Source of the DNA: Malachius bipustulatus
Taxonomy: Eukaryota > Arthropoda > Insecta > Coleoptera > Melyridae
Direction: 5' to 3'
Assembly: GCA_910589415.1 (NCBI GenBank)
Contig: OU342631.1
Coordinates: forward strand, 21,390,001-21,454,000
DNA: 64,000 nucleotides
Shown here piece by piece: positions 1 to 64,000 of this stretch. The translations under genes were made by a program, and so were the position numbers. The notes under the pieces are model-generated. The model had not been told where the DNA came from, did no database searches, and was given only the letters and a program-made list of their open reading frames with translations. How positions within the stretch are numbered: position 1 is the stretch's first letter; the number at the start of each line of letters is the position of its first letter.

Positions 1-328
1 ATTCTTATTGAATTTTCTCAGGAAATATGAAAATATAATAAAATACAGAATGTCCTATTCAGGAAAATAGACAGTCGTCATTACTGAGCCAAGGAACACG
101 TTGTAAAAAAAAACGCTAAAGTCGTGCGATGGTGCTCTAGAATTAAAAAATAAATAAAAATTAGCGAGTCGCTTGTAAAAAATGTAGCAGTTGGTGGTTC
201 TAGTTTCAGAATAAGTTGTCTTAAATGTGACAGCATCATTTAAAATGAGCATCTGAAAATGAAACTTTAAGACAAAATATGTTCTTGCCAAATCGTTTTG
301 AAAATTAACAAGTTGCTTTTAAGAAATA
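1..328. other. AT-rich intergenic DNA, nothing recognised
   Basis: No coding signal, RNA gene or repeat structure could be supported here. Short open frames are what AT-rich DNA gives by chance. Confidence 0.5.
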
Positions 329-330
329 TA

Positions 331-622
331 CAGTGTGGAACGCGCTTATGGAATAAAATTCACTATTCAGAGAATAAACGTTTTGGAAAAAAAGCTCGCA
401 CACCTCAACTTCAAATTTTTATTTAGATTTTTATTCTGGGTGTCTTATTTAAGAAAAAAAGATCCCTACCACAATGGTAGGGATGAGATCGGTGGAGGTA
501 AATATTCAAATTGAGACTTGAAAGATGCCAAATAAAAATTGGAAGTTGAGGTGTGCTAGATTTTTTTCAAAACGTTTTTTCTCTGAGTAATACATTTTAT
601 TCCATAAGTGCGTTCCACACTG
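331..622. mobile_element. Tc1/mariner-type MITE, 292 bp
   Basis: The two ends are inverted copies over roughly 90 bp. The left begins CAGTGTGGAACGCGCTTATG, and the right ends with the complement of CAGTGTGGAACGCACTTATG. Both are flanked by TA (329-330 and 623-624), the target duplication of Tc1/mariner elements. The interior has no open frame and carries a small hairpin around 476-496. It is therefore a non-autonomous miniature element. The superfamily rests on TA and the CAGTG terminus only. Confidence 0.85.
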
Positions 623-624
623 TA

Positions 625-2596
625 TACAGAGTTAGGACTATATTTAATGGGCGACTATAAAGAGATATCTTAAACCATACAAGATACGAGGTCGGTTAGA
701 TTAGAGAAAAGTTGTGCTATTTTGAGACGAGTATTTTTTAAATATTCAAATTTTCCCAAAAACGAGAAACGGGAGACGGGGACAATAAAAAGTACCTCCT
801 TACTTGTAAATTTCATTAAAAGTTCTTCCGCTACCAGATCTTCCACAAGAATCAGAATTTCAAACTTCTCGGTATGACTAGCTCCTCAAATTCATAAAAA
901 AATGGGTTATCCCACGATTCTTTTGAAATATCAAAAGCAACTCCCGAAAAATTAGTTTTGAGTATAACCGGCTGCAATGGTTTTCAAAAAATGTCAGCTC
1001 GAAAATGGTGTTATATAAAATAATGAGGTATACCTACCTATCTTTCTATCCTATCTATATAAAAACATGAAGTTAATGCCATTCTATTTTAAGCTCTCTA
1101 ATTTAACTATACTCTGTAACTCTTCAAATATGTAGGTCCTTAATTGACTTAAAACTTCTTGTACGGCAAAGGCATTTGTAGAGAGTTCTAAGTTAGACAA
1201 CAAGAGATTCGGTCGAAATAAAAATAGGGATAGAGAGGAAATAATCAACGTACTAGAGCTACGTATAAGTATAAAAAAAATTAATATTGTATTAAGTTTT
1301 ATAAGTAAGTAATTTAAATAAATAATTATTCAATATATAGGTATAAATATAGTATGAATAAATAATAAATAGCCTGCAGGATGTATTTTCTTTAAATAAC
1401 AATAAAATCAATATTTATAATAATAGTTGCATGCTTATTGCAAAACAAAGAGTAAACATCTCTAAATTATTACATAGGTATACAGTTCGAAGAACTTTAG
1501 AGATATCCCTCGTATTATTTCAAGGAGGATCCGACAAGGATTCTATATTTGGATCATATTCACTTTCAACTTGATGGCGTATTTTTAAATTATCTATTAA
1601 GGAACAATAATAGAGATATTCGGTATCAATACGAGAGGTAATTACCTGGTATAATTTATATATAATCTCTTCCTAGCAATATAAGTATAAATGTAAAAGG
1701 GTAATAAAACCAATATCAAAGAGGATGCGTATAGAAGTGACTCCTTTAATAGCTCAGCTCACGATGGGATGTATGAGTGGTAATTTCGAAATGATTAGAT
1801 CGGTGCCTTTATTCATGGTTAAACAATAGATTGAATTAACTTTACGATACCTGCGACAAATAGAGCAATTTTATAATCACAATCGAGAGTATGGAAGTCT
1901 TTTATTTCTCTTTAGATTGAACGAGCTTTATGATGGGAAAAGTTCAATCATCGTAAATTTTAATACGTATTTCTTGTAACACCGAAGACACTTTTTATAG
2001 ATCTTCAATTCCAAACAAAAATTTGTTGAAGACATAAATTTTATCCCAGAGATGCTTCTCGCATCGTTTGATCCGAGACTACACCAACAACTAACCCAGA
2101 ATTTTTTATAACGATAATAATACCCTTTTTGTTGGGAATAAGGCAGTAAAGTTTTTGTAACCTGTAGGATGATAAGAGGATTTCTCGCTTCAAGTTGATA
2201 GCAATACTCGCGATAAAAAAGATTACTGCAAAATTTATTAATAATAATAAAATAATAATGTTGAATAAAAATTGGTAAAAGGAATGAGATGAAGGATTCA
2301 TTTGTCCCAGGAAGAAAACTAATTATGTATGAATATCTCCCTGCATACAATAAGCTCAAAACGAACAGATTGCAATGAGAAATACAATCCAGAAAGGACG
2401 CGAGAAACGGTAAGTCGTGGCCTCAGCGCTCTGACCCACACACATCTAAAATCATTCTAGTATTAGAATTTTTGTGGCGTGTTTCAGTACTTCAGGAAGA
2501 ATTCTGGAGCGCTAGTTGTATATTTACTAAATCATACAACCCGATATCGACAAGGAATGGAATTGGACTATATAATTTATATCTGTATGTATGTAC
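625..2596. other. Intergenic AT-rich stretch
   Basis: No gene could be supported. A short piece at about 690-725 (TTAGATTAGAGAAAAGTTG) resembles the terminus of the element at 25430-26316 and may be a relic of that family. The minus-strand open frames near 1928-2359 have low-complexity composition and no domain. Confidence 0.45.
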
Positions 2597-3600
2597 CCAG
2601 GCAGCAGAGTCACATCGTTGCAACGTGATTTTTTTTGTCATCGCCAACGTCATTTTGACTTTATAAATGACAAACAAATGACGGTAGGATTATACTGTAT
2701 ATTATATTGTACGTAATCTGACGTAGTATTACTGTCGTTATAAAACGTTTTACGTTTTATGGCTGATTACAAGGAGGTCAGTAGGTGTTTTTTCAGATTA
2801 GTGATTATAGTAAGTGTATCAATAATAATTATTGATTATACAGTTTATAGTTAGCGGAGATATTTTGACGGTGCACCCTTGGACAAGAACTAGGGTATTG
2901 GAGTATTAGACAGCACTCCTAAGAAACAACTAAAGAGATACCGGTTGGGTTGGTTTGTCTAGCTAGCGTTTGCTCTCGAGACGTTGCAACACTTACAAGA
3001 CTAAGTCCGATGAGGAATTGACAGGAGCACTTGTAAAAGCAAGAGGAGAAAAAGACATTATTCACTGCCCTTAACGCGCGACGCGCGTTTAGTGTTACTT
3101 ACAACATGTGCCCACACCCCGCCAGGCGCGTTTGCATATTTTTGATTTCAAGAAAAAAAAATTTTTTTATTAAAAAAAATTGTTGGAGAAGGAGCCGCAT
3201 GGAGTAGGTAAGTACCGTACCTAACGCGTTGTTAGGCACCGCGCAAAGCTCGTTGTTCGTTGATAGGCACTATGTAAAGTACAACCATTTTTTGTAAGAA
3301 CGCGTTTGGCTAAAATTATATGCGGGCGCCTGACTCTGACATCGAATTTTATAGGGGCCGTGAATGTGTTAAAATTGACTTCTTTATAGAAAAATAATTT
3401 ATGGTCAGGCGGAACTTATAGCGCCAGATTCAAATATTCAGTTTAAAAATGACGCAAAAACGACGTTTGACCGACGTCATAAATGTCATGTCTAAATTAC
3501 GTCTAAGAAATGCGACAATAATCACGTGATTTGGTAATGTGACGTTGAGGACCAAAAATGACTAAAAATAACGTCATTATAACGTGACTCTGCTGCCTGG
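2597..3600. mobile_element. Non-autonomous DNA transposon with ACGT-rich subterminal repeats
   Basis: A perfect 17-bp inverted pair, CCAGGCAGCAGAGTCAC at 2597-2613 and its complement at 3584-3600, bounds a 1,004-bp unit. Inside both ends, short words such as ACGTCAT, ACGTGAT and GACGT recur many times in both orientations, as subterminal transposase-binding repeats do. Flanks GTATGTAC and TTATATAC are similar (6 of 8) and could be a decayed 8-bp target duplication, which would suggest a hAT- or P-like mechanism. That is inference. No transposase remains. Confidence 0.7.
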
Positions 3601-3630
3601 TTATATACTTATACCTCACGACCAAAATAA

Positions 3631-3786
3631 CGTGCAGTACCTAACTGACATTACTAAAAAAGCAATTTCGGGGAAACTTACGTTTGGAGGAACATTTTCA
3701 CGGATGGGAGAAATATTCCTCCAAACTTAAGCTTCTGCTTGCCGTTTTTCCGAAATTGCTTTTTTAGTAATGTCAGTTACTGCACG
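3631..3786. repeat. Long palindrome (foldback repeat)
   Basis: CGTGCAGTA at 3631 and TACTGCACG ending at 3786 are the outer edges of a hairpin. Its arms also share TGACATTACTAAAAAAGC and the GCAATTTCGG word, and continue inward to the GTTTGGAGGAA pair. The loop is short. It starts about 30 bp right of the element ending at 3600. It looks like a small foldback MITE; no target duplication was found. Confidence 0.75.
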
Positions 3787-3796
3787 CTATTTCGGC

Positions 3797-5377
3797 TCGT
3801 ATTAAAACATGACGTTGAGTCGCTCTTATATAACCTGTCCGGTGATCTTCCTTCAAGATGTTCGTCTCACTAGGAATTTTTGGGAGATTTTCTTTAGGAG
3901 ATAATTGCAGCGACGTCATTACCATTGCGTGGGAAGACTTCTTCGGCACATTTTTTGATATGCAGATATAGCTGAAACTCTAGTAGAGGTATTATGAATT
4001 CTTCGAGGATATTTGAGAATATTTTAAATTCTAGAAGGGACCACATACCTAATCAAATTACCAGTCGATGTGTTGTAGGCGTGTTGAAGCCGTTACTAGT
4101 CGCTTTTTGCTATAATCTTATGATGTTTGGGTTTAACAAGACAGTCCAGTAATTTACCCTTTACATCATATCCTAGACCTTTCACTCACCTGCTATTTAT
4201 TCAGATGTTACTTTTAAACATAACACTCTTCCCAGTAAAGTGATTTGGTTCCCAGAAACTCTTATATATTTTTTCGACCTTTCATCTTTCAAAATCCCCA
4301 ATCGAATAAATAATTTTTCTTCAAGCACCTTCATGTAGTTGCCCTCACGTTTGACTGTAGCTTTTTTGATACAATCTTAGCACTACTAACACTAACAGAG
4401 AATGCTTAGAGTCAAAAAACAGTTATTCCTCCACCCATAACCACTTTAGTGACAATTAATATTCTTCTAAAATCCTCGCTATACTAATATGTCATAATGT
4501 TAGTTCCATATTTAATACGACATAATATATGAAGAGCATCCTCCGCATGGCTAATGGCATTGCTGATGGTGATGGTGATGGTAATGGCGAGTGACAATTC
4601 AATAAAAAATCATTGGCGATTCCGGGTGTAGAGCAGCGGTAAGCGGTTTCTTGTTAATGTCAATATCCCGAGATTACCGGGATCGCGTATTAGGTAATGC
4701 ACAACAAGTCGAGGAATCCAGTCCTTGCGGGACATCACCATCGATGGCACTGATGGCAGCAGCTCGCGTAACAGTAGCCAATGCCATGCTGTCTGAATGT
4801 CTCGCGGAAATAGGATAAGGTCGCGATCGAACCCTGACACTGTCAATAAAACTCAGTTATTGTACTCGTATGTTGTATGTATGTAATACGCTAGTACAAT
4901 ACATGAACGTCCTTTCAGAGGACGGTTCTGTTTACACCGGCTAAAATGGGCTAGTCTTGGGTTGGGGACGGTTGAAATTTAATTTCATAGGCAACCAACT
5001 CGATGGATATTTGACGGACTTATGATAAGTAATTATGGATAAGTAATTAGATATTAGATAATTATCCGAGTCCAAGTTAAGACTTTCAACAACATTGGGA
5101 TTTTGTAAACTATGAGAGATATGGAGCCGATTAAAGGGGGACAAGTTGTCAAATTTGATGCTGCGAGTAGCACAAAATCGTATTTGAGGTATAATAATTG
5201 ATTCCTGAAATTTGCTGAAATTTTTTCCCGTTTGTAATTTTTGATTGTGCTGCTAGAAGTTTATTGACTCTACCCTGTACGCCTATCTCCGAGATCCCAT
5301 GGCGTTCGTTCATATCTTGGACATTGTGTATTTTTCATAAATTATTATTATTTGATTTCATGCATATTATGATATTA
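3797..5377. other. Intergenic stretch with a short GATGGT repeat
   Basis: No gene is supported. 4564-4590 is a short run of GATGGT-type units. 4600-4850 is more GC-rich than its surroundings and may be an old repeat or promoter; nothing in it could be named. Confidence 0.4.
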
Positions 5378-5419
5378 TTTACCACTATATTGGTGACCAA
5401 TCCAATTATAGTGGTAAAT
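5378..5419. repeat. Short hairpin
   Basis: ATTTACCACTATATTGG and CCAATTATAGTGGTAAAT are near-perfect inverted arms around a short loop. They may be the remains of a palindromic MITE. Confidence 0.7.
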
Positions 5420-5575
5420 AAAAAAGTTCCGTGACCGATCGTGCTCCGGGAGGTACGTTAAAAAGGGGGTCCCGGCGGCTTCACAGCAGTCGTTAAGTTA
5501 CTTCAGAGGCCCTTGAGGCTACTTGAAAACTTCTGACACTTGGGCTTTACCACAGCCATAAGATATTTATTTTTT
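5420..5575 (+). repeat. Possible LINE 3' tail fragment
   Basis: This GC-richer block has CTCCGGGAGGTACG, GGGGGTCCCGGCGGC and TTTACCACAGCCATAAG. It reads like the 3' untranslated tail of insect non-LTR retrotransposons. The resemblance is from general recall, with no coding remnant next to it. Confidence 0.3.
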
Positions 5576-8500
5576 ATCATGCATATTGAGTATAACGGGC
5601 TAGGAAGACCTTACACAGAACGAAGGAAGTAATTACCCGAATTCATATAAATATTTCAACTTTATCCTGAAAAAAAAGTCCAAGTATTCCCCATTTAGTC
5701 ATACATATCTCATCAGTAATCAAGATGTTTGTGATGAGAGACCCAACTTTAAAATATTTAATCTGAGAACCTTTGTAATGGAATTTCGATTCCAAGGTCT
5801 ATTGATTACGCTTCCTTCAACTTACTATTTAAATACGAGGAGTGTTGACAAAGTATTGAATTCTTGACAGCATATAGGCTACTTTCCCCTAATAATTTCT
5901 TGAGAAAATATATTCTTTTGAATGATAACCGGGGATGAGAGGAGAGAATATTTAATAATGATTTTATTAAAAACATCATGTGCATTGATGCCTAATTAGA
6001 GAAACGCAGTATCATGTAGAACGGAGAAGTACCGAAAAAAAATTACTGCATTATTCACAATTCAATAATTGTGAATAATGCCGCAATAGTTTGGTCTAAA
6101 ATGGCCGTCATTTGTAAACGATTAGACTGATGCTGCTCAAATTTATAATTGACCCAATTTATAAAAAAATATAATAATTTGAAAACGTCAAATTAAGAAA
6201 ATAAATTTGACTTTCAATGATACATGCCAAATTATTACGCGTGGCTAGCTGAAACTTGACACCTTAGGCAATTGTTTCATCCTCGCTAGAACTCATCAGT
6301 GCGATTAATTTTGTGTGTGTCTCTCGTGAGCCATATTATAGAAATATAGAAAGTACCGACGACAATTCAAGAAAATTTCTTCTTCGCAATAAACTGCATA
6401 TATTAACCTAGATATGAATCTTATTTGCAACCGTTTGATCACGTCCAGTCTCCGTCAGGTCACCGAGTTATAAGTCTCTGTCAGAACAAGCCCCGCAAGA
6501 TCACGTACTTCCACTTCACGTTATTTAACTGCAAATACAATTTTTAAAATCCGTGGCTAATGAATTGTTTTTCAGGGCCGAAGTACCTACCTACCAAAAT
6601 AGAATTAAATAAAAAAAATAATTTCAGTATTCTCACTTGATATAAATAAAAAAAAAAAACAAATCTGCAATAAGATATATTTTACAGCCATGAAGCATTA
6701 GTATAAAATTGGAATTAGAGCACAATTTTGTGCCGGACATTCCGATTTATTACTGTCACTTTTAGTACATCATCCTATTTGTTTACGTAGGTACGTCGTA
6801 CTCATTTTGAAATAGCTATAAACATGGGAGAATGGAGCTGAAGTGTGAGAACATTTTTTACATGCTTTGTATTCAAGTTCCAAACCAAGAACACGCATTC
6901 AACAACATAAATTACACCCAAAAAACGTCCATTTACCAAACAAACAAACTCCGCCATACAGCCTCGCGACATATTCTAATTCCATCTTAATTGCCATTCT
7001 GGTCCAGTGACGCGAATGTGACCGGGCCGGGCGTTATTACTATTCACGAAACACGAATCGTCAACAATGGACCTCGGATTCCGGGTAAGACGCTGTTGTA
7101 CTACACACTACTATAAACTATAAGCTACGAGATTAATGATAAGACGATACGGAGAAGATAAGACCTCCGGTATCCTGTAATAAACTGTTTGTACACCTTA
7201 AGCCCCGAACAGGCCTCAGTTGGCAAACATCGTCATCGCAATGCTCTCTTGGGAAAACGTAGACGGACGCCGCTGCTAGAACTTGAGGAAAACTCTTTAA
7301 AGCCATAATCTCTCCCTTAACACGAGCCGTCTCGTCACATTTAATTCAAGGAGAGGGATAATATGTAGGAAAAGGAGACAAGGAAAACTGGAGACAAGTC
7401 AACGAAAGTTATTTTTTGGTTTTGTTAAGGAAAATTATTTGAAAACCAAAATATTATCAAAATAAAACCTATTAAGGTAGAAAATTATCTTTCTTTTAAT
7501 TCTGTAATCGAAGTAGTTTTTTTCATTATTTTTTTTTTCAAAATTTACTACGGTACTTTCGAAATTGTATGGACGTTTCAGTTGTTATGATTCTGTTTAA
7601 CCTAATTTTTAGGCAGATATACTCAAAAATTACAACACTACAAATTTTTAAAAATAAATAGGTAGGACAGATGATAAATGTGACAGACTGATGAGATGGA
7701 AATAACCATTGAAACATCGATGTCTCTGTCTTCACCATACCGTTAGAGTAAATGTGTCGTTCAGAAAGCATTATTGTTTTTCAACAATCGGATTGCTGTA
7801 ATTGATATAATAATTTATTATTATTCAATTTGTTTCATTTAAATAGGTAGGTACCTTCAAATGTTTAGATTCTTCATGATGAGGTTTTTTAAGGGGTGGG
7901 GATTAGAAAAATAAAATTTTCCTCATTTTTCGAGCTTAAGCACGTTCCCGTTTTCCTTAATTAGCCTTCGTCTAACGTTACAATTTACTTTCGGAAATAG
8001 AGAAAGAAATTTGGATTTTCACTAAAAATCAAAAATAAAAAAAAACATAATATTTATTGGTATCCCAAATTGATATGATATTCCAAAATAACATTTTGAC
8101 GTTTCGAAAACGATCCTTCCAAATTTATTCCAGGATCATTTTCATGGTTTACGGTTTGTTTAAAAGCTTAAAAGTTTGAAGAAATATCTAGTGTCGTGAC
8201 CGTTGTAAAAAAAATCAGATTTATTCTTCATAGGTATCATGAAAATTTTTTTGAAGGCTTAGGAGAAAAAACTTCCTCACTTCTAATTTTAAGAAAGGCT
8301 TAAATTGTTTACTTTCTGTTCTGGAAATAGACGGTGATAAAAACAGAAAAAATAATTTTCCAGCAAAATATATTCAGTTTCCCTGTAAAGGGCACCATTT
8401 TTTTTTAGAAATTTTAATCTGAAAATCTTTTTAAAAGAGGTAAAATAGAATGCCATTTCAACAGCGTTTTTATGGATAGCTCGATAACAACACCACCAAA

Positions 8501-8652
8501 TTCGAGAAAAATTTTTTTTCATATTTTCTAAAAGCAGCTCTTAAAAAAATACTACATCCTATCCCCCCCCCCCAAGTCAGGATAATTTTTTTTAAGGCAA
8601 TTCAGGAAATTATTTCGAATTTTTTAATTTTCATTTAAGTTGACATTTTGGC
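5576..8652. other. Intergenic stretch, no gene supported
   Basis: Only small structures are visible: a perfect hairpin at 6048-6081 and an 11-base C run at 8563-8573. 6950-7330 is somewhat GC-richer but shows no open frame or splice pattern. Confidence 0.45.
6048..6081. repeat. Perfect 15-bp hairpin
   Basis: GCATTATTCACAATT at 6048-6062 and its exact complement at 6067-6081 surround a four-base loop, CAAT. Confidence 0.85.
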
Positions 8653-9088
8653 CACCAGGAGATGCCAAAATGTCAATTCTGAATTAATATTTAATAATAG
8701 TTAATTCATTGGCGCAGGCCATGGGTTTTTACGTTTCACACCTTTTGAACTTCTATACCTACGCCAATGGAATTAAAAATTTTTAAATATGAAGTGTAGA
8801 TTAGTCTCGAGATTCGTCGTTTCATTTTCTACAAAAACAGTACTCTTTATAAAAGTCGCCTAACCTTATTGTCATTTTTACAAGATATTTGAATGTTGAC
8901 TGTTGATGACATGTTTAATGTTGAACATTCCCATTTGAATGTTGATTTTTATATGAAATTTCGTATTTTTTCATGGGATTTTCTTGATTTAAAAAAATCA
9001 TAAAATCAATTTACATTTCAACATTTGAACATTCAAAATCGCTTCAACGGTTTAGCTTTTAGAATCAACACTTTGGCATCTCCTAGTG
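8653..9088. mobile_element. Short inverted-repeat element, TIR CACYAGGAGATGCC
   Basis: The left end CACCAGGAGATGCCAAAATG (8653 on) and the complement of 9061-9088, CACTAGGAGATGCCAAAGTG, form about 28 bp of terminal inverted repeat around a 436-bp unit. The word GAATGTTGA and its complement recur inside both ends (8890-9030), a subterminal-repeat pattern. The CACTA-like terminus hints at a CACTA-type element, but no clear target duplication or transposase was found. Confidence 0.6.
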
Positions 9089-10448
9089 CCCAAATCAAGC
9101 AACTTTGGACATAGATAATTTGACTTAAATCGACTTAGTATCACCGGAGAAACATTTGGTAGTGTTCTGTAGTCATTTCAGAGACACCCTCTATTTTTGG
9201 AAATATAGGGGCATCCCTCATAAAGGTTTATTTATGAGAGATTTATCCCACCACCATTAGAAACATTCACCCCGATACTTCCAACCACGTGAAGCTGCGC
9301 ATAATTAATTGCTAAAATATTTTCTCCAACAATAAACTCCCACACACACACAGCCTCTCCGCTCATGTTTCCCCATTGAATCTGAGCAGCATGACTCCGG
9401 CGTCTTTCGGAGATCATCATTCGAACCGATACAGACCGTCGCATCTGTAACTTTTTACGGGAAAGGTGCCCGGAAAATCGAACCGACTCCATGAACCCGG
9501 ACTATTACCAATACTAATACACAGACTCGGAGACGACTGGCTCGAGGCTCGTAGTCTCCTCCGCTATAATATTGCTCCGATTTCGTGGTTAATTTTCCGA
9601 CCTGGAGCCAATCTCTCGCTCTATTTTACCTCGAGATGGCTCAGTGATAACGCGAGTCTCGATGTGCGAAGGTGACAGATCGCGAATTTCGCGTCAACGC
9701 CGGTGAAATAACGTGAAAAGTGCGCATTGTTTCGTGTTACCTACCTATTACGTTGTGTTACCTTGTACTGTTGAACTTGAAATTTATATGCAGATAGATT
9801 TTTTTACCAGTCATTATTATTGGATGTAATGGTTTGTATATAACAGATATAATATTATTATGTATGTAGCTTCTAAGCGCATTTTTTTGCATTCTATAGA
9901 TCATCTATGATAACTAAATTATAATTTATTTGCTTCTGTTCCAAATTGAGATATTCATAAATATGCGTACGTGATATGATTTACTATATTGTTACATGAG
10001 AGCAGAGTATCAGAATACTAATAATGAATAGAATAATGATTAGATAACAATTAATAAGTTAATTCATCTGTGTTCTGTGTTTCCCTACAAACCATTGATT
10101 TCCGTCAAAGAAAATACAACTTTCTAAAAACCTTGAGATTTTCATGGATACACAAACATGTCGTATCACTGTTAGTTGTTAACATGAAGCTGTTTGCGAA
10201 TTTTCAACCGATTTAATTTGCAATCAAGTAGGTAGGTAAATAGATGATTTTGCTAATGTATAATGTATATAGGAAGCTGGGTTCATAGATAATATCGTTC
10301 ATTTTGTTCTATTTTAATATAATTTCCAGCTCCTTGGGTTATATAATAATTTATATAGCACTTGTGCCCCTAGGTATTTAGGAATATTCATAAGGGATGA
10401 TATAGGTCCTATAAATAAACAGCTTAGGTCGAGGGAATTGTAAGTATA
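9089..10448. other. Intergenic stretch with a GC-richer promoter-like block
   Basis: 9230-9720 is richer in GC and CpG than the surroundings and could be a promoter or untranslated exon. I found no convincing start codon, splice donor or conserved peptide, so no gene is called. The remainder is AT-rich. Confidence 0.3.
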
Positions 10449-11134
10449 CACTGTGTCTCTTGGATTTCTGGACATAGGGAATTCCCATGTTAAAATTAAC
10501 TATTGTAAATATTGGCTCCCCTAATTATTTTACAGTAAAATGTCAAATGTAAAACTTCTTAAGGAAAAAAAGCTGCTTCTTATGCTACAATTGGATTTTC
10601 ATTTGGTTCATTCGTTTTCGAGAAAATCAGGAAAAACTTAACGGTTTTTCGTAGTTTTTCAAGATTGCTTTGCTTTTGACAGATAATGCTAAAAATTATT
10701 AATTGTCAATAACTGATTGTTCAAAAGTGATTCATTCATCATTTAAACTTTAAGTGGCGAAGTATTACTTTTGAAAGAAAACCTTGTTTATAACATTGAA
10801 GTATTACACCATTGAAGAAAAAGTAAAATTTATTGAATGACATTACTCTGGCAATTCACTTAGAAATATTAGAGATTTGTTATTATCTTATTCGCATTAT
10901 CTCCCAAAGGCAAAGCAGCCTTGAAAAACTACGAAAAACCGTTCAGTTTTTCCTGATTTTCTCGAAAACGGATGAACCAAATGAAAATCCAATTATAGCA
11001 TAAGAAACAGCTTTTTTTTCTTAAGAAGTTTTGCATTTGACATTTTACTGTAAAATAATTAGGGGAGCCAATATTTCAAATAGTTTATTTTAACATGGGA
11101 ATTCCCTATGTCCAGAAATCCAAGAGACACAGTG
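10449..11134. mobile_element. Tc1/mariner-type element with ~225-bp TIRs and a transposase N-terminal relic
   Basis: The left end CACTGTGTCTCTTGGATTTC and the complement of the right end ending CACAGTG at 11134 are inverted copies over about 225 bp, flanked by TA (10447-10448, 11135-11136). The unique centre still reads as a helix-turn-helix segment at 10802-10895, beginning YYTIEEKVKFIE and continuing HYSGNSLRNIRDLL. That matches the N-terminal DNA-binding domain of insect mariner-like transposases. One TGA (10838) falls where tryptophan is expected. The catalytic domain is gone, so the unit is an internally deleted derivative. Confidence 0.8.
10802..10895 (+). pseudogene. Mariner-type transposase HTH fragment
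   Basis: This short frame reads TIEEKVKFIE, a stop, then HYSGNSLRNIRDLL. The pattern EEKVxxIExYYSGNS is the first helix-turn-helix of a common class of insect mariner-like transposases. It lies between the long terminal repeats of 10449-11134 and is not functional. Confidence 0.6.
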
Positions 11135-11136
11135 TA

Positions 11137-12036
11137 TGTATATACAGGGTGATCACGAGAATGTTATTAATGTTAATCTAACATGGTTAGAATTAATGTT
11201 AATGAAATTTCAAAACAACATTAGGGTAAATAATGTAGTTTTAATTGTTTTTTATAAAAGTTTCTCAATAGATACATTTTTAAAACAATTACATAATTAT
11301 AATTTAAATATAGAGTTATAATAATTGTAGTATGTATAGGATTAAACTATACGTACTGGTTCTGGCATTCAGCCAAGATATTCACAAAACATGCGCTAAC
11401 GTGCCAATATTTTTGGAAACGTCGCTATTTTCTACGAAATCAGAGTGGAAATCTATAAAATCATCACATAAAGAGCACTTATCCGACCCGTTTAAGTTGG
11501 CCTATATTCCATATTACCGCACTAGTACGCTATAAGAAATCTATTATCGCACAAGTGTGATAAGAAACACCTCGCCAAATGTTCAAAATACGATAACAAG
11601 GCCCTTTAAGGCCTTAGGGAAACAGAACTTATGAGAAAAAGTACAGGTCCCGGCGTTGTGAGTGGAGGCAGTTAGTAGTCGGTACTCATTAATTATGATT
11701 CTGGAAATTCTATAACTTATTCTTATTGAAGAGTGTATGCTATAAACTTTTAAAAATAGTTCAGAGATTTTGAAAATGTCTGCTTTTTTAATAAACATTC
11801 CAGGTAGTTTCATTAAACAAAAACCGACCAAATGCTAAAGAAAAACAAATTTTTGCGAATTTTTTTTACACTGTAAAGTATTATTATTGTCCCAAGAGCT
11901 CTAAAATCATCAGATTCTGACAAAAATACTAACGGAATACCGCCGGTGCCATTATAAGCACGGAATAGCCCGTAGATCCAAAACTGAACAGTTTTCTACC
12001 ACAGTTTACCATTTTCTTTGAAACGAACTATTTAAC
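11137..12036. other. Intergenic stretch with an interspersed repeat copy
   Basis: 11142-11160 (TATACAGGGTGATCACGAG) resembles one end of a TA-inserting element without a partner. 11892-12000 is a copy of an unclassified repeat also present inverted near 27420-27510 and in part at 30785-30860. Shared words are GACAAAAATA, ACGGAATA and CCGGTGCCAT. No gene was found. Confidence 0.5.
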
Positions 12037-12040
12037 CCCT
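12037..12040. repeat. Left target-site duplication of the Gypsy element
   Basis: CCCT lies directly before the 5' LTR and is repeated at 23409-23412 directly after the 3' LTR. Four bases is usual for Ty3/Gypsy integrases. Confidence 0.75.
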
Positions 12041-13690
12041 TGTAACGTGAATACGTCACCTGTTGTCCTCTTTGCAAAGCTTCTCTCGTTTTAAAGAGAA
12101 TTGTAAAATTACAGTTCCCTACAACTCCCTATAATATAGATCGCATCTTTAAACTGACTACCCACACCGTATGCCGGCGCTGGTACTGTCCAGATAATTC
12201 ACTACTAGATGGCATTGCACGTTTCGTTTCACTTCGATTTCGGGTTCCTTTCAGGAACCAAATAAGTTGTCAACTGTCAATCAGATTTCAGTATCTGACA
12301 GTGACATTTCTCCTTTCACAAACCAGAGGCAGACTTCCTCTCAAGTTCACGGAACTGAACTCATTTCCTCTTTATCTGCCAACCAAGAAAGTTGATTTTC
12401 TTGACGGTTCCCGTCGAAGCCTGTTACCAGGGTAAGTCGCCATTACGGATTTTGGAAGATAGATTTTAATTCGATTATTACTTATTTTTAGCTTCTGGGA
12501 TATCTTCTGGGATTTCCTTCAATCCTTCGGGGATTCTATCTCAACATTACCTTATACCTTATTTTTACCTTTATCTCTGGTAAATACCTTGTTTTCTCCG
12601 GTATTTACTAATTATCTGGATTAATTGCCTATTGCGACCGAGGAAGCCATCTTGAACTAAGAAACAAAGGGAGCATGGCCCATTTTTATTCTCCAACTAT
12701 CTAATTCATCCTTCCACCGTTTTCATTCATCCAAGGTGAAATAAATCAACATTTCGAAGATCTCCAATAACAACAGAACATTTTCCCGGTGCTAGTGCTA
12801 TTTACGACCTTTCAACCCCAGGAGCCTCGTCAGGGCGCGGTCCCTACACCTGCTGGTTTTCTTCTGGAGATTTCAATGCCTGATTAAGCACCACACCTAG
12901 TAAAGTCCAGGAGTTATTAATATCCTTTTTACTGTCAAAATAAAGACAGTTTTTACCTCAATCAGCTTCATCCCGGAAACTGTAAGTGTTGTCTTTTATT
13001 TTATTTCACCGATCATGACGAAGAAGGACTAGAAGATCAGTGCTAACTTAGTAAATTAATTAATTACCACTCACGAACTTTATCTTTCCCGATATAAATG
13101 ATATCGGAAGTATCTTATTCTTTTGTACACAGCTGTGCAAGATAAAGGATCCTTTATTTTTAAACAAACTGATTGTTTAAACATATATCAGATTTAAAGC
13201 TTTTAAAATAAGACAGGATAATTATTTGATTTTAATTAAACAGGAAATGTAAACCATAATTTGCTCATTAAACATCTGTCCATTTTAACTTATTCTTTGA
13301 AAATCACATTAACATCTTTATAACCCTAAATCTACTTTTTATTAGTTCTTCATAGAGTTTAGGTAGCACAATAAAAATAAGAACTCGAGCAAATCGAGTT
13401 AATAAGAACTGAAGAACTCTTTGGCATCCCTAATCTACCTTAGATACCTATATATAGGGTGTACCTTTTAAATAATTAAAGCAGCAGAATAACTAGCACT
13501 CTGATAGTATTTGATTCAGTTTTCAAGTTATTCAACTTCATTATCTTCAGAGAAATTTGTCGTGAAAGTTTCTTTTGCAGTATTATCGTTTTGCCGAAAC
13601 AACATTTTGCCCTTCGCTTGCACTGCAAGCTCTCGTTACTGCTACTTTTGACATTCCCTGATTATAAGCAATTATTTTGCTCACGCTGCA
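12041..13690 (+). repeat. 5' LTR (1,650 bp)
   Basis: It starts TGTAACGTGAATACG and ends GCTCACGCTGCA, with the same ends as 21758-23408. AATAAA occurs in AAAATAAAGACAG near 12938 and could be the polyadenylation signal. A GATATAAATGATATCGG-type hairpin occurs near 13090. By eye the two LTRs differ at about 13125 (A versus G in GTACACAG) and at a few bases around 13660-13672. Confidence 0.93.
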
Positions 13691-13692
13691 AT

Positions 13693-13717
13693 TGGCATTT
13701 CCCCGGCGGGAATCGAA
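13693..13717 (+). other. Candidate tRNA primer-binding site
   Basis: TGGCATTTCCCCGGCGGGAA, continuing ATCGAA, lies two bases after the LTR. Its complement reads as a tRNA 3' end with a TTCGATTCCC T-loop/T-stem and a terminal CCA, so the match is much longer than the usual 10-18 bases. The spacing between T-arm and CCA is two bases longer than standard, so the donor tRNA could not be named. Confidence 0.6.
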
Positions 13718-14810
13718 TTCACCCTCAAACTTTGGATTAGAAACTACCTTAATTAAATAAAAGCACTTGATCTCTTCCTAGTTCCCATTATAAATGGAAA
13801 ATTGATATTAACGTCATAAATTATTTTGTTCAGATGTATCGTACAGTTATCTTAATTTTTTTGATGCATGATTAATAGCTGCATGAAAACTTGCATGTTA
13901 GTCTAAGAATGTCTTAGTTAGTTATTGTGTTTTTTTACTGCTGGTGAATAATAGTGTCGTGACGCGAAAATACCTTATCTTCTTACCGCTACACTGCCGC
14001 TAAAGGGTAACCTTGCAAAAGGAGCTTTACGGAGTGGTTGTTAATACTGTCGCGAAGGTCTCGAGTAAGCTTTGGGAGAAGTTTGACTCCGTGCAAAGAG
14101 GATACTCTTAAGAGAGCTCTGCGATCAAACTGTCTTTGAAAGTTACATCCAAACATTTCCTTCATTAACATTATCCCATACCTTCGCTCATGAATTTTAA
14201 GTTAAATTCGAAATATCTGAATTATCGATCAGCTGTTCCAACTGGTGTCCCTCTGTCATTGTCATACGCTGACAGACTGCTAAAGCAACGACAATTCTTT
14301 ACGTCTAACGTAGAAAGTGAATTCTTTACGTGTAAAGATACGTCATGGTGACATGTACTTCTTCCGATCTCTACCTTACCGACTCTAGAGAATATCTGTT
14401 CTTACCGACATACCTATGCATATTTAAATATTGCCTTATCTTATCTTAGTATCTCTCTAGATTACCTTTATCTCTCTCTCTACTAAGAAATTATATCTTA
14501 TATCGGTATTTTAGTTTTTTTGAAATACCGTGACCTATATTTTTTCGTTTTAAAACGAAGGGAATTCTTTTGAATTTAAATCTCTCTCTCCCGCTTGTAC
14601 TGGTGACGTAACGTCACAGCCAAGTCAAGTAGGCCAGGTTTATTCTTTCTTTATATAGGCCAGGTTCATTCTTTCCTTATTTAGGCCAGGTACACTAGGT
14701 GCTACGTTGCCTACCTGTGCTGATAATACTACTGTCTTCTCTCTAGAATAAAATAAAAAATTTTATTCTCATCTATCTATACTATATTATAGTACCTACA
14801 TTTTTCTAAA
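13718..14810 (+). other. Gypsy 5' leader with hairpins and a 26-bp triplicate
   Basis: This is the untranslated leader between the primer site and gag. It has small hairpins such as CGGTATTTTAG/GAAATACCG (about 14503-14530) and TTCGTTTTAAAACGAA (about 14544-14560). It also has three tandem 26-bp units starting TAGGCCAGGT at 14630, 14656 and 14682. TATCTTATCTTA-type spacers match those in the 3' region. Packaging or translation control is a guess. Confidence 0.6.
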
Positions 14811-16202
14811 ATGAATCCCGCTTCAGCCCTGCTCAGCGATGAGCTTACCTATGAGATTGCGTTGAGGAACCAAACACCTCAAAGTACGCAAGACAAGCGA
14901 AGGAAACAATTCCGAGCGCTTATTAATAGGGAAGATTCTACGGTAGCGTTAGAGTCACCCTACGATTTTGATAAGGATCTTTCTGAAATCAAAGCAACTT
15001 TGCTAGATTTAAAGAAAAAGATTCCTGAAGCTTCTGGATTGTTCACTGATCTTGCAAGCAGACGTATCCCTTTTCGAGTGGATCACGTTATCGCTCGAAT
15101 AAACAGATTAAATGTTGAAGCTGATGCTTCTAAGAAATTTCATAGAGATGAGGCTTATGGAGAAGCACTCCAGTTGGAGGGAGAATGGCTTCTGAAGTTG
15201 GATGAGAATGAACCAGTCGTTCCTCCTGTTTCTGATATCTCGCAATCATCCACCTCAACAGCTAGTACCAAGTACAGTGTCCCTGTACATAAGTGGAACC
15301 TAAGGTTTTCAGGCTCTAATAAAGACAACCTGATTTATTTCCTAGAAAGGGTTCGTGAATTGCAAATCTCGCGGAATGTTTCCGATGAAAATCTTTTTAC
15401 TTCAGCAGTTGACTTATTTGAGGATAAGGCCCTCACCTGGTATCGCAGTGTTGCCGGTTCGTTAAAATCTTGGCAGGAAATTAAGTTAAAGTTGAAGGAA
15501 ACTTTCTTACCCCTATCTTACGATGATGATCTTCTCAATGAGATAAATCATCGCACTCAAGGAGAAGAGGAGCTAGTAGCCCTGTATGTAGCCTCCATGA
15601 AAGAACTTTTCAAAAGACTTTCAATTATTCCCTCAGAGGAGGAACAGTTTAAGATCATAAAGCGGAATCTACACCCCTACTTCTTGAACCATTTGGCTCT
15701 GGTTGAAGTGTCAACTGCCAATGAGATTATCTCTATATGCAAGAAGCTAGAAGACAATAGGGCCATGATTTCTAAATATCGACCCCCTCCCTCAAAGAAG
15801 GTGCATAGTCTCCTTAGTTCAGATCTGGCATGTCCAGATGAGGCCATTCTAACATCGACAAAACATTCCTTTGTCCCTTCAAGGTCAACTTCTCGTCTTT
15901 CAGGAAAACGTGATGCAGGTCACGACCAAGCTTCTTTACCTTTCTGTTGGAATTGTTCTAACCAGGGTCATCTCTACCCTAAATGTCGAAAACCCAGAAC
16001 TATTTTCTGCTACGGTTGTGGAAAGAAAGATGTTTTTAAACCAAAATGTCCCTCTTGTACACCGAACTATTCTCGCCCAAAAAACGAGAAGACTGCGCGT
16101 CAGGGTGCAACGCAGCAGGAGTCAAGACACCCAAAAGTATCTCTCCCTTCGAAGAGGCCCGTGGATACAAACCACGCAAGCCCCTCCGAAAACCAAAAGT
16201 AA
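14811..16202 (+). CDS. gag: Gypsy Gag polyprotein
   Basis: A 463-residue structural polyprotein that would assemble the intracellular particle and bind element RNA. Residues about 165-290 carry the Retrotrans_gag capsid pattern (F-x-G, FLERV, DLFEDKALTWYR). The nucleocapsid end has a first zinc knuckle at residues 379-392 (C-x2-C-x4-H-x4-C, complete). A second starts at residue 400 as C-x2-C-x4-V-x4-C, where valine replaces the histidine ligand. The tail is basic and rich in serine and proline. The start ATG opens the long frame after the leader. The 3' 157 bases overlap the pol frame, which is read by -1 frameshifting. No internal stop is present. Confidence 0.93.
   Translation: MNPASALLSDELTYEIALRNQTPQSTQDKRRKQFRALINREDSTVALESPYDFDKDLSEIKATLLDLKKKIPEASGLFTDLASRRIPFRVDHVIARINRLNVEADASKKFHRDEAYGEALQLEGEWLLKLDENEPVVPPVSDISQSSTSTASTKYSVPVHKWNLRFSGSNKDNLIYFLERVRELQISRNVSDENLFTSAVDLFEDKALTWYRSVAGSLKSWQEIKLKLKETFLPLSYDDDLLNEINHRTQGEEELVALYVASMKELFKRLSIIPSEEEQFKIIKRNLHPYFLNHLALVEVSTANEIISICKKLEDNRAMISKYRPPPSKKVHSLLSSDLACPDEAILTSTKHSFVPSRSTSRLSGKRDAGHDQASLPFCWNCSNQGHLYPKCRKPRTIFCYGCGKKDVFKPKCPSCTPNYSRPKNEKTARQGATQQESRHPKVSLPSKRPVDTNHASPSENQK
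16079..16115 (+). promoter_or_regulatory. Programmed -1 ribosomal frameshift signal (gag to pol)
   Basis: A AAA AAC (16079-16085) is a canonical X-XXY-YYZ slippery heptamer in the correct phase: gag codons AAA 16080-16082 and AAC 16083-16085. Seven bases downstream CTGCG (16093-16097) can pair with CGCAG (16111-16115). Slipping back one base continues at CGA 16085 in the pol frame, which is open from just after a TAA at 16037-16039. The heptamer thus lies inside the only window where the shift could work. Efficiency cannot be judged. Confidence 0.8.
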
Positions 16203-19200
16203 ATATCTTTACGACTGCGGACCTCCACCATCAAAGGAATATGTGGAAGGTCTGGTTAAATAGAGTCTCTGATTTCTATCGGACTCCAATTGTCATCCCT
16301 AAAAATAAACCTAGTAGGTCTACGACCCCTGAAATGATACCCCCAATCGTGTCTCAAATTCTACAACCCGATCCAGTAGATAACCGTCCCTATATCTCGG
16401 TGGATATGCAAGGAAAGCGTTTCACTGCTCTTTTTGACACCGGAGCGAATATTTCGGTTTGTGATGTAGAAGTCATAAAAGAAATTTTCGGCAGAACCCA
16501 TGATTCCTCTGGAAATTCAGATCTCTTATGTTCCCTTCGAAATGCAGATGGTTCACCATTACCTGTCACTTCAATCTTGGACCTTACCTTAACTATTGAT
16601 GATGTCACTAAAGTTGTTCGTTTTCATGTTGTACCTTCTATCTTGCCCGAGATTATCTTAGGTATGAACGTGGCCATAGCTTTCAATATCTCTATTGATT
16701 TTTCCAGAGATTCATTTGAGGTTAGAGACCGAGTGGATCCTCCCTCTTGTTTTGATGAACCCCAGGTTAGCACCATAAGTAGAATCCATGATTTTTCTAC
16801 TCTTCCTCCTGAAGATGTCGTGAAATTAAACCCAATTATCGAAAAATTTCAAATTTTATCTCCTATCGATGTGCTGCCAGAAACTTCTGTTCTCTGTCAT
16901 TCTATAGAGACCCCGAATGCCAAACCTTTTAGGCAAAGGCAGTATCCCTTGTCTCCGGCAGTACAAAAATTTCTAAATGAGGAAATTGATAAGCTTTTGA
17001 AACTTAACATCATAGAGAAAAGTAATTCCCCCTGGTGTTCGCCAGTCCTTTTAGTGAAGAAAAAGGATAATACCTATCGCATGTGCTTTGATGGGAGAAA
17101 ACTAAACGAAGTTACCACCCATGATGCGTACCCACTACCTAGGATAGATTCCATTCTCTGTAAACTGCGAGACGCTAATTTTCTTTCCTCTATAGACTTA
17201 AAGCAAGCCTTTTTCCAAGTACCTCTAGACGCTGATTCACGTCCAAAGACAGCTTTTATAGTACCCGGAAGGGGTTTATACCAGTTCCGGCGTATGCCTT
17301 TTGGTTTGCGGAACAGCGCGCAAACGCAACAACGTCTCATGGACAGGATCATTGGACCTGACCTCGAGCCGTTCGTTTTTGTTTATCTGGATGACATAAT
17401 TGTTGTCACTCATACCTTTGAGAAACATCTTGAAGTTCTAAACGAAGTCTATGAAAGGTTACGTAAGGCCAACCTCACTGTGAATTTTAAGAAGTGTCAA
17501 TTTTGTCGTGACTCTCTTTCTTTCCTTGGATTTATTGTAGACAAACACGGTCTCCGTGTTTGTGAAGACAAAGTAAAGTCAATCACAGAAGCTCCCATTC
17601 CTCGCAACACCACAGGTGTCAGGCACATTCTAGGCATTTTGCAATACTATCGTAGATTCGTCAAAGACTTTTCCACTATTAGTGCCCCTATCTCTGCACT
17701 TTTGCACAATAGAAAGAAGGGACAGTCTATTACTTGGACTTCAGAAGCTGACCAAGCCTTTAAACTTCTTAAAGAACGCCTAACATCGGCCCCTGTCTTG
17801 GCTAGCCCTGATTTTTCCAAGCCTTTCTGCATACAAACTGATGCGAGTGACTATGGAATCGGCGCAGTTCTGTATCAAGAAGACGAAGGTTTCGAACACC
17901 CAATAGCCTACGCTAGTCGCACTCTCTCTAAGGCAGAGAGGAAATACTATGCTACCGAAAAAGAATGCCTCGGAGTCCTTTTCGGCATAGAGCATTTTCG
18001 TCCCTATGTTGAAGGCACCAAATTCACGGTCTATACCGACCATGCCTCTCTTCTCTGGCTTAAAAATTTTAAGGAGCCCACAGGTCGTTTAGCTAGGTGG
18101 TGTGTACGACTTAGTCAGTTCAATTATGAGATGAAACATCGCAAGGGATCTTGTAATGTTCCAGCAGATTTCCTTTCTCGAAATATCTCTCTCTTAACCG
18201 CGAATGATCTTACACCAGATGAGTGGTATAGGAAAATGGTGGAAAACGTCACGGAAAATCCAGATAGTTACCCCAACTTCACGGTTGAGAACGGTCTTCT
18301 TCTTAAACATTTGAAGCCGAACCATTCCTTATCGTCAAATCTTTCCAATTGGAAAATAGTCATACCTACACCAAATAGGGATGATGTTGTCGCGTCTTTT
18401 CATAATCCCCCTACTTCGGCCCATTTCGGCGTAAGAAAAACCAAGGCACGAATATCGGAATTCTACTATTGGCCCAAAATGGACCTAACGGTAAAGAAAT
18501 TCATACGAAATTGTCAGGTTTGTGGTGCTCACAAATCTACTAATGTTGCCCGTGCTGGTTTAATGGGTGGTTATAAAAGCATAAGCTTTCCTTTTCAATT
18601 TATCTCCATAGACTTTATGGGCCCCTTTCCTAGGTCGAAGGCCAGGAATACACAACTTCTCGTAGTCACAGATTGGTTCTCCAAATTCGTGCTGGTAAAG
18701 CCCATGCCGAACGCAACCGCAGCTGCAGTTGTAAAATATCTCGAAAATCAAGTTTTCTTGATCTTTGGTGTCCCTCAAATTGTTCTCTGCGACAATGCTC
18801 AGATTTTTAAGAGTACTCAGTTCACCAAGTTATTGGAAGAGTACCAAGTTAATTTGTGGTATAGTGCTAGGCACTTGTCACAAGTCAACCCTACCGAGAG
18901 GACAAATCGAACTTTGCTTACCGCTATCTCGTCTTATGTGAAAGATAATCACAAAGACTGGGATAAAAATGTCTACAAGGTGGCCCAGGCAATTAATTTG
19001 TCTGTGAACGAAGTCACCAAACATTTTCCTGCTTTTCTAGTTTTCGCTCGAAACATACCTATTGACGGAACCTTTTATGGCCCCGTCGAAAATAACTACC
19101 TTGCCCTGCCAGAAGATCTTTCTTATGTGCATAGGGAAAACGATATCTCAAGATTACCTCCTATCTTTGAAGACGTCAGAGTCAAATTAAAAAAGGCTTA

Positions 19201-19471
19201 TGACGTAAATAAAAAGTATTATGATCTACGTAAGCGCCCAGATGTTTTCCAGGAAGGAGAGTTAGTATGGAAACATACTTACCCCCTTTCGAACGCTGCA
19301 AAGAACTTTGCTGCTAAACTGGCCCCCAAATTCGTACTTTGCCGAATTTCCAAGGCAATATCTAAATTGGTGTACGAACTACAGGATCAGGAAGGCAACC
19401 CGCTAGGTCGCTGGCATGTGAAGGACTTAAAGGCGTATGGAGGCAAAGATCCGCCACGAATTGATGAATAG
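16085..19471 (+). CDS. pol: Gypsy Pol: protease, reverse transcriptase, RNase H, integrase
   Basis: This is the enzymatic polyprotein for copying and inserting the element. Residues are counted from the in-frame ATG at 16046. Aspartic protease DTGA is at 131-134. Reverse transcriptase spans about 280-550, with the YLDD catalytic box at 447-450. RNase H has TDASDYG with Asp599. Integrase has an N-terminal HHCC zinc module around 790-835, then Asp856, Asp916 and Glu951, with 34 residues between the last two, close to the family DD35E. The C-terminus ends in a GPY/F-like region and the RWHVKDLKAY tail. It has no start of its own that needs to be used: expression is expected as Gag-Pol through the -1 slip at 16079-16085. 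The frame is intact. It contains no envelope domain. Confidence 0.95.
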   Translation, partial: REDCASGCNAAGVKTPKSISPFEEARGYKPRKPLRKPKVNIFTTADLHHQRNMWKVWLNRVSDFYRTPIVIPKNKPSRSTTPEMIPPIVSQILQPDPVDNRPYISVDMQGKRFTALFDTGANISVCDVEVIKEIFGRTHDSSGNSDLLCSLRNADGSPLPVTSILDLTLTIDDVTKVVRFHVVPSILPEIILGMNVAIAFNISIDFSRDSFEVRDRVDPPSCFDEPQVSTISRIHDFSTLPPEDVVKLNPIIEKFQILSPIDVLPETSVLCHSIETPNAKPFRQRQYPLSPAVQKFLNEEIDKLLKLNIIEKSNSPWCSPVLLVKKKDNTYRMCFDGRKLNEVTTHDAYPLPRIDSILCKLRDANFLSSIDLKQAFFQVPLDADSRPKTAFIVPGRGLYQFRRMPFGLRNSAQTQQRLMDRIIGPDLEPFVFVYLDDIIVVTHTFEKHLEVLNEVYERLRKANLTVNFKKCQFCRDSLSFLGFIVDKHGLRVCEDKVKSITEAPIPRNTTGVRHILGILQYYRRFVKDFSTISAPISALLHNRKKGQSITWTSEADQAFKLLKERLTSAPVLASPDFSKPFCIQTDASDYGIGAVLYQEDEGFEHPIAYASRTLSKAERKYYATEKECLGVLFGIEHFRPYVEGTKFTVYTDHASLLWLKNFKEPTGRLARWCVRLSQFNYEMKHRKGSCNVPADFLSRNISLLTANDLTPDEWYRKMVENVTENPDSYPNFTVENGLLLKHLKPNHSLSSNLSNWKIVIPTPNRDDVVASFHNPPTSAHFGVRKTKARISEFYYWPKMDLTVKKFIRNCQVCGAHKSTNVARAGLMGGYKSISFPFQFISIDFMGPFPRSKARNTQLLVVTDWFSKFVLVKPMPNATAAAVVKYLENQVFLIFGVPQIVLCDNAQIFKSTQFTKLLEEYQVNLWYSARHLSQVNPTERTNRTLLTAISSYVKDNHKDWDKNVYKVAQAINLSVNEVTKHFPAFLVFARNIPIDGTFYGPVENNYLALPEDLSYVHRENDISRLPPIFEDVRVKLKKAYDVNKKYYDLRKRPDVFQEGELVWKHTYPLSNAAKNFAAKLAPKFVLCRISKAISKLVYELQDQEGNPLGRWHVKDLKAYGGKDPPRIDE

Positions 19472-19700
19472 TTCACTTCCTTCTCTCTCCAGAAATTTTA
19501 TTTCTACCTAACTCTTATCTTCTCTACAGCATATACAAACTCCTGTTTGGAATGAGGTTTGACAATACGTGAATTGAGAATGCTATGTCTTTGTCGTATC
19601 TAGAATGAATGAAGAATGTATGCAGAATGAGCACCGTATCTTTCAAGGCATTTCTCAAGGATCTCGAAACTAGCTGTGTGAATGTGGTACCAAAGTGAAA

Positions 19701-19889
19701 ATGTTGCTAATTTTGGGATCGGTATTTGTTATTCTCAGTCTCTTATCTTGTTCTATCGCTCAAATTTTGAGAACCCATAATTTTTCTGGTTATCTAAACT
19801 ATTGCCTTGGGAAGAAACTATTCATCTATCTTATCTGGTTAACGTTTATGAGTCAAATGTTATCTCTTAAGTTTTCTTGTGTTCATTGA
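19701..19889 (+). CDS. Short ORF with signal-peptide-like start, possible env relic
   Basis: About 62 codons in the env position. The first 21 residues (MLLILGSVFVILSLLSCSIA) have the shape of a cleavable signal peptide: hydrophobic core and small residues before a Gln. A second hydrophobic run (FIYLIWLTFMSQM) follows. No furin site, fusion peptide or conserved env motif is present, and the frame then closes. It could be the remnant of a lost envelope gene or a chance frame. Confidence 0.3.
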   Translation: MLLILGSVFVILSLLSCSIAQILRTHNFSGYLNYCLGKKLFIYLIWLTFMSQMLSLKFSCVH

Positions 19890-19966
19890 ACCAAAGGAAA
19901 ACACTATCTTACCGTTGTATCTACCTTATCTTGTCTTTTACCTTTATCTTGTCTACTATCTATCAC

Positions 19967-20290
19967 GGGTGCTTTCCCGACAGTTTCCGCCCTGCTATGT
20001 GCTAAAGTGAAAACTGCTCTGCTTGTCCAATCAGACGACAGCAGATACCTTTTTATCTTACCTACCATCTCTTTAAAGACGGGTGCTTTCCCGACAGTTT
20101 CCGCCCTGCTTTAGGCTAAAGAGAAAACTGCCCTGTTTGTCCAAACAAGAGACAGCAGGTTATCTTTATCTTACTCACCATCTCTTTTAAAGTAGGGTGC
20201 TTTCCCGACAGTTTCCGCCCTGCGTTACGCTAAAGTGAAAACTGCTCTGCCTGTCCAATCAGACGACAGCAGATTCCTTTTATCTTACCT
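19967..20290 (+). repeat. Three tandem ~114-bp units in the Gypsy 3' region
   Basis: Each unit starts GGGTGCTTTCCCGACAG and contains CAGTTTCCGCCCTG and AAAACTGC arms that can pair, then GTCCAA and a GACAGCAG tail. Starts are 19967, 20081 and 20195. Variable bases sit mainly in the loop between CCGCCCTGC and GCTAAAG. Confidence 0.85.
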
Positions 20291-20301
20291 TACCTTATCT
20301 A

Positions 20302-20560
20302 TTAGTACCATAATAAAATGGTGGCTAATGCTTATCTTAGATATTCTTTTCAATAAAGAAAAGAAATTATCTTATCTTATCTTATCTATACCTATTAGTA
20401 CCATAACAAAATGGTGACTAATGTTTATCTTAGATATTCTTTTCAATGAAGAAAAGAAATTATCTTATCTTACCTTAATACCTTTACCTATTAGCTTCAT
20501 AACGAAATGAAAGCTAATCATTATCTTCTCTGCGAATATTTTCCCGGATGGAAAATATAA
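20302..20560 (+). repeat. Three hairpin-pair units with compensatory changes
   Basis: Hairpin 1 occurs as TTAGTACCAT/ATGGTGGCTAA (20302), TTAGTACCAT/ATGGTGACTAA (20395) and TTAGCTTCAT/ATGAAAGCTAA (20491). The third copy changes both arms so that pairing and a one-base bulge survive. Hairpin 2 is ATTCTTTTC/GAAAAGAAAT in copies one and two and becomes ATATTTTCC/GGAAAATAT in copy three (20536-20558). Structure is retained while sequence changes, which argues for a functional RNA fold. Confidence 0.8.
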
Positions 20561-21746
20561 ATCTACGTGAATTCGAGTTCAGAATTTGCAAAGGAGGCTT
20601 TAGATATTCAGTGCTGATGTAAAGGAATCTGAACACTGATATCGAATACCCCCTATCTCAGCGATGAAATGGTTTTCCCATTTTGTCTTATCTTTCCGAG
20701 TGATTGGGCTATCTTATTGTGTCTTTGATGAATGTCTAGTAATCCAGGCGATCATTGATGATTTCTTGAAGTGATTATTGGAAGTCTCCAAGTAATTTGT
20801 TCCGTATGACCTTTGAGATTTATCTGACAAAGACACGTAAAGTGATTATTAGCGATCAATTTGACCAATTATCTTAGTTTTGTCCCTTTGTAACTAGTAG
20901 TAGTTAGAACAACTACTTATCTATTTCGAAACTTTCCCATAAAGGAGTAGAATTATCTACATTTCGTTTTCTTACATTTATATCTCTCCCTATCTATTTT
21001 CATTGTAAGGAATGAAAATTATGTACATTATCTCTTCCCATTCGCATAAGCTTGCGAATACCTCAATCTCTGTATATATGTCTAATTATATCTATCCCGC
21101 TACCTTGACTTTTTAAGTAAAGTCAGAATTTCTGGATTTATTTAGTTGTCCATTCTATCGAGTAGCAGCCCTGTTTTGGAAGTTTTAGTTTGTGTGGAAA
21201 CTCCCATAGCAATTTTCTTAATCCTTCAGTGTTGGCGGTTTTTGAAACCCCAGGCTGAAGTAGTGTTCAAAACTATGGGTGGTTGAACATCAAACGGAAC
21301 AGCGCAGCTCTATTAACAGCGAGCCTGTTATACCGAAATGTTATAACTTAATTTTAATTCTTGTATATACAATATCTAATTATAAGTGTTTATAATAATA
21401 ATCAACTTAGTAGCATGTTATCTAGAAAGAATGCATGTACATTTTCTTTATCTACTTAGCATTAAGGTTTTGTAATTATAAATTTAATCTGCATGAGCGA
21501 ATTAAATATTTCTTTTTATATTATATAGCTAGTTAAAGTGACTAACTGTGTGATATTATCTGAACAAATAGTAAACATGGTAGAAAACTTTTACAAAGTT
21601 TGTTTTTGTAAAACACTATTCTCTCTCTTTTTCGATTTGTGTTGTCCTTGTTGGTCATCCACAATCATACCTTCATGTATACCCTTCTACGGGTATAGAA
21701 AGAACTAGAATTTTCTTCTAGTTTTTGAATTTTCTCTTGCATCGGT

Positions 21747-21755
21747 AAGGGGAGG
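21747..21755 (+). other. Polypurine tract
   Basis: AAGGGGAGG lies two bases before the 3' LTR, where plus-strand DNA priming is expected. Confidence 0.75.
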
Positions 21756-21757
21756 TG

Positions 21758-23408
21758 TGTAACGTGAATACGTCACCTGTTGTCCTCTTTGCAAAGCTTC
21801 TCTCGTTTTAAAGAGAATTGTAAAATTACAGTTCCCTACAACTCCCTATAATATAGATCGCATCTTTAAACTGACTACCCACACCGTATGCCGGCGCTGG
21901 TACTGTCCAGATAATTCACTACTAGATGGCATTGCACGTTTCGTTTCACTTCGATTTCGGGTTCCTTTCAGGAACCAAATAAGTTGTCAACTGTCAATCA
22001 GATTTCAGTATCTGACAGTGACATTTCTCCTTTCACAAACCAGAGGCAGACTTCCTCTCAAGTTCACGGAACTGAACTCATTTCCTCTTTATCTGCCAAC
22101 CAAGAAAGTTGATTTTCTTGACGGTTCCCGTCGAAGCCTGTTACCAGGGTAAGTCGCCATTACGGATTTTGGAAGATAGATTTTAATTCGATTATTACTT
22201 ATTTTTAGCTTCTGGGATATCTTCTGGGATTTCCTTCAATCCTTCGGGGATTCTATCTCAACATTACCTTATACCTTATTTTTACCTTTATCTCTGGTAA
22301 ATACCTTGTTTTCTCCGGTATTTACTAATTATCTGGATTAATTGCCTATTGCGACCGAGGAAGCCATCTTGAACTAAGAAACAAAGGGAGCATGGCCCAT
22401 TTTTATTCTCCAACTATCTAATTCATCCTTCCACCGTTTTCATTCATCCAAGGTGAAATAAATCAACATTTCGAAGATCTCCAATAACAACAGAACATTT
22501 TCCCGGTGCTAGTGCTATTTACGACCTTTCAACCCCAGGAGCCTCGTCAGGGCGCGGTCCCTACACCTGCTGGTTTTCTTCTGGAGATTTCAATGCCTGA
22601 TTAAGCACCACACCTAGTAAAGTCCAGGAGTTATTAATATCCTTTTTACTGTCAAAATAAAGACAGTTTTTACCTCAATCAGCTTCATCCCGGAAACTGT
22701 AAGTGTTGTCTTTTATTTTATTTCACCGATCATGACGAAGAAGGACTAGAAGATCAGTGCTAACTTAGTAAATTAATTAATTACCACTCACGAACTTTAT
22801 CTTTCCCGATATAAATGATATCGGAAGTATCTTATTCTTTTGTGCACAGCTGTGCAAGATAAAGGATCCTTTATTTTTAAACAAACTGATTGTTTAAACA
22901 TATATCAGATTTAAAGCTTTTAAAATAAGACAGGATAATTATTTGATTTTAATTAAACAGGAAATGTAAACCATAATTTGCTCATTAAACATCTGTCCAT
23001 TTTAACTTATTCTTTGAAAATCACATTAACATCTTTATAACCCTAAATCTACTTTTTATTAGTTCTTCATAGAGTTTAGGTAGCACAATAAAAATAAGAA
23101 CTCGAGCAAATCGAGTTAATAAGAACTGAAGAACTCTTTGGCATCCCTAATCTACCTTAGATACCTATATATAGGGTGTACCTTTTAAATAATTAAAGCA
23201 GCAGAATAACTAGCACTCTGATAGTATTTGATTCAGTTTTCAAGTTATTCAACTTCATTATCTTCAGAGAAATTTGTCGTGAAAGTTTCTTTTGCAGTAT
23301 TATCGTTTTGCCGAAACAACATTTTGCCCTTCGCTTGCACTGCAAGCTCTCGTTACTGCTACTTTTGACATTCCCTGAATTATAATCAGTTATTTTGCTC
23401 ACGCTGCA
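21758..23408 (+). repeat. 3' LTR (1,651 bp)
   Basis: A near-identical copy of 12041-13690 with the same TGTAACG start and GCTGCA end, followed by CCCT at 23409-23412. Differences cluster in the last 40 bases (CCTGAATTATAATCAGTTAT here against CCTGATTATAAGCAATTAT in the 5' copy). Confidence 0.93.
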
Positions 23409-23856
23409 CCCTAGAGGGGAAAAATAGTCGCTGAGAGCATGAGACAAGAAAAAACAAGGGTCGTAGGCTGAGTTGCTAGTCTAGGAGGGTCAACAATAAC
23501 CAGCAGGTCAGCAGAACAACAGGTACTCTTTATTGAAAAATATAAAATATATCACAGCTATTAATATGACACTCTTGAGCACGCGGTTAACAATTTAAAA
23601 AAACAGAGCGTGCGGTTTAGCAGAATGAATTGGTCGGGTGCTAGTAGTTCACAAGGCACTTAGCTTCGTATGGCTTTTCAACACGAGGATGACGATTGTT
23701 AGGTCAGGAGCCCTGCGGAGCGAGCTACAAGTCTAGCTGGAAGTAGACTGGATCTTCATGCTTGGCTCCGGAACTTGCTTCGGTTCGAAAGGTGGAATTG
23801 GTAGCAAAGAAAATCTGCCTTGGTACGGACAATCTGCTTGGCACGGAAAAGGCAGT

Positions 23857-23928
23857 TGCCTCCGGGAATAAGATGGCCTCCAGGAAAAGATTGCCTCCAA
23901 GAAAAAATTGCCTCCAGGGAAAAAGCTG
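23857..23928. repeat. Short tandem repeat, TTGCCTCCAGGAAAAAGA units
   Basis: Four imperfect units of 17-18 bp, each with GCCTCC followed by an A-rich run. Confidence 0.75.
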
Positions 23929-24330
23929 TAATTTCATTGGTATCAGAAACACTCTTGCATTAATGAACGGTCCGATTGAGTCTGCTTGCCAAGGGTACAT
24001 AAAATGATGTCCCGTCCTCAAGATAGGTTGAGATCAAAAATGTGATCGGCGAAATTTTACAAGCGGAGCGAAACTCGATCGGATTTAAAAGCTGTAATTA
24101 AAATTAGCATACGGTATTAAGAAAATATAATCTGTATAATTCTAGCACAATTAGCAAATCATTCTACAACACTCACCAAGCCAAAAACGTGAGGGATGGT
24201 TATTATAATGAACAGTAAATTCAAGACGCCATTAGGTGGATTATTCGCGAAAGGTATTTGCGTGGACCTTCCTGAGCGAATCCCAAAAGTGGAAAGAAGG
24301 TGAAAACGCAGGTATGATGATGAAACGCAC

Positions 24331-24450
24331 CTGATTTCAACTCGACAGTCGAGGTCGACGAGACTCGACGAACTCGAGGCCTCCAGTCGGCCGTGCACTA
24401 AACGCCACCATCACTCACTCACTGCGCGCGCCCGCCGTTGTCTCCGTGTT
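24331..24450 (-). other. Candidate 5' untranslated exon and promoter (minus strand)
   Basis: Read on the minus strand, a CpG-rich sequence ends in GAAATCAG followed by GTGCGT, a good splice donor (exon end 24331). Upstream lies a GC-rich, CpG-rich stretch with GAGTGAGTGATGG. This is how many insect first exons look. No coding partner exon can be identified to its left, so the call is tentative. Confidence 0.3.
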
Positions 24451-24943
24451 GCTGGCATCTAGCCGGTACGTACAAGGTGCACACTTTAGTGCAAAAAATC
24501 ACATTTTTTTGGTTTTATGATTATAAAAAACAAACTGATGGAGTAATGTAAAAGGTACCAAAGGGTGAATTGTGGAGAATAAAAATGCGAAGAAAATGAG
24601 AGCTGAAACAACTCGATCGGCGCATTATTAAGAGAAAAAAAAACAAAAAAAAAAACGAAAAATAGTGGTTTTTCAAAAATTCCTTACGTCATCATTCTTT
24701 GAGGTGTAGTGTTTCTGATAGTGCTGCTGATTGATATAAGTACTTCCTATGTGAAATACCCAAATACTTGCCGATAATTAGTTTTCGCGTAATTGCAATC
24801 AGAAGTCACTCTTCATTTTCCATTGAAATGTTGAAAATGGGTAAAAACTGCGCGCAAACAATAGCTAAAACGGCTGAGCGCGCGAGAGTTGGGGTAGAAC
24901 AGTAGTAGTTGAAGGGGAGGCATATAATACAAGCGCTGTTATA

Positions 24944-26677
24944 CTGCCGTGTTAACCGTAAACGCCGTAAGTGACAATTTTCTCATTTTCGGCTTATTGG
25001 ATGTTCTGATGGGACTTTATATTCTCTATCTATTACCATAAGCGAAAACGCCGTATCTCCATCCTAACAGCTATAAATCGCTAATTTAGTTCGCCGTATT
25101 TGCAGGTTTCATCAGTTCTTTAGAGCATTTTACCGTATGTTCATTTTATTAGGGAAGTTTGCCGTATCTGTAAGCATAATTTGCAGATACGGCATAAATG
25201 TTAAATAAATTTAATACGTATATGAGAAATCCTGATCGAAAATGCCGTATCTAGAAAATAACCAAGTAAGATATGTAGTTTGTTTTATTTATTTCAAAGA
25301 ATAATAATAAAAGTAATAATAATACAATAATAATTGTTTTACCGAAAGTACTTTAATAACGTTAAAAAAATACATAATAATAAAATTGTGTGTGAATTTA
25401 CCATAAGTGCTCGGAAACGGTAAAAGATACAGGGTGGGTTAAATTAGAGAAAAGTTGCACAATTTTATGCTTATTAAGAATCTGAAAGAAAATTTATTGA
25501 TACTTCTCAGGCGTTGCTGAAATATCCTGAAAAAATGAAAATGAAGATTTCTTATTTCAATCATATCTTTTTTATTATTGAAAATAAATTGAAATATTTT
25601 TGTAGGTTTACATAAGACATCAAAAGGCATCATCTGTCATTTCCAAAATTTTCAAGGACTACTAGATCCCAGAATTTTCATTGTCAACTTTTGTTTTTCT
25701 TATGGCCGCCATATTGTTATTTCGTGTCATTCGCTATTAAAAAAATCTACGAAACAAAATAAATAATCTATCACATTCAAAAAAAAATTTTTCTTCCAAA
25801 TTTTTGTTCTTCTTTTGTCGGAAAAATAACCTTTGTTTAACCGAATGGTTTAACCGAAACCTAAAAAAACCCATAAGGTAAGCAATGTCAAGTCGCGACG
25901 TCATATTGACGTTATTCGGTGAAATGATTTTCTTTTTTTTTCGAATAAAGAATAAAATTTTTAAGAATTTTTTTGAATTTGATAGATTGTTTCCTTGATT
26001 TTTTTTAATAGCGAATAACACGAAAAAACAATATGGCGGCCATAAGAAAAACAAAAGCTGACTATGAAAACTCTGCGATCTAGCAGTCCTTGAAAATTTT
26101 CAAAATGACAGATGATAGCTTTTGATGACTTATGTGAACCTACAAAAATATTTTAATTCCTTCTCGATAATAAAAAAGATATGATTGAAATAATAAATCC
26201 CCATTTTTAGGTTTTTGCAGGATATTTCAGCAACGCCTGAAGTTCCCATACATTTTCTTTCAGATTCTTAGTAAACATAAAATTGTGCAACTTTTTTCTA
26301 ATTTAACCCGCCCTATATCTTTTTCTTTTACCGTTTCCTAGATCCCAATGGTGAGCATCGAATTGTTAACCATCCTGTATACGGCAAAAGCTCCTAGTAT
26401 GTATAAGATATTTTTAACTGAAAAAACCGTAAGTTCATTTACGGCTAATCTATCTATTTTTCCTTTGAATATATTCCCGTAAGTGATTTTTTGAAAAAAA
26501 CTGCAGTTTTTTAGAAAAAAGAATACGACTAAATAAAATTAGGCATGTAAATAATAACTTATGGAAAATCAGGATTCTCAAAGATAACAATTGTGAACGA
26601 CAGATGGCAAAAGACAAAAACGTAAATATCTCAGAACTACTAAAATGTAGATACGGCGTTTAGGGTTAACACGGCAG
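24944..26677. mobile_element. Nested element with GCCGTA subterminal repeats
   Basis: CTGCCGTGTTAACC at 24944 and its complement ending at 26677 are flanked by TATA. Within both ends the word GCCGTA or TACGGC recurs about ten times (for example near 24970, 25050, 25090, 25150, 25190, 25245, 26385, 26440 and 26655), suggesting transposase-binding repeats. It sits inside 24485-27387 and is itself interrupted by 25430-26316. Confidence 0.7.
25430..26316. mobile_element. Near-complete palindrome, TA-flanked element (887 bp)
   Basis: CAGGGTGGGTTAAATTAGAG at the left and the complement of CTAATTTAACCCGCCCTA at the right are flanked by TA (25428-25429, 26317-26318). The arms match for over 300 bp, through CCATATTGTTATTTCGTGTC and its partner near 26010-26040. 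Almost the whole unit would fold into one hairpin. It is inserted within 24944-26677. Confidence 0.8.
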
Positions 26678-26795
26678 TATACCCCTCATCTGCTATTCTA
26701 CCACCACGCCCACTCAGCCGTTATCGCTTGTGTTTGATATCAATTTTTACTAAAATTTATGTTTTCAACCCTTTACTTTGTAGAATCTCTGCATA

Positions 26796-27082
26796 CTGAT
26801 GGATGATAAATAAAACACTAATGTTTTAAAAATTAACAGCCAATATTATAAAGGCTCATTAGGCTAACGGGCAGATTTCTGTGCTCGTTTTTGAAGCTAA
26901 TATCTACGTCAAATGACTTTTATTAACATTTTTGTAATTACTTTCATGTCAAAAATAGATAAATTTAAAAAAATGTCCACTTAGACCCGATACCTTCTTC
27001 AGAAATGGCCACAGAAATCTGCTCGTTAACTTAATGAGCCTTTATAATACCCGCTGTAAGTGTTTTATTTATCAACCATCAG
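26796..27082. mobile_element. Palindromic MITE, 287 bp, TA-flanked
   Basis: The left end CTGATGGATGATAAATAAAA and the complement of the right end (TTTTATTTATCAACCATCAG) are inverted copies flanked by TA. Inner arms GGCTCATTAGGCTAACGGGC and GCTCGTTAACTTAATGAGCC also pair. It interrupts the right arm of 24485-27387. Confidence 0.8.
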
Positions 27083-27387
27083 TATCAATTTTTATCTATT
27101 TTCAGCATTTAAATGGTATTTTTGATAGGTACTTCCTTATCATTATCGACTATCTCGCAAAGAGATAGAACTGTACATCAAACAATGACGACGAAACTAT
27201 ATTTTGTAAAAAACACAATTTTTTTTTTGGGGTTTTCTCTCTTAATGATAAACTGATCGGGTTGTTTCAAGTCTCATTTTCTTTGCATTTTGATTCTCGG
27301 CAATTCGTTCATTGGAACCATTTACTTTTCATCACTTCTTTTTTTAAAAGGAAAAATCAAAAAAATGTGACATTTGCACTAAATTTT

Positions 27388-30300
27388 TAATAATGAAAAA
27401 AAAGGGTACACTCGAGTAAGAAACTGTTCAGATAGGATCTGGGAGCTATTCTGCATGTGATGGCACCGGCGCTATTCCGTTGCTATTTTTGACAAGAAAA
27501 AAACTCTATTTGTTTGGTCTATAGTAAATGAAATTGATTTTTTCGTGCAACTTTCCGTTCTCGAGATATAACGGTTAAAGTTCATTCAAGTGTATCCCTT
27601 TCTAAAGAAGTCGAGATTTTGAGATTATAATACTTACCCAATATCCAAAGCAATAGGAGTTCAAAACTATTCTCTTCTGTATAGCTATCCCGGTGTAGAG
27701 GTACAGGGGTTATTTTTCTGGTGAAGGTGTCGGTTTCTTGATTACGGTTTTTTGACACGCTACACGCTCGATAAATGCATTTAGGCTGGCGTCTTTTGCG
27801 TTATTTTTTCATGTCCTGGCATGAAAAATTACCCACAACCAATTAGATTTTTATCTATTTTTTTTTATAAAATCGTTTGTTGCTTCGATTACTCTGCCTT
27901 TGCTGTAGTAGAAACCCGTATATAAACCTGTAGAAAAATGCTCTACTTTGTTATAGAAAAAAACTACGTTCAAACGTTGTAGATAACTTTCATCTCGTTG
28001 GAAACGTTAACTCAAAATATAACCGTTTTCCCCTATATCTTCACCACCTGTCGCCTTTTACAGCATCTTCATCAGAAGCCTTCCCTTGGATATTCAACAG
28101 ATAACACAGTCCCTGTCAAAAAGTCGGCTTCATAATATGGGGGAAATGTTTATTTTCTATTTATCAAAAAATTTTAAATCAAAAATCAGCAGAGTGTCAA
28201 ATCAGTCACATGCAGAGTTTTTTTTTTATTTACCAAGAAAAAGCTTTTTATAAATTATTATTAAATAAAAAAAATATTTTTGAAAGCCAAGCAAGATTTG
28301 AATGCCAATTTCAACTAACTCGATAATTTCAAAGCCCAAAAACATGAAAAAAAAATCATTTTTATTTTTTGAGTTATTTTGCATTTTTTATATATTAACA
28401 TTTATATTTCTATATTCACATTTTTTATACAGAGTGCTCTTAAAAAGAATATTTTACTTTATAAGAACTAATGTTTATAGATAAAAATAAAGATACTTTA
28501 AGAAGGCATACTTCTAAGAAATTTTACACATCTCAACAGCTTCTCTTCCTCTTATACAATGCCCAAATCCGACCATTCTTGCAATAATGTTCACATGTTT
28601 GTTGCTCAGCTCCTAAATATACGCCAGGGACTCGACTTTGATAAAAAATTTAGATAGTCTTGAACATCGAAGAAAAGTAGCTGACCTGAGCCTGTTTTTT
28701 AGATATTTTTATAAGAAATCTAAACAAGACGGATCCTTTTGACTACATATAAACCGAGACCGGGCAGAAATACACGTCGAGCCGCAGTAGCTCATCCCTA
28801 TCAGGTTTAGCTCGTTACACCTCGCACCACCTTATTTCTTTTCATGTAGGTACAGAACCGCATCCCTTCCAGGCGAAGTGTTTTCTGAGGAATACAACCT
28901 ACAACGATTCAAAATGAAAGTGAACAAACCCCTGCACCCCTGTTAATTAATTACTTGAATCAAATTATTGTTGCTTGATTTTGTAGTTAATATGAAGCAA
29001 ATATAACTGTTGGAATAAACTAAGAAGCTCTATTCGAAATCAACTAACTACACGATTATAGTATACCAGTATTAGTTCATACAATTTACTCATAAGCGTT
29101 AATGGGTAAACTAAGTTGTCATCCAAATGTCACAAAGTGGTATAATTCCGCAGAAATCTCTGTTCATCATGCAAATTATACGTGTGAGCTGGTCAAGGCT
29201 TCAGATCTTGCGTGTCAGATAGTGTCTGCGCTCTGACCCATATATTAAGCATTTTTCTCTTAGAATTTAATTTGATAAATTGCTACAACTATAACTAACT
29301 TCACATAACACCACTCCCATTGTTAGCATTTCTGGATGTTCTCCGCAGAAATTACTCAGCAATTTTACTTGATTGAAAAATCACGGCTCGTAGAAGATAC
29401 GCATCGCTGTCAACCAGCGATTCGCCGACGACGATACTCCGACCAGATGGGCATTAATTTCGGACGTCGGAACCCTTAATATGTTTCATTCAGAATTGAC
29501 AGTTCACAAATTAACTCTGAGAAGTTAGTTCCCCGGCAAATTGGTTGGATTACAACGACCGACGTCCACCTAGGCTCTTTATAAACGGTCCTTTATTACG
29601 ATACCGACAACAGATATGACCGACAATAAAGAGTTCCGCTTTAGTGGCCTTGGGAGGTTCATTATCTATATACGAAATATTGTTCTGGATAGGAAATCTC
29701 TTCTTTTTTTTTAACGCGACCAAGAAGTATTATACAGGTTACAGGTATGCACTTCTACTTCGGGGTACGATATCATCAATAATTTCGATTCTGTTCTGCT
29801 TGAAATGTTCTCTGCAAATAAGAAGTAAACATGCCTGCTCTGTACCACAGATCTACTTCTCTAATCATGATTGCGATGTAAAAGTTGACAAGACGGCGAT
29901 GAAAAATCTTCAATGAGGAATAAGTAGTAGGCATAATAAAACCATAAAATTCCCAAAATACAGGATCTCAGACTTTTCTTGAATTATCATCCCTGAAGTG
30001 GTTCATAAATTATTTTTATTTCCAGTCACCTTTTGTGCTATTGAAGGCGAGCAAGGATTCGCAATTTATAGCATTAAATGCACTGCACTGTTACTCCAGA
30101 AAGTCGCTATTTGAGGTCAAAGTATAAATTGGGTCTCTAGTCTAGAGCACTTCCTCGACTTGACCTGATTATCTCCGCACAAAAGGGAACAATTACCTAG
30201 AATATAACATAACTTAACTAACTGTATATATGGATTCATTCTTAATATGTACGTACCTTTATCTAAATTACATATTCGATAAGGCCTTATTATTCATGTG

Positions 30301-30880
30301 GTATGCGAGTTCGAGTATGTAGGGGAGGAATATATTACTTCGATCTTGAGTTTGTGTACAATAAAAAAATCATTGCAAGTTCTGCATGTTAAATTGCACA
30401 AACAATGAGTTTCGAAATGAGTTTTAAATCAGCTCAGGCATGTAGGAATGATTCGTGTGTGATCGTGTTTCGAAGGCGGACTTGTTTACTGAATTAATAT
30501 ATTCGATTTCATTCGAGACATTGATTTAATTGAATTTTTCTGTGCTTCACTTTGCATACCTGGAACCATGTCGTTAATCGACCGTTATTACATGAATCCT
30601 TGAGTTTTTCCCCGCATTTAATTTGGGTGAGTCCAATGAGGATTTTCTTGAAACTACAGAAATTTACGGGTAATAAATTGATTGTTTATTTTATACAGTT
30701 TATCATAATGTGTCCAAGTTTTGAACTAAATTTTTAAACATTTCAGGAATCAAATTTTGAATTTTTTTGAAAAATTTTTAATTTGTGCTCTTAGATCGAG
30801 CAACAGAGCTTTAAAATCACCAAATTTAGACAAAAATAGTAACACACCTTTTTGCGAGATAGTCGTAATTAAAAAACTCC
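27388..30880. other. Intergenic stretch
   Basis: 27420-27510 is an inverted copy of the unclassified repeat at 11892-12000. 29390-29640 is GC-richer. 30785-30860 holds part of the same unclassified repeat. No gene with a domain or splice pattern was found; the frames at 28302-28484 and 29644-29916 look random. Confidence 0.45.
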
Positions 30881-32942
30881 TTATTGTTTTTAATTAAAAA
30901 AAAATCATAATGATGGCGTGAGTCGCCGTTGAAATGTTTTCGACGCTGTCAATATAAAGACAATACTCGCGAGTCTCATTTGGCTATTCTGAAAAAATGA
31001 CGGCGAAATCGAAAAAGTCACTAGAAAATTGTCAAATTTGAAAAACCTCAATATGAGTCATTTTTTTTGACAAAAAAATTCGCGGCGACTTTGAAATTAC
31101 CGATACATTTTCTTTTAAACAGTCAAAAAAAAGGAAATAACCTTATCTCGAACGTAATTGCGAAAAAAACGCGAAGAAAAAATCGAAAATGCAATTTTTC
31201 AAACGCCAAAGTCGAGAAATCGCGAGCAAAAATTTTGAATTTGACGTTTGAAAAATGACAGTTGCGATTTTTTTCTTCGGCTCTTGCATCAATATGTCAT
31301 TGCTGCACATTTTGCCTGTACGACGAAACCAAAATCTGGTCGCCATCTTGATTCTTCGATTTTATCTATTTTTTTTTTGTGTGCAAAAACACGTGTCTTT
31401 TTCCGATTTTTTCCAACTTTTCAATTTTGACATTTTTTAAATGACAGTTTCAATTCTTTTTCCAAAAACATTTCGTGAGGGTGTTGTAGATCGGAGTTTT
31501 TTCGTTCCGGTAAAATTACAAAAATTCCGCCATCTTGATTTTCCGAATCGGCAAAAATTATTTCCTCGGTCGTGTTCGCCAAATTTCAGCAAAACCTGAT
31601 ATTTGGACGCCATTTTCTCCGGAAATATGCACGCAAACGAAAAACGGATTTCGGATCGGAATTCACGGCGCTCACGACGTGCTAAGTTGCGAATTTCAGC
31701 CGATTCTATTGTTTCCTTTTTTACTCAAAAAATCGAAAGGGTTTTCTCGGAAACGGTGTGATTTTCTGGGAATATTTTTTTTTTCGGTCGACAGAGTTCG
31801 TCGATAAGAAGCGTAACGTGAAATTGCGATCGCAAAATTTTCCAAAATGGCCGCTACAGAACAGACGCTTTTGAAAATTCGCAAAAAAATATAAAAAAAT
31901 CGACTTTGACAGCTTATAAGTGACAGACGGTTACGTCAATTGCGATGAAATTTTGCAGTCTTCAAAAACCGTTTCTCAGCTACACGTTGATACCTTTTCG
32001 GTCATCCCCCGACCGACATGGCCAAAGTTACGGTCAAAAACGTTCGAGCAGTACAATTTGCCGTTTAAAATTTTCACATTTCCGAGCAAAATCAATGAAA
32101 ATCAGCTATATTTCGAAATTTTTTTTCTCGGTAATTTCCGTACATCAGGAATCGAGGATCATTTTCGCAGTTTAGTAGAAGAGTTGCTGTGTCGGAATTT
32201 TCAATTTTTGGCGCTTAAATTTCCAAAATGGCGACGCTGTGAATTTTCGAAAATGGCCGATTTTGGCTCCCAATTTTTGGACTTTGACGTTTAAAAAGTC
32301 GCATTTTCGTTTTTTTTTTCGAGTTTTTTCAACAACCACGTTCAAGTTAAGGGTAATGCCTTTCTTATTGAATTTCAAAAAAAAAATTGTATCGCGACTT
32401 TTAACGTCACAGCGATTTGTTTTGCTGAAAAACAAAGGAGTTCGTTCAAGATTTTTCGCATTTGGCATTTTTTATTTGACACTTTCGATTGTTTTGTCAT
32501 TCTTTTTTCACGGTCAGGGTCGAATCGCGGGTATTCTCTTCAATTTGAAAACGGCAAAAATTATTTCAACCACAAATTACACCGCTACCAAAATTAAAAT
32601 TAAAACTGTCATTTTTTGAATGTCAAAATCAAGAGCATTTAAAAAAATTGTTTCTCTTTTCAACAAAACTCATTTCGGCATTTTGTTGATTTCACAGACC
32701 GAATTGACATATTTGACATCTGTCAAAGAAAATTCCGTGCTTCTCGCGACCTGTTCTCTCTTTCACGACCAACTTGAACTGTCAAACTAACGCGTGACTA
32801 ACTTTGACGCGAATCTAACTTCTACGCGCGATCTCGGAAGTTCCCATATTGGTCCTTCAGGAGCAATATAGAAAAAAATAACACAAAAAGAGATGAATGG
32901 CAGAATTTAACTACGACGCGGAATCTACTGATCACAGTGCCG
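30881..32942. repeat. CpG-containing inverted-repeat block, unclassified
   Basis: About 2 kb of unusual composition, with many TTCG, GCGA and homopolymeric A/T runs. It contains repeated phrases such as TTGACGTTTGAAAAATGACA, AAAATGGCC and CGCCATCTTGATT. 31110-31240 and 32270-32400 are inverted copies (TCGAAAATGCAATTTTTCAA against CGAAAATGCGACTTTTTAAA), so this is at least partly a foldback element. No end sequence or target duplication could be fixed and no coding frame is convincing. Confidence 0.5.
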
Positions 32943-33083
32943 TGTAAAAATGGGTAAAAATTGCAGGCAAACATGACCGAAAACGGCCGAGTGCGTGAAA
33001 ATAGGGGTAAAACAACTCTCGCGAGCTCGGCCGTTTCGCTCATGTTTTCGCGCCGTTTTTGCCTATTTTTCAGCATTTAAATG
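32943..33083. repeat. Short palindromic MITE related to 24485-27387 arms
   Basis: ATGGGTAAAAATTGC...AAAACGGCCGAG and CTCGGCCGTTTCGC...TTTTTGCCTATTTTT are inverted arms meeting near 33010. The same words (AATGGGTAAAAACTGCGCGC, AAAACGGCTGAGCG) lie at 24835-24890 in the arm of the large foldback element, so the two are related. Confidence 0.7.
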
Positions 33084-33392
33084 AAAAAAGAAGACTGACT
33101 TATACAGTGTGTTCACGGATGGTGTTCACTATACTTATAGAAAATCCTTTTTTCATTCCTTCGAAGAAAAAATGTAATTCTTCGTGATTTCTTTTGGTTG
33201 TTATAAAAATACAATTTGTGTTCGACAATAAAGTTCGATTTTATTATACAGGGCGAGTAAAAAAAAAGGAAAACATAGTTTTAAAAAAGTAAAAATTGTT
33301 ATTTTATTCCTAAAAAAAGTAATTATTCATGATTACTTTTGCTTGTTACTAAAATACATTCGCGTTGAGAAAAACCGGTTTTATTGTATGTA

Positions 33393-36159
33393 CAGGGTGG
33401 GCCAATAAGCGAGGTAAGCGGCTGTATCTCAGAAACTAATGATCGTAGAGAGTTACGGTAAAAAATTTTATAGGTTAAGTGGGCAAGGGAAAATGCTGGA
33501 AATTATTTTCAAGTTTCCAAGATGGCTGCCAGAGGGCGTTTGCACCATCTTGAATTACATAAAGTTACGTTTCTTGTGATTTTCCCCAATGAATGTAACA
33601 AAAAAGTATTTGCGTTTTAATGTTATCTTAAAGTCTAACATTTTTTATAAAAACAATTTTTCTCTATCTTTTGAAATAAAGTGGTGGGGGGTATTTGAAT
33701 GTTGTTTTAAACAAATGCCTGTAACTTCGAAACGGCTCCAATGATTTGGATAAATTTGGTATAATTGGAAAGAGCATTTCTTGGGCTTTTAGGTTTCTTG
33801 TGACAATGACAGTTGGGACCTACACGGCCGCCGATAGAGGGCGTTATCCGACATTATAACCAAAATATTGGATTTTCTCAAAAAATTTAAATACGATGAT
33901 ATGACTTTTTTTAGACTAGAAAATAGACAAATTATCAACCAATAAGCTTGCGTAAACCGCATCTTAATATCTTTTTCCTAACTCAAATTATTAAAAAAAT
34001 ACCAAACCAAGAAAATTCATATATCCCCATTTAAAAATGCATCGGTCGCTTTCGATAAGAAGGCAAGTAGTAGGCCATGGAAATAAAAGACAAACTCCTA
34101 ACTTAAATATTGGCAAGTAACGTCAAACTTCTGTCACACACGCAGCCCACTATTATTGTTGGTTGCATATAATTTGAGTACTTTTTAATCAAAATGCTTC
34201 TCACAAAATTAAATAATGAAGCCGCTGACATGATTGCGATTTATTTCGAGTGTTTTCAAAATGTAGCTATAGCTGCAAGACAGTACGCGGCACGCGCGGT
34301 ATCCAGATCGCCTTCATTACGGGAGAAGAATGTTTCCGCGCTTGGTACAGCGATTACGCGATCCTGGAAGTTTTCGTTGTGCTAAACGTCGCAGGCGTCG
34401 CAATGGAAGGACCGAAGAAAATATTATCGATGTCTTGGCTTACATAGAATTTTATAGACATGTAGAAACTAGAACATTGTCTCTAGACTTGGGAATTTGT
34501 TGCACGGACAACTGTTGGAAATATTTTGAAAGATTATAGGTGAATAATTTTTATCTTATTCCAAGTATCTTAGCACATACTCTCAAATACAAATTCAGTG
34601 TTATTCTGGTTTTATTATTTTTTACTACTGATTATGTTGTTTTCTACTTTTATAATTATTACATCCTTACCACATAGTCTTGCACCAGGCGCTAAATAAA
34701 CAAGATTTCGATAATAGATTAAATTATTGTCATAATGGATGCTAAGGCATACTTGAGGAAAACGGAAATTTCATAAAGGAAATTCTCTGGACCGACGAGG
34801 CTACCTTTAATAGTGATGGTAGAGTAAACCTTCATAATATGCATTATTGGTCCGCTGAAAATCAACGTTGGTTAAGAGAGAGAAGTGCAGCAGCAGGGAC
34901 GCTGGAGCCTAAATGTGTGGTGCGGTTTCATTGGGGACAGAATTATTGAACCTTACTTTTTTGATCAAGCTTTAACTGGTAACCGCTTCTTAGAGTTTTT
35001 GATCAACGACTTGCCAATTTTGTTGGAAGATGTGCCACTCGAAACTAGGAGAACTATGCTTTTGCAATTAGATGATTGTCCGGCACATTATTCAATTAAT
35101 GTCTGAAACCATATTTACTTTCGAGAACGCTGGATAGGAATAAGGGGAAGCCGATTTCCTTGTCCGGCAAAATCTCCCGACTTGACATGTCTTGATTTTT
35201 ACTTCTGGGGACGCTTAAAAGACATTGTTTTTCAAACTCCACCAACAACACGAATGGATATGGAAAACAGAATTCGAAACTCAATTCCTCAACTATCAGC
35301 GGCAGAAATCGAGGCTGCGGTTCTGCTGACTCGAGAAAGACTGGAACAATGTGTGGAATATGACAGAAGGCAATTTGAACACAGAAGGCCCTTTTGGGTC
35401 CTTTTCAGGACCACAACTTTATTTAAAAGGAAAATCGTTACGAAAACGCGTGAGGAGTTTGGCTTTTGTTTCCATGGCCTACTAATTGCCTTCTTATCGA
35501 AAACGACCGATGCATTTTTAAATGGGGATATATGAATTTTGTTGGTTTGGTATTTTTTAAATAATTTGAGTTAGGAAAAAGATATTAAGATGCGGTTTGA
35601 GCAAGCTTATTGGGTAATCATTTGTCTATTTTCTAGTCTAAAAAAAGTCATATCATTGCATTTAAATTTTTTGAGAAAATCCAATATTTTGGTTATAATG
35701 TCGGATAACGCCCTCTATCGGCGGCCGTGTAGGTCCCAACTGTCATTGTCACAAGAAACCTAAAAGCCCAAGAAATGCTCTTTCCAATTATACCAAATTT
35801 ATCCAAATCATTGGAGCCGTTTCGAAGTTACAGGCATTTGTTTAAAACAACATTCAAATACCCCCCACCACATTATTTCGAGAGATAGAGAAAAATTGTT
35901 TCTACAAAAAATGTTCGACTTTCAGTTAACATTAAAACGCAAATACTTTTTTATTACATTCATTGGGGAAAATCACAAGAAAAGTAACTTTATGTAATTC
36001 AAGATGGTGCAAACGACCTCTGGCAGCCATCTTGGAAACTTGAAAATAATTTCCAGCATTTTCCCTTGCCCACTTAACCTATAAAATTTTTTACCGTAAC
36101 TCTCTACGATCATTAGTTTCTGAGATACAGCCGCTTACCTCGCTTATTGGCCCACCCTG
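33393..36159 (+). mobile_element. Inner Tc1/mariner-type transposon with ~707-bp TIRs
   Basis: CAGGGTGGGCCAATAAGCG at 33393 and its complement ending at 36159 are flanked by TA (33391-33392, 36160-36161). The inverted repeats run to about 34099 and back from about 35454. That is very long for this superfamily, whose ends are usually tens of bases. The unique core holds a decayed transposase read on the plus strand. It is inserted in the middle element and so is the youngest of the three layers. Confidence 0.88.
34194..35440 (+). pseudogene. Mariner-like transposase (HTH plus DDE/D), decayed
   Basis: The N-terminal part from ATG 34194 reads MIAIYFECFQNVAIAARQYAA, a DNA-binding segment of this family. 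It shifts frame near 34300-34330 and continues to about 34539 (RTEENIIDVLAY). The DDE/D domain begins near 34780 with ILWTDEATFNSDG (first Asp). A frameshift falls near 34883. LQLDDCPAH (second Asp region) is followed by a TGA at 35104, and then SPDLTCLDFYFWG (third Asp). With at least two frameshifts, a stop and an AT-rich gap at 34540-34690 it cannot make active enzyme. Confidence 0.85.
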
Positions 36160-36304
36160 TACAGTAGGCGCAAAAATTTGTGCGCAAAAATTTAGAATGA
36201 TTACAAACTTTAGAATTTAGAATTTCTACAAACAGCTGGAAATTTAAGAAAGTATAACGTATGCCTGTGCGTCGACATTAAATAAAGTAATTGATCCATT
36301 TTTT

Positions 36305-36577
36305 ATGGAAGAAAGGCTAAATCCCAGTTATTATTCAGAAATTCTTAATGAATACTTTTTATCTCAATTGGATGAAGAAAATTTGAAATATAGAACAAAT
36401 TTGATAATTCAGCAGGATGGCTGCCCAGCGCATACTGCAATGATAATCACAAACTGGCTTGGTGATCATTTTCCCGAAAATTGGATAGGTCGTAATGGAC
36501 CGATACACTGGCATCGGATCTCCCGATCTCACCGCAATGGAGTTTACTTTCTGTGGGGAAGCTTAAGCCACGACTGA
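36305..36577 (+). pseudogene. Second mariner-like transposase fragment (DDE/D)
   Basis: It reads IIQQDGCPAHTA (second catalytic Asp region) followed by a frame change and SPDLTAMEF in the neighbouring frame, where the third catalytic residue would be Glu rather than the family's usual Asp. It differs from 34194-35440, so it belongs to another family, probably the middle element 33249-36643. Only about 90 codons remain. Confidence 0.75.
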
Positions 36578-36923
36578 ATGCCACCGACTTGGAATAAGAT
36601 AAGATTGAAACTTTAAAAAATGCTTTTTTTTTTGCTCACCCTATATAATAAAATCTAATTTTTTCAACGCGAATTATATTTTTATAGCAAGCAAAAGAAA
36701 TCATGAAGAATTATTTTTTTTTCGAAAGAATGAAATAGAGATTTTTTATAAGTACATAATACCTATCTAGTGAACACCATCCGTAGACACACTGTATAGC
36801 TGAATTTTATATAAAAAAAAATTTTTGGGAGGCCCTGTAGGGTTTTGTTGCTTGAAAAATAATTTGGAAATTATTTTTATATCAGCAACGTTTTTAATTG
36901 ATTTTCCTGCTTAGTCTATTATA

Positions 36924-37674
36924 CAGGCTGTTCCTAAATATCGTATACGTACGGGAAGAGGTATTTTTTTTTACTTATTTCATGAATTAAATATTCATAA
37001 ACATAGGTCCGCAAAAGCTGCGTTACGTATCTACAGGGTGTTGAAATTTCAAGAATGTTTTTAGTTTTTTCAATAAGCTTTTGCAGTTATTGCGCTATTT
37101 TTCTCTCATTTGGAATATAGGTTACGTTGCAGTGCTTACATCTTTGAGCATGCCAAATGGTTGTGAGAATGTAGAGTAGGGAGATATTTTTTACAATTTT
37201 TTTTTAGAAATAATAACCCATTTTCTCCACCTGAACTTTTTGGATGTGCTGGTAGATTCTAAAATACGTATAAAATGAGTTTTCTGCTTTGTTTACAACC
37301 TATTAATTCTCTTGTAGTTTTTTTTTCGTATCTGCGATTGTTATCGATAACAAAAAAGGTTTTTAGTACTTAATTTTTATCAGACGAAATTAAAAAAAAA
37401 TTTAATTGTAGACTCTGGCTTTATTTGGATAATCTCTCGTTTCCATTAATTTTGACAGTTTAGTCTTCACTACCTTTGAAAAATTAAAACTGGAGTGACC
37501 CTGTTTGACAAAAGTTTGATAACCGCAGAAGCCATAAAAATAACAATAAAAAATTTTGAAATTTAAACACCCTGTACGAAACGGAACGAAAGCTTTTGCG
37601 GTCCTGTTTATGGTCATGAAATAAGTCAAAGAATTATCTCCTCCCTGTATGTACGTTATATTTGGGAACTCCTG
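36924..37674. mobile_element. TA-flanked MITE, family 1 copy A (751 bp)
   Basis: CAGGCTGTTCCTAAATATCG at 36924 and the complement of GGGAACTCCTG ending at 37674 are flanked by TA. The arms share ACATAGGTCCGCAAAAGCTG and AGGGTGTTGAAATTTCAA with their partners at about 37548-37640. 50920-51551 is another copy of the family. No transposase. Confidence 0.8.
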
Positions 37675-39149
37675 TATTATTACCACAAGTAACATTCAAA
37701 CGTCATATTATTATTTTTAGAAAATTTGAACCAGTAACAGAGCCATCCAAGGAAAACAAATAAGCAGCTTTTCTTAACGTGCTGAGACTTTTTTGTATAA
37801 CATCGTAGGTAACAGACTCCAGTTCAACTTATATTGGGAATTCAAATACCGCAAACCATCAATAATTTTCCACGCACTAAATTAACACCAACAAGCAAAG
37901 GCTAACGAACTATTTATGACCACAACATTTAGACATACTTAGCTGTTTTTTCAAATTAATTAGATAAGACCACAAAAATTAACAGTCTCGGCTAGTAGAG
38001 TAAACCGGCTTAATAGGAACTTTTTTGTTAAAAAAAAAATATAATTCAATAACCCCATTAAGGCTTTAAATGTATAAGTAAGTAATGGACAATCGTGACC
38101 GGCACTCTTAAAACAATGTGTTTTCACGTAAATCACAACAATCCCGGCGCAAATAAAGCGGAGAATTTCTCATATAATACCAAGGTCGACTTCGCTATTA
38201 ATTTTACTAATCTTGGAGATCGTCCAAGTCAGATGGCAATTTACTTTGTGTTTATCTTTTCTCGTGAGCTGCAAACGAAGATGAATAAAATGATATGAAA
38301 TTGTGCAAACAAGGTAATAAAGCGAAATTGTTGTAGAAATTTGTTGTTTGTATATTATAACTACCTACCTAATTATTAAAGTGGATAACCGTTAATACTA
38401 TAGTAAGTGAAACCCTTTTATCAGATTTATATTAACCAGCTTATTATTAGGTATTATCTAACTACTGCGAGCTTGCATTGAATAGCACCTCCATTATTGA
38501 ATAATAACAATAACTAACACAACATTTTGAATTATGTATGCATAAAGTGGTTTTCCCATTGTATTCGTATACTGCTATGAAATGTACTGATATTTTGAAA
38601 TAAATCGCACTGCCCTAATCCTTCATACTAGAGGCTGAGAGGGTAGTTTAGTTTCTGTGTTTCCTTTATTGAAACCATAAATCAAGCCAAAAAATAGATA
38701 CAAGTGTTTTGTCTCTGAATTTACTGTTAATTTCTCTATGTTTTGTATGTTTTGTGCTTTGAACATAACCGTTAGCTTAAAAGCAACATAAATTATTTAG
38801 TAACCTATTTTTGACAATTATTTGTGAGATGAAAATGTGACTGTCAGGACGGCAAAATGATCTTTTTTGCATGGTCTTCCATATCTTTCAGTCGATTTAG
38901 TCGATTTCTGTGGACCAAACGGTGGATTTTTACAAAAAAAAATTACAAGTTCATATACAAACAAAATCGTCGTAGCATCAATAATAACGAATTTTTTTTT
39001 TATTATTTAGGGAACCTGCTCAACCATGGCGGTTATTGCAGGAGTTACAATGTGTATATACATTTCTTACTTCAGGCTATGAGAATTATAAAAAATTGCA
39101 TATAGCAAAGTAGTACGTACTTATGGTGGATAAACAGAAATAATATAAG
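37675..39149. other. Intergenic AT-rich stretch, nothing recognised
   Basis: No domain-bearing frame, splice pattern or inverted-repeat element was found. Confidence 0.45.
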
Positions 39150-39164
39150 AAAAAAGAAGATGGA

Positions 39165-40184
39165 TTATATTGTTGTTGAGTGACCAATATCTAGCAGGTA
39201 CTGTAGGGTTCTGGTAATCGTTTGCTCGTTTGAGGAGATCGCATGGTGTAGGTTGACCGGGATGTTGTGTCTTTGGCGAGCAGCGGTATACAGTGAGCAG
39301 TTTACTAATAGGTGCTTGATGTCAAGTGGAGTGTTACAGTGGCTACAGATGGGGGGTGGTTCACGTTTGAAAATATGGGAATGGGTCAGATTGCTGTGGC
39401 CTAAACGAAGTCTGGATAGAATCACTTGGTGTCTTCTGTTAGATGGTAGGGGCAGTTTTATTGTGACTGATGGTTTGATGAGGTAGAGCTTTCGGAAGCT
39501 GTTTTGGTCCCATTGCTGCTGCCAGATATCTTGGGCTGATTTTTTGATCTCGCTGATGATGTCTTCGGGAGTTTTTATTGTCACTACGGCGGATGTTCTG
39601 GATTTCGCGGCTTCTTTCGCTAGCGAGTCAACTTCTTCATTCCCTTTTATATTGCAATGTGATGGGACGTAAATGAATTCGATTTCATATCCTTTGTTGT
39701 CCAGGAGGCAGAGCGAGTCTTTGATATCCGTTACTAAAGGATGTTTAGGATACATATTCTTTATGGATGTGAGAGAGCTGAGGGAATCGGTACACAGGAC
39801 GAACTTGCGTGAGGGCTGATTGGCTATGTAGAGAAGTGCCTTGCTGATGGCATAGAGCTCTGCACTGTATATTGAGCTGGTAGGACAGAGACGAGCTTGG
39901 AATTTTGAGTTTGGGGTAAGAAAGGCAGCCCCTGTGAAGGAGTGGTTTGATTTGGAGCCGTCTGTATATATAAAGGTATGTCTTTGGTAAAGTGAAGCAA
40001 TGCTCTGGAAAGTGTTGCGGATAATGTCGGGGTGAGTGGAGGATTTGGGGAGCGCGGAAAGTTCTGTATTTATTTTGGGTTGCTGGTTTTGCCATGGAGG
40101 GTATTTCGGAAGAAGAGTGTTACTGCTAGGATAGATGTCGAGCATGGTGGATCCAAGGAGGCGCCTTACTCTTTCAGAGATAGG
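39165..40184 (-). pseudogene. LINE RNase H and C-terminal part
   Basis: The frame is open on the minus strand from the C run at about 40184 (first ATG at 40145) to 39165. RNase H residues, counted from that ATG, are Asp62 (YTDGSKS), Glu96 (SAELYAI), Asp120 (CTDSLSSL) and Asp173 (the SHCNIKGNEEVD region), so the catalytic set is complete. A CSHCNTPLDIKHLLVNC zinc-like cluster follows. The sequence looks little decayed. Confidence 0.88.
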
Positions 40185-41277
40185 GGGGGGGGGCGATATG
40201 AGGTTTACGTTGATAAATAGATTGGAATCTGGTGGAAGTAATCAGGGAGAAGTTAGGGTGAGATGGGTTGTTAAGTATTTTGGTGGAATATGTTAGGGTT
40301 AACTGAAGTCTTCTTATTTTTAGCGGAGGCTCATTGGCTAGACATCTAATGCTATCGATGGGGCTGGTTCTGTAGGCCGCGAGAGCTATTCGTAAGGCTG
40401 TATTCTGAATGGTGTCTAGGATTTTCATTTGGGTTTTGCAGGCAGTTGAATATACTATTGATCCATAGTCTATTTTGGAGCGTAATAGGGTTTTGTAGAC
40501 ATTCAAAAGGGTTGTATAGTCTGCTCCCCAGTTGTGATGAGATATCACCTGCATGAGGCTTATGATTTTCCTACTGTCAGTTTTAAGAGAGAGGATGTGG
40601 GATTTCCATGTTAGTTTGGAGTCAAAGATGAGTCCCAGGATTTTGGCTTCTTTGACTGCAGGAATATGGGTGTTGTGTAGAGTAAGATTGATTGGGGCCT
40701 GTTGATTATTTCTGGAGAATAGTATGCACTTGCTTTTCAGAGCTGAAAAGTTGAATCCAGTTTCTTGGGACCACTTTTCAATATTGGTTATTGTATTTTG
40801 AAGGCGCTTCTCAATGGATTTAGAGTTCTTACCTCGAGTGTAGATTATGAGGTCGTCAGCGTAGATGCAGAACTTGACTAGGGGGTCTGATAATGTCTTT
40901 TCTATGTCGTTGATAGCAATCAGGAATAATGTGACGCTAATAATGGACCCTTGTGGAATTCCATTTTGGAGGGTTTTTTCTTCAGAAAGGATATTGTTGA
41001 GTTTAACATTGAACGATCGGTGACATATGAAGTTGTTAATAAATGAGTATATATTACCTCCTAACTTCCATTCCACAAGTTTGTTTAGTATCAGAGGACG
41101 CCAAGTCATATCATAAGCCCTCTCCAAGTCGAAAAGAACTGCCGCAACTTTTTGTCTGGTGGCGAAGGATTCGTGGATCTCTGATTCCAATTGAATGAGG
41201 CTATCGGTTGTGGAGGAGGAACGAAATTGACAATGATTAATAACAGTAACAACAGAAAATATCAGATTTCTCATCAT
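40174..41277 (-). pseudogene. LINE reverse transcriptase part
   Basis: 367 codons on the minus strand. Visible motifs are STTDSLIQLE, FDLERAYD (first catalytic Asp), PQGS at residues 108-111 and YADD at 139-142, followed by the thumb region with LGLIFDSKLTWKSH. The first dozen residues are probably not part of the element. The frame closes early because of the C run (40183-40193 on the plus strand). Removing one base of the run would join it to the RNase H frame, so it is either one mutation from continuity or a homopolymer sequencing error. Confidence 0.88.
40183..40193. repeat. 11-base G homopolymer that breaks the LINE frame
   Basis: The two LINE frames on either side are offset by one. 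Ten bases instead of eleven would restore one continuous polyprotein. Confidence 0.85.
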
Positions 41278-41379
41278 CCTGTATACAGATTCACTTCGGT
41301 TTGATCAATCGATGTTACCAGGACTGATCTCTGCGGGACTGTTTTTAAATCTTCTTTTTTAAAAGAAAACGTCTTCCTA

Positions 41380-43280
41380 GATACCTTCTCTATTGAGGTT
41401 GCCAATCAAAACGACGCAACTTTCTCTATGCTTTGGCTCTGAGTATCAGATCGTTCCCACCAATTCCTTTCTTCCTTTCTTCGATGCCGCTTCTTCCATA
41501 ATTTTTTCCTTCCAGTATTAATTGGATTTGCTCGTATTTCTGGTGCCGCATTACATTATGGCCTAGAAAATAAGTTTTTCTTAGCTTTATGTCACTGGCT
41601 AAATGTGGGCTGGGATTAATCTTTTCTAAAACTGTTTTGGCTGTTCTACTTGTCCTTCTACTTGTCCTACTTGTCCTCTACAACTTATCATCAGTATTCT
41701 TCTATATAACCACACGTCAAAATACATTTATTTTCTTAATATCGTCCTGTTTTAGTGTCCGTGAGACCCACCCATAGGGACCTAATGTAGCATTCTAAAG
41801 TTCATAGTCAGTTTATGGCCAATTTTGGGTAACAGGCCTCTCATTTTGGTAAAACCTGCTGATCTGGTAATTTCGATTCGTTGTCTGATCCCCTCCAGAG
41901 GTTTAAATGTCCGTTTGTTTCTCTGCCTTTGTACGTTTTGGAGGTTCTGCCCGTTTATGGTGACAGATTTAGCATGTTCATGACTCCTCTGTTAGGATAT
42001 TCATTAACGCTTGCAGTTGTTCTTCTCTTTTTTCTATGACGTACAGTATCGTCTGCGTATCTGCATGTTGTTAATTATTACCCCGTTAACCCTTGCACCT
42101 TCTGGCCGGTTCTGAAGAGACAGCCTGATTATATGTTCCGCATACACGTTAAAGAGTAAAGGAGATACAGGAGGCAGCCCTCTTTGTATGTCCACATAAT
42201 TGGTAGGTATGTATTGCCGTTTTCTGTTCGGACTCTTCCTTTATGGTTCCAATAGATATTACGTACCTAAATTATCATCACATCTCATTCGTCCAAGCCT
42301 ATCTCCTGCAGAACTTTCATAAATCTTTGAATGCTCGATAAGGTATAAAACTGTTTCCTGTCGACGAAACATGCATAGAGATCTCTGTGAACCTCAAGAG
42401 ATCTCATTTTCGAGCTTTGCTTTTCTTTGGCAGCGTTAAAATATGTGGACCTAAGTCAATCGAGTGACGGTATCTCTTCGCTTTCGTACACTTCATCATA
42501 GAGATGAGTTATATTGCAGATAGCCTCTTCGCTGGGATGTTTGAAGTGTCCTGCCGTGATTTAGACCTCTCCAGGCGCTTTGTTGTTCTTTGTTTCCTTG
42601 ATCGCTTTAGTGACTTCTGCAGAGAGAATATGTAGGTATTTTTCGGCTCGAGGAGGTTCTTTTGGTCTGCTGTCACCATATCTATACTTCTGTTTGTCGG
42701 GATCTAATTCGATTTCGTTGTTTTCGTTATTATTGACAGATGTTTGGGCCTCCATAGTCCCGTGACTTCTTTTATTTTCTGGTATAGTTCTCTATCTCTA
42801 TGTTGTTCTTTTAGTTTTTCTACTTCATTGCATTGATCGTTTATTCATCACTCCTTCGCTTCCTTAATTCGCTCCCCAATTTCCTTTTTTAGACGTTTAT
42901 ATTTTATGTCGTTTTTTTTTCTTATGCCTAGCCTAATTCCCATTAGTACCCATATTTTCTCTTTCATCTAGGGACAAAAAGGGGAGTCTTTTTTTGCTCT
43001 CTACCGATCGTTTCTTCTTCTCCCTTAGTCATGGCATTCCTCATCGCTATATACCCATTCGATATTTTCTTCATATGTAATCTCTTGTACTCTAAAATCC
43101 GAGTCAAGTTGTTATAATCCAATCATCGATAGGGTAGTTTAAAGTATGTGTTCGCAATTACTAAATTGTTTTCTTGGCAGAATTCAATGTACCTTATTGT
43201 GCCTCTTTCATTTCTGCTTCCTAATCCGTATAGTTCCGTTACATTTCTTTCCGTTCAAATCTTTCTTTGATGATGATTAA
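41380..43280 (-). pseudogene. Decayed RTE-like LINE relic
   Basis: Translating the minus strand in shifting frames gives a consistent series. Near 43000-42760 comes the pre-RT region (EIGERIKEAKE, ELYQKIKEVTG). At 42561-42755 are AEVTKAIKETKNNKAPG and related text. Near 42180-42050 are PVSPLLFNVYAEHI and a degraded YADD-like region. Near 41950-41800 is IRQRIEIxRSAGFTKMRGL, and near 41560-41420 a YLGHNVMRHQKYE-type C-terminal segment. This order is that of RTE-type reverse transcriptases. There are many frameshifts and stops. Confidence 0.7.
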
Positions 43281-46200
43281 GTAATTTCAGAAATAAATAT
43301 CTTGTGTGTATGCATACAATGAGACATGAAAAAGCAACTTTGTAACACTTGAAAGCAAACTCTTGTACAAAAGGGGAACATTAAATTAGCGGCGATGCAA
43401 TTAAAATTCACTTTCGTTCATTTCCTCGCCTGGTTAAGGCGACCATGTGCATTGTGCATGTCGAATTGTACTCACGCTGCAATAAAGATCACATTTCACG
43501 ACTTTTGAAGATTTCCCCGCATCTCGAATTCACAAACGTCATGCCGCTCACGCAACAAAGGACGTTTTTACGCCATCGGCTTTGTCATCTTTCAGGCGAG
43601 GGTGTTAAAATGAAAAATAATACGGCCGACTGCCTGGAAGTTGTGCTGCTGCATTAGTGGACCGTTTTGTCTTTATGGGCAAGTCCTCATCATGGAATGT
43701 AAAGAACTCGTTATTCAGTATTTACCTTTGGAATTCTTTATCTTCGTTTACTTTTGCTTTCAATTCTCATGTCGGTATAGACAACTAGTTCTACGAAGTT
43801 ATAAGTCATGTTATGTAATGTAGGTATTGACTTAGATATGTAATAATAATAATAATAATCGATGTTTGATTTTTAAATAAATAATGTTTTTTTTATTTTT
43901 AATGCGATTTACTCCGCTGGCGCAATTGGCGCTAGCCTGTATTTATGTATAAAATATGACTCACTATATACTTAAACAGTAAACTATTTACAAGTTTCTG
44001 AATATATTCCTATAGAATTTTTTCTCTTTAAGCCTTGGATCTTGGCACCAACATTTAGCGTATCCGAATTTCGTCTCACCGCGAGAAAATCTGAGACTTC
44101 CGGTCACACCTCAATTTTTTTATTCAGGATATAAGAGCAGAAAAATTCGTATTATCGCAATTAAATATATTATGTTGAACTGGACGAGGACCAAAAAATT
44201 CAAAAATTTTGCCATTAAGCACACGGTCAGTATCTCTGGAGTCCCTCGTATATCGAGGGACTCTAATCAGCTCCATCGGACCGCCGAAGATAAGCCCAGT
44301 TCAGCCAACTTTACTTCAGCAAAAATTGAGCTCGCTAATTAAATAGTTTGCTTGAATATTCAAAAACATATTTCTTGACCATTTCAACATTTTCCAGGGA
44401 ATGGTGGAAGCTGGCAAAATTTGACTTACAGATCTATCTAAGAGGACATAAATTATTGTTTATCATTTAATTAGCAATAAAATTACGCGTGCAGGATAGA
44501 ACTAGATTAGATTAAAAACGCAACAAAATTCCGAACTATTTTTTTTTTCACCTTGAAAAATATTTCCACACATGTTTGCAAATGATTTAATGATTTTATC
44601 AATATTTCTATTTGATTTGGGATTTGGTGTACCTGATAACATAATAATGGTTCAGTGGCAGTAGAGAATTTTACATCTCAGCACTATAATCATAAATTAT
44701 TTAATTTCAAGTTAACGCTTCTTCTACTCTAGAAGACTTCTGGTTTCTCGAGAATTCCTCACATATGCATCGCGCGTATTATAATTAAATGCACGCATTG
44801 TCTGTTGTTGTATATGTAATCGTAAAATTTATGTCTAAAAATTAACATCCAATAACAAACCTAGACCACACATAATTCCTCAGTAACGCCTCTACGCTTC
44901 GGTTAATTAAATTACGTTCTACCTATCCATTATTAATAACGTATCACCATCAATCAAGAAACAATGCCAAACTGTCATACTAACATCGATGCCCCTGTGG
45001 TCTCTTGTCGGCTTAGACAATCATTGATGATTTTGAATGTCAGCTATGCCGTGCTAATCTGCAGGCAAAACAAGACTGGGATATTCATTATTTATAAAAG
45101 ATTAAGTTAGAAAAAAGCGAGCCATTTCAATCAATCATTTAGGTTAGAAACAGAATAGCGGTATAATTTTTTTTTATCAATAAACTTGAAAAGCTGCTCC
45201 AATAATAATATTTCAGTAAACTCGAAATTTGATCGCAAATCATGATAGGAATACAATTTCTGACGTTTAATTCTTATTGTTATAATTTAAAAACAAAGAA
45301 AAAACATGAATTACCCAAGCTAGTTAATTCAAGTTGTTACGAATTCAAGTTCATTCCGATGATAGGCAGTTCTTTAAAATATTTCCCTCTGCATTGATTC
45401 GAAGATAAAATTAACCTCAGACTTGGTTCATTTATTTATTTATATTTAGAGAGCTTATTTATTATTTATTTAGTAACACCAACACTAGAACTACTAATTA
45501 TTACTTTATTATTTATAAGCCCTGCTTATTTATTTAACAATTTCGCTTATATTGACTATGCTCTACTGTAGGGATGTTCCTCGTACTTCTCATTTATTTT
45601 TATTCTCATTTACATAAAAATTCAAATAAAATATTAAGTACTGGAAATCGCTTGACACTTTCTTGACACTATAGGAGCTTTCCATGCGTAAAGAATTTCC
45701 ATCAGTTCGTTGCGCTATCGGCATGCTGCGGCCGCGCTCTCGTTTGCTCTTCCTCCCAGCATTAATTCTAATTTTCCAGTAAGTTCGAGGTTTTCGAAGC
45801 TTTTCCTCGATGCCACCTTTATCTGATTGCCTAAGCGCGCGCAGCTACCAAAAGTAATGGAATGCCTGACTTTGCTACAATAATTTAAAAGATATAAAAC
45901 TTTTTTTCAATCATTAATAATTAAAAGTTTACTTCTCACATCGTAAGAAACTGACGTTTGAATTATCTAAGAAGCGGGCTTTTGTTTTAAAAAACTTCAA
46001 GCAAACATAATGCGAATTTTTTGATAAAACTTTGACGTTATTTTCAAAACAAGTACATATCTTAAGTTATCTTAAACAAGATATTTTACCATCAAAAATC
46101 TATTTTCTGGTTTTTCGACGGTGCATATTTTGAATGTTGTCAACTTCAGATCTCATATGGGGTCTTCGGGGATTCACAGTAAAACGTCATCTATTTTTGG

Positions 46201-46939
46201 TGTAAAATTTTTCCTGTAATAAAAAGTGTGACGTCATAGTTTATATGTTGCTAAGGGACTTTTCTAGCTCACATTAAAAAGCAAAAAATTTACCTGCCCC
46301 ATTCAAAATTTTTATCCAGAACAAAAGTAGGAATTTGACACCAGCTCGCTGACTAATATTCAAAAATTGGGGGTGTCTAGATTAGATTCGAGAAAAAAAT
46401 TAGGGGGAATCACAGTCAGCAAATCAACCTTCTTCCCGGTAACTTTGTTATTATTGTTTTAATACTTACTATAACAGAAGAAAATAGTCCTTATCCTTCC
46501 AGATTTTTATAGGATTTGAAAACAAAAAGATAATCCTTAAAACACTTCAACAAATAAAAATATAAACCTAATAAATATAATGGTTGCAGTAAGTCGTTTT
46601 AATTAACAACGGTCATGAAAATCTCAGAATACTCTACAGGCTACAGGAGCGCGTAAAAAAGTCTGTCGACGCTTCCTGCGCCAGCGCTTCTCAATGAAAA
46701 TCTAATTAACACTCAAATAAAAATAATCCTGGCGCTTTAACGCGCAAAATATCGTTTAATTTCGTCATAAAATTTTGATTACGGCTCTAAAAATAACTGC
46801 CGCTGCTATACATATTCATGTAGTCTTATAAAACTTGTTCAGTTTACATTTTTCTTCAACACACGTTATAAAAAATCGCCCCATTAAAGGTGACGTATTA
46901 ATTCCCTTGGACTTGGAAGGCTATAATTAAATTAATAAA
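43281..46939. other. Intergenic stretch
   Basis: No gene is supported. A perfect 10-bp hairpin GAGTCCCTCG/CGAGGGACTC lies at 44239-44263. 45430-45560 is a run of TTTATTTA-type low complexity. Confidence 0.45.
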
Positions 46940-47400
46940 TTCATTCAATCTCGTACCAATTTAAATTATTTCCGACTGGCGCATCAGACCTGATGCTGTT
47001 GTATGTTGAACATAAGTCTGTGCCACGCGATACGCTTGAGGCTAACGTAAACAACAGAAACAGACGACCAAACACAAATACACACGGCCTGGCTGGTGTA
47101 TAGTGTATAGTGATGTAGTAAGTGTGTGGTTCTTTAAAATGCGTGTACCATACCATAGTTCGAACCGTGCAGGTGTATGGGCTGCAACTCATATTTCCTC
47201 GCTTCAGCCATTCCGGCTTTCAGCGAGCCGGTAGTCCTAGTCCTTTCCTGAAACGCGCTGAAATCGCCTCGGATAAACGGAACATATCGGCCGACAATAA
47301 AAAATAAAAAATAAAATTGTGGTGAATAAGTGTGTGGTAGAAGTGCGCGCCGGTTGAACGAGATCACGACGTGGTTAATGAAGCGAAATGAAACACCCGT
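46940..47400. other. CpG-richer block, possible promoter or untranslated exon
   Basis: GC content and CpG frequency rise here (for example CGCGATACGC, GCGAGCCGG, GAAACGCGCTG). A GTAAGT donor-like word occurs at 47118. It could be an upstream promoter or 5' exon of the gene starting at 50171. No coding peptide is convincing on either strand. Confidence 0.25.
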
Positions 47401-48569
47401 GGCTAATTAAAAAGGATAATTTAAGCAGATTAAATCAGGCTGTGTTGGTTGGACGTTTGTGTTTTAAGAGATTATCCTGCTAGTTGTGGGTTGCTTTAGG
47501 GATTTTTACATTTGCTTATTTGCTTTACTGCTAGTGCTACCGGATAATAATCTTTCCTTGGGAGTGAATTAAGCTACACTAAGGTACTTAATCCTGCTTG
47601 AAGTATTTTTTGATCCTTCGAGCCGGATTTTGAATAAAATAGAGAATGCTCTCTATAAAAGGAAACGATTATTTATTAACACGCTTATTAAAACACCAAA
47701 AAAGGCAATGACATTATTCCTTATTCATCGATAAACAATAACACAGGAAGTGTCAGTAATTGTATATTAGGAACAATTTCGTGTATCTCTTTTTTAACAT
47801 TGTATTTAAATTTTAATTTTTTCACATTTTATAAAATTTATACGAACAAGTATTCAGGTCACTTGGCAAACTCTTTCCTATAACCACGTATTACTATTGC
47901 CAAGGACATGAAATATATAACGTGAAAATGTGTGCTGCTCGTGCAGTTATACACGGTGGAACTGGTTGGAGAGAAAAAATACCTTTTAGGATTTTCCAGA
48001 ATTTTTGCACAAGTGCGGTTGTAGCACTTAAAATCTTATTAAGTTGAGCAAAAAAATTCCATTTTAGAATAGAAGATGTTAAATTATTATAAACTCATCC
48101 TATTATTCGGAATAGGAAATAATAATAACTGAAGAAACGACCGCAGAGAATGTTTTCATACCGTTTGTTGTAATCACTTGATATATTTACCACGTGTCGT
48201 AGAGTTTATTATGCTTTAAATCTATTAAAAAACACGCAAAAGTTTATCATAATATATTACGTAAAAAACAAAAAACCATGTGTTATCTATTAATTGCAAG
48301 TCCATTAGTATTATTGCGCGCATGCACATATACACTTTTCTGTAATAAAGTGATCAAATAATTTTAATAATGTAAACTGGAAATTTCTAAAACGCAGTAA
48401 TTATTTTTAATAAATTTCAAGCATGCAACAGTGACCGATATATCGATTTAATGACAAGATTTCCCTTAGAATTTTCACTCGTGGTAGTGGTAGCAGCGCA
48501 GACGGATTCCTTAACGGTGCAAAATTCAGTTGTTGTGTATCGGCCATGGTAACAGAGCCTCTAGAGCTA
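47401..48569. other. AT-rich stretch, nothing recognised
   Basis: It lies between the CpG-richer block and the minisatellite. No element ends or frames could be supported. Confidence 0.4.
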
Positions 48570-48900
48570 AATAAAATTTTTGCAAGGTCTGCTTTGACAA
48601 GATCCAGTCAGCTTATTTTTTTCAAGGTCCAATGTGGCAAATTCGGGTCAGCTCAATTTTTTCCCTTTTTGGCAAAGTCCACTTGGACAAGGCCCCGTCA
48701 GCTCCTATTTTCTTTTTTGGCAAAGTCCAGTTTGACAAGGTCCAGCCAGATCCCAGCTCCTATTTTTTTCTTCTTTGGAAAGGTCCAGTTTGACAAGATC
48801 CAGTCAGATTCTATTTTTCAGTAAGGTCCAATTTGACAAGGAAAATTCGATTTTTACAAAGTCCGGTCAGCTCAAAAATTCGAGCTTTGTAAACCAGACC
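48570..48900. repeat. Degenerate minisatellite, ~50-60 bp units
   Basis: About six imperfect units. Each contains GGCAAAGTCCAGTTTGACAA, then GGTCCAGTCAGCTCC, then a T-rich spacer with CTTTTTT. Unit length varies and some units are shortened. It lies 1.3 kb before the start codon of the exon-array gene. No known satellite is recognised. Confidence 0.75.
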
Positions 48901-50170
48901 TTTAAAAAAAAATGAGGTGATCGGATCATGAAAATTAGTTATTACTAAGAGGAGAGAAAGTATTTTTTTCTGAACTGTTGATCTCGATGAGCATTAAACA
49001 TGCCAGAGCTGAAATGGGAGGTAACATTGCAACGGTTAAAAATAAAATCACACCCTGAAACGCTCATTTTTTATTACTTTCCTGCTCTTATTATTATGTA
49101 CCTTTATAAACTTCAACGTTTATTGCGCATGTTTAAAATTTCATGTGTGCACAGCTAGTTATAAAACTACCCAATGGGCACTAAAATTTTTATACTGCCG
49201 ACCTCATCGATTCTTGCTTTCTTTTGAAGGAAAACGCAGCACATTTTAAAATGCTCCAGTAAGAAGTGCCGCCAGTTCAGACGTACTACGTGATTACGTG
49301 ACTTCACTGTGGCATGTTCTTGAGATGTCTACCTTTGAGATGTCTACCTTTTCAAGGGCTGATGTCTGAGAGGGTTGTGTGCATGAAGGAATGTCTGATA
49401 GAGGTACTTGGTTTTTTTATCTCAAAATCTATTTCTCCCTGTATACGGAGTTAGGTATATTTTTAGACCTAAAAGTGATAGGTTAAAATTTGCTATGGTT
49501 ATCATAAAACATAAGAATTATTATAAATATACAGGACTTACCAAAATAAACCATTACTAACTTAGCATGAGAATTTATTTATAATGGATATTATTTATAG
49601 CATACCTATTTTAAATCTTTCAAGTTCAAATCGATAATTTACAATATCCGAGTGTTATCAATCCGTTACAAAATACTGTTGCATTATTGGATCATTGCCT
49701 AGAATGCTTGAATTCTCCATTCTGCATCAACGATGTGGGTATATCTAATATTAAACAGCATTTAATAAACAACTAATATAAATGACATTATCTCAGTCTA
49801 AAAACCAGCAAACCTTGAAAAATATTCATTATTACGTCCCGCAAACTTACCTTACGGTAGAAAAATAAACATTAAACCGTAATTAAGAGTCCATGTGGGA
49901 GCAGTGGAACAAGCAATGATAAATCGATAGTCGGTCGATCGTTTAGTAGTACCTAGTTTAAAATGTCGGTAAACATTATAAGTCTTATTACAGATAGATA
50001 GCGAGTGAAATGTCAACAATTATCTTGGAGGTCTTTGATAAAGTTTTAATATTCGGAAGAGTTGTTCAAGTTTAAATGTTAGTGTCAAAAATGTAATTGC
50101 GGTTCAGTTGCGCGTGTTCTTACACACGGAATAACACCTCACGAGTGCGGTTTCCCGGTCCCGAACGAGA
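48901..50170. other. Upstream region of the exon-array gene
   Basis: AT-rich with no element recognised. A TCAGTT initiator-like word lies at 50104-50109, and the sequence from there to the ATG is GC-richer, as a 5' untranslated region might be. No TATA box or downstream promoter element was evident, so the start site is uncertain. Confidence 0.35.
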
Positions 50171-50260
50171 ATGGATCCTGCAACGAAAGTGCCTAACGAT
50201 AAAGCGAACCGTAAAGGATATGCACGTTTGAGCAAGGAAGAAATAGAACAAATTAAAAAG
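50171..50260 (+). CDS. Array gene exon 1 (start codon)
   Basis: ATG 50171 has A at -3 and G at +4. Thirty codons (MDPATKVPND...KEEIEQIKK) are followed by AAG|GTAATT. It joins in frame to exon 2, where a short charged helix continues (QIKK then ESAQRY). The first intron is 6,164 bp. Confidence 0.8.
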
Positions 50261-53200
50261 GTAATTTTGTTTGTTTGTTGCACATTATCATCTGGAGATA
50301 TAAACTCATGTGTTTTTATCTTAACGGGCTTGTAAATTAATGTTGTAGCAGAAACACTAGCACAATTTATAATATTAATTAGCCTCACTGCGATAACAAC
50401 TAACCTAGTATTTTTTCTGTTACTCATTACAATGTTGTAAGAATTTTTTTTCATAATTAGCTATCTTTATTCATGCCTTATTTTACATTCTTCATAGTAA
50501 CAAGTGTTTCTATGCCTAAAATAAATCTTGAAACCTTAATTTGTATTAAGGTAAATATATCAATAATGTAATACAGTCAGCTACCACTGCAAAAAATTTT
50601 TTGGATTGACGTGGTAATGCAGATTAAAAAAATTATTTTTTAGATTTCGTCGGTAATTCTCTCACATTACTTTAAAAAATGTTTGCACATAAAAAAGGTA
50701 CATATTACAGAAATACGAACTTCCTTTTGTTTTTTCAATGTCTCTCATATTAATAACTCTGTTTTCTGAAAAAAATTACTTTCTTGTGCGAATTTCAGTT
50801 TTTTACATACATATTTTGATCTTGCCGTTTGAGAAATCATACTTTGCACGCGGTCTTTGATTTATCTCACGCAAGTTTGTTATAATAGCCTGTTCCAAGA
50901 TTATAATTATTGTATTATACAGGGTATTCCTAAATACCAGGTATATACGACAGAATTATTCGGCTTATTTTATGCCTAAAAATTCGTATAGACATAGGTT
51001 CATTACCGATCTATGGGGTGTTGAAATTTACAGATTTGATCTTTTTTTTCTTTATACCTATTTCCTGCAGTTGTCAAACTTTAGTCAAACATTTAGTCAT
51101 CTCAGCATTAATTTTTAACAGGTAAGGTAATACCGACCAAACTGTCAAAATTAATGGAAACGAGAGGACGAGAGGTTATACAAATAAAGCCCGATCCTAC
51201 TTTACCATTAAAAATTTAAAAATTGCGTCTAACTATATGACAGAAAATTCTTTTTTCTCGATAACGGTAGCAGATACAAAGAAACTATAAAAGAGCCAGA
51301 AGAGTCTAAACAAAACAGAAAATACACTTCGTATTTCCGTCCTCCAGCGGCGTACCGCAAAAAAGTTCAGGGGAAGAAAATCGGACATGACCTCAATATA
51401 CCAATATCTCAAGACCTCAATATCTCAAAAACTGTGGGAGCTATAAAGAAAAAGCTAATTTTTTACCCATGTTTATATGAACTTTTAAATATAAAATAAG
51501 CCAAAGAATGATCTCCTCTCGTATGTGCCTGGTATTTATAGGAACAGCCTGTATAATCCTTCTTCTTGATCATCCTACTAAATCCTGAAAACTAAAATAC
51601 ATAATATTATCATTGATCAATCACCCCGCAGGGTATCGCTTGGTTCCGAAAACTCGTTGGTTTATCTGGTTACAAAATAGAGAAAAATTACCGCTCCAGA
51701 TATGTCGTATGAACCGGACCGCAACAACTTCAACTATTGATCGTGATAGTTTACAAATGAAAAGCTGCTTTCAATGCTTTCATCAGCACGTAATCCAAAT
51801 AGTTCCTTAAATTTGTGATAATTAGGTGTAATATCTAGAATTTTTTTAATTGATCATTTTAATAAGGGTTTTTACACTGTCTTGCTGCAATACTTTCCTT
51901 TGTTGATGAAAAATATTGATTTCTATATTTATAAGTTTACAAAAATATTGTTTTTTAAATAAATAATTTTTTGACTTAGCTGCAATAAAAAATATTTTGT
52001 TAAGCCCCATCTACTCCAGTAGCAAAAACATTTGGATTTCATGACATAATTTTTAGAGTTATTCCGTTTCTCTTCTTGCCACATTTAACTCCTAAATGAG
52101 GCGGTATTCGCCATTATTTAGCTGGAAAATTTTCCTTTCCAGGTTGTTACTTTTAATAGCCACATCAAGCGTATGGTTGCTCTTGTGGTGGAAAACGTAT
52201 ATAAAAAGAAATCAACTTGATTTACGCCACCGCAACTGAGTCGAGTGGAGTGGAGTGGAGTGTAAAATATTAACAACTTCGCCAGGTTCCTCTACATTCT
52301 TTATATTTATACTATTATAGAAATACTAAATATTCTATAGAGGGGTCTGTAAGATGAAGAACGAAGCCCCATAAACGTTATAAATAGAAAATGACTTTCT
52401 TTTCCAAGTTGACCTAACACAAGAATAAGAAATAATTGAAGGAGCTATGAAAGGTTTATTGGGAAGTTGAAGGCTTAGTAAAATTTCGAGAAGTTTTGAT
52501 TTCAATCCTAAAAACTCCTAGTTTAATAATATTCAAGAAATTATTGATGATTTTTTTCTTCAAAGAGGTATGTGGTAGAATTTGTTACCATAAATAAATT
52601 CACAATACAAGTTTCAAAAATGCCTATACCCGATTTATATTCTTTTTCAAAATTACATCATCATATTTTTTTGTTAATAATTAAATTAGACTCTTGACAA
52701 AACTCAACACTTATGGGAAAAATAATCTTGTTTGAATACTTAAGCGAAGTAGGGAAAAAAATAATTATGTAGGATAAGTTTTTTTCTAAGCATAAAAAAT
52801 ACGTCAATTCTTGCTTTCATATATGATCCGGAAAATTATCTTTCTTCTGTATCTCGAAAACGGGGAGAGTTATAGAAGAACCGAGATCTCAGTTCTGAAC
52901 TTCTCACAATTTCTATCGTCTGACTAATTTTTATTAAAATCGAAGAGAAAATTTTTTTTCCAAAAATTTGCACACCCGGTAGTAACGTTATACCACACAT
53001 ATACTTAAATGTACTTCGATTTCGTGCTAGTTTTTGAATAATTTAGAAACTTTTTGTAGTTTCATATTTTCATAAATTCAAAGTTCATATTTTTGTAAAT
53101 CCAGCTCCATTTCCGATATCGGAGACCTTCCGCTCAATCGAGGTGACTTTATGGGAAAAAGCAGCAAAAGTATTGGATATGTTAACACTCCAATAAATTG

Positions 53201-56200
53201 ATGTTTTAACAGTTGCGAAAACAGGATGTGTAACACAAGACATATTATTTCGCTCTTCGCTTCCTTGAGTATCCGTACTGTGCACTACTGCACACAAAGA
53301 ACTCAGAAATTAAACAATCCTGTCATTGATGTTACCGATTTGGTTCATCGAACTCGAAAAACTACACCATTTAAATTAAATTACATTCATTAAAATATTA
53401 CCATGTGGGAATTAAATCTGGTATTGTGTGTCTGTCTACCTTTACCTTTATTTTATTTTTTTAGTCAAATTCGATCATATTTTCTTATCCATTTCCAGCA
53501 TTTTTTTTTGTATTGTTTATTTCATGATGACACAAATGAATGTATGAATCATGAATGTATAACCATTCCCCTAAATACCTTGCGCTATTATATTAAATAC
53601 GGAAGGGCCACAAAAGGTTCCTTACGAATATCAACAAACTGTCATAAAAAAAGAACAGGGAAAATATCGCTATTATCGATCATAGGAATTTGATAAACCC
53701 TTCCATCCGTTTCATGATCAAGAATTGCATATAAATGATTACTAAGTCCTATTTTGTTTAAAATAACTAAGAACCAACTATCTTAACTGTGTAAATTTGA
53801 CACAATTGGCTTCGCTTTAGTGCTATTATCACTTCGAACACTAGCTCATTTAGGCACAGATAAATTTTATGCATTAGTTTTGGTAGACACCCAAAATATT
53901 CATGACAGAAGTGGGATTGGAGCCTACGCGCGACAGTCTCACCATTGCTTATTATAGACCAATGCCCAACTCAGCGATCCCAGCGGTCACAACTGAAATC
54001 TGTGTTTATTTGTATTTAAAAAATCACCTGGTATAAGTATGTCGCCAGAAAAGCAATTAGGAACCTCTCAGAACCAGAGAGTAGTTCTCTTCTAATCAAG
54101 TAACATGTGACTGGAATTGGAGTAGATTTTGTCGCCATATCTGAGATTCTACATTATTTCAAAAGACAGCTATAAAAATATACTTTCAGGCTGCACATAA
54201 ACCTGAAGTAAGACTAAAAGATTCATGAACTATTCCTTTTAAATAAAATAGCTCAAATTCCAAACGAGACCCTTTGGCAGCAATAGCCCTTGCAGTCGCA
54301 TTTTTATGTCTCTAGGACGATATTTGTGTACGAGTATTTACTCGGGTATTTATTAGATGATACTTACGGATTGCATTTTCCCATTTTCCTCTTATCTCTT
54401 GTAGTTAATTTATACCAATGAGACCCGCCTATCGATCTCAACATAAGCTCGTTTTCAGCGATAAGCAAAAACCCTTTAAAATTACAGAAATTGCAGATAC
54501 CCAGAATACTCTATGTGAAAATTCCGAGGAAAATCCATTCCCTGCGTTTTTATTCCAGAAGTTTTCCTTTTATGATTACGTTTTCAATGAAATATAGGTA
54601 TATATACAGGCTGTTACTTAAGGGTATGCACTAAATTTAAGAGCGTTTTCCTGTGTCTGGTTTTTAAGATACAAAGTTGATTTTTTTCAATTTTTGATAT
54701 TTTTCCAAATTGTGCAGCTAAAAATACAACTTTTTGCCTCTTAAATTGTTTTCCTATCTTACTTCTTTTTCGAGAAAAACAATTAAAGCCACTTTAAAGC
54801 ATGTCTCAAAAATTGATAAAATAAAATCTTTGAAAGCCAATTTTTCAATTCCTTGAAGCTGGTTTTATTTTTTTAATAGGAAACAACAGGAGATAATATG
54901 AAGAAAAATCAAAAGACATAAAAGTTGTATTTTCAAATCAAAATTTAAAAAAAATCAGTGGCATACATTTTTCTTTACGATAATAATGCTGAGGATGCCC
55001 CCGGGACGCCACTGGATTTGATAATTTTATACTATCTAATTAGATCTAATAAGAAATAATAAATCTAATTAGAAAAAGTCTAATTCTCGATTTTGTTTTT
55101 TTGACTACGAAAAATAAAAATTAAATCGAAATAATAATTTAAAAAAAATATTTTGAAAATATTAAAATAGCTTTCACTATAATACACTGAGTAGTAGAGT
55201 AAATCGAGAAAAATATTTCAACATCGAGTTAATTAAAAGAATGTGCGTAATAAGACGTTAGCACTAAACTAATTAAACTCTCCCGACTTCTGAGCCATCT
55301 TTGGGCTGTGTAAATATACACCTTGACCCCTCAGCTAATTGAAAACTTCTGTACACAGTCAACAGACATGTAGTAACACTGCCTTATTTAATTAATTCCT
55401 TTTCCTCACTTGGTGCTTCGGAATAAGGCTCACGTAGCTGTTACTCCTCGGAAATAGATGGCCAAGATGCAGCAATATTTACTATGTAGTTTATCTAACT
55501 AAGCTCGACTATAAGCGAGAAAGGTTACACATTTCAGTAAACTTAATTGTCTCTATTAAATCTACTTGTCAGGATTATCGGCAATACCGTAAATATCCTG
55601 AACATGAGCAAGAAACTGCCCGAACCAAAATAGGAATGCTGGGATGCTCGGTTTGCTAGATAAAAAAATTACCCACATAAAATGTCTTTTACTTAGGTTG
55701 CTTCTTCTTGTTTCTTTATATTAATAAATTTTGGAGCTAAGCTTTAATTTATTTTCAACTATACGGATAGACGAAGCGGGTTTAATTTTTTCCTGTATCG
55801 GGGCTGCATGGTATATACATGAAGTAAGATGTCAAAGCTGTGAAATGAAAAAATCGAAAGGGCTATGAAGCATTAATTATATTTTTTATAGGATTTTTGT
55901 TTAAAAAAATTATTAATTTTAATCTTCCTTGTATATCCAATTAAGGGGGTGGTCATTAATTACCTGAAGCGTTTTCGGTGACTTTTCAACCCCTCTCCCC
56001 CCTAGCGAGATATCGTGAGATTTGACTCAACCCGCTCCCTCATCCTCTAATCTCACGTGAGATTTTTCAAAATGTGTGATGCCACTATAAATGCTGGATC
56101 TATTGTAAAAATACTCTGTTTCTTGCGGAAAAAAAATTACGTGATATTCGTCGAAACTCCCCACTCCTCAAAATAAGATAATATGAGATTATTCTCGACT

Positions 56201-59200
56201 CCCTCCCCTCCCCCCCTGAACGCCTCATGTAATTAATGGACTACTATTTATTATGGATTTTTTAAAATACTTTTTATTAATGCATTAAAACTACTACGAA
56301 GTTTATGTTAAATATAAAACGCCAAATAAAAATGGTAAAACTTTCCTAATCAATCCTAACCCATATATCATTAGATTGATTTTTTGAGAGAAAAATGAAG
56401 CAAAAAAGTGATAAATATTTTCAGGAATCAGCTCAAAGATACACGGACACCAGTTGGCAAATTCACCGTGACAGCAAGAGAAAGTCCCCACTAAAGCAGA
56501 AAATAAATACGAGCAGTAATTCCACTCAAGCTACCGACACTGTCGATTCGAATGCAAAATTAGGGGGTGTTAAAACGAATGGCGTGATCCCGAATGGGGT
56601 AATCGAGAAAACGAGCTGCAAGGAAAAAACTGAAACAAATCGGGAATGTCAGGATATCCGAATCGAAACAACGGAACCGAATTACGAGCCTGTCAAAAGA
56701 AAAGTCGAAGTCCAGTTGGTAAGAAAAAATGTGTGGCTCGAATAATACTAACAAATAGATTTTAATATTGGTTTGCGTTACTAATAATAATAATAATATC
56801 ACCACTAGCTTGAAAATGTTTTAGAACTGCACTTTTTTTATTCGTGTGTTACTAACTTAACTTACCAAAATACTAGAATTTTTTTCTTTATTGTATAACA
56901 CACCTATACACACTTTGATTGTATTTACAAATTATAGATCAATAAACGGTTATTGATTCCACAATCAAACAATAAAATGATCGATTCTTCGAAAGAAGCA
57001 CAAGAAAGTTTTTCGGTAAGATTTATTTACCTATTAAGTTTTTTTTTATAAAATTGCAATATTTTAGGACCAAAGTAATCATGAAAATTATCAAGATGTA
57101 AATTTTGAAACCTCTAAAATTACTATCAAGCACCCAACATTACCGGTAATTACCATACATACATTTTATAACCTGATTGATTATTTTTATTAACAACAGG
57201 CTCTTTTAAGATGCCTTAAATTGGAAGTATGGTTTTCATCTTCTTTTTATTTAAAGAGAATTATTTTAAGTTAACACGATTAAAACTCTTGATCTACTTA
57301 TCTAAAAAACCTTAAAATTACCTACTTCAATTTTTAACTGTTTAGAAATATATTTTATTACAACATTCTACTTTTATATTATTAGGTACAGAATCCAAAA
57401 AGTAATAAAACTCATCGATTTATTGAAGTTGAAATAATAGATACTAAACTCGAACCGAATAATTTTCATTTAAGAAGACAACTCACATTACCGGTAAGAA
57501 ATAAATTTAAATTCTAGCGGTGTTTAAATTAAGTGTGTATAATATATTTTAGAGGAATATGTTTTCTGAAACACGAGAAAGGTTTGAGACCTCCATGGAT
57601 GAAATAAAAAAGCAACCCAGGAATGTTCTAAAAAAATCAGAGTCATACTCGGTAGGACTTTCCATAAATCAACAACGAAAGATTACTGAATAAACTAATT
57701 TACAGGAAATATCTTCTAATCAACATGAATATGAAATTAATAACAATCAACCAATTATTGAAAAAAATAAAACCACCAGCTTGCCTACAAAAAAATTTGA
57801 GGGAAACAAGAATAAAAACATTAAAACTCACCGATTTATTGAGATCGAAATCAAAGATACTAAGCTCGAACCTAATACTTTATTAAAAAGGCAACTTACA
57901 TTACCGGTAAGATGGGTTTATCACTAATTTACCGTCAAATTTATAGGCAAATTTACTGTTATTTGATCTTTAAAAATTTCTTACAAAAAAAACCGATACT
58001 TAGGTAATGCGGAACTGAAAAAATAAATTATGACACTTATTTCAGGAGGATATGTTATCTGAAAAACGTAAGAGAATCGAAACGACCGAAACCAAAAATA
58101 TGACCGATTCGGGTCCTGAAAGAATCCTGAAGAAATCTGAGTCATTTTCGGTAGGCTACTTAGAAGGATTTAAGTATTGTGACTTTTATTTTATTTTATT
58201 TATTTTTTTAAGGGTACTACTAAACTTGAGCATCAAATTATCGATAATCAAATAACTACCAACAGAAATATCGTTGATAAATTTTCCAGTCTTCCTGCAA
58301 CAAAATTTAAAGTGAATGTGAATGAAAGTCCCAAAATTCAAACTCGCCGGTTTATTGAGGTCGAAATTAAAGACACCAAATTCGAACCAAATTGTTCTTT
58401 GAAAAGGCAGAACACATTACCGGTAAGGGCTTGTTATTACAAAACTATTACCGGTAATTTTACCGGTTAAAGTTATAATATACATAGATCTTACATGTTT
58501 TTGTATCTTTTTAGAAAGACATGTTTTCTGAAAAACGTAAAACAATTGAATCGACCGAAATGAAAACTCAAACCATAGTTAACGAAAGAACGGCAGTAAA
58601 AAAATTTGCCAGCCTACCTGCAAGAAAAACAGAGACCCCTAAAATTAAAACTCGTCGTTTTATTGAGGTTGAAATTAAAGATACCAAATTGGAGCCAAAT
58701 TATCCTTTGAAACGACAGAACACATTACCGGTAAGGGAGTAACATTACCAAAACTTTAAAACAGATTTTAACGGTAACATTACCGCTGAAAATTATAACA
58801 AACTCCCATAAATAAAACAGCTCTCAATTTTTAAATATATTTTAGAAGGACATGTTTTCTGAAAAACGTAAAACAATTGAATCGACCGAACTAAACTCTC
58901 AAATCCACTTGGATGCTGAAAAAATCCTGAAGAAATCGGATTCATTCTCGGTAGGGCTGTAATATGCATTCCCTCTGGAATATTTTATACATAAATCGAT
59001 TTACAGGGCAGTAGTAAACTTCAGCATCAAATCATACTAGACGAGAAAAAGGCAGTAAATAAATTCGCCACTCTTCCTGCAAGAAAAACTGAGACCCCTA
59101 AAATTAAAACTCGACGTTTTATTGAGGTTGAAATCAAAGATACCAAATTGGAGCCAAATTATCCTTTGAAACGGCAAAATACATTACCGGTAAGGAAATA

Positions 59201-62200
59201 ATATTACCACAATCTTACCATACATTATATGGCAATATTACCGGTGAATATTATAACATGCGAATCTTACCATGCATTTTAACGGTAATATTCCCAGTAA
59301 AAATTATATAACGCTCCCAAAAAGAAAATAAATCTCAATTTTCAAATCTTTTTTAGAAGGATATGTTCTCTGAAAAACGCAAAATAATCGAATCGACCGA
59401 AATAAATACTCAAACTGACTTGATTCCTGAAAAAGTCCTGAAGAAATCGGAGTCATTCTCGGTAGGGCTGATGCATTCCCTCTGGAGTATTTTTATTACA
59501 AATTCGATTTACAGGGCAGTAGTAAACTTCAGCAACAAATCGTAATTGACGAGAGAAAAGCAGTAAATAAATTCGCCACTCTTCCTGCAAGAAAAACTGA
59601 GACCCCTAAAATTAAAACTCGACGTTTTATTGAGATTGAAATCAAAGATACCAAATTGGAGCCAAATTATGCTTTGAAACGGCAAAACACATTACCGGTA
59701 AGGAAATAATATTACCACAATCTTACCATACATTATATGGCAATATTACCGGTGAATATTATAACATGCGAATCTTACCATGCATTTTAACGGTAATATT
59801 CCCAGTAAAAATTATATAACGCTCCCAAAAAGAAAATCAATCTCAATTTTCAAATCTTTTTTAGAAGGATATGTTCTCTGAAAAACGCAAAATAATCGAA
59901 TCGACCAAAATAAATACTCAAACTGACTTGATTCCTGAAAAAGTCCTGAAGAAATCGGAGTCATTCTCGGTAGGTCTACAATATGAATTCCCTCTGGAAT
60001 TTTTTATTATTAATTCGATTTACAGGGCAGTAGTAAACTTCAGCATCAAATCATAGTAGACGAGAGAAAGACAGTAAATAAATTCGCCACTCTTCCTGCA
60101 AGAAAACCTGAGACCCCTAAAATTAAAACTCGTCGTTTTATTGAGGTTGAAATCAAAGATACTAAATTGGAGCCAAATTATGCTTTGAAACGGCAAAACA
60201 CATTACCGGTAAGGGGGTTACTTTACCGCGATGTTACCATTAATTTTAACGGTAACATTACCGGTTAAAATACAACACACTCCTATAAATAAAACAGCTC
60301 TCAATTTTTTAATATTTTTAGAAGGATATGTTCTCTGAAAAACGCAAAACAATCGAATCGACCGAAATAAATACTCAAACTGACTTGATTCCTGAAAAAG
60401 TCCTGAAGAAATCGGAGTCATTCTCGGTAGGGCTGTAATATGCATTCCCTCTGGAGTATTTTTATTACAAATTCAATTTACAGGGCAGTAGTAAACTTCA
60501 GCAACAAATCGTAATTGACGAGAGAAAGATAGTAAATAAATTCGCCACTCTTCCTGCAAGGAAACCTGAGACCCCTAAAATTAAAACTCGTCGTTTTATT
60601 GAGGTTGAAATTAAAGATACTAAATTGGAGCCAAATTATGCTTTGAAACGGCAAAACACATTACCGGTAGGGGGGTTACTTTACCGCGATGTTACCATTC
60701 ATTTTAACGGTAACATTACCGGTTAAAATTACAACACACTCCCATAAATAAAATAGCTCTCAATTTTTTAATATTTTTAGAAGGATATGTTCTCTGAAAA
60801 ACGCAAAACAATCGAATCGACCGAAATAAATACTCAAACTGACTTGATTCCTGAAAAAATCCTGAAGAAATCGGAGTCATTCTCGGTAGGGCTGTAATAT
60901 GCATTCCCTCTGGAGTATTTTTATTACAAATTCAATTTACAGGGCAGTAGTAAACTTCAGCAACAAATCGTAATTGACGAGAGAAAGATAGTAAATAAAT
61001 TCGCCACTCTTCCTGCAAGGAAACCTGAGACCCCTAAAATTAAAACTCGTCGTTTTATTGAGGTTGAAATTAAAGATACCAAATTGGAGCCAAATTATGC
61101 TTTGAAACGGCAAAACACATTACCGGTAGGGGGGTTACTTTACCGCGATGTTACCATTCATTTTAACGGTAACATTACCGGTTAAAATTACAACACACTC
61201 CCATAAATAAAATAGCTCTCAATTTTTTAATATTTTTAGAAGGATATGTTCTCTGAAAAACGCAAAACAATCGAATCGACCGAAATAAATACTCAAACTG
61301 ACTTGATTCCTGAAAAAATCCTGAAGAAATCGGAGTCATTCTCGGTAGGGCTACAATATGAATTCCAATGGCATTTTTTTTGTAAATTCGATTTACAGGA
61401 TACTAGTAAACTTCAGCAACAAATCATAGTAGACGAGAGAAAGATAGTAAATAAATTCACTACTCTTCCTGCAAGAAAAACAGAGACCCCTAAAATTAAA
61501 ACTCGTCGTTTTATTGAAGTTGAAATTAAAGATACCAAATTGGAGCCAAATCATTGTTTGAAACGGCAAAACACATTACCGGTAAGGAAATAATATTACC
61601 AGAATCTTACCATATATTTTAACGATAATATTAACGGTGAAAATTACAATACGCTCCCACACATAAAATTGCTCCCAATTTTAATTTTTTTAGAAGGATA
61701 TGTTCTCTGAAAAACGCAAAGAAATTGAATCGACAGAAATAAAAACTCAAACCGACTTGGGTGCTGAAAAAAACCTGAAGAAATGGGAATCATTCTCGGT
61801 AGGGCTAATAAAATACTCGGTAGGGCTAATCAGTTCAATTATTTTTTTTTAACATGATTTACAGGGTAGTAGTCAGTTTCAACATCAAATAAAAGGTGAC
61901 CAGAGAACGTTATTTGATAAATTCACAAGTCTTCCTACAAAAAAATTCGTAGAAAAGGAGGCTCCTGAAATTAAGACTCGTCGTTTTATAGAGGTTGAAA
62001 TTAAAGACACAAAATTCGAACCTAATTGTTTTTTGAAACGACAGAACACATTACCGGTAAGGAAATCAGTATCACCAAATATATTGCCGGTGAAAATATT
62101 AATGAGCAGCATATATGAAATTATTTTATATATTTTTCAGAAGGATATGTTCTCTGAAAAAAGCAAGAAAATTGAATCGCTGCGTGCGAAATCTGAATCG

Positions 62201-64000
62201 AGTCCTGAAAGGGTCCTTAAGAAATCTGAATCCTTTTCGGTATGCTCCCATAATTATTTTACTACATTTATAGGATTTAGAATTTTTCAATGTTGTCATC
62301 ATGACTGATGTAGGTATTACATTTCAGGGAGTACATTCTAACACACAAATTTACGAAGTTAATAATAATAAACTGGTTGAAGAAAATTTCATGAATCAAC
62401 ATTCCAGTCTTCCGTTAGCCAATAGTTACAACTTAAATCCAAAAATAAATACTCGCCGATTTGTTGAAGTTGAAGTTGTAGAAACAAAATTTGAGCCATG
62501 TGTTCAAAAGTGTAAATCTTTACCGGTAAGATCTTTAGGGAGTTCTATAAATATACAAAATGTTAGTAATCTAATCATTCTGCCCATTTGGAAGTAAGAA
62601 AGACAAATGGAACAGGAAAGTGACAGAAAGTCAATAGGAATAATAATTTGTTAATGCAATGCTTTTTCGTTAAATATCGTTTTAGGTCTTATTGTTTTTT
62701 GAATATTATCTGATGAAGCTGTTATTGGAATTTGAATGCAATATTTTTTTCTAACATTATTTTCCTTTTCCATTATTGGCAATTAGCAAAAAAATGAATA
62801 TTTCGGTTTTTATACACCTTTTCTGTCATTTTCCCAAGTAAAAGCTGGTCTAAAATTTACGCAAACCTAGACCCAAATTTGAGCTTCTTTTATTTTATGC
62901 TCTCAGAAGTGAGGCCAACTGAAAAATGTTGGTATAATAATTTAATAACCTCAAAACCCAGATAGGAACCTTTTTCATTTAAGAAATACTCGTGAATTAC
63001 TTACTTTTTTTATCCAAAATATTTTTATTTTTTTTAATTTTTATTATCGGGATGTTAAGAAATTTCTAGTTAGGTATCAAAAATCGACTCCATGTGTTTT
63101 GAAGTCCGTATGCGTAGATAAGAATGTTCTGTATGAGCACATAAAATAAGGACTGCAAGTTTTCACATTCAGTTTTGTGATTTCAAGAACGGTAATGAAA
63201 AATATGAAGATTTAGAGCCTCTTTGTGGTTCAGTGCAAAAATTAAAAACCTCTCCTATTTCGTTACTTGAAAAATAAGGCAGAATGATTACCTATTATTC
63301 TTCTTAAAATTACTACATTCTTACAATCTTAAATACATTCTTATATTTAATAATTTTTAGTCATTTTTGAGATCTAATAGCGACGTAAGTCAAAATGAAG
63401 TTCCATTTATTGAAAACGAAATTGATATCAAAAATAAAGAAGTGGTAAATAAATCACAATCATTTTCGGTGAGATCAAACAAAATCTGTCATATTAAAAT
63501 GAAAACTCTATTATGATTTTTGTAGGAATCGCGTATAAAAAATTTTGAAATACAACCCGTGGAGTTGAATCAAAGCTTGATCATAAAGAATGACGATGCT
63601 GGTTTTCCGGTAAGTTCCAATTAGGATAACACTCAGCTCAGAAAGAAAAAGTCTTCTTTTTGTTTATATTATAGAGCTCAAATAATGGAACTCGAAGATT
63701 TATCGAAATCGAAATCAAGGATACTAAGCTAGAGCCTCGTGAAAGAGAAAGTCTTTCATTACCGGTAAGAATATAGTATTAACCAGTAAATTCCATGAAA
63801 TATCCCGAATTCAATATTTCAGAGGTCTTTGAGCAACAATTTTGAGATTAAACGAGAATCTGATTCTACTGAAGTCGCAGCTACTGAAATACATTATAAC
63901 AGTCAGCTGAAAAAATCAGAATCCTTTTCGGTGAGGATATCTCGAGACATACTGGTACTGAATCGTTAATAATAATATTATTATAGGAATTTTCTACCAA
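50171..64000 (+). CDS. Exon-array gene: tandem two-exon modules, novel repeat protein (partial)
   Basis: A plus-strand host gene with 31 recognisable coding exons in the window and no end in sight. All exon boundaries are phase 0, and every splice site is GT-AG. The order is a 30-residue N-terminal exon, a 98-residue exon, then repeating exon types A (ending KKSESFS) and B (core RFIEVEIKDTKLEPN, ending RQNTLP). The roughly 1,400 residues are rich in Lys, Glu, Ser, Thr and Asn, with no transmembrane segment or globular fold visible, so the protein is probably intracellular and largely disordered. R-x-x-T-x-P at exon ends fits a phospho-dependent 14-3-3-type site; that function is inference. 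I do not recognise the family. A cytoskeletal or scaffold role is only a guess. Confidence 0.88.
50920..51551. mobile_element. TA-flanked MITE, family 1 copy B (632 bp)
   Basis: CAGGGTATTCCTAAATACCA at 50920 and the complement of GGAACAGCCTG ending at 51551 are flanked by TA. It shares the terminal TTCCTAAATA and the internal CAAAATTAATGGAAACGAGA word with 36924-37674 (there inverted), so both are one family. Confidence 0.8.
54605..54960. repeat. Possible single-ended MITE relic
   Basis: TACAGGCTGTTACTTAAGGG resembles MITE ends in this window. AAAATACAACTTTT near 54722 and AAAAGTTGTATTTT near 54926 are inverted, but no matching right end or TA duplication was found. Confidence 0.35.
55949..56244. 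mobile_element. MITE, ~26-bp TIR, GTGAGATT-rich (296 bp)
   Basis: GTGGTCATTAATTACCTGAA (55949) pairs with the right end ATGTAATTAATGGACTAC (56244). TCTCACGTGAGAT and CCCCTCCCC tracts lie inside. The pattern resembles a widespread class of arthropod hAT-like MITEs; no target duplication was confirmed. Confidence 0.6.
56425..56718 (+). CDS. Array gene exon 2 (98 codons)
   Basis: Acceptor ATTTTCAG|GAATCA, donor CAGTTG|GTAAGA. The peptide is polar and lysine-rich (RDSKRKSPLKQ) and has no A/B module, so it is the unique N-terminal domain. An in-frame ATG at 56395 just before the acceptor could serve an alternative promoter. Confidence 0.85.
56938..57015 (+). CDS. Array gene exon 3 (type A, short)
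   Basis: 26 codons between TTATAG and TCG|GTAAGA, ending EAQESFS. This is the first and most divergent type-A exon. Confidence 0.85.
57068..57145 (+). CDS. Array gene exon 4 (type b1)
   Basis: 26 codons between TTTTAG and TTACCG|GTAATT, ending KHPTLP. It corresponds to the first half of a type-B exon, here separated from the second half by an intron. Confidence 0.85.
57386..57493 (+). CDS. Array gene exon 5 (type b2)
   Basis: 36 codons between TATTAG and TTACCG|GTAAGA. It carries HRFIEVEIIDTKLEPN and the ending RRQLTLP, and corresponds to the second half of a type-B exon. Confidence 0.85.
57553..57651 (+). CDS. Array gene exon 6 (type A)
   Basis: 33 codons between TTTTAG and TCG|GTAGGA, with NMFSETRERFE and the ending KKSESYS. 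Confidence 0.88.
57706..57906 (+). CDS. Array gene exon 7 (type B)
   Basis: 67 codons between TTACAG and TTACCG|GTAAGA, with THRFIEIEIKDTKLEPN and KRQLTLP. The internal TSLPTKKF corresponds to the end of b1, so the b1/b2 intron is absent. Confidence 0.88.
58046..58150 (+). CDS. Array gene exon 8 (type A)
   Basis: 35 codons between TTTCAG and TCG|GTAGGC: EDMLSEKRKRIETTE then KKSESFS. Confidence 0.9.
58213..58422 (+). CDS. Array gene exon 9 (type B)
   Basis: 70 codons, the longest ordinary B exon. It has SSLPATKF, RRFIEVEIKDTKFEPN and KRQNTLP. The following intron carries TTACCGGTAA at 58448-58457 and TTACCGGTTA at 58460-58469. Confidence 0.9.
58515..58730 (+). CDS. Array gene exon 10 (hybrid A/B)
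   Basis: 72 codons that begin as type A (KDMFSEKRKTIESTE, then MKTQT) and change directly into type B (IVNERTAVKKF, ending RQNTLP). The A donor, the intron and the B acceptor are missing, yet the frame is kept. It looks like a deletion between an A and a B exon at a short shared CAAA-C word. Confidence 0.88.
58846..58950 (+). CDS. Array gene exon 11 (type A)
   Basis: 35 codons, KDMFSEKRKTIESTE then KKSDSFS; donor TCG|GTAGGG. The Glu-to-Asp change in the end motif is unique to this copy. Confidence 0.9.
59007..59189 (+). CDS. Array gene exon 12 (type B)
   Basis: 61 codons, GSSKLQHQI to KRQNTLP; donor TTACCG|GTAAGG. The next intron carries TTACCGGTGA at 59238-59247. Confidence 0.92.
59357..59461 (+). 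CDS. Array gene exon 13 (type A)
   Basis: 35 codons, KDMFSEKRKIIESTE then KKSESFS; donor TCG|GTAGGG; followed by a 53-bp intron. Confidence 0.92.
59515..59697 (+). CDS. Array gene exon 14 (type B)
   Basis: 61 codons; FIEIEIKDTKLEPN replaces FIEVEI. The downstream intron is nearly identical to the one after exon 12. Confidence 0.92.
59865..59969 (+). CDS. Array gene exon 15 (type A)
   Basis: 35 codons, almost identical to exon 13 except ESTK for ESTE; donor TCG|GTAGGT. Confidence 0.92.
60026..60208 (+). CDS. Array gene exon 16 (type B)
   Basis: 61 codons ending NYALKRQNTLP. The next intron is the shorter subtype (113 bp) with TTACCGGTTA at 60258-60267. Confidence 0.92.
60322..60426 (+). CDS. 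Array gene exon 17 (type A)
   Basis: 35 codons, KDMFSEKRKTIESTE to KKSESFS. Reading on into the intron meets a stop at once, so splicing is needed. Confidence 0.92.
60484..60666 (+). CDS. Array gene exon 18 (type B)
   Basis: 61 codons. Its donor is CCG|GTAGGG rather than GTAAGG, a weaker match to the U1 consensus, shared only with exon 20. Confidence 0.92.
60781..60885 (+). CDS. Array gene exon 19 (type A)
   Basis: 35 codons, differing from exon 17 by Ile for Val in EKILKK. The whole module with exon 20 nearly duplicates exons 17-18. Confidence 0.92.
60943..61125 (+). CDS. Array gene exon 20 (type B)
   Basis: 61 codons, protein-identical to exon 18 by eye. It has the same variant donor CCG|GTAGGG and a TTACCGGTTA copy in the intron at 61175-61184. 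Confidence 0.92.
61240..61344 (+). CDS. Array gene exon 21 (type A)
   Basis: 35 codons, same peptide as exon 19. The following intron is shorter and has diverged. Confidence 0.92.
61399..61581 (+). CDS. Array gene exon 22 (type B)
   Basis: 61 codons starting DTSKLQQQI; LEPNHCLKRQNTLP at the end; donor back to GTAAGG. Confidence 0.92.
61694..61798 (+). CDS. Array gene exon 23 (type A, two donors)
   Basis: 35 codons ending KKWESFS (Trp in place of Ser). The donor region is duplicated: TCGGTAGGGCTAAT recurs 21 bases later, so a second donor at 61819 would add seven in-frame residues (VGLIKYS). Confidence 0.9.
61865..62056 (+). CDS. Array gene exon 24 (type B)
   Basis: 64 codons, more diverged (TSLPTKKFVEKEAPEIK). 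Ends RQNTLP; donor TTACCG|GTAAGG. Confidence 0.9.
62141..62239 (+). CDS. Array gene exon 25 (type A)
   Basis: 33 codons, KDMFSEKSKKIES to KKSESFS; donor TCG|GTATGC. Confidence 0.9.
62328..62525 (+). CDS. Array gene exon 26 (type B)
   Basis: 66 codons, diverged: RRFVEVEVVETKFEP and the ending KCKSLP, without the R-Q-N-T pattern. Acceptor TTTCAG; donor TTACCG|GTAAGA. Confidence 0.88.
62526..63360 (+). other. Long intron between exons 26 and 27 (835 bp)
   Basis: This is the longest intron within the array part. It is AT-rich, and no further module exon with the expected acceptor, motif and donor was found in it. Confidence 0.7.
63361..63468 (+). CDS. Array gene exon 27 (type A)
   Basis: 36 codons ending NKSQSFS; donor TCG|GTGAGA. 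Diverged in its first half. Confidence 0.85.
63526..63609 (+). CDS. Array gene exon 28 (type b1)
   Basis: 28 codons ending DDAGFP; donor TTTCCG|GTAAGT. As with exon 4, it is a separate first half of a B unit. Confidence 0.85.
63675..63764 (+). CDS. Array gene exon 29 (type b2)
   Basis: 30 codons, TRRFIEIEIKDTKLEP then the ending ESLSLP; donor TTACCG|GTAAGA. Separate second half of a B unit. Confidence 0.87.
63823..63930 (+). CDS. Array gene exon 30 (type A)
   Basis: 36 codons ending KKSESFS; donor TCG|GTGAGG. Confidence 0.87.
63987..64000 (+). CDS. Array gene exon 31 (start only)
   Basis: Acceptor TTATAG then GAATTTTCTACC, phase 0. The position predicts a b1 or B exon. The exon runs off the window. 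Confidence 0.7.

Follow-up and report, generated by a model that had tools for sequence, protein, structure and literature searches.

A tandem array of 30 exon-like, phase-0 open frames in a beetle tensin gene

The window, i.e., the entire stretch of 64,000 nucleotides analysed, contains 29 members of a tandem array of 30 exon-like open frames, which starts at position 56938 on the forward strand, comprises 1,330 codons with zero stops and, as judged by the similarity of the surrounding exons, resides in the tensin gene of a beetle. The 29th exon is truncated at the window edge and the 30th lies outside, positions beyond 64000 being given in extended window coordinates. Each array exon is bordered by AG and GT and has a length divisible by three (78-216 bp), and all 30 are in phase 0, the scans themselves having required phase 0 as well as endings resembling S-F-S or T-L-P, so that phase and ending are not independent of the scans. 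A chance origin of the pattern is nevertheless excluded, because a 459-bp tandem array was detected by TRF, frame and splice sites are kept in diverged copies, and profile matches are confined to the array. We consider it likely that the array, lying in tensin, contains exons (termed B2) derived from the neighbouring tensin exon E2, grew by tandem duplication, and would encode an optional, disordered and phospho-regulated linker.

Thirteen of the exons are of type A and terminate in S-F/Y-S, the rest being B exons, B1 or B2 half-exons, and one A-B fusion. The array opens with a divergent A exon (56938-57015), a B1 (57068-57145) and a B2 half-exon (57386-57493), followed by an A exon ending in SYS (57553-57651), B (57706-57906), A (58046-58150), B (58213-58422) and the fusion exon (58515-58730), in which the 5' part of an A and the 3' part of a B exon are joined in frame without an intron. 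Next come A exons at 58846-58950, 59357-59461, 59865-59969, 60322-60426, 60781-60885, 61240-61344, 61694-61798 and 62141-62239, each succeeded by a B exon, at 59007-59189, 59515-59697, 60026-60208, 60484-60666, 60943-61125, 61399-61581, 61865-62056 and 62328-62525, respectively. The 3' end consists of a divergent A exon (63361-63468), a B1 ending in GFP (63526-63609), a B2 (63675-63764), an A exon (63823-63930), a B1 (63987-64073, in the window up to 64000) and a final B2 (64133-64228). All these exons lie on the + strand and were located by the phase-0 exon scan, which was extended past the window for exon 29; the 5' borders of the exons at 60484 and 60943 were placed by similarity to other B exons, and exon 30 was identified by eye.

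An earlier note on this DNA had described at least 29 consecutive phase-0 exons from 56938 onwards, which was borne out, and its spacings between the starts of the A exons from 58846 (511, 508, 457, 459, 459, 454 and 447 bp) proved exact. The alternation it proposed stood with respect to the two related exon types but is broken at four sites, namely the fusion exon and the B1+B2 splits at 57068/57386, 63526/63675 and 63987/64133. Likewise, endings in S-F-S or T-L-P hold for most exons but not always: 13 of the 30 end in S-F/Y-S, including the SYS variant, and 15 in T/S-L-P, including S-L-P variants, while one ends in G-F-P (63609) and one in E-V-L (64228). That any exon could be skipped or duplicated without loss of frame is indeed what the reading frame would allow. 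In a six-frame profile search of 140 kb, matches at E < 0.1 were confined to the array (the B2 profile containing one bad row, made from a wrong exon start, which was left out of the profile used on other tensins); a search of the whole 544-Mb assembly with one module yielded 18 matches, every one of them in the array, and a search with E1 (see below), E2 and the initial array exons yielded this locus only.

The identity of the host gene follows from the exons on either side. Upstream, the exon E2 (56425-56718, + strand), found by tblastn, matches beetle tensin with 45% identity (E 1.2e-13) and corresponds to an exon marked by the motif RYTDTSW, which is optional in the models of other beetles. 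Downstream, 24-25 kb past the array and on the same strand, the HTHDE/PTP exons at 88128-88172 (HTHDEAAKNGKGLNK) and 89312-89521 (MLTSNSYNG...MDLSYVTER), both in phase 0 at both ends, lead into a PTP-like domain, and tblastn with a beetle tensin orders the tensin exons as PTP-like, C2, central, SH2 and PTB up to 134758 on the + strand. Pfam recognised PTEN_C2 on the joined exons (E 1.2e-22), and PTB (E 5.1e-24) and SH2 (E 2.5e-6) at the C-terminal exons; the start of the PTP matches PTEN-like phosphatases (best E 0.0007), and Pfam assigned no PTP family to it. The database models of the tensins of Tenebrio, Zophobas, Tribolium and other beetles have the same order of RYTDTSW, HTHDE, PTP-like, C2, SH2 and PTB. 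The PTP-like domain itself (92196-92667, two exons: VLHARGNKDKLG) is without the cysteine of HCxxGxxR, the PTP motif that holds the catalytic cysteine, and this cysteine is also missing from the Zophobas and Tenebrio tensins. In a tree built from 25 of the 120 listed tensins plus the window sequence (a row 48% filled), from which Lycorma and Neodiprion were omitted because of a start motif mismatch, the window sequence falls among the beetles, poorly resolved with leaf beetles, weevils, darkling beetles, sap beetles and ladybirds.

The array thus sits between the known tensin exons E2 and 88128/89312 on the same strand. In the inspected beetle tensins, by contrast, the HTHDE exon comes immediately behind the RYTDTSW exon or is separated from it by no more than about 15 residues, which places the array in the RYTDTSW-HTHDE intron; both flanking exon borders being in phase 0, any number of array exons could be accommodated in frame. 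The predicted intron from the array to the PTP exons spans 64229-88127. Upstream of E2, E1 (MDPATK...EEIEQIKK; 50171-50260, + strand, with a phase-0 donor) is a possible alternative first coding exon of tensin: by eye it resembles the first exon of the Diorhabda tensin X4, itself joined to the RYTDTSW exon, and tblastn with the X4 protein did not reach E1 at E < 0.05. A pattern search of the + strand from 1 to 140000 (extended window coordinates) did not reveal the tensin C1 exon.

Given the 24-kb gap 3' of the array and the possible start codon of its own at 50171, E1, E2 and the array might instead form a separate gene upstream of tensin. However, in other beetles E2 belongs to tensin, and no compelling phase-0 terminal exon was found 3' of the array, the best candidate coding for 11 aa, which makes this reading extremely improbable. 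The exon scan of 64.2-89.7 kb ranked the tensin exon 89312-89521 third, after two weak candidates measuring 60 and 66 bp, and missed the small one at 88128.

With respect to other tensins, no credible match to A, B or B2 was found among the best 120 (55 of them named as beetles) of 562 tensins with E up to 0.001, which are cluster representatives with their cluster members hidden, and the best profile match among these 120 reached 6.2 bits, on the tail of E2. The stretch into which the array is inserted is, according to the database gene models of other insects, variable there too: C1 was recognised in 33 of the listed tensins, of which 11 join it directly to an HTHDE-type exon (seven of these being beetle models, from four species), while the RYTDTSW exon is included in 20, and two more, which the script left unclassified, seem to include it as well. 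This bears on one alternative, namely that the array is constitutively spliced in and yields just a longer tensin, the symmetric phases reflecting duplication history and not regulated splicing. Consistent with it, the AG/GT borders are kept by all exons, and the array introns measure 52-240 bp with the single exception of one of 835 bp, short introns being expected of constitutive splicing in insects. Since the adjoining RYTDTSW exon is missing from some tensin models of other beetles, however, the stretch appears to be variable, and constitutive inclusion seems unlikely to us.

Wider searches brought up no relatives of the array. Amongst proteins of about 377-1199 aa, scoring being confined to the 7,990 candidates with the most words in common, there were no homologues of the array peptide at E 0.01; amongst short proteins there was one candidate with zero matches; and none were found in viral contigs. 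A module compared with the PDB gave nothing significant (best E 0.52), and with Pfam a sub-threshold NOPS match only. In the excerpts available of the open-licence PubMed Central literature, which include a paper on fly tensin (PMC10379045), no report of an exon array in tensin was found.

The repeated RRFIEVEIKDTKLEP exon probably arose from the 3' end of the RYTDTSW exon E2. The B2 peptide, RRFIEVEIKDTKLEPNYALKRQNTLP, is similar to the E2 tail, which reads IRIETTEPNYEPVKRKVEVQL here and VVQIETVEVTYEPVKSQVEVVL in other beetles, and the mean alignment score of this tail against 14 B-type exon ends was matched by none of 500 shuffles. Windows along E1-E2 scored 26-28 with the tail as compared to 16-19 without it. 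When 142 windows along 25 of the 120 listed tensins were ranked, those containing the E2 tail came 1st, 3rd and 4th against B2 and 1st, 2nd and 4th against B, an unrelated SH2 window nearly equalling the top E2-tail window against B2 (11.61 against 11.68). A profile comparison of E2 tail and B2 by hhalign, using 16 E2 tails selected as recognisable, gave P 0.0038 and a probability of only 8.8%, the similarity being short. For exon A, no source was found along tensin in the same 142 windows.

The array has evidently been shaped by tandem duplication. Its core is nearly identical and its flanks are diverged: between 59007 and 61581 the identity of one B exon to the next is 92-99.5%, and further in the 3' direction it drops to 78% and 54%, the kind of gradient that unequal crossing-over centred on the array middle would produce. 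Toward either end of the array an intron separates B1 from B2, and the unsplit B exons carry an internal T/S-L-P at the position of the B1 end; therefore, an ancestral unit of three exons, A, B1 and B2, with later intron loss appears to be the simplest reading. The two-exon module of the earlier note would accordingly describe the frame-preserving, two-type array as it stands today but not its ancestral unit.

Overall, the copies are under purifying selection. Over all pairs, the pooled pN/pS amounts to 0.41 in a set of ten A exons (out of 13) and to 0.46 in the ten unsplit B exons; the remaining three A exons, which are divergent, as well as the half-exons B1 and B2 and the fusion exon did not enter this test. 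Mean pairwise identity is 0.88 and 0.82 for exons versus 0.72 and 0.75 for introns, while in the newest copies introns are as similar as exons. In addition, frame and splice sites are kept even in copies with a synonymous divergence near or above 1. If the array consisted of dead or never-used exon copies, left in an intron by tandem duplication, the evident recency of duplication would be readily explained, and likewise the newest A copies, those from 59357 to 61240, in which adjacent members differ by four nonsynonymous and no synonymous changes; constraint is therefore invisible in these, and it is the older copies and B that provide the signal. Nevertheless, 1,330 codons without a stop, a pooled pN/pS below 0.5 with diverged copies included, and an A-B fusion exon that is still in frame render dead copies very improbable.

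A mutually exclusive cluster of the Dscam type, in which one module would be chosen by RNA pairing, can be considered in the light of sequence motifs at the exon borders. TTACCG before GT closes 14 of the 30 array exons, seven ACCGGT sites resembling those that close most B exons lie within B-to-A introns (e.g., 59190-59356 and 60209-60321), and 21 of the 23 ACCGGT palindromes of the window fall within the array. Moreover, z-scores of -1.8 or lower were obtained for eight of 12 folded introns leading from B or fusion to A or fusion exons (range -0.8 to -2.9), in contrast to none of 13 A-to-B introns. However, folds of duplicated introns are not independent and the folding signal is weak, and with adjacent core exons being nearly identical, a choice among them would barely alter the protein. 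Such a mechanism therefore strikes us as highly unlikely.

The window also contains putative mobile elements. Direct repeats of about 1,650 bp, 99.8% identical (12041-13690 and 21758-23408), enclose an open frame (16040-19468) with reverse transcriptase (RT), RNase H and integrase domains, and the whole of 12041-23408 is probably a young Gypsy-like LTR element of about 11 kb; a 114 bp tandem repeat of about three copies lies at 19965-20290. Inverted repeats of 714 bp, 96.5% identical, within 33389-36163 surround frames (34746-35532) of, by eye, transposase-like appearance, possibly representing a DNA transposon, and an RVT_1 frame (E 1.9e-22) followed by another long frame on the minus strand (39168-41304) is probably a LINE element. 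Elsewhere in the assembly, one of nine contig starts examined carries a CCTGA (TCAGG) repeat, TCAGG being the repeat of beetle-type telomeres.

The array peptide is rich in K, E, S and T, and its exon ends are alike, the majority of them carrying a basic Ser/Thr motif: exact LKKSESFS ends eight exons and exact LKRQNTLP nine, together 17 of 30, both motifs being of the form basic-basic-x-x-S/T-F/L-S/P. LKRQNTLP fits R-x-x-S/T-x-P, the mode I form recognised by 14-3-3, of which there are 11 matches in 1,330 residues as compared to a mean of 0.8 in shuffles, a number inflated by the repetition. The predicted fold of a B exon is a single helix of low confidence (pLDDT 62, pTM 0.16), which fits with disorder but proves nothing. 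A TQT core similar to the binding motifs of dynein light chain (LC8) occurs seven times, in the A exons 59357, 59865, 60322, 60781, 61240 and 61694 and in the fusion exon 58515; these being largely recent copies, LC8 binding was not built upon, and a WH2/thymosin-like reading of LKKSES was set aside by eye. For TNS1, Ser/Thr phosphorylation by p38 has been reported to alter SH2 binding, and no mention of 14-3-3 was found in the excerpts available of that paper (PMC9687257).

Taken together, the history that we favour would begin with duplication of the 3' end of E2, the copy probably becoming the B2 exon and, with exons A and B1, forming a phase-0 unit that was multiplied by tandem duplication; the B1-B2 intron would have been lost in most copies, and the core is recently duplicated and nearly identical. 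Spliced in as a whole or in part, the array would contribute up to 1,330 residues of a probably disordered linker in front of PTP-C2, with the basic Ser/Thr motifs at the exon ends as putative kinase sites and perhaps 14-3-3 docking sites, so that tensin may bring to integrin adhesions a phospho-regulated spacer whose length and valency are set by splicing. Such a spacer is proposed because of the alike exon-end motifs, the disorder-compatible fold and the p38 phosphorylation of TNS1. A more speculative extension, which we hold to be possible yet rather doubtful, is that the array acts as a tunable ruler, with A-B modules varying in number among isoforms and, via unequal crossing-over in the near-identical 459-bp core, among individuals; in that case splicing and copy number would both alter how long the linker is at integrin adhesions and how many phosphosites it carries.

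A conserved adhesion adaptor would here have acquired an array of repeated exons that is safe for the reading frame, with part of one of its own exons as the probable source, and the array seems to display intermediates of exon birth side by side, i.e., a duplicated exon end, a three-exon unit, intron loss, a fused exon and a homogenised core. Should RNA confirm variable inclusion, this would constitute a natural series of tensins differing in linker length and phosphosite number, which could be used to probe the role of the N-terminal linker in integrin adhesion.

Symmetric or repeated exon arrays are already known from other genes, and it is their occurrence in tensin that may be new. Long runs of same-phase exons are found in the fibrillar collagens and in the PEVK region of titin, with sequences and folds unrelated to the array, and elastin exons share a common intron phase. 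The earlier note knew of no described gene with such a layout, which may hold for tensin but not in general, as the available excerpts on tropoelastin (PMC7947355) and on the repeated exons of schistosomes (PMC10526429) provide precedents. Tropoelastin, like the array, alternates two domain types, with one exon per domain and alternative splicing of exons, while the array is in phase 0 throughout and departs from strict alternation at four sites; the hydrophobic and cross-linking domains of tropoelastin are extracellular and unrelated in sequence (PMC7947355, in part). Tandemly repeated exons in schistosomes were described by Davis et al. 1988 (cited via excerpts of PMC10526429). The micro-exon genes of these parasites differ in being unrelated to tensin, in having exons of 6-81 bp as compared to 78-216 bp here and in coding for secreted proteins, E1 (MDPATKVPNDKANRKGYARLSKEE) being, on inspection, without a hydrophobic stretch such as an N-terminal signal peptide of the schistosome type; they resemble the array in consisting of many short exons, mostly multiples of three in length, which in the schistosomes are alternatively spliced (PMC10526429, in part).
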